A DNA stretch of 21,056 bases from a virus. The notes beneath the pieces are model-generated. The model did not search any database and was not told the DNA's origin. It saw nothing but the letters and a program-made list of their open reading frames with translations. Shown here one piece after another: positions 1-21,056 of this stretch. How positions within the stretch are numbered: the first letter of the stretch is position 1; each line of letters starts with the position of its first letter. Where the stretch lies: IMG/VR virus record IMGVR_UViG_3300033146_000317, positions 1 to 21,056 of that record; one strand, written 5' to 3'. Position numbers and translations under genes: made by a program.

Positions 1-79
1 CCTTCAACTGTTTGCGAAGGTCTTTGACTAAATCAGAACCGTCATCGGAACCATACGTGTTGTCGTATCCACTATTCAT
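1..79 (-). CDS. N-terminal fragment of an unidentified gene (possibly scaffold or capsid assembly protein)
   Basis: The ATG at 79 is preceded by GGAG six bases upstream, a good ribosome binding site. The first 26 codons are open to the window edge, so the gene is cut off. The peptide starts MNSGYDNTYG, continues with an acidic GSDDGSD stretch, and then enters a charged, probably helical segment (DLVKDLRKQLK). An acidic start leading into a possible coiled coil, directly after portal and internal-protein genes, would fit a scaffolding protein ahead of a major capsid gene. That is inference from position and composition; 26 residues do not allow a family assignment. It is the first gene after a 121-bp non-coding gap with its own candidate promoter and leader hairpins, so it may start a separate transcription unit. 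Confidence 0.7.
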   Translation of the reverse strand, partial: MNSGYDNTYGSDDGSDLVKDLRKQLK

Positions 80-110
80 CTGTCACTCCAAATACTCGTG
101 GCCCTCTCGC

Positions 111-181
111 ACTACCGGAGGTAGTAGTGGTTGGCTGCCACTGTCGGGTTTTTACTCTATCAGGACCGACAACCCTGACAG
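111..181 (-). other. three adjacent hairpins in the leader of the leftmost gene
   Basis: Three inverted repeats lie end to end in the 121-bp gap between the 452-residue gene and the leftmost gene. ACTACC (111-116) pairs with GGTAGT (120-125) over a 3-nt loop. AGTGG (126-130) pairs with CCACT (138-142) over a 7-nt loop. CTGTCGGGTT (141-150) pairs with AACCCTGACAG (171-181) with one bulged base. The third also has an alternative pairing (GTCGG 143-147 with CCGAC 166-170). No run of U follows any stem in the transcribed direction, so they do not look like classical terminators. They may be leader RNA structures or processing sites. Confidence 0.5.
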
Positions 182-186
182 GCTAA

Positions 187-198
187 ATCTATATAGAT
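187..198 (-). promoter_or_regulatory. 12-bp AT-rich palindrome, candidate -10 region
   Basis: ATCTATATAGAT is a perfect 12-bp palindrome located 2 bp after the stop codon of the 452-residue gene. On the minus strand it contains TATATA and TATAGA, either of which could serve as a -10 box for the gene starting at 79. No convincing -35 box lies 16-18 bp upstream, so a promoter is only a possibility. The palindrome could instead be an operator for a dimeric regulator. A start near 180 would place the three hairpins at the very 5' end of the transcript. Confidence 0.3.
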
Positions 199-200
199 GT

Positions 201-1559
201 CTAAAAGCCCGTGTCGAACTCGCCTGCACCAAAGGACTTGGTGCCACCGGAGGAGCCACCCATCTTATTAAGGATGGATTCACGTAGACGCTTACGTCTC
301 GTCTCCTCATCGAGTTGACCTTCCTTCTGGATTCCGGCCATGCTCTTGATTTGCTTCTTAAAGCCACGCTTCTTGCCAGTGTTGGCCATCGTCAGTGCGG
401 CGTATGTGCCACCGTACTGTGCCTGCTCAGCAAAAATCTCTTCGTAGTCTGCGTCCGGTGCTTCCTTAGACAGTTTGTTTAAGAACCTACGAGACTTCTT
501 GCCCTTACCTAAGTCCTTCTCAAAGCCAGCCTCGATTGCATCCTCGGCAATCTCTAGGTTCTTCATCCGTCTAGCGATAGCGTGCTGTGCTTTATCCGGA
601 TCGAGGGCGAAAGCAACAAGGTCACCCTTCTTTAGCCCGTAGGTATTCATCAAAGCCTTCTTCATGTCCGGGTCCCACTGGGCCTGGATGTTCTCGGCCA
701 ACTCAATACGATCCTCGAACTCAGCGGCAGAGATGTCTGCCGCAATGTACTCAGCAAAGTCCTCGAATGAATCACCGAAGCCTTTGGGCACATCAATGCG
801 AGACAGTGATTCCCTGTAAGACTTCTCTAACGTCAGGTACTCAGCCTCGGACAGTACCGGCAACCCAGCCTTGCGGCGCATCTCATTGCCTTTGAACCGT
901 TCTTTGTAGATGTCAGTGTCTCGGATGTAGGACTCAGCCTCTAATGGTGAAAGCCCTCTAGCGCCCTCAGCGATCTTCATTGCCTCCGCGAAGGTAATAC
1001 CTAGCCGATCCGACAACTGGTGCGCTAATCCCTTGAGGGCCTTCTTGCTGGTGTACTCACTGTCGGTACCGTCTTCGTCTACATCAGGTTCCGGATTAAC
1101 CTTGTCTTCCTCAAGGCGTTCCTCTTCTTTTTTCTTGCGGTATTCCTCTATCGTGATTGGCTCCTTGTAAGGAGCGAAGGGGTCACCCCTCTTCCTACCG
1201 TCCTTGCGGTAGCCATCTTCCCAGTCTTGTATCCGAGCACCGTAACGTGAGTCATCACCTGCACGTTGGTATTGGTAGTCAGGCTCGCTGTTCTTGCCGC
1301 CTCTCCTATTCCTACCCTTCTTGCCACTCACCTGTCGGCGGTCACCGTCGTACCACACTTTGGAACCGGCGTAGGTTCCCTGATCTTTATCAAGGTCCCA
1401 GTGGAAGTTGTACCGATCTTGCAGATCGGCTATGAGAACCCTGATGATTCCGTCGTCAGGGTTGCTGCCGTTCTTGATACGTCGGATGTGAGCAACGATT
1501 TCCCAGACCTTTGCGTCGCTCTTAGCGTTCTTCTCCCCCTTAGTACCGCCTGCTCTCAT
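201..1559 (-). CDS. putative virion protein, 452 aa
   Basis: The start is well supported: AGGAGG lies close upstream of the ATG and overlaps the stop codon of the preceding gene, with an 8-bp gap between the genes. The protein is highly charged and contains no cysteine. The N-terminal third (to about residue 175) is rich in Lys, Arg, Glu and Gly and looks disordered, with a KKKEEERLEED stretch near 145. Residues about 180-400 look helical, with a block containing LPVLSEAEYLTLEKSYRESL and then a GDLVAFALDPDKAQ segment. The tail is Gly/Ser-rich (GGSSGGTKSFGAGEFDTGF). I recall similar unnamed proteins near giant genes in environmental phages but cannot attach a family name. Its position after two probable internal virion proteins suggests a structural or ejected role; this is inference. 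Confidence 0.85.
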   Translation of the reverse strand: MRAGGTKGEKNAKSDAKVWEIVAHIRRIKNGSNPDDGIIRVLIADLQDRYNFHWDLDKDQGTYAGSKVWYDGDRRQVSGKKGRNRRGGKNSEPDYQYQRAGDDSRYGARIQDWEDGYRKDGRKRGDPFAPYKEPITIEEYRKKKEEERLEEDKVNPEPDVDEDGTDSEYTSKKALKGLAHQLSDRLGITFAEAMKIAEGARGLSPLEAESYIRDTDIYKERFKGNEMRRKAGLPVLSEAEYLTLEKSYRESLSRIDVPKGFGDSFEDFAEYIAADISAAEFEDRIELAENIQAQWDPDMKKALMNTYGLKKGDLVAFALDPDKAQHAIARRMKNLEIAEDAIEAGFEKDLGKGKKSRRFLNKLSKEAPDADYEEIFAEQAQYGGTYAALTMANTGKKRGFKKQIKSMAGIQKEGQLDEETRRKRLRESILNKMGGSSGGTKSFGAGEFDTGF

Positions 1560-1567
1560 TGCTCCTC

Positions 1568-3109
1568 CTAGTACCCGAACTTGCTTAACATCTGATTAGC
1601 GAATGCGTCGTACTCCTGCATGGCATTGTCGGTATCTAGCCAACGGTCATCATTCTTCTTGATGTAGTCCTTGAACTTCCATAGCGGCATAGACTCCGGC
1701 TTGCCGTCTTTGTCACGACCATCCATTCCAGCCGCCAGGGTGGGATCAGTCCAGTCAATCTGGGCGGGGTTGATCTCTAACAATCCAGCCATCTCATTCA
1801 CATACGGCTCAGATACTTGCCGCATGTTCATGCCACGATCCAACTGGTCTGCCCATGCTGGGTAGCGGGACTTAGCCTGCTCCTTCATCTCAGCCTCGAA
1901 CTCATCCCATGAATAGTTCCCGCGCGTAAGGGCGCGGGCGTAAGAGTTGACTACCGAGTCCTCGATGGACATACCCCAATCCAGTAGTTGCCCTCGGACT
2001 GCTGACTTCATTCCATCGAACTCAGCGTCCTTCATGTTGACTTTGCCGACACCAAGGTTTTCCTCTAGGGACAAACCATTGTTGTTGGTGTTCCAGTAGT
2101 GGATGGCCTGACTCATCGCCTGCTCATCGGCATCGGTGATGCCTTCATCCCACTCCATGATTCCGGATGCAGTGGCATCGGTATCACCGTAGAAGCCATT
2201 CTTAAACAAGGCCAATCGCCAGTTACGCATCTTCTGTGGGCTGTCTTTTTGATCCTGCCAGATACGCCATACGTCTTGGTTCTGGTAGAAGGAGTCATCC
2301 TGTCGGATGTCCAAGCCTTCACCAAGGTCTTCGTTAGTGCCAATGCCGTGCTCGGCAGGACCGGGAGTTGCACCAAGGGCTTGTGCTACCAAGGTATCCT
2401 CCTCGGCCTCACCGCCCTTGCTCTTCTTCTTCGCGTTCTTGGTCGCCTCCGTAGCGGTCATCTCCTGACGGCTACCGTCTGGTTGCGTAGCCTGAATCAG
2501 TGCTAGGTCTGGGTCACCCTCAATCTGTTCAAGTTGCTCAGCGGTAGCACCCTCGTCAACAAGCCGCTGCAATGTTTCCTTGGGTGTGTCCTGCCAGTGG
2601 TACGGAGCACCAGTCGCAGGGTCAAGCAACTGCTTGCCTGGTATTCCCTCCATTCCACCATCAGGCATGAGTAGTGGAGTACCGGGTACATAGGAACCAA
2701 TGTCATCCCGTATGTCCCTGCTGCTAGTTTCAGCGAACCATCCGGTAGGCAAAGGCATACCACGCTTGGCCATCCATTCGGCAGCACCCTTCACTGCGTC
2801 CGGAGCAGTTGGCGGAACAAAGTTCGCTCCGCTTATGCCCGCCATGAGATCGGTAGTCATACCGGGCCTTGTTGAGTAGTGCTCCCTGTGTGTTTCCCAG
2901 TTGGTGTAGTTATTTATAAACTGCTTGGCCCACTGCTTGGCAGCCTTCTCATCACCAGTACCACCGAGTTTTTCATAGAACTCTCTAGCCAGTTCTTCAA
3001 TCGTCTCTTTGTTCTGATCGCTTTTATTGAGAGTCCAACCGGAACGATTGTCGTCGTACCACTTGATCCGGTTCATCAACTCAGCAAGTAGTTCGTTGTT
3101 GTTCTCCAT
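1568..3109 (-). CDS. putative internal virion protein, 513 aa
   Basis: The giant gene ends GGAGGCATGTGATGG, so its TGA overlaps the ATG at 3109 by one base and its last codons supply a GGAGG ribosome binding site at 6-nt spacing. An in-frame GTG one codon earlier (3112) is possible but has only 3-nt spacing, so I prefer the ATG. The protein is acidic and cysteine-free. Residues about 1-90 are helical and charged. Residues about 90-190 are Pro/Gly-rich, and a Lys/Glu-rich low-complexity linker follows near 220-240. A region near 285-350 (RLALFKNGFYGDTDA, then many acidic helical residues) loosely recalls a peptidoglycan-binding fold, which I cannot confirm. The C-terminal ~110 residues look like a compact domain (SRYPAWADQLDRGMNMRQV ... 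PLWKFKDYIKKNDDRWLDTD) ending in FGY. I recall this kind of C-terminus beside giant genes in other phages. Function unknown; a virion role is inferred from context. Confidence 0.87.
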   Translation of the reverse strand: MENNNELLAELMNRIKWYDDNRSGWTLNKSDQNKETIEELAREFYEKLGGTGDEKAAKQWAKQFINNYTNWETHREHYSTRPGMTTDLMAGISGANFVPPTAPDAVKGAAEWMAKRGMPLPTGWFAETSSRDIRDDIGSYVPGTPLLMPDGGMEGIPGKQLLDPATGAPYHWQDTPKETLQRLVDEGATAEQLEQIEGDPDLALIQATQPDGSRQEMTATEATKNAKKKSKGGEAEEDTLVAQALGATPGPAEHGIGTNEDLGEGLDIRQDDSFYQNQDVWRIWQDQKDSPQKMRNWRLALFKNGFYGDTDATASGIMEWDEGITDADEQAMSQAIHYWNTNNNGLSLEENLGVGKVNMKDAEFDGMKSAVRGQLLDWGMSIEDSVVNSYARALTRGNYSWDEFEAEMKEQAKSRYPAWADQLDRGMNMRQVSEPYVNEMAGLLEINPAQIDWTDPTLAAGMDGRDKDGKPESMPLWKFKDYIKKNDDRWLDTDNAMQEYDAFANQMLSKFGY

Positions 3110-6100
3110 CACATGCCTCCACTACCTAGTTGAACTGTCGGACCAGTCGGTCCCTCAAGTGGGCTTTCAACAAAGCCATTGAAGTCAGGTATTACTGCTG
3201 GCCTTGTTGGCTCATTCTCAATCGTCCGAGACAGTGTGGTGACTTCATCTTCGTCTGGTGTCTTCAACTCACCCATGAAGATACGGTCAGCCATTACGTA
3301 GAAGTCTGGATGTTCCTTGATGAGTAACTGCAACTCTTTCCTTAACTCATCACGTAGCCATCTGTCATCCGCACCACCAATGCTGCCGCCTTCTGCCAGT
3401 GGCAGCATGTAGTCACGTAGTTGCAGATACTTCATTGCAGCGATACCAACCTCAGTTGCTTGCAACTCAGGTGCCTGGGTTAAGGCAACTCTGATGTCCT
3501 CAATCTGAACATCAATACCGTTAGTGTTCAACTCTTGCTTCGGGTGCGTATTGGAGATGGAGCGAAGAATCTTCTTCGCTGCTTTCCACTGCGACTCATC
3601 AGCCGCAGTCCGCTCACTGTTCATAAACTGGGCATCAATCTCGGCTAACTGCGTTTCGTACAACACCTCGTTCGCTGACTGCAACCGCTCCTGTGGTGTC
3701 AACTTCCTGTCGCCCAGGTTCTCGTTGGAGAACCGCTCCATCCGTGGATCGTACCCACCACCGGGATAGAACAACGATGCAACCGTAGGTGCGGCTTTAC
3801 GTAGATTGGGGTTCTTGAGCATTTCATCAAGCGCGTCCTTTGTGGGAGTGACGCGGTAAGACTGCTTGGCGCTCAATGCCACCATTGCCTGTAGGCCATA
3901 CTTGTCAGCCATCTGCATCAAGGCACTCTCGCGACTGCCTAGTTCGTTGTACGCCTCTTGGTATTCCCGGTACATTACTGCTTGCGAGATGTCGCCCTCC
4001 GTGGTGGCGACCCTAAAGTCAGGAACAACCTGACCGGGGTGCAGTGTCATAAAGAAGCCCTTAGCGATGGACATACCTTGTGCGAACTTTTGAGCGTCTT
4101 GGGTCAGTTGGACAAGGCCCGCGCTGGTTACCATTCCCGACTCGTCGGTGTACTGATCAGGATTCTTTGTGAGGAACATATTGACGGCAGCCGGAATGTA
4201 CTTCTCGTAACTGTCCCCGAATCCCATATTGCCGCCAGTTATAGTTCCGGCAACACCGGCACCAAGATTCTGAACCCACGCAGGAAGAATGTAGGAACCA
4301 AGGTTGTCGTCCCTATCCCCCGAAGTGTCCTGAATAGGAACCAAAGATTTCTGCAATCCATCAGGGAGTCGGTTAAACAATGCGGTGTCTTGGACCCAAC
4401 TCATGGGCATCTGGACAGCGGGACCAGCACCAGGGATCAGACCGTGACCAGTGACAAGGTTGAAGGACTGGATGGGTGAACCAATCTGTGGACCAGATAG
4501 GTCCACCCCACCACCCTGAATACCAGAGAACAATGAAGCCATCGTTCCCATTGCGGAACCAAGTAGTGGGATACCCACCATGTCGCCACGCATCGGGTCT
4601 TCCCAGAAGACTGCGTTCTCTGGGTTGTTGGGGTTGTCATCCCACCACGGCCATGCCATTGCGGAACCCTCGCCACCTGCCGCACTGTAAAGAAGTGAGG
4701 CGGTGTAGACCTTACGGGGGTTACGGACAACTGCCTTGCCCCACCACTCAAGTGAGTTAGCAAACGCCTGGATGAAGGGGAATGCAATACGCATAGCGTA
4801 GGCAGTCTGGTTCCTCTTCTGTGCGTTATAGAAGCCCTTCTCGGCTAGGTCACGACCGCCTCGCATACCCAAGCCTTCGATCTCAGACTTGGACAAGTTG
4901 CCATCGGAACGCTCAGCCAACTTAGCGTTGCGCTTGATGCCGTCCAGTGTCCTGCGTGACCACGAACCCTTGCCCTTACCTTCGAGCAACTTACCGCCCA
5001 GAGATTCTTCTGCTGCCTTTACAATCTTCTCGGCAGTCTCCGGATCAACAAACTTGACGTAGCGTTCAATCTCTTCCCAATATCCATACCGGAAAGCGGG
5101 ACCATAGGTGGTCCCCTTCTCAATGAAGTTGGAGAAGTCGAAGAACCCGGTGATGGTTCTATCCCACCAAGACGCAATGGAAGAATCAAAACCTTCCGGC
5201 TTAGGTTCGGTGATGTTAATCAGCGGCATCTCGTAGTCTTCGTACCGTTGCAACCAGTCATCGGTGCCTGGTCGCCAGGTCTTGGAGCGTGGGTCGTTAG
5301 CGGCCTTCGCCTTAGCGCGTGCTTCGACTACCTTCCAGAATGCTTCTTCCGGAATATCATCTATGTCAGCCTGTCGCATGTATGCAGTGATGGTGTCCAT
5401 CATGTCCCGGTCCCACCCGAACGTCATCTCCTGCCAGCGGACAGCGAGTGAGGCAGCGTAGTTTACTTTCCGGTCGTTTTGGGTCTTGGTCTTGCCCATC
5501 CCACCCTTGGCATCCTCGATGGGCTTGTCCCACAGATACTTATGCAGTGCGTCCTTGCCGAGGGCTTCGCGCTCTGCTGCGTCTTGGGTGTCCCTGAACA
5601 TCGAGGAGTTGGGGTCAATGTTCTTTTGGAAGTAGTTGTTTTCATCGAAGTATTGCTGCAACAAGTCCCGGTCGATGGCCTCGTCATCTATGTACCGGCT
5701 ACCACCCTTACGTGATTCCCATAGGTAATCAGTGATCGCATGTTGCAACTGCCTAAGCGTGACACCATCGCCAGCATTGGCGATCTTCTGCTCGATGTTT
5801 GCTCGTTCTGCCTTCAACTGCTCGATAGTCTTGTCGCCCTTCTTCTTGGGCTTTATCTCAAGTTGATGGATTTCCTCGACAAGGGCTTTGACTTCCTTTT
5901 GTAACTGCTTAACCTCAGGGCTATTCGGTGCATAGATTCCGGAATCAACACGCCGTTGGTGGGCTTCAACCTGCTCCTTGAGTACGCGAACCTGACGTTG
6001 CATGTCTTCGATGGTGGTAGTCAACTTGTCGCGCTGGGTAGCCATCTCTTGAAGTTTGGCCTTGAAGGAGCCGGTACCAATACCGTCGTCTGCCACACGC

Positions 6101-9100
6101 TGTGCGGCAATACGGTGGACTTCCTTCATCCAACCAATGTCATTCTCCACCGCATGTTGCAGGAAGAACTTGCCAGCATCCCCGCCCCTCTTGTCGAAGG
6201 CCATCGTCCAGAAGACCATCGCACCAAGGCTGTCGTTATACAGAAGTTGCTGCTGTCTGCCCCATCCCTTCCAGAAGTTAATAACATCCTCGGTCGCAGA
6301 CATCGGGGAGACACTGACCAGTTCGGTACTGGTCTGTATCTTCAACTGATCCTTCTCCATGATGATGTCGAGACGGGAGCGGTCATTCATAATGACCTTC
6401 AAGTAGTCCTTCCACATCGCTTCGTTCTCAGCCTCATCCAAGAACGAAGACTCTCCCCACTTCTCCCCATTCAGATCAGTCCGGGCAGGTTCCCACCTGC
6501 TTAACTTGTCTGCCCACTTCTTCCGCATTGTCCCGTCCTGGGCCAATGTCAGCATCATGGCTGTCACACCTAGTGGGTTGGTGACAATGTTGGGACGGCC
6601 CTCCATCAGAAGGCGGGCCTGCATCTCACCGAGGTTACGCAGAATGTAACTCAACCGGAATGCCAACTGGGTCGAACGGAAGAACTGGTCAAAGACGGGA
6701 CCAGTCAGGTTCTTCATAGCCTCTCGGCTAGTTGCCCCTATCCCTTCCTTCTTCACCAGATAGTCGGCCTTCTTCAAAGCCTTACGTAGTTCACGCCAGT
6801 CAGGCATCACCATGAAGTCGCTCATCTCTGCCTCAAGCGGAGCGACCATCTTCAATGCTTCCTGCGTCTCATCGGTAGCAGACGGCAAAGTCTTGGCACC
6901 CTTGGCAGTGGAAGCCACTGCTGTAGCAGAGAGGAACCTGGCGTTCTCTTCGCCAGCACCCTGCCACAACTTGAACTGCTCAATCAGTTCCTCGCGCAAC
7001 TCCTTAGAGACATTCTGCGTCTCAGCCGCACGGTCCACCATGTCATCTATGTAGCGGTTCCATACGTTGCGACGGGCCATTGCCGGACTAGATGGGTACC
7101 GGATGTCAGCCATGATCATCTCGTTCACCCAGTAGTCGTGAATCATCTTGTTATTCATCACCACTTCGACGCGAGCGTCTTTGTCTGTGGTGATGTTTCC
7201 ATCTTTATCTAAGTAGTTACCGTCCCGGTCTTTCTTCCAGGCATCCATAGCCTCACGAATCTTGGCATCGTTGCGGCTAGTGGTGACACCGAACATCCCG
7301 CCACCGTTCTTACGGGAGACGAATGGCATACCGCCGTCCTTTAGGGACCGGCTTGTGTCCTTCCAAGTAGTCGGATTAAACCTAAGAACATAACCAATAC
7401 CATCAGAGACAGCCATAGCAGATTGGTTCGCATCTTTGGAATCTATTCCAATGTGCGCCCACGGTGTGATAGCCGCACGACGGTTGGCGAAGAACATGCT
7501 CGACTTCGCAGCCAACGCCCAGTAGGCGTTGAACTTGGAGTGGGGGTTGGCCCCATTCATACGAGCACGGGCAGTGGCGGCAGTGTTAGCAATCTTGCCT
7601 CGCTCATACGACACGCCAGTGTCAGCATCACGAACCATCCGGCCCAGGATGTCCCACAGTTCAGTCTCAGTGGTGGCTTCCGAAATCTCAGCCGCCCACC
7701 TTGCGGGCAATCTCCGCGCCGACAGTTCCCACAACTCGGCAGCATTATCCAACTTCAAGAAGTAGTTGACGATGAAGTCGGCATCGACATCCATGTCACG
7801 ACCACGTAGACCGAAGAACCGCTTGGTGTTGAATAGTTTGTTTAAGGCTCCGGCCAGGTCGTTCTTCCTCCGACCCGGATGTTCCCAGTTGTCATTCCAC
7901 CATCTACGCAAGGATTCGGTGTACTGCTCCTCTAGGGTCATCGGAGTCACTGGTGGCTCCCCGCCCTTACGGGCGTACTCGAACCGCTCCATCTCGGTAG
8001 CGTTCTCGAACCACTCGGTGAACTCATCAAGAACCTTCTCGGAGTTACCTGATGGCTCAAGGGAACGCTTGCTTACGTTTTCAATAACCTCATCAATGGG
8101 AGTCCTTGGGGTTGACTCAATCAAAGACTCGGCAGCCTTGGATGCCCTGACCGCTTCCTCTAGTGCCTCAGCGGTAGCGTGCTGACCGGCACGCAGGTTG
8201 GCCACTCCATCCAGTAGGGCTTCCTCGCTACCCATCGGTGGCTTGGGCTGTCCCGGTCCCTGTCTCCTGGCTCGGTCGTCGGCAGCCTTACGGGCTGCGT
8301 CCATCGCCTCGCCAATCTCATCGAAGGACTTACCGTGGATGAACTTCTGGAACGCACCACCCACGAGGAAAGCCTTGGCTTTCTCAATCGCGTAGTCGCG
8401 TTCCCATACCGTGACTGGCCTGCCGTCTTTGCGGACCTGCTTGCCGTCCTTCAACTTCGGTCGGCTACCGGGAGCACGGGGTTCAACTGGGTTGGTTTGA
8501 AGCGTGCTGTCGAACTTGTATTCCTTTACCTGCTCCTTGCCATCGGGACCAATCCACTTGGCAATAACCACACCCCTCTCATCATCAACCGTGATGCGGG
8601 CTTCCATGCCACCGTCATCAAACAACGTGTGAAGGCGCAACGTCTGTGCGCCATAGGTGGGATCGACCTTCCACTGGAACTTCTTCTTACCACCAACGAA
8701 AGCCTCTGAGGCTTTGTTGATGACCTGATCCCATTCCCCGCCCTTGGCTCCATCTACTTGAGCAAGTAGTCGGCCAGTGTTGTCATCGAAGATGCGGTAC
8801 GAGTAGGTGGGGTCCCCCGCGTATTCGTACACCTTACGAACTACTGGCTGACCGTTCTCAATGACAATGACTTCGTTGTACTCCGTTGGCTTCCTGGCTT
8901 CCACCTTCTGCGCCCGGATGCCGTAACCGATCATCCGGTCGTCGGTGACCTTCTGTCCCGGCCTAGCCACACTGTCATCGAACCGAGTGACATCATCGAG
9001 GATGACACTCTCATGCACGGCTGGCAGTGGAGTGTCACCGGAAGCAATCTGAACTGGCGGGGAGTCCTTGGTGAATCCACGAGTCAGGCTTGTGTCCAGT

Positions 9101-12100
9101 GAGCCGTCAGCCTTGAACACCAACTCGACGTAGATGTCACCATCCGTGGGGTAGGTGCGAACCTCGACCCGTCGTCCTGCGCTACCCACCTGGCCCGGAC
9201 TAGATGGGATGTAGACATCGTTCAGGTAGGACACCAGACCTGGCATCTCTGGACCTTGACGGTTCACTGCGTCTTGAGCGGTACGGGAAACGGAGTCATC
9301 CATCACTGGGTCCATGCTGGTGCCGAACCGTTCCGGATCACCCTCAGCATTCAGGACCAACTCATCGGGTGCCATCGGCTCACCGCGATAGGCACCACGC
9401 TCTGCTGCACTAGCACCAGACAGGTAACCAAGATCAATGCCCGTGGGATTGATGTCACCATTCTCATCAAGCAGGGGATACGGTTGAAGTTCCTTCCACC
9501 CCTTCGACCCACTACTCTCTAGCCAGTCAATGTGCTCCTTGAGTCTGGCCCACTCTTCCGGTGTCATGTACCCACCGCGAGGGATGCCGCCAATAATCTC
9601 CGACACCTCGACCCATGACGCATCCTTTAGTGCGTCTTCATCCAGCCCGCGCTGATCTGTCCTAGTGCTGAATGGGGAACGCTCATCCCTCGGTGTGCCA
9701 CCCGGATCAATGCGTTGCAAGTCACTCGTCGCGTACTTGGGCCTACCGTAGATAGGTTCGAGACGACCGTCAGCGTTACGAACATGGGGAACACGACCAC
9801 CCATCTCGCCAGCCATTGGAGTCGTGGTCAGTAGCGGAATCGGTGATGACCGTGCCGGGTCTACGTCAACTGCCTGCACCTCAAGTTCGTCACCCCATCG
9901 AGTACCACTGGCCTTAGCGCCTTGCATACGAGCAAGCCGCGTCGCGTCCTGGGTGCTAACTGACTGTCCCCAATACACCCACTGGTTGTCACTGGTTCCG
10001 GCAGTGGACACTCCCTCGCGTGCGGCCTCTGCCGCTTTGCCTTTGTCGCTGGGGAACAACGCCCTCGACAGGGCAATCCCCAACTCACCCTCATCCAACT
10101 TCCAAGGCTGGTAAACCAGGCCACCCGGATCAACCTCACGAGCCATGTCTAGGTACTTGGCCTTGAATGCGGTGTCAAGGATCGCAAGGAAGTTGCCGAT
10201 CAAATCCCGGTTGTCTTCACTGATGCCACGCAAGACGAGGTTGGCGTTATCTTCCAACGCACCACGAGCGGCGGGGTTGGGAGTGTTGCCAATGAAGTTG
10301 ACCAACTCATCGAATAGTTCAACCGCCTCATCACCAGTTGTAATCTCCCGACCACTGGTGGGATGTACGGCGAAGGGTTCATTCATGTCATCGGCTGCAC
10401 GACGGATGTTCTCGCGTGCCGCCTCGAAGAAGGAAGGTAGGCGACCCATCACCGCGTCGATCATGTTGTTCGGGTTCTCCGTCATAAACGCGATAGGCGC
10501 AAGGCGTGAGTCAAAGTAGTTGAAGTATTCATACTGATCGGCAGTGCCATTCAGGAAGTCTTCGATCTCCTTCTGCATCTGCCGCCAGTTGTCAGCGTTG
10601 TGAGGCTTCGGAGTGTGGGACAACAACTGGGTCAGGATTGACCTAGCGCGGTCATTAAGAGGGGACTCTCCCCGTCCCGAAGAACCAGTCCGGCGTGAGA
10701 TGTCATCACTGATCGGGTAATACTCATCGCCACCGTAGGCTAGCCCGTACTCTAGTTGGCCACCTCTGTCACCAACAATCTGTGTTACCTCATCCCCTAC
10801 CCATCCGCTTGAACCCTCTGAACCTAGTTGCCGAGCCTCTGCGGTTTCATCGCCACCAGCAACGCTGGCCTTCACTACGTCGTCGGTGCCAGCCATTGCG
10901 GCCTCGTCGGCCTGCTGGACTAACTTCTCTTCCGCCTTCGGGTTGATACCGAAGTCGATGTCCTGCTGACGAGGAAGAGTAAGGTCATCAACGATACGCA
11001 CCTTGCGGGCAAGTTCAGACTTCAAGTCTTGGTATGAGATACCCGAAGCGTCATCTGCACCAGCATCAAACTTGGGTGCTATGCCCAACTCTTCTGCCAG
11101 CATCCTGCTCAGGTTTGCCCTAGCGGCTTGGGCCTCATACGACCCCTGCCCCATTCTCCTCGGGGGAGCATTGATACCAAACGCGATCTGGAAAAACTTA
11201 GCGAATGCTTCGTTCTGCTTCTCTGCCGGTTTCGATGGGTCGAATGTCGGTACGCCCTCCACGCCGAATGCGTCTACGTAGTCCCTTACTGGGAGGTCGC
11301 CACCATCAAGCATGTCACGGGGGTACATGACATCAAGTTCTTCCGCCATCTCTTTCAGGAGATTGCTGTCGGCGTACTGACCGATGTATCGCTCGGAACC
11401 CTTGTTGATCCAGCCATACGGGGAGAGTCCGAAGACTGGGTACCACTGACCGGGGACGACTCCATCTTTAGGAACCGAACCTGATGAGTTGTAGAAAAGG
11501 AACTTCTCTCCGTCCTTCTCCACTATTGCGAAGTAGCGACCGTCATAGGAGATGACGGGTGCGCCACTACCAAGGAAGTCTTCAACGTGCTCGAAGGTTT
11601 GCTTCTGTCTTCTGGGGCCTATCTTCCTGGCGTTCTCCAACTCCTCAACAATCATGTTGAGGTTACGCAGGTAGATAGCGTCTAGGGTGGGGACACTCAC
11701 CTTGCCATTGGTGGGAATCTTTGTGGCTTCTTCCCCGTACAAAGTTTTCTGTACTGCCTGTGGGAACTGGGCGAAGGTGGAACCTGCGCCCTGGAACTGC
11801 TGCTCAAAGTCATCCATCCTCTGGATGATCGAAGCCATCTGCTCAAAGTCTTGAGGGTCTACATCGCGACCAGCACCTATGTAGATGGCTTCATCACCGT
11901 AGTACGAAGAACCAAATGGTGAAGCCTGGTTGTCCCGCTCGGCGCGAGCCACCTGAGCCATCTCTTCTTCATCGGTCACTCGACCGGCTGCTGCCATCTC
12001 CTGATCGAACTCTACATCTTGCCGGTACTCAGCCTCGTCTAGTTGGCGAGAAATAGTTGAACCATCGTAGTCAGGATGACCAGGCAGGCGGGGAGTCTTG

Positions 12101-15100
12101 GCCCGATAGATCGCATCGCTCATGGCCTTGTGCCAATCCACGACACCCTTATAGGCACCCGTGCTTTTACTGAACTCCGCCCAATGCAGGAATATCAATC
12201 CGGAACGAAGGGCATCCTCTAGGCCATACCGCTGTACGGCAGTGGGATCAGACCGAACCCAAATCTCAAACGCCTCGACTGCTAGTCGTTGGGCTTCGTC
12301 CTTCGCCGCCTTCGGGGACATCTCTTTGTCTATGGCTTTGCCCGCATCATCAACGTCTCGGGGCAACTTGCCGTTGCCCACCTTCTTCGCGTCTTCGACG
12401 CTCTTGTATCCAAGTAGTCTTGCCCAGACCTGCTCAATCGAGAGTTGTTCACCGTTGAGTTTTACTCCCCATTCCTCCCCTTGCAACAAGGCGGAAACTC
12501 CAAGAAAGCCATCCTCTTGCAGTGGAGTACCCTGCTGGTATATCCGGTTGCCGCGACCCAGACCTTCTGCGCTGTAGACCATCTTGCTTGTCCACGGGGT
12601 ACCAGTGCCGATGCGGTTGTTCTTCAACCACTCATCAAGTTCCTTTGCAGACTTGAACTCTTTGGTGCGGTAGATGTGACGCTTCCTCGTACCCGCTATG
12701 AACGCAGTGTCATCCGCCCACTCGGCAGGCATCTTGCCGCCTATGCCTAGTGCAGACATAGCCTCGGCTGCGGTCATCTCACCCAGGTACTCCACCAGCA
12801 TTGAGCGACGCTCCCGCTTGGAGACGGCCTTTACTTCTGCCTGCTCCTTCTGGGCTGGACGGTAACCCTTCGTGCCCTTCTTGCCTTTGGCTGCCCTCTT
12901 CTTCTTTGCGGCTTGGCCCTTCTTGGCCGCGCGGTCCTTGACCACGACAGTGAACTCTTCGCCAATATCGACACCGGAGATCGCACTGTCCATGACGTAG
13001 GCACCCTCGCCATAGCCAAGGTCAATAACGTCATCGCCCGGAGCGACCGGCATATCAACACTAAGATCAGCGGGTTCATCGGCCTTGCCACTCTTGAGTG
13101 GTGCCGGGATCGGTACCCGCTTCCTGGGCTTCTTGCCCTGGAAGGGGTCTTCCTCTGTGAAATCCTTACGTCGCCTGATGGGGCGTATCTCACCCACTGG
13201 GTCAACCCTGATGGATACCGAGGCATCTCGGTACATCACCTGACCATTCTCATCAAGTATTGGCAGACCCGTTTGAGGGTCTAGGTCCACAACCTTGACC
13301 GGAGTCTCAGGTCCCTCTCTGGGTTGGGTGAAAGTTTTCTTGAGTGGGTCATCATCTGCCCTAGCGGCGTTGGCCACTTCCTCTGCTTCCATCCGCTTCA
13401 TTAAGTCGCGGACACTTCCCTCCCAGTTCTCAGCGAACTGGTAGAGAGTTGACATGGGCAGTGGCTTGGCGTTGATCTTCTGACCGTTGAAAGCAACTAG
13501 GTCGTAGAGGTCGGCATCGTCTTTAGACTTGGTGATCTTCCACTTGAACTGGGTCTTCTTGGTGACAGTCTCCCCGCCTTTGCCACCTTTGACCTTGATC
13601 AGTTCCGGCTCCCAGTTATCACTCCACCGGAATACCGTCTCCCCACTCAACTCAAGAAGTTCACCCATCATCTTCTCGTACCAAAGTTTGTGCTCCCGCA
13701 CCTTCGCCTTGGCCTGCTGCTTACCGGCTAACGCCCACCCATCCGCTTTCGCCTGGTCAACCATTCCGGGGACCAACGTGTCCTCGAAGTCCTTCAACAC
13801 TCTGGCCGCACCAGCCATGAAGGTTTCAACATTCAGACGCATACCAGCCATGACCTTGCGTAGATCATCGACCTGCTCGTTGGCTGCCTTGGCCTTGCGG
13901 TACACATCCATGAACTCGTTGTACTCGCGAAGCAAAGTTTCCCCTGCCTCTTCGCGAACCAACACTGCTACCGGAGAAGGATCGACTGGCTTACCAGCCA
14001 GTGCCTCATCCGCGTAGTCGTCGGCATACCGCTCGTATTGAGCGGCCAGCCGCCACATGCTGTCCATCTCTTCGGCTAGATCGGGAGAGACATTGCGAAC
14101 AAAGTCCAACTTGATCGCCCAGTCTGCTCGACCTAATCCGGCTGCTTCCAGTCCCTCATCAACTTGGGTGTGACCCAGGTCTACACCCCTTGCTGCGTTC
14201 TCGACTCCTTCGACTGTCGCATCCGAAACAACACCAGGGTTGAATACGGTGGTATCCCGAAGTAGTTCGTCGTAGTCCGGTGCCCACTTCGCCTTAATGC
14301 CCGTCTTGATCAGGGCTTCGCTACCGGCTTGGTACAGACCTTTGGCACCAGCCTTGATAGCGCCGGGACCTATGTAGAGTGTCGGGTCAACCAGATAGAA
14401 CAAGGCATCGAGGGCACCACCATAAGAGGTGTGGATGTTGTCACCGGGGGTTGACCACGACAACATCTGACCAACTGATGCGACACCCATTCCGTCGCCA
14501 GCCTTGAGTGCCGGATCATCGGGGCTAAACTTCCACCGCTTGATGTCCTGCTGGCGCTTCGCCTTGGCGGCGGGACTCTCGTAGTCAACGAACCAACCAT
14601 CGCCCCAATCCGACAGGTACTCTTTACCGTCCGTGTCGGCAGTGAATACACCTTTGACCATTCGGGTAAAGGTGGTGTTGGTAAAGATTGACTTGAATCG
14701 TCCGGGGAACTCTTCTGCGTGTACGTTCTCCGAGTTGACTATCGCACCCCATGTCTCAGCGACAGTGTTGGAAGCGACTTCGGGTATGTACTCTAACGCG
14801 GCGATTGCACCTTGGACTATGTTCTGCGCCCAGTTCACTATGGCTGGGTCTTCGTCCTGGGCTTCCGCTTCTTCCGCAACGCGCCGCTTGTGCGCTTTAT
14901 CGTTGTACTCCTCTAGGGCAGCAACCTTGTCTTGAAGTTTGGTGGGCATCCCGGCTTGCTCAGCCAGGTTGCCTACTGCTCGGGTAGTGGAACCACCACC
15001 ACCGAGGAACACTGATGGTGCAATCAACATTGTTGCCGCACCGTCCGGTCCAATACCGGGTGCCAGTTCCGCTGCGGTCTGCAAACTGTCAGCGTCAACT

Positions 15101-15582
15101 ATGGCTTTGATGTCTGGGTTACCACTTAGCCGCGCTTTGAACTTGATCGTTTCATTCCACTGGTCTTCGGTTAGACCACGGGAGCGGTAGTATTCCGCTC
15201 GGGTTATCTGCGGCTGGGTACGGGACTCGGCAGCAATGACGTTCTGCGCTTCGTGGTAGCGATCCTCTTTGCGGTGAGTCTGAAAGCCTGTAGTGGAATC
15301 ACTAGCAGGTACGCCTAACCCCTTGCGGATTAGTTTCTCACCAAGGTCTTTACCACCGGGACGTTCTACATAGCGAAGGTCCCGACCATAAGGGTCGGTA
15401 TCTCGGTCAGGGTCGGTACCAAGACTGACGTTGGGTTTGTTGACGAAACGATCCGTCACCCGTTGGGCGCGCTCGTAACCTTGCTCGCCATACTCCGGAG
15501 TGTCCACACCGATGAGGCGAACATCGCCATCATCAGTCTTGATTGTGTCGCCATCAATGGCACCCCAACCGTCAGTGCTCAT
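3109..15582 (-). CDS. giant virion protein with N-terminal staphylococcal-nuclease-like domain, 4157 aa
   Basis: This single uninterrupted frame encodes a protein of roughly 460 kDa. The ATG at 15582 overlaps the previous gene's stop (ATGA) and has GAGGG just upstream. Residues 1 to about 120 match the thermonuclease (SNase) family: IDGDTIK, VRLIGVDTPE and DPYGRDLRYV align with D21, R35, D40, E43 and R87 of staphylococcal nuclease as D12, R22, D27, E30 and R67, so the full catalytic set is present. The rest is mostly unassigned. There is a Lys/Ala-rich basic stretch near 880-910, a segment containing WYPVFGLSPYGWINKGSERY near 1375, a helical block with LSYILRNLGEMQARLLMEG near 2977-2995, a clear heptad-like coiled coil at about 3175-3269, and a Trp- and Pro-rich region with hydrophobic stretches near 3615-3690. 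I found no cysteine anywhere. Giant proteins encoded near portals are often carried in the virion and ejected with the DNA. I looked for single-subunit RNA polymerase motifs as in N4 virion RNA polymerase and did not find them. The nuclease is solid; ejection and target (host DNA or competing DNA) are inference. Confidence 0.93.
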   Translation of the reverse strand: MSTDGWGAIDGDTIKTDDGDVRLIGVDTPEYGEQGYERAQRVTDRFVNKPNVSLGTDPDRDTDPYGRDLRYVERPGGKDLGEKLIRKGLGVPASDSTTGFQTHRKEDRYHEAQNVIAAESRTQPQITRAEYYRSRGLTEDQWNETIKFKARLSGNPDIKAIVDADSLQTAAELAPGIGPDGAATMLIAPSVFLGGGGSTTRAVGNLAEQAGMPTKLQDKVAALEEYNDKAHKRRVAEEAEAQDEDPAIVNWAQNIVQGAIAALEYIPEVASNTVAETWGAIVNSENVHAEEFPGRFKSIFTNTTFTRMVKGVFTADTDGKEYLSDWGDGWFVDYESPAAKAKRQQDIKRWKFSPDDPALKAGDGMGVASVGQMLSWSTPGDNIHTSYGGALDALFYLVDPTLYIGPGAIKAGAKGLYQAGSEALIKTGIKAKWAPDYDELLRDTTVFNPGVVSDATVEGVENAARGVDLGHTQVDEGLEAAGLGRADWAIKLDFVRNVSPDLAEEMDSMWRLAAQYERYADDYADEALAGKPVDPSPVAVLVREEAGETLLREYNEFMDVYRKAKAANEQVDDLRKVMAGMRLNVETFMAGAARVLKDFEDTLVPGMVDQAKADGWALAGKQQAKAKVREHKLWYEKMMGELLELSGETVFRWSDNWEPELIKVKGGKGGETVTKKTQFKWKITKSKDDADLYDLVAFNGQKINAKPLPMSTLYQFAENWEGSVRDLMKRMEAEEVANAARADDDPLKKTFTQPREGPETPVKVVDLDPQTGLPILDENGQVMYRDASVSIRVDPVGEIRPIRRRKDFTEEDPFQGKKPRKRVPIPAPLKSGKADEPADLSVDMPVAPGDDVIDLGYGEGAYVMDSAISGVDIGEEFTVVVKDRAAKKGQAAKKKRAAKGKKGTKGYRPAQKEQAEVKAVSKRERRSMLVEYLGEMTAAEAMSALGIGGKMPAEWADDTAFIAGTRKRHIYRTKEFKSAKELDEWLKNNRIGTGTPWTSKMVYSAEGLGRGNRIYQQGTPLQEDGFLGVSALLQGEEWGVKLNGEQLSIEQVWARLLGYKSVEDAKKVGNGKLPRDVDDAGKAIDKEMSPKAAKDEAQRLAVEAFEIWVRSDPTAVQRYGLEDALRSGLIFLHWAEFSKSTGAYKGVVDWHKAMSDAIYRAKTPRLPGHPDYDGSTISRQLDEAEYRQDVEFDQEMAAAGRVTDEEEMAQVARAERDNQASPFGSSYYGDEAIYIGAGRDVDPQDFEQMASIIQRMDDFEQQFQGAGSTFAQFPQAVQKTLYGEEATKIPTNGKVSVPTLDAIYLRNLNMIVEELENARKIGPRRQKQTFEHVEDFLGSGAPVISYDGRYFAIVEKDGEKFLFYNSSGSVPKDGVVPGQWYPVFGLSPYGWINKGSERYIGQYADSNLLKEMAEELDVMYPRDMLDGGDLPVRDYVDAFGVEGVPTFDPSKPAEKQNEAFAKFFQIAFGINAPPRRMGQGSYEAQAARANLSRMLAEELGIAPKFDAGADDASGISYQDLKSELARKVRIVDDLTLPRQQDIDFGINPKAEEKLVQQADEAAMAGTDDVVKASVAGGDETAEARQLGSEGSSGWVGDEVTQIVGDRGGQLEYGLAYGGDEYYPISDDISRRTGSSGRGESPLNDRARSILTQLLSHTPKPHNADNWRQMQKEIEDFLNGTADQYEYFNYFDSRLAPIAFMTENPNNMIDAVMGRLPSFFEAARENIRRAADDMNEPFAVHPTSGREITTGDEAVELFDELVNFIGNTPNPAARGALEDNANLVLRGISEDNRDLIGNFLAILDTAFKAKYLDMAREVDPGGLVYQPWKLDEGELGIALSRALFPSDKGKAAEAAREGVSTAGTSDNQWVYWGQSVSTQDATRLARMQGAKASGTRWGDELEVQAVDVDPARSSPIPLLTTTPMAGEMGGRVPHVRNADGRLEPIYGRPKYATSDLQRIDPGGTPRDERSPFSTRTDQRGLDEDALKDASWVEVSEIIGGIPRGGYMTPEEWARLKEHIDWLESSGSKGWKELQPYPLLDENGDINPTGIDLGYLSGASAAERGAYRGEPMAPDELVLNAEGDPERFGTSMDPVMDDSVSRTAQDAVNRQGPEMPGLVSYLNDVYIPSSPGQVGSAGRRVEVRTYPTDGDIYVELVFKADGSLDTSLTRGFTKDSPPVQIASGDTPLPAVHESVILDDVTRFDDSVARPGQKVTDDRMIGYGIRAQKVEARKPTEYNEVIVIENGQPVVRKVYEYAGDPTYSYRIFDDNTGRLLAQVDGAKGGEWDQVINKASEAFVGGKKKFQWKVDPTYGAQTLRLHTLFDDGGMEARITVDDERGVVIAKWIGPDGKEQVKEYKFDSTLQTNPVEPRAPGSRPKLKDGKQVRKDGRPVTVWERDYAIEKAKAFLVGGAFQKFIHGKSFDEIGEAMDAARKAADDRARRQGPGQPKPPMGSEEALLDGVANLRAGQHATAEALEEAVRASKAAESLIESTPRTPIDEVIENVSKRSLEPSGNSEKVLDEFTEWFENATEMERFEYARKGGEPPVTPMTLEEQYTESLRRWWNDNWEHPGRRKNDLAGALNKLFNTKRFFGLRGRDMDVDADFIVNYFLKLDNAAELWELSARRLPARWAAEISEATTETELWDILGRMVRDADTGVSYERGKIANTAATARARMNGANPHSKFNAYWALAAKSSMFFANRRAAITPWAHIGIDSKDANQSAMAVSDGIGYVLRFNPTTWKDTSRSLKDGGMPFVSRKNGGGMFGVTTSRNDAKIREAMDAWKKDRDGNYLDKDGNITTDKDARVEVVMNNKMIHDYWVNEMIMADIRYPSSPAMARRNVWNRYIDDMVDRAAETQNVSKELREELIEQFKLWQGAGEENARFLSATAVASTAKGAKTLPSATDETQEALKMVAPLEAEMSDFMVMPDWRELRKALKKADYLVKKEGIGATSREAMKNLTGPVFDQFFRSTQLAFRLSYILRNLGEMQARLLMEGRPNIVTNPLGVTAMMLTLAQDGTMRKKWADKLSRWEPARTDLNGEKWGESSFLDEAENEAMWKDYLKVIMNDRSRLDIIMEKDQLKIQTSTELVSVSPMSATEDVINFWKGWGRQQQLLYNDSLGAMVFWTMAFDKRGGDAGKFFLQHAVENDIGWMKEVHRIAAQRVADDGIGTGSFKAKLQEMATQRDKLTTTIEDMQRQVRVLKEQVEAHQRRVDSGIYAPNSPEVKQLQKEVKALVEEIHQLEIKPKKKGDKTIEQLKAERANIEQKIANAGDGVTLRQLQHAITDYLWESRKGGSRYIDDEAIDRDLLQQYFDENNYFQKNIDPNSSMFRDTQDAAEREALGKDALHKYLWDKPIEDAKGGMGKTKTQNDRKVNYAASLAVRWQEMTFGWDRDMMDTITAYMRQADIDDIPEEAFWKVVEARAKAKAANDPRSKTWRPGTDDWLQRYEDYEMPLINITEPKPEGFDSSIASWWDRTITGFFDFSNFIEKGTTYGPAFRYGYWEEIERYVKFVDPETAEKIVKAAEESLGGKLLEGKGKGSWSRRTLDGIKRNAKLAERSDGNLSKSEIEGLGMRGGRDLAEKGFYNAQKRNQTAYAMRIAFPFIQAFANSLEWWGKAVVRNPRKVYTASLLYSAAGGEGSAMAWPWWDDNPNNPENAVFWEDPMRGDMVGIPLLGSAMGTMASLFSGIQGGGVDLSGPQIGSPIQSFNLVTGHGLIPGAGPAVQMPMSWVQDTALFNRLPDGLQKSLVPIQDTSGDRDDNLGSYILPAWVQNLGAGVAGTITGGNMGFGDSYEKYIPAAVNMFLTKNPDQYTDESGMVTSAGLVQLTQDAQKFAQGMSIAKGFFMTLHPGQVVPDFRVATTEGDISQAVMYREYQEAYNELGSRESALMQMADKYGLQAMVALSAKQSYRVTPTKDALDEMLKNPNLRKAAPTVASLFYPGGGYDPRMERFSNENLGDRKLTPQERLQSANEVLYETQLAEIDAQFMNSERTAADESQWKAAKKILRSISNTHPKQELNTNGIDVQIEDIRVALTQAPELQATEVGIAAMKYLQLRDYMLPLAEGGSIGGADDRWLRDELRKELQLLIKEHPDFYVMADRIFMGELKTPDEDEVTTLSRTIENEPTRPAVIPDFNGFVESPLEGPTGPTVQLGSGGM

Positions 15583-15986
15583 CGACCCTCTGCTTCCAAT
15601 CTATTAACCATCGCTCGTAGTTCCGGTGATGGGTTTGCCTGATAAGCAAGCCGAACAAGTGCGGCCACCTCGTCATCTTTATCTTGAGGTGGTCGTGCTA
15701 TCTCATTCGGACCCGGACCTATCGGGACTCCGGAAGTGACTGGCTCAGTAGGTCGATCACTAGGGGCACCTAGAGGCGTAGCCCGTGGCGCGGCGGGTGC
15801 CGCTGCCAACGGGGCCTCACCTGCAAGTTCATTCACTTCCTTGTTCTCCCCATAAGGGAGTCCGGTCACATCTTGCGGTGGTTGAGTATTGTTCGGCATA
15901 CCAAATCCATCCGTCCGACGCGACAGTTTCCCCGGCCCCGATACGGGGGCCGGGTCACTGGGCCGTCGGTATCCACCTGACGGCAT
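15579..15986 (-). CDS. Pro/Ala-rich small virion-associated protein, 135 aa
   Basis: The ATG at 15986 lies 2 bp after the stop of the preceding small gene, and the TGA overlaps the giant gene's ATG by 4 bp, so the three are likely coupled. The protein has a basic Pro/Gly-rich start (MPSGGYRRPSDPAPVSGPGK), a middle dominated by Ala and Pro (AAAPAAPRATPLGAPSD), and a short C-terminal segment (DDEVAALVRLAYQANPSPEL ... RLEAEGR) that is probably helical. It contains no cysteine and no recognisable catalytic domain. I recall similar short proteins with a GGYR-P-PAPVSGPG start next to portal genes in uncultured phages, but they have no assigned function. A role as a portal-associated or internal head protein is inference from position. 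Confidence 0.8.
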   Translation of the reverse strand: MPSGGYRRPSDPAPVSGPGKLSRRTDGFGMPNNTQPPQDVTGLPYGENKEVNELAGEAPLAAAPAAPRATPLGAPSDRPTEPVTSGVPIGPGPNEIARPPQDKDDEVAALVRLAYQANPSPELRAMVNRLEAEGR

Positions 15987-15988
15987 GA

Positions 15989-16132
15989 CTACTTCTTAGG
16001 TTTGCCGTAGTGCTTGTCAGCCGACTCGCGCATGTCATCACCAATGAAGCCTTTGGTGTACTGGTCTACTCCGTAGTACAACTCTTCTTTGGTGAATGAC
16101 GTAGGCGTAGGCTGATCGCTCGCCTTCTTCAT
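15989..16132 (-). CDS. small hypothetical protein, 47 aa
   Basis: This gene is too short for most ORF cut-offs. It starts at the ATG at 16132, which shares one base with the stop codon of the preceding 49-codon gene (TGATG), and ends in TAG at 15989-15991, two bases before the 135-residue gene. Tight packing on both sides, with no other frame filling the gap, is the main support. The product begins MKKASDQPTPTSFTKEELYY, is hydrophilic with a basic end (HYGKPKK), and has no cysteine or membrane segment. I recognise no family. It may be a minor head protein. Confidence 0.65.
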   Translation of the reverse strand: MKKASDQPTPTSFTKEELYYGVDQYTKGFIGDDMRESADKHYGKPKK

Positions 16133-16281
16133 CAGTGACCGCCCTGGTGTGGGTTGCGCTTCACATTGTTCTTCGCAACTCCCCCGGAGGTCATTGCCTT
16201 CGGGCCTTTCTTCACGTTGGTGCCAACGCCGATGTCACGCATCGCGTCGCCTGCACTGGCTTTATCGCCACCTGCTGCCAT
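16132..16281 (-). CDS. small basic hypothetical protein, 49 aa
   Basis: The ATG at 16281 is preceded by a strong ribosome binding site (GGAAGGAG, about 7 nt upstream). The frame is open for 49 codons to a TGA that overlaps the next gene's ATG. The product starts MAAGGDKASAGDAMRDIGVG, continues with a Lys-rich segment (VKKGPKAMTSGGVAKNNVK), and ends NPHQGGH. It is small, basic and Gly-rich with no cysteine, which would suit DNA or portal association, but no family is recognised. It is the first gene after the portal, separated from it by 32 bp that contain a perfect hairpin. Confidence 0.7.
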   Translation of the reverse strand: MAAGGDKASAGDAMRDIGVGTNVKKGPKAMTSGGVAKNNVKRNPHQGGH

Positions 16282-16295
16282 TGTTCTTCTCCTTC

Positions 16296-16312
16296 CCTCA
16301 GTGTTTCTGAGG
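16296..16312 (-). other. intercistronic hairpin after the portal gene
   Basis: CCTCAG (16296-16301) pairs perfectly with CTGAGG (16307-16312) over a 5-nt loop. It starts 1 bp past the portal stop codon and finishes just before the next gene's ribosome binding site. No U-run follows, so it is more likely an RNA processing or stability element, or a translational insulator, than a terminator. It occupies half of the 32-bp gap. Confidence 0.55.
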
Positions 16313-16313
16313 A

Positions 16314-18182
16314 CTATATCGGCATTTGCCGTTGCACGCCTGCACTCAAGTTGGGATCGCCACTAGCGCCGAGTCCGGCGAGCATGTTGAGATCGGCTTG
16401 CATGTCGCCGGATGGTTGCATTGGTGGACCACCGGGGGGACCCCCTGGTGATGGGGGGGGATTGCCAGGTAGCCCCGCGCCCGGTGGACCTAGCCCCGGC
16501 TCTGCTGGAAGACCCGGAGCGGCTTGTTGTAGTTCCGGTTCCGGCTCTGGCTCCGGTGGAGCCAACGCCTCGGAAACTATCTTCTCTAATGGTATCCCCT
16601 TAGTCCGACCATTCACGACATCTGTGATTAGTTGGAGTGCCTGATTCGGATCGCCGCCTTGGGCGGTCATCTCGGGGATGGAAGATGCGTACTGTTGGAC
16701 CGCTACCTTCAATGCTTCGCGCGTGTCTTCAACGTCGATCTTTCTTTCTTCTGCCTCAACGTCCAGATCAGCAGGCATCTGGCGACGAAGGTAGTCGCGC
16801 GAGATGAGTTTTTCTGCTCGGGCTTGCAGTCCAAACACAAGCCAGCGCGAGGGATCAAGACCGGCCATGAGTCCGTATTGCACATCAACGTCGTACACAC
16901 CATTGATTGCTTTCTCCGGCGTGTACTCAAGATCGAACGGAGTCCCATTCGTTGTCCCCTTGATTCGCTTCTTCTTCTTGCCCCACATCTTCTCGTCGCA
17001 CTCAAGTGCGAGGCTTGCGGTCTTGGTGAGTAGTGGAGCCAACACTGCTTGCGCGGTACGAACCTGGGTATCGAACCCTTCCATCAGGGCTTGAACGCCC
17101 TTGCCGGTAACGTGTCCCCCCGCTGCGCTGGGGTCCCCGCCACGAAGTTCGGGGTAGCGTGATCCTTCCCGCTGTTCGCGGGCAAGGGTGGCATCTTCTT
17201 GCCACATCGAGGGGGGAACATCCAACTGTAGTCGCCGGACGTTTTGCGGCTCCGAAGTACGTAGGTGAGCATCCGGACCCAACGGCACGTTGGTGACATC
17301 CGGCGGCACAATGATGGGTGCCTGGATTGACTTATGTGCCGCTTCCAATCCGAGTAGTGCCATTCGACTGCGTGCCAACTGCACGAACATTACGTCGTCG
17401 AACTGGCCCCTAACCACTGGGCCGGGTCGCATCGCCACATTAACGAGGCACTTTCCGACAGGATTGGGCACTCGGGACAACAACATTGCCTGGGAGGATG
17501 AGATCGCTCCGGCGGGCAAGAACACTGTGTCGGCTTTTTCGTCATGGTGGAACACCACCTCAATGAGTTGGTTATCAGCGGGACTGTCGCCGTAGTCGTA
17601 CTTCTTTTGCAGTGGCCCCTCTAGTTCCGGATACAGTTCGGCCAGCATCTCGACTGTGCAGTAGGTCCGTTGGTACAACGCAGTACATCGCCGCCATCTG
17701 TCGATCACCGGGTAGCAACCCATTGGGTCAAGCATCCGGATGATCGGCAGCATGTTGTCGTAGTCGTATTCAATCTTGGAGAATGCCCAGCCAAAGGTGA
17801 CGAAGTTGTCGGCGGCTGTGTACATCTGGGTCTGCATGTCAGACCCATGAAGTATGGCGGAGAGAATCTTGGTGCGTTTCTCTGCCGCTTTCTCCTGAGC
17901 GGGGGACAACCCGGCGGATGATCCGGCGTTGAATGCGGGTAGTGGGGCAATCATTTCCGCTAGATCGCGGGCCGCAACGTCGATCATGTTGGCGACGATT
18001 GGCTCCTGCCAAGGACCATCGCCGGGGAATAGGTCTGGGGCTAGATCGGAGATGCGACCAGACCTAATCAGGAGAAGTTGCTGGTGCTTGAGGTCGCGGT
18101 TGGCATAACGGGACAGCATTCGGCTGAACCCGTATGAGAGTTTCATCAGACCACTGGGGTCATTTGGCCCGCTAATGTTCAC
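16314..18182 (-). CDS. phage portal protein, 622 aa
   Basis: The portal forms the dodecameric ring at the head vertex through which DNA is packaged and ejected. Support is the position directly after the terminase, the length, and the sequence style: a helical start (SYGFSRMLSRYANRDLKHQQ), a segment DGPWQEPIVANMIDVAARDL typical of portal clip/wing regions, then FGWAFSKIEYDYDNMLPIIRMLDP, and a long helical C-terminal half with ISRDYLRRQMPADLDVEAEE. From about residue 540 the protein becomes a Pro/Gly-rich tail that is probably disordered. The frame is open up to 18347, but that extension is the reverse-frame overlap with terminase and looks non-coding. I chose the GTG at 18182, which overlaps the terminase stop by 4 bp (GTGA). 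The ribosome binding site is weak, and the ATG at residue 13 is an alternative. It contains five cysteines, unlike the downstream genes. Confidence 0.85.
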   Translation of the reverse strand: MNISGPNDPSGLMKLSYGFSRMLSRYANRDLKHQQLLLIRSGRISDLAPDLFPGDGPWQEPIVANMIDVAARDLAEMIAPLPAFNAGSSAGLSPAQEKAAEKRTKILSAILHGSDMQTQMYTAADNFVTFGWAFSKIEYDYDNMLPIIRMLDPMGCYPVIDRWRRCTALYQRTYCTVEMLAELYPELEGPLQKKYDYGDSPADNQLIEVVFHHDEKADTVFLPAGAISSSQAMLLSRVPNPVGKCLVNVAMRPGPVVRGQFDDVMFVQLARSRMALLGLEAAHKSIQAPIIVPPDVTNVPLGPDAHLRTSEPQNVRRLQLDVPPSMWQEDATLAREQREGSRYPELRGGDPSAAGGHVTGKGVQALMEGFDTQVRTAQAVLAPLLTKTASLALECDEKMWGKKKKRIKGTTNGTPFDLEYTPEKAINGVYDVDVQYGLMAGLDPSRWLVFGLQARAEKLISRDYLRRQMPADLDVEAEERKIDVEDTREALKVAVQQYASSIPEMTAQGGDPNQALQLITDVVNGRTKGIPLEKIVSEALAPPEPEPEPELQQAAPGLPAEPGLGPPGAGLPGNPPPSPGGPPGGPPMQPSGDMQADLNMLAGLGASGDPNLSAGVQRQMPI

Positions 18183-20062
18183 ACCCACATCCGGGTAGAG
18201 GCAGATTCCTCGCCGGAATCGAACGAATCTGTGACAGTAGCCACCCGCTGGGCGGTCAGGTCTGCGCGGGTAAGGAACGCCGATTTGCCGTGGGATAGCC
18301 CACCGGCACCGGCAGTCAACTCCTGGCAACGCAGTTCTGCGAACCATAATGCCATAACTAGGTCAGTCTTGTGGCCTGATCTGGCCTTACGGGACTGGGC
18401 TACCTCGGGGTCCCAGGTCAATAACTGCTCGGTTAATGCCCTGGCAGCCTCGGTTCGCTGGCTGGGTAGGGTGATAAGGCGCTGGCGGAATAGGTGGGTC
18501 ATCGCCGCCACGCCGAAGATGGGGTCATGCTTGTTGTTTCCGGTGTGATGTTCGTGGAATACCACGCCGCGAGCGGCGCAATAGTCGTTAATCTCCCGGT
18601 CTAGGGCTAGGAAACGCTGGAAAGCGTTTCCTTCGATACGTATTTCGTTGACCTTATGCTGAGTTATCCAGCGGCGGATCAGCATTCTCATACGATCCGG
18701 GGTCATAGCCGCTTCGTTATGGATGTCTATCACCCACCGATGCCCGGTGGCGCGGTCCAATCCCACCAATACCGCGCCGGTATAGCCAGCAACGGCAGGG
18801 TCAAGCCCCATAATCAGCCGCAATCCGGCTGATCCTGTCTCTCTTCCCAGGCTTTTATCGTCCGTCAGGGTGCCGGGAGGGTAGGCACCAATGCAGGAAT
18901 CCACTTCCTCCGGCTTGAAGATGCTGTCCTCGGACACCTGCTCCTGTTGATACATCCGTGACCATTCGGATGTGGGCATAGCCGCCCTCACCTCGGCCAA
19001 GGTATGGCCATCCCATCTGGGGAATAACCCATCTGGGTCCGGTTCCTGCTCGGAATCGGCGGCAACGTCAGTCAATGGCCATAAGGTTTCCCAGTCAGCC
19101 GGGTCTTCGGCATACTCCAAGACCGCTGGCTGAGACAGGTAGGTCCACGGCGATTGGTTGCCGTGATACCGGGATTCGTCCTGTAGTTCGGAGTAGATGT
19201 CACGCGCCGCAATGCGCGTGCCAATCACTAGCAACCTTCCGGTCCTCGGCGCTAAGCGGGATGCCGCCATTGTGAGGAGCCAATGGATTTGCTTGTCAAA
19301 GTCGTGGGCGTTAATGCTGTCGGCTACGTCATCAACAATGATGAGATCGGCACGGGCACCGTAGATTTGTCCTCCAACGCCCAAGGCTTGGACTGTCGGG
19401 TCTTTGGCCTCGGCTCCTCTGACTTTGGACGATACGTAGAATCTGCTGGCAGACCAGCCAGCCGATTCGGAATCGTAACCGCCGGGTGGTGCAAAGTCAT
19501 CTACTACTCCCTGGTACTGAGGGCTAGTCAATCTCTCTTTGATCTGCAAAAGGAACTGCTCAGCAAGACGCTGAGCCTTAGACACAATGATTACTCTGAC
19601 ACTGGGGTCAGAGACTATGCGCCAGGTCACGTAGTCAGCGGTGATAGTGGTGGACTTGGCGTGGGCAGGCGGGGTATTTACTATGACTCGGTTCTTCTTC
19701 GCTGGCCGGAACTCCATCGCGGGGTGTAGGCCAGTAGGTTCCTCCCCCTCAAGCAACTGAACCCATTGGCGCTGATGAGGCCAAGTCCGCTGGCCCAGGT
19801 ATCTTTCTCGGAATGTCTCGAAGTCCGGCACTTCCTTGCCGGATTCGACCAACTCACCCCTGGCAGACTTCTCTACCTCGTCCCATCGTTTACGAAAACC
19901 CTCGTCGGTATATTTCCAGTGGCGTACCGTCGTCCACTTCCGCTTGATCTTCTTCGCGGCATCCTGAGGGTCGCGTCCCTCCTGAATGTATTTCAGGAAG
20001 TTGGACTTTGCTTTCGCAGTCGAGCCTTGGTTCTTCTTACGACCCGATCCCTTAGACGGCAC
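18179..20062 (-). CDS. terL: terminase large subunit, 627 aa
   Basis: This is the ATP-driven DNA packaging motor and nuclease. The ATPase half has a Walker A-like TPPAHAKST at 130-138 (K136; an Ala replaces the usual Gly before the Lys), a Walker B ADLIIVDD at 238-245 ending in Asp-Asp rather than Asp-Glu, and a coupling motif IGTR at 280-283. The nuclease half (RNase H-like fold) has D421 in IMGLDPAV, E477 in IRIEGNA and D567 in HKTDLVMALW, the expected acidic triad. Residues about 20-66 look like a helix-turn-helix of the kind found in small terminase subunits (DPQDAAKKIKRKWTTVRHWK, then DEGFRKRWDEV). The start is the GTG at 20062, with AAGG six bases upstream, inside the last codons of the HNH gene (11-bp overlap). 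No separate small-subunit gene is visible in the window. Confidence 0.95.
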   Translation of the reverse strand: MPSKGSGRKKNQGSTAKAKSNFLKYIQEGRDPQDAAKKIKRKWTTVRHWKYTDEGFRKRWDEVEKSARGELVESGKEVPDFETFRERYLGQRTWPHQRQWVQLLEGEEPTGLHPAMEFRPAKKNRVIVNTPPAHAKSTTITADYVTWRIVSDPSVRVIIVSKAQRLAEQFLLQIKERLTSPQYQGVVDDFAPPGGYDSESAGWSASRFYVSSKVRGAEAKDPTVQALGVGGQIYGARADLIIVDDVADSINAHDFDKQIHWLLTMAASRLAPRTGRLLVIGTRIAARDIYSELQDESRYHGNQSPWTYLSQPAVLEYAEDPADWETLWPLTDVAADSEQEPDPDGLFPRWDGHTLAEVRAAMPTSEWSRMYQQEQVSEDSIFKPEEVDSCIGAYPPGTLTDDKSLGRETGSAGLRLIMGLDPAVAGYTGAVLVGLDRATGHRWVIDIHNEAAMTPDRMRMLIRRWITQHKVNEIRIEGNAFQRFLALDREINDYCAARGVVFHEHHTGNNKHDPIFGVAAMTHLFRQRLITLPSQRTEAARALTEQLLTWDPEVAQSRKARSGHKTDLVMALWFAELRCQELTAGAGGLSHGKSAFLTRADLTAQRVATVTDSFDSGEESASTRMWV

Positions 20063-20453
20063 ACCACACCTTAGCGTTCTTTATATTGCTAACGGTAGCC
20101 TGCGACACGCCGTAATCGGCGGCGATGTCGCGTTGTCGTCTGGTATCGACCCGAATCTCTTCTACTTCGGCAGCCGTAATCTTAGCGTTGGGGTTATCTT
20201 CCCCAACGCAGGGATTGAACCGATTCCGTTCTACGGCTTCGGCCATATTCTCTTGATGAGTCCCCAGGTGTAGGTGATCAGGATTAACACAGCCCGGATT
20301 GTCGCAAGAATGCAAGACATGAAGGCCGTCAGGTATAGGACCATAGGCCATGACGTAAATGAAACGATGAGCACGCCACCTCACACCTTTGTAGGTGAGT
20401 TGACCGTACCCTTTTGGAGTGCGATATTTCTGCCACTCGACACACTCTGACAT
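20052..20453 (-). CDS. HNH endonuclease with C-terminal helix-turn-helix, 133 aa
   Basis: The central region matches the HNH_3 type: AHRFIYVMAYGPIPDGLHVL leads to LHSCDNPGCVNPDHLHLGTH, with H48, N57 and H60 as the likely HNH residues and C50 and C55 as structural cysteines; the ENMAEAVERNR helix follows. The C-terminal ~45 residues (NPNAKITAAEVEEIR ... RDIAADYGVSQATVSNIKN) form a helix-turn-helix as in free-standing phage homing endonucleases. The ATG at 20453 has AAGGG 7 nt upstream. It overlaps the terminase start by 11 bp. HNH proteins next to terminase genes can assist packaging cleavage in some phages (HK97-like), but this domain arrangement is also that of a mobile homing endonuclease. 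The sequence does not decide between the two. Confidence 0.9.
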   Translation of the reverse strand: MSECVEWQKYRTPKGYGQLTYKGVRWRAHRFIYVMAYGPIPDGLHVLHSCDNPGCVNPDHLHLGTHQENMAEAVERNRFNPCVGEDNPNAKITAAEVEEIRVDTRRQRDIAADYGVSQATVSNIKNAKVWCAV

Positions 20454-20465
20454 TTGATAGCCCTT

Positions 20466-20594
20466 CTAACCGCCCGGTGGGAACCGCCTTTCACTGCCGT
20501 CCACCCGAGTCTCTTGGAAATCGCGGAAAACTATGGCCTGCCCAATAGGACCCCGTGGTGTCGCCCAACCAGGCCGCTGTCTAGGGTTCCGCAT
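20466..20594 (-). CDS. possible small basic protein, 42 aa (doubtful)
   Basis: A 42-codon frame starts at the ATG at 20594 and ends 12 bp before the HNH gene. The product is Arg- and Pro-rich (MRNPRQRPGWATPRGPIGQ ... DGSERRFPPGG). The ribosome binding site is weak (GTGGG at short distance), and several codons (AGA, AGG, ATA) are uncommon in the neighbouring genes. The frame stays open upstream to 20759, but that extension runs through the repeats and hairpins and reads as non-coding. It may be non-coding leader sequence; I include it because it abuts HNH on the same strand. Confidence 0.25.
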   Translation of the reverse strand: MRNPRQRPGWATPRGPIGQAIVFRDFQETRVDGSERRFPPGG

Positions 20595-20635
20595 TTGCCC
20601 ACGGTAACACAGGTGACCGGAATACAAGGCGATAC

Positions 20636-20692
20636 AACACGAATACCACCGGCAGAAACAAGTAGCATCGGCGGAACAAAAACCATCGGCAG
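20636..20692. repeat. three abutting 18-20 bp direct repeats
   Basis: Three related units follow one another almost without spacing: 20636-20655 (begins AACACGAATACC, ends CCGGCAG), 20657-20674 (begins AACAAGTAGC, ends ATCGGCGG) and 20675-20692 (begins AACAAAAACC, ends ATCGGCAG). The shared pattern is AACAM, a variable middle, then CAYCGGCRG. A weaker fourth copy may start at 20606 (AACACAGGTGACCGG). They lie about 180-240 bp upstream of the HNH-terminase genes. Tandem units like this usually bind an oligomeric protein. A terminase recognition site (as with the R sites of lambda cosB) or a regulator site are both possible. Confidence 0.5.
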
Positions 20693-20709
20693 AATGAGTT
20701 TTTGTTAAG

Positions 20710-20808
20710 TCCCTTATAGAGGGATTCTCTTCAGAGAATCCCGATACTATCGGGATCATCTAGAGGATGATCCCTCTTTACTATCGCCGGAGTAGTCTTT
20801 ACTCCGGC
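20710..20808. other. array of perfect hairpins sharing arms, upstream of the packaging genes
   Basis: Five perfect inverted repeats lie in 99 bp. TCCCT (20710-20714) pairs with AGGGA (20720-20724). GGGATTCTC (20721-20729) pairs with GAGAATCCC (20734-20742). ATCCCGATA (20738-20746) pairs with TATCGGGAT (20748-20756). GGGATCATC (20752-20760) pairs with GATGATCCC (20766-20774). GCCGGAGTA (20786-20794) pairs with TACTCCGGC (20800-20808). The first four overlap, so each GGGAT or ATCCC can pair with either neighbour. AGAGGGA (20718-20724) also pairs with TCCCTCT (20771-20777), closing a 60-nt four-way junction. No U-run follows in either direction. Being palindromic, the array could fold as RNA from either strand or as DNA cruciforms. 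Confidence 0.75.
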
Positions 20809-20820
20809 TCTATAAGTATC

Positions 20821-20854
20821 GAGAGAGGCCCGAAGGGCTGTAAGGGCCTCTCTC
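20821..20854 (-). other. 11-bp hairpin at the likely 5' end of the late transcript
   Basis: GAGAGAGGCCC (20821-20831) pairs perfectly with GGGCCTCTCTC (20844-20854) over a 12-nt loop. The loop itself contains a GGGC that could compete for the GCCC arm. It lies just downstream of the candidate minus-strand promoter, so a transcript starting near 20848 would begin inside this stem. No U-tract follows on either strand, which argues against a simple terminator; a CT repeat follows on the plus strand. Confidence 0.5.
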
Positions 20855-20885
20855 TCTATGTAAAGGGTAACACAACTTGTCAAGT
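20855..20885 (-). promoter_or_regulatory. candidate late promoter with palindrome over the -35 box
   Basis: On the minus strand TTGACA (20883-20878) is a perfect -35 consensus. Seventeen bases further is CATAGA (20860-20855), a poor -10. The -35 box sits inside an 11-bp perfect palindrome, ACTTGTCAAGT (20875-20885), which would suit an operator. A promoter here would drive the HNH-terminase-portal genes with a leader of about 400 nt containing the hairpin array and repeats. The -35 is convincing and the -10 is not, so confidence is modest. Confidence 0.4.
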
Positions 20886-20895
20886 GTTGCGCGAG

Positions 20896-20918
20896 AAAAA
20901 ACCAAAGATTTATTTGGT
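20896..20918 (-). terminator. weak candidate intrinsic terminator
   Basis: ACCAAA (20901-20906) pairs with TTTGGT (20913-20918) over a 6-nt loop. On the minus strand the stem runs into six consecutive T (20901-20896). The stem has only two G-C pairs, so it would be inefficient. Its position just upstream of the candidate late promoter would separate that promoter from any transcription entering from the right. Confidence 0.3.
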
Positions 20919-20941
20919 GATACATACGATAATATGCGTCG

Positions 20942-20954
20942 CTTGTGCAACAAG
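20942..20954. other. small hairpin
   Basis: CTTGT (20942-20946) pairs with ACAAG (20950-20954) over a 3-nt loop. Alone it would be unremarkable; it continues the dense series of inverted repeats across this non-coding stretch. Confidence 0.3.
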
Positions 20955-20965
20955 GGGCGGGTCAA

Positions 20966-21054
20966 ACTGTCTATCGTGACGGTCTGTAACGACCATTTAT
21001 GGCAAGGGTGGGGGGTGAATAAAATGATAGCCCCCATACACCCTTGTAGACAGT
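20966..21054. other. nested stem structure at the right edge
   Basis: ACTGTCTA (20966-20973) pairs with TAGACAGT (21047-21054), enclosing two further stems. One is GGTC (20981-20984) with GACC (20991-20994). The other is CAAGGGTG (21003-21010) with CACCCTTG (21039-21046), extended inward by GGGGG (21011-21015) with CCCCC (21031-21035) and a 3-nt bulge. Together they make a three-way junction of about 89 nt. No ORF covers it convincingly. It could be a structured RNA or a DNA structure; the strand cannot be decided. Confidence 0.45.
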
Positions 21055-21056
21055 GA

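Follow-up and report, generated by a model that had tools for sequence, protein, structure and literature searches.

Cysteine-free virion proteins and the layout of the locus

The virion RNA polymerase (vRNAP) of phage N4 has been described as a protein without cysteine (PMC3715699, PMC2784036, PMC3915230, PMC4837373, PMC5795418), and the missing residue has already been used to guess vRNAPs in StenR_269 and Zobellviridae (PMC10747016). The absence of cysteine has already been linked in the literature to passage through the tail or the periplasm. The precedent that we found in the literature is limited to such giant virion proteins, those of the N4-like vRNAPs and of Zobellviridae. Ejected proteins can also carry enzymatic domains, as in T7, where gp16 is a peptidoglycan hydrolase built into the ejection set (PMC8954989).

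The stretch of DNA analysed here (the window; positions 1 to 21,056 of IMG/VR record IMGVR_UViG_3300033146_000317) belongs, as judged from its sequence, to an uncultured relative of the Streptomyces Beephvirinae podoviruses, whose member Abafar is a podovirus by TEM (PMC11536984). In the Beephvirinae phages FlowerPower, Immanuel3, and WRightOn/Manuelvirus, the corresponding module runs from the terminase large subunit (TerL) through the portal, small genes, and a giant gene to gp10, gp11, gp12, and gp13. Comparisons by blastp, phmmer, and synteny recovered the order TerL, portal, gp7, giant, gp11/12, and gp13 in the window, along with the same cysteine-free pattern. All of its genes discussed here lie on the minus strand. 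An HNH endonuclease (20052..20453; translation and domain search) precedes TerL (18179..20062; phrog_38, 1.8e-63; ~41% identical to Beephvirinae TerL over >90%), and both served as cysteine-containing controls. The portal ORF follows (16314..18347; phrog_104 portal, 3.2e-18), without the endolysin that separates TerL from portal in Beephvirinae.

Beyond the portal lies the cysteine-free block (201-16281). It comprises ORFs of 49 aa (16132..16281) and 47 aa (15989..16132), a 135-aa orthologue of Beephvirinae gp7 (15579..15986; phrog_8200), a 4157-aa giant (3109..15582), a protein of 514 aa from a GTG start or 513 aa from the next ATG (1568..3112), and a 452-aa orthologue of Beephvirinae gp13, which is itself 370-387 aa long (201..1559). 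The giant is the syntenic counterpart of the post-portal giants of 1,600-2,365 aa in related phages; unlike the Beephvirinae protein of ~1640 aa, it is fused to a staphylococcal-nuclease-like domain. The window further differs from Beephvirinae in having a single gp11/12-type protein, and gp10 was not found in it.

Absence of cysteine in the block and its homologues

The earlier note, made from the sequence of the window alone, had claimed six consecutive cysteine-free products, and translation confirmed 0 cysteines in 5,353-5,354 residues, although ORFs as short as those of 47 and 49 aa carry no information on this point. Its statements on the neighbouring genes also held: TerL carries three cysteines, at exactly the residues named (390, 495, and 579), the HNH protein has five, and the five attributed to the portal match the count from its likely start (residues 211, 221, 230, 300, and 450). 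The longest portal frame contains nine, as it begins with ~60 residues that overlap TerL; the true start probably lies ~60 codons into the ORF. The right-hand boundary of the block, placed by the note at the portal, is real, while the left edge is simply the end of the 21-kb contig fragment, which does not show the other boundary of the block.

The reading frame of the block has no TGY codon among 5,360, whereas the two remaining sense frames hold 146 and 208 and the antisense frames 135-279. Position-specific base composition predicts ~60 in the 4157-aa gene alone; the note had expected tens of cysteines at ordinary frequencies. A single substitution would turn 1,184 of the 5,354 codons into TGY, so the absence cannot be put down to a shortage of suitable mutations. 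Tryptophan, at 2.0%, is not scarce, and the giant contains 85. The probability of finding no cysteine in the block is ~7e-17 at the rate of the family TerL, but only 0.005 at the rate of the family capsid protein. Chance or mutational bias in a genome of 55% GC would suffice for the two shortest ORFs, which are expected to be cysteine-free anyway, but it has to contend with the ~60 codons missing from the giant and with cysteines in TerL, portal, and HNH protein. The homologues strengthen the case against it far beyond the block alone, and on their evidence we rejected this explanation as having practically no chance of being correct.

Relatives were reached through TerL, since back-translated patterns for the 513-aa protein and for the giant had returned no homologue from viral contigs; family cysteine rates were compared within the same contigs as TerL. 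The related giants (26 dereplicated homologues or clusters) contain 0 cysteines in 45,808 residues, with a mean column identity of 17% in an alignment of 22 members. The gp13 family (15 proteins; 0/5,800) and the gp10 family (0/2,382) are likewise devoid of cysteine, and the gp11/12 family has one in 7,364 residues. Homologues carrying cysteine freely, which the note had named as the observation that would speak against it, were thus not encountered. In the comparison that it had proposed with terminase, portal, and capsid, TerL (0.70%) and portal (0.56%) of the relatives always contain some cysteine; gp45 has a rate of 0.71% and gp43 one of 0.43%, while the major capsid protein (0.10%) and gp44 (0.11%) are low.

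The lone cysteine of the gp11/12 set is the NlpC/P60 catalytic residue in the motif DCSGLV, as are the gp11 cysteines of FlowerPower, Immanuel3, and WRightOn. One relative (L082) bears KCLSLVR at this position, where the cysteine is probably the catalytic nucleophile too. With the cysteines of this gene slot being catalytic nucleophiles, one of them probably so, selection appears to remove cysteine wherever no reaction depends on it. The exception amounts to a natural experiment in which selection can be told apart from composition.

The giant, its neighbours, and a proposed ejection module

Residues 8-113 of the giant (15244..15561) align with PDB thermonuclease (phmmer, 5.8e-9) and match the Pfam SNase domain PF00565 above gathering. 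Positions D12, R22, D27, T28, E30, and R67 correspond in the alignment to D21, R35, D40, T41, E43, and R87 of staphylococcal nuclease, so that all six catalytic or metal-site positions are conserved and the active site is predicted to be intact. Unlike staphylococcal nuclease, the domain here stands at the head of a phage protein of 4157 aa; none was found in the other related giants. What the giants share is the C-terminal part (residues 2815-4107; 3262..7140), as identified by blastp, with the best match at 32% identity over 789 aa (L006; 5e-92) and weaker ones to L014, L081, L025, L064, L077, and L073. A direct match to Beephvirinae gp9 was not significant, and the giants of the relatives all form one single-linkage group. 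No relative or domain was detectable for the 2,400-residue middle, and domain searches that covered 2,700 residues downstream of the SNase-like domain returned coiled-coil noise only. Searches of named phages with pieces of the giant (tblastn) gave a single weak match, to OX376640, covering a separate short ORF. A putative PF..N..RNP motif was dropped, as it is not conserved across the giants.

Giant size, lack of cysteine, and a podovirus origin are features shared with N4 gp50 (Schitoviridae; ~3,500 aa) and the giants of Zobellviridae and StenR_269, and the protein could in principle be a true N4-type vRNAP, cysteine-free by descent. However, searches of Pfam, PHROGs, and NCBIfam found no RNA polymerase family in it, the C-terminal profile of the family showed no significant similarity to N4 gp50 or phi14:2 g066 in hhalign, and related giants of only 1,600-2,365 aa are equally cysteine-free. 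The polymerase reading was therefore rejected and is very improbable. Unlike the N4-type and Zobellviridae precedents, the purge here spans a whole multi-gene module. In this respect the locus resembles T7 gp14-gp15-gp16 and P22 gp7-gp20-gp16, which are consecutive genes with large products that are cysteine-free or nearly so. It differs from them in that neither sequence nor profile similarity to known ejection proteins could be detected for the giant (hhalign of its C-terminal profile against those of T7, P22, N4, and epsilon15, ≤0.7% probability for all), a result that points to convergence.

The smaller proteins have counterparts in the Beephvirinae. The 452-aa protein matches WRightOn and FlowerPower gp13 (blastp, 46% over 113 aa; phrog_8424, 2.4e-43), the 135-aa protein has matches in 47 loci, and the 513-aa protein matches gp11/gp12 homologues (blastp, 28-36%; phrog_6654, 2.3e-27) through a C-terminal domain common to gp11 and gp12. 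Beephvirinae gp11 and gp12 carry peptidoglycan hydrolase domains (NlpC_P60 in gp11, 3.6e-30; SLT in gp12, 2.5e-5), in which the orthologous set resembles T7 gp16. Their N-terminal hydrolase was not found in the 513-aa protein of the window, where domain searches detected no hydrolase domain. The SLT transglycosylase domain of gp12 is of the kind expected of wall-breaching ejection proteins.

Synteny, size, orthologue hydrolase domains, and composition together suggest that the block is probably a podovirus ejection module. The giant and the 452- and 513-aa proteins would be packaged in the head and, at infection, threaded at least partly unfolded through the portal and tail channel. They would then open a way through the cell wall, and the giant would bring the nuclease domain at its N-terminus into the host. 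We propose that cysteine is selected against because thiols could form disulfides or other cross-links while many copies are crowded together, pass a narrow channel, and meet an oxidising exterior before refolding, so that only a catalytic cysteine would be tolerated. A literature search for Beephvirinae-type virions turned up neither proteomics nor a structure.

As an alternative, long proteins that are alpha-helical, of low complexity, or weakly packed may be poor in cysteine whatever their role. The AlphaFold model of giant residues 3345-4157 (20 aligned sequences) is mostly helical at low confidence (mean pLDDT 57) and gave no informative fold matches, and little cysteine is present in helical scaffolds or in the needles of P22 and Sf6 either. 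Such a side effect of fold class is nevertheless unlikely: the giants show an absolute zero in 45,808 residues and not merely a low rate, enzyme-bearing members of the module lose every cysteine but a catalytic one, and tryptophan is enriched (1.7-2.0%) while phenylalanine, leucine, and isoleucine are normal, indicating that hydrophobic cores are present.

Cysteine in ejected proteins of studied phages

The statement in the earlier note that the N4 vRNAP is described as cysteine-free proved right, and N4 gp50 contains 0 cysteines in 3500 residues by our count. The pattern extends to ejection proteins of other podoviruses and their homologues: P22 gp7, gp20, and gp16 (0/1,309), T7 gp15 and gp16 (0/2,065), and those of SP6 (0/2,487), phiKMV (0/2,416), Sf6 (1/1,326), and P-SSP7 (gp14-16, 1/2,282). 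It also includes tape-measure proteins, which have one cysteine in 5,294 residues across six phages, two of them with Firmicutes hosts. Among panel proteins of at least 400 aa, cysteine is absent from 17 of the 25 that are ejected or serve as tape measures, and from 6 of the 93 other ORFs.

The note had suggested that the block may mark ejected proteins and that the absence of cysteine could serve to predict such proteins. Recurrence of the purge in known ejection and tape-measure proteins partly supports the first idea, and the predictor works in the panel, but the rule is neither universal nor exclusive. Proteins described as ejected retain cysteines in T4 (Alt, 3/682), phiKZ (vRNAP subunits; gp178 and gp180, 7/1,941), and epsilon15 (core proteins; gp15-17, 4/2,394), and cysteine is therefore not incompatible with ejection. 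Conversely, procapsid scaffolds (3/1,791, several with none) and several major capsid proteins are cysteine-poor or cysteine-free without being ejected into the host, which partly realises the objection, raised in the note itself, that non-ejected proteins might be equally cysteine-free. Long non-ejected proteins, by contrast, are almost never cysteine-free, both in the panel and in an ORF scan.

We lean, somewhat beyond an even balance, toward cysteine exclusion being a general and repeatedly evolved constraint on proteins that leave tailed-phage particles through an internal channel, podovirus ejection and tape-measure proteins alike, broken mainly for catalytic nucleophiles. Injected proteins could then be predicted in unannotated phage genomes independently of homology. 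Homology rarely finds ejection proteins, which evolve fast, and most giant phage proteins are unannotated. If the constraint is real, a zero-cysteine rule for long ORFs of virion modules would flag injected proteins and fused effector cargo without recourse to homology, and would make a testable physical claim about protein passage through the narrow exit channel of the phage.

The purge might instead shield all virion proteins of long-lived extracellular particles from oxidation, with no relation to tail passage. The low rates of the family major capsid protein and gp44 are in line with this, as is the lower content of other virion proteins (0.75%) relative to non-virion proteins (1.29%) in a hand-picked panel. 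Because three virion proteins without cysteine, N4 gp57 and two of phi14:2, were missing from that panel, we relied on the unselected ORF scan. Protection from oxidation is slightly less plausible even than the fold-class effect. The portal always has some cysteine, and the most exposed virion proteins are rich in it (P22 gp9, 8; epsilon15 gp20, 15; Sf6 spike, 13; N4 gp65, 11); depletion follows the internal or ejected class, not exposure.

A cysteine-free block beyond the portal gene

The whole IMG/VR record is a linear virus fragment of 21,056 bp, with its main genes all on the minus strand: an HNH endonuclease, the terminase large subunit (TerL), the portal, two tiny ORFs, and products of 135, 4157 (the giant), 513 and 452 aa. 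Recounting bore out the earlier note's report that the six products beyond the portal are cysteine-free, with its coordinates and counts correct (0 in 5,353-5,354 residues), and that their neighbours carry cysteines: three in TerL, five in the HNH protein and five in the portal from its likely start. The longest portal ORF (16314-18347, minus strand) overlaps TerL by 169 bases, and because its first ~60 codons, including four of its nine cysteines, are probably not translated, five were counted rather than nine. As for the sharp boundary claimed for the block, the portal side is real evidence, but the left edge is the contig end.

Tens of cysteines were indeed to be expected, since position-specific base composition gives 60 for the 4157-aa gene alone. 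Cysteine codons (TGY) number 0/5,360 in the sense frame of the block, and 146 and 208 in the other sense frames. A single substitution separates 1,184 block codons from a cysteine codon, and tryptophan, also a rare residue, shows no such scarcity (2.0%) and may even be enriched. The probability of the block's zero count is ~7e-17 at the TerL rate and 0.005 at the low capsid-protein rate. On its own this absence is strong evidence that does not settle the matter, hence the turn to relatives.

Conservation among relatives and catalytic exceptions

The TerL shares ~41% identity with its counterpart in Streptomyces Beephvirinae podoviruses, and 80 related loci were gathered via TerL. In FlowerPower, Immanuel3 and WRightOn, the gene order is TerL, portal, small genes, giant, gp10, gp11, gp12 and gp13, followed by a tRNA array, a short gene and the capsid protein. 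At three Beephvirinae loci (L002, L003 and L084), at least 20 tRNA genes are arrayed inside the structural module, from gp13 to the short gene ahead of the capsid gene.

Every giant ORF found beyond the portal in these relatives has zero cysteines (FlowerPower counted with its annotated start), and clustering at 50% identity gives 26 clusters with 0 in 45,808 residues; mean column identity in a 22-member alignment of the clusters is 17%. The gp13 (452-aa) family is equally devoid (0/5,800), so the homologues proposed as a test behave as anticipated, unlike TerL (94/13,359; 0.70%) and portal (71/12,670; 0.56%) on the same contigs. Other families there contain 0/2,382 (gp10), 1/7,364 (gp11/12, the 513-aa family) and 2 in 2,711 (gp7, the 135-aa family), the last both at residue 3 of ORFs with possibly over-extended starts. 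Further rates are 0.71% for gp45, 0.43% for gp43, 0.10% for capsid and 0.11% for gp44.

The gp11 proteins of FlowerPower, Immanuel3 and WRightOn contain exactly one cysteine, C33, within the DCSGLV motif of an NlpC/P60 domain (E 3.6e-30 in Immanuel3, 1.7e-29 in FlowerPower). C31 of G004, the sole cysteine of the metagenomic-contig gp11/12 set, also lies within DCSGLV, while gp12, with an SLT transglycosylase domain, has none. The single cysteine of the L082 sequence (residue 32, KCLSLVR) is, from its context, probably catalytic. Proteins of ~430 residues purged of every cysteine but a catalytic nucleophile point to selection, and such a loss is hardly explained by composition.

Domains of the giant protein

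At its extreme N-terminus (residues 8-113; 15244-15561, minus strand) the giant bears a staphylococcal-nuclease (SNase)-like domain (phmmer 5.8e-9 to thermonuclease; Pfam PF00565) that keeps six of six catalytic/metal positions and is absent from all other giants of the set. In a presumed virion protein, the domain, if packaged with the genome, would need to be kept inactive until it is delivered; it might serve to attack host DNA or to exclude competitors. In a relative whose own giant is without the domain (record OX376640), an SNase-like sequence stands as an ORF of its own, truncated by the end of the record (2-385, minus strand) and containing one cysteine. The giant of the nearest relative, L006 (14458-20949), has a weak GNAT acetyltransferase match (residues 456-508, 3.5e-4) where the window's giant has other sequence, suggesting that enzymatic cargo may vary among giants.

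Residues 2815-4107 form the family-conserved part, and no relative was detected for the ~2,400 residues leading to it from the SNase-like domain. The C-terminal part is predicted, at low confidence, to be helical; comparing this model with known folds gave no useful match, and no RNA polymerase signature was found in the giant.

Ejected and tape-measure proteins of other phages

The best-supported reading is that the block is an ejection module. The lack of cysteine, its persistence among relatives, the exceptions confined to catalytic residues and a parallel depletion in known ejected proteins are all observed. We infer that its proteins would be packaged and then threaded outward via portal and tail, in a set including wall-cutting domains and a giant bearing enzymatic cargo; cysteines may have been purged because thiols risk disulfide links during crowding, threading and an oxidising exit.

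The cysteine-free N4 virion RNA polymerase (vRNAP) mentioned in the earlier note is published, as is a suggested reason for it (PMC2784036, PMC3715699, PMC3915230, PMC4837373, PMC5795418). A vRNAP was also proposed in StenR_269 from absent cysteine, and the same absence remarked in Zobellviridae (PMC10747016). Our search, largely outside subscription journals, found no paper that extends a cysteine-free rule to ejection modules in general or to tape-measure proteins.

Among reference-genome proteins that we take, from the phage literature, to be experimentally ejected or homologous to core proteins, cysteines per residues are 0/3500, 0/644 and 0/150 for N4 gp50, gp51 (ejected by inference) and gp52; 0/229, 0/471 and 0/609 for P22 gp7, gp20 and gp16; and 0/747, 0/1318, 1/196, 1/88 and 0/99 for T7 gp15, gp16, gp14, gp6.7 and gp7.3. 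Sf6 has 1/230, 0/431 and 0/665, the phi29 terminal protein 0/266 and the phi14:2 vRNAP 2/2180. Assigned by homology or synteny are the proteins of SP6 (0/239, 0/978, 0/1270), phiKMV (0/181, 0/898, 0/1337) and P-SSP7 (1/200, 0/837, 0/1245). Tape-measure proteins have zero in lambda, HK97, Mu, TP901-1 and phi11 and one in P2 T (together 1/5,294). Depletion in those of Firmicutes phages hints that the common factor is channel transit, not an oxidising Gram-negative periplasm, a weak argument because Firmicutes exported proteins are cysteine-poor in any case. Scaffolds are likewise cysteine-poor (3/1,791) in an earlier hand-picked table, which flatters the pattern more than an unselected scan and is not for use alone; the P22 scaffold, at least, exits the procapsid via holes in the shell.

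The unselected scan covered all 118 complete ORFs that reach 400 aa in non-Beephvirinae reference regions, 23 of them cysteine-free: with classes assigned by hand, 17/25 ejected or tape-measure proteins vs 6/93 others (Fisher P ~5e-10). The proposal that absence of cysteine predicts ejection thus holds as a tendency in this panel, but the six others (N4 and phi29 capsid proteins, N4 gp57, two phi14:2 virion proteins and one uncharacterised P-SSP7 ORF) are equally cysteine-free, and cysteines are kept in epsilon15 gp15-17 (4/2,394), T4 Alt (3/682) and the phiKZ vRNAP subunits gp178 and gp180 (7/1,941). The uncharacterised P-SSP7 ORF, PSSP7_050 (25360-27066 of its locus, L139), encodes 568 aa and adjoins TerL; going by the zero-cysteine rule, its product may belong to the virion or be ejected.

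Follow-up and report, generated by a model that had tools for sequence, protein, structure and literature searches.

Stem-loops at the head of a transcript are known from several bacterial and phage systems. mRNA-stabilising 5'-terminal stem-loops are described for E. coli and B. subtilis in work cited by PMC3997798, the cases of interest here being the E. coli 5' stem-loops, papA and B. subtilis aprE. In phage HK022 the put RNAs (putL and putR), which act as antiterminators, are stem-loops that closely follow a promoter at the start of an early operon; putL, with about 70 nt and two stem-loops, shares sequence with putR, and its effect extends for 10 kb or more (PMC9378689). Palindromes can also work as DNA, and the processing of the terminal repeat of T7 has been reported to involve a DNA hairpin (PMC4281155). 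We describe here a structured element upstream of the terminase gene of a virus that has a likeness to each of these systems.

The DNA analysed (the window) is an entire viral record of 21,056 bp, a fragment without its other end, in which the genes read leftward: an HNH endonuclease (20052-20453, minus strand), the large subunit of terminase (18179-20062, minus strand), the portal (18347-16314, leftward-reading) and then other ORFs. The HNH gene, which looks like an inserted free-standing endonuclease, lies between the proposed leader and terminase, the first presumed late gene after it, and shares 11 nt (20052-20062) with the beginning of the terminase gene. The minus strand also holds a single ORF of 4157 aa (3109-15582), the start of which seems, judged by eye, to resemble a staphylococcal-type nuclease.

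The structured element is located in the intergenic region of about 600 nt (20454-21056) upstream of the HNH, terminase and portal genes. This region showed no tRNA, Rfam match or recognisable gene: ARAGORN found neither tRNA nor tmRNA, and at the gathering threshold there was no Rfam match, the sub-threshold ones to mir-9440 and engA being discounted. A first-pass annotation of this DNA had taken the element to be non-coding and apparently this is so, as none of the five short ORFs in the region has a PHROG match; the two of them that were scanned had no Pfam match either, and a coding explanation was rejected. Downstream of the hairpin array an 18-19-nt repeat occurs three times in imperfect tandem (20639-20694, minus strand), with GCCGAT or GCCGGT as its minus-strand core; the copies are possible iterons or protein-binding sites. 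The relatives L003 and L097 also contain GCCG-core repeats, with a spacing of 17-19 nt.

The same annotation had pointed to a segment of this region (20718-20777) that closes as a perfect four-way junction with no spare base, a form said to be unlikely by chance. All four stems do exist, with loops of 4, 3 and 5 nt; every pair is Watson-Crick, and the segment closes as a flush 7/5/7/5 junction. When the window was searched for any flush triplet of hairpins enclosed by a further flush stem, each stem at least 5 bp long, this segment was the sole match, and such a junction occurred in none of 2337 versions of the entire 21 kb made by dinucleotide shuffling (in 2 of 2337 when stems of at least 4 bp were accepted). 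Folding of both strands against shuffled sequences, which had been suggested as a check, gave z values of -5.5 (plus) and -4.3 (minus) for RNA and of -4.3 for DNA. It is in the choice of helices that the annotation erred: its outer and middle helices have a pair probability of 0 to 0.01 in context and are the wrong subset of those available. The junction can slide with all pairs kept, every form from 7/5/7/5 through 3/9/3/9 being perfect, because GGGA and TCCC alternate as the shared ends of overlapping palindromes (20721-20742, 20739-20755 and 20752-20774). The middle palindrome, H2 (TCCCGATAGTATCGGGA, 20739-20755, no strand assigned), is the middle arm of that junction and competes with the flanking hairpins H1 and H3. 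Taken alone, the 60-nt stretch prefers two 9-bp hairpins in the DNA model (-17.1 against -14.8 kcal/mol for the junction) and a rod in the RNA model (-34.9 against -25.3 to -27.4 kcal/mol on the plus strand), and to force the smaller junction in context costs 13.8 (RNA) or 5.4 (DNA) kcal/mol relative to a larger one at 20713-20816. In these models the junction at 20718-20777, to which no strand is assigned, is an alternative pairing and not the predicted fold.

On the minus strand, which is sense for terminase, positions 20862-20705 are predicted to form one dominant structure that is shared by the RNA and DNA models. It begins with hairpin H5 (20821-20854, minus strand; 11-bp stem, 12-nt loop) and continues with a flush four-way junction, or cloverleaf (20713-20816, minus strand), which is both the minimum free energy and the centroid structure in the two models. 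The outer stem of 8 bp (20816-20809 with 20720-20713) encloses H4 (20786-20808; 9 bp, 5-nt loop), an arm, paired at its base as 20785-20743, that carries H3 (20752-20774; 9 bp, 5-nt loop), and H1 (20721-20742; 9 bp, 4-nt loop), all on the minus strand and without an unpaired base at the junction. The predicted helices have RNA pair probabilities of 0.99-1.0, the z value against shuffles is -9.0 (-10.4 for a longer piece), and only 2 of 1500 shuffles of this stretch gave a fold with a flush four-way junction. The 9-bp stems of H4, H3 and H1, with starts 34 and 32 nt apart and similar linkers (GATACTTATAGA, GATAGTAAAGA and GATAGTATC), look like diverged copies of one unit, which may have arisen by duplication. 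A search of viral contigs for the exact H1-type pattern gave 0 matches.

H5 directly follows a promoter-like element (20856-20883, minus strand) composed of TTGACA (20883-20878) and TTTACATAG (20864-20856). The spacing of these two parts is not that of a canonical sigma-70 promoter, and the promoter match of the window is weak. The position of the element corresponds to that of the TATATATAG motif of relatives, which itself differs from the canonical -10 box; the version in the window is TACATAG, placed after TTGACA and directly before the array.

We tentatively favour the reading that a late transcript carries this structure as its 5' untranslated leader, whose most likely role would be the protection of that mRNA. 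Transcription would start from the promoter-like element just before H5 and proceed along the minus strand through the HNH, terminase, portal and structural genes, so that the mRNA would begin almost immediately with H5, followed by the rigid cloverleaf of H4, H3, H1 and the 8-bp closing stem. With its 5' end buried in helices, the long late mRNA would resist decay from that end. As in the stabilising stem-loops of E. coli and B. subtilis, a stem is predicted at or near the 5' end of the transcript and upstream of the coding region; those systems have one stem and this locus several hairpins and a flush four-way junction, behind a start that is predicted. Simple 5' protection would need only one hairpin, and up to six are present among the relatives, which counts against this role. 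Structured 5' leaders are already known as a kind, and this element matches no Rfam family.

Searching viral contigs with terminase returned sets of 80, 9 and 80 loci that have some members in common. The closest relative has 62% terminase identity to the window (best match), and a scan for closer ones based on L003 found only L002 and more distant loci. The named phages matched are Streptomyces phages of the Beephvirinae (podophages), at about 41% identity, and among genome contigs three Streptomyces records were found (42-44% identity). In many of these divergent relatives, both metagenomic contigs and Streptomyces Beephvirinae, perfect hairpins unrelated in sequence are found at the matching place. 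Across 42 leaders the mean z was -2.2 to -2.35 for sense-strand folding windows that began between 300 and 200 nt ahead of the terminase match, compared with -0.4 to -1.1 for those further out, in a scan that used few shuffles per position; the structure maximum lies 150-300 nt upstream of terminase. If the HNH gene is allowed for, the array of the window would sit in a comparable place. When 68 leaders were grouped by similarity, at least one strong stem was counted in 52 of 68 groups (up to six stems) and in 14 of 68 mononucleotide-shuffled segments, the counts selecting for near-perfect pairing; 16 of the 68 groups had no strong stem. L016-L018 contain about nine perfect hairpins over about 0.8 kb, some 1100 to 330 nt upstream of terminase, an array denser and longer than those of other relatives.

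The sequence and the number of the hairpins (one to six) vary between groups, and since distant relatives keep hairpins of different sequence in the same place, it is the folding itself that seems to matter. The first-pass annotation had expected compensatory changes in the stems. These were observed in the first hairpin of one alignable group of 13 leaders, which stays paired through changes on both sides; a separate list of such changes selects for pairing and is illustrative only. The window has no alignable relative, so the covariation test is inapplicable to its own stems. The flush four-way junction was not found in relatives and its exact form was seen in the window only. No description of a leader of this kind was found in the part of the literature that was searched. 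It is conceivable, though rather unlikely in our judgement, that these loci form a widespread and undescribed class of phage leaders, in which structure is conserved over sequence and a hairpin at the 5' end, its loop often of 12 nt, precedes a variable array or flush junction between the terminal repeat and terminase, as a new RNA device acting on the late transcript or in packaging.

The hairpins are phased to the promoter-like motif. A stem of at least 7 bp starts within 18 nt of the TATATATAG-type motif in 18 of 22 leaders, compared with 7.7% at random positions in the same sequences, and the first loop has exactly 12 nt in 6 of the 22 motif-bearing leaders, compared with 1.4% at random positions; the p-values for this phasing are only a guide because the leaders are related. 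In Beephvirinae phages such as Immanuel3 and FlowerPower a TATATATA motif lies shortly before the hairpins. The ATATATATAG core occurs at most twice per record in the 14 records tested. In L023, L045, L055, L142 and L144 the first hairpin after a TATA-like motif often has a 12-nt loop, as does H5, and in the L023 group, judged by eye, the loop sequence GGGCGC could pair with a downstream GCGCCC in a possible pseudoknot.

That the hairpins begin right at a promoter-like motif favours an RNA read toward terminase. On the sense strand, moreover, G-U pairs outnumber A-C pairs (22 to 9, p=0.03), and the hairpins have C-rich 5' arms and, as their most frequent loop, TTCAG; this asymmetry and loop polarity weakly favour sense RNA. 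The strand evidence is modest because the two strands have about the same mean z, as expected of a DNA element.

The position of the array gives further reason to consider DNA. Direct terminal repeats were found in three Streptomyces relatives, of 275 bp in Immanuel3 and 253 bp in FlowerPower, where the two genome ends were compared, and of 396 bp in the Abafar record. As the inner edge of the 253-275-bp repeats of the nearest named relatives lies just upstream of the matching region, the array is probably close within one end of the genome and ahead of the late genes, as judged from these genomes; the window is a fragment and lacks its other end. TTTGACCC (20959-20966, minus strand) corresponds to the CTTGACCC element of relatives, and in Streptomyces phages a similar GACCCGGGG-type element is found just within the repeat, which ends shortly after it. 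A TTGACCC element occurs in the window and in many relatives in the corresponding order. In Immanuel3, genes 1-49 all point away from this region and most others read oppositely from the far end. With such a position both a leader RNA and a role in packaging or replication have to be weighed.

In the latter case the palindromes beside the terminal repeat would serve, possibly as extruded hairpins, in terminase recognition, concatemer-junction processing or the initiation of replication, which we regard as possible but less probable than a leader. The similar fold strength on both strands and in the DNA model and the nearly exclusive Watson-Crick pairing of the stems (961 of 1058 positions) agree with this, as do the direct repeats adjoining the array and the likeness to the hairpin of the T7 group, where palindromic DNA lies near a direct terminal repeat as it does in the relatives. 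However, the array is in unique DNA inside the repeat and has a modest sense-strand asymmetry, which differs from the T7 group, and the G-U bias, the loop polarity and the phasing to the motif on the terminase side indicate one strand. DnaA boxes, as in a DnaA-dependent origin, are enriched in the intergenic regions of several relatives (52 against 15 expected), with clusters upstream of terminase in L066 (six), L045 (five), L043 and L064, which hints that replication of these phages may begin close to the end of the genome; in the region of the window no DnaA box was found when one mismatch was allowed. The annotation had compared the element with a cloverleaf or with a cruciform of replication or packaging origins; the flush four-way junction and a probable proximity to a genome end agree with this, and that the DNA there forms a cruciform is a possibility only.

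A leader RNA could also act on transcription. As with HK022 put, a promoter-like element comes immediately before the hairpins, which precede a long co-directed set of genes, and the annotation of Immanuel3 lists no RNA polymerase gene. The hairpins would in this case be a cis-acting antiterminator, which by binding the polymerase as it transcribes would allow the long late operon to be read. We consider this improbable. The put elements antiterminate without a protein factor, by way of the zinc-binding domain of the polymerase beta' subunit; they serve early genes and consist of two stem-loops with conserved sequence, whereas the putative antiterminator here would precede late genes, is larger and has one to six hairpins with no sequence common to relatives. 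Such variation between groups fits poorly with specific polymerase contacts, and the lack of an Rfam match also speaks against it.

Still more doubtful is that the hairpins are intrinsic terminators or attenuators without a U-tract, ending short transcripts from an upstream promoter. Many relatives have a second promoter-like element about 150 nt further upstream, and some G+C-rich hairpins, such as GCGGCCCC-ttcag-GGGGCCGC, are terminator-like. Yet an intrinsic terminator has a U-tract after its G+C-rich hairpin, and here only 5 of 122 stems are followed by at least five T in the next 8 nt, none being a clear U-tract; the single terminator-like match in the array is on the plus strand, so that a sense-direction terminator array is unsupported, and terminators directly after a late-gene promoter would require a release mechanism.

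We tentatively infer, then, a leader that acts as RNA. For it count the low z values, pair probabilities near 1 and the peak of structure upstream of terminase, together with the motif phasing, the two-sided stem changes, the G-U bias, the loop polarity and the gene direction in Immanuel3; against it count the weak promoter match, the equal z on both strands, the groups without a strong stem and the absence of the exact flush junction from relatives. If transcribed, the element would be a recurring structured leader without an Rfam family, placed ahead of the late genes in a broad phage group that is known chiefly from metagenomes and Streptomyces. It offers a simple way to ask whether a 5' fold serves these phages as armour for their late mRNA, or whether the structure holds signals for packaging or replication while its sequence drifts freely.
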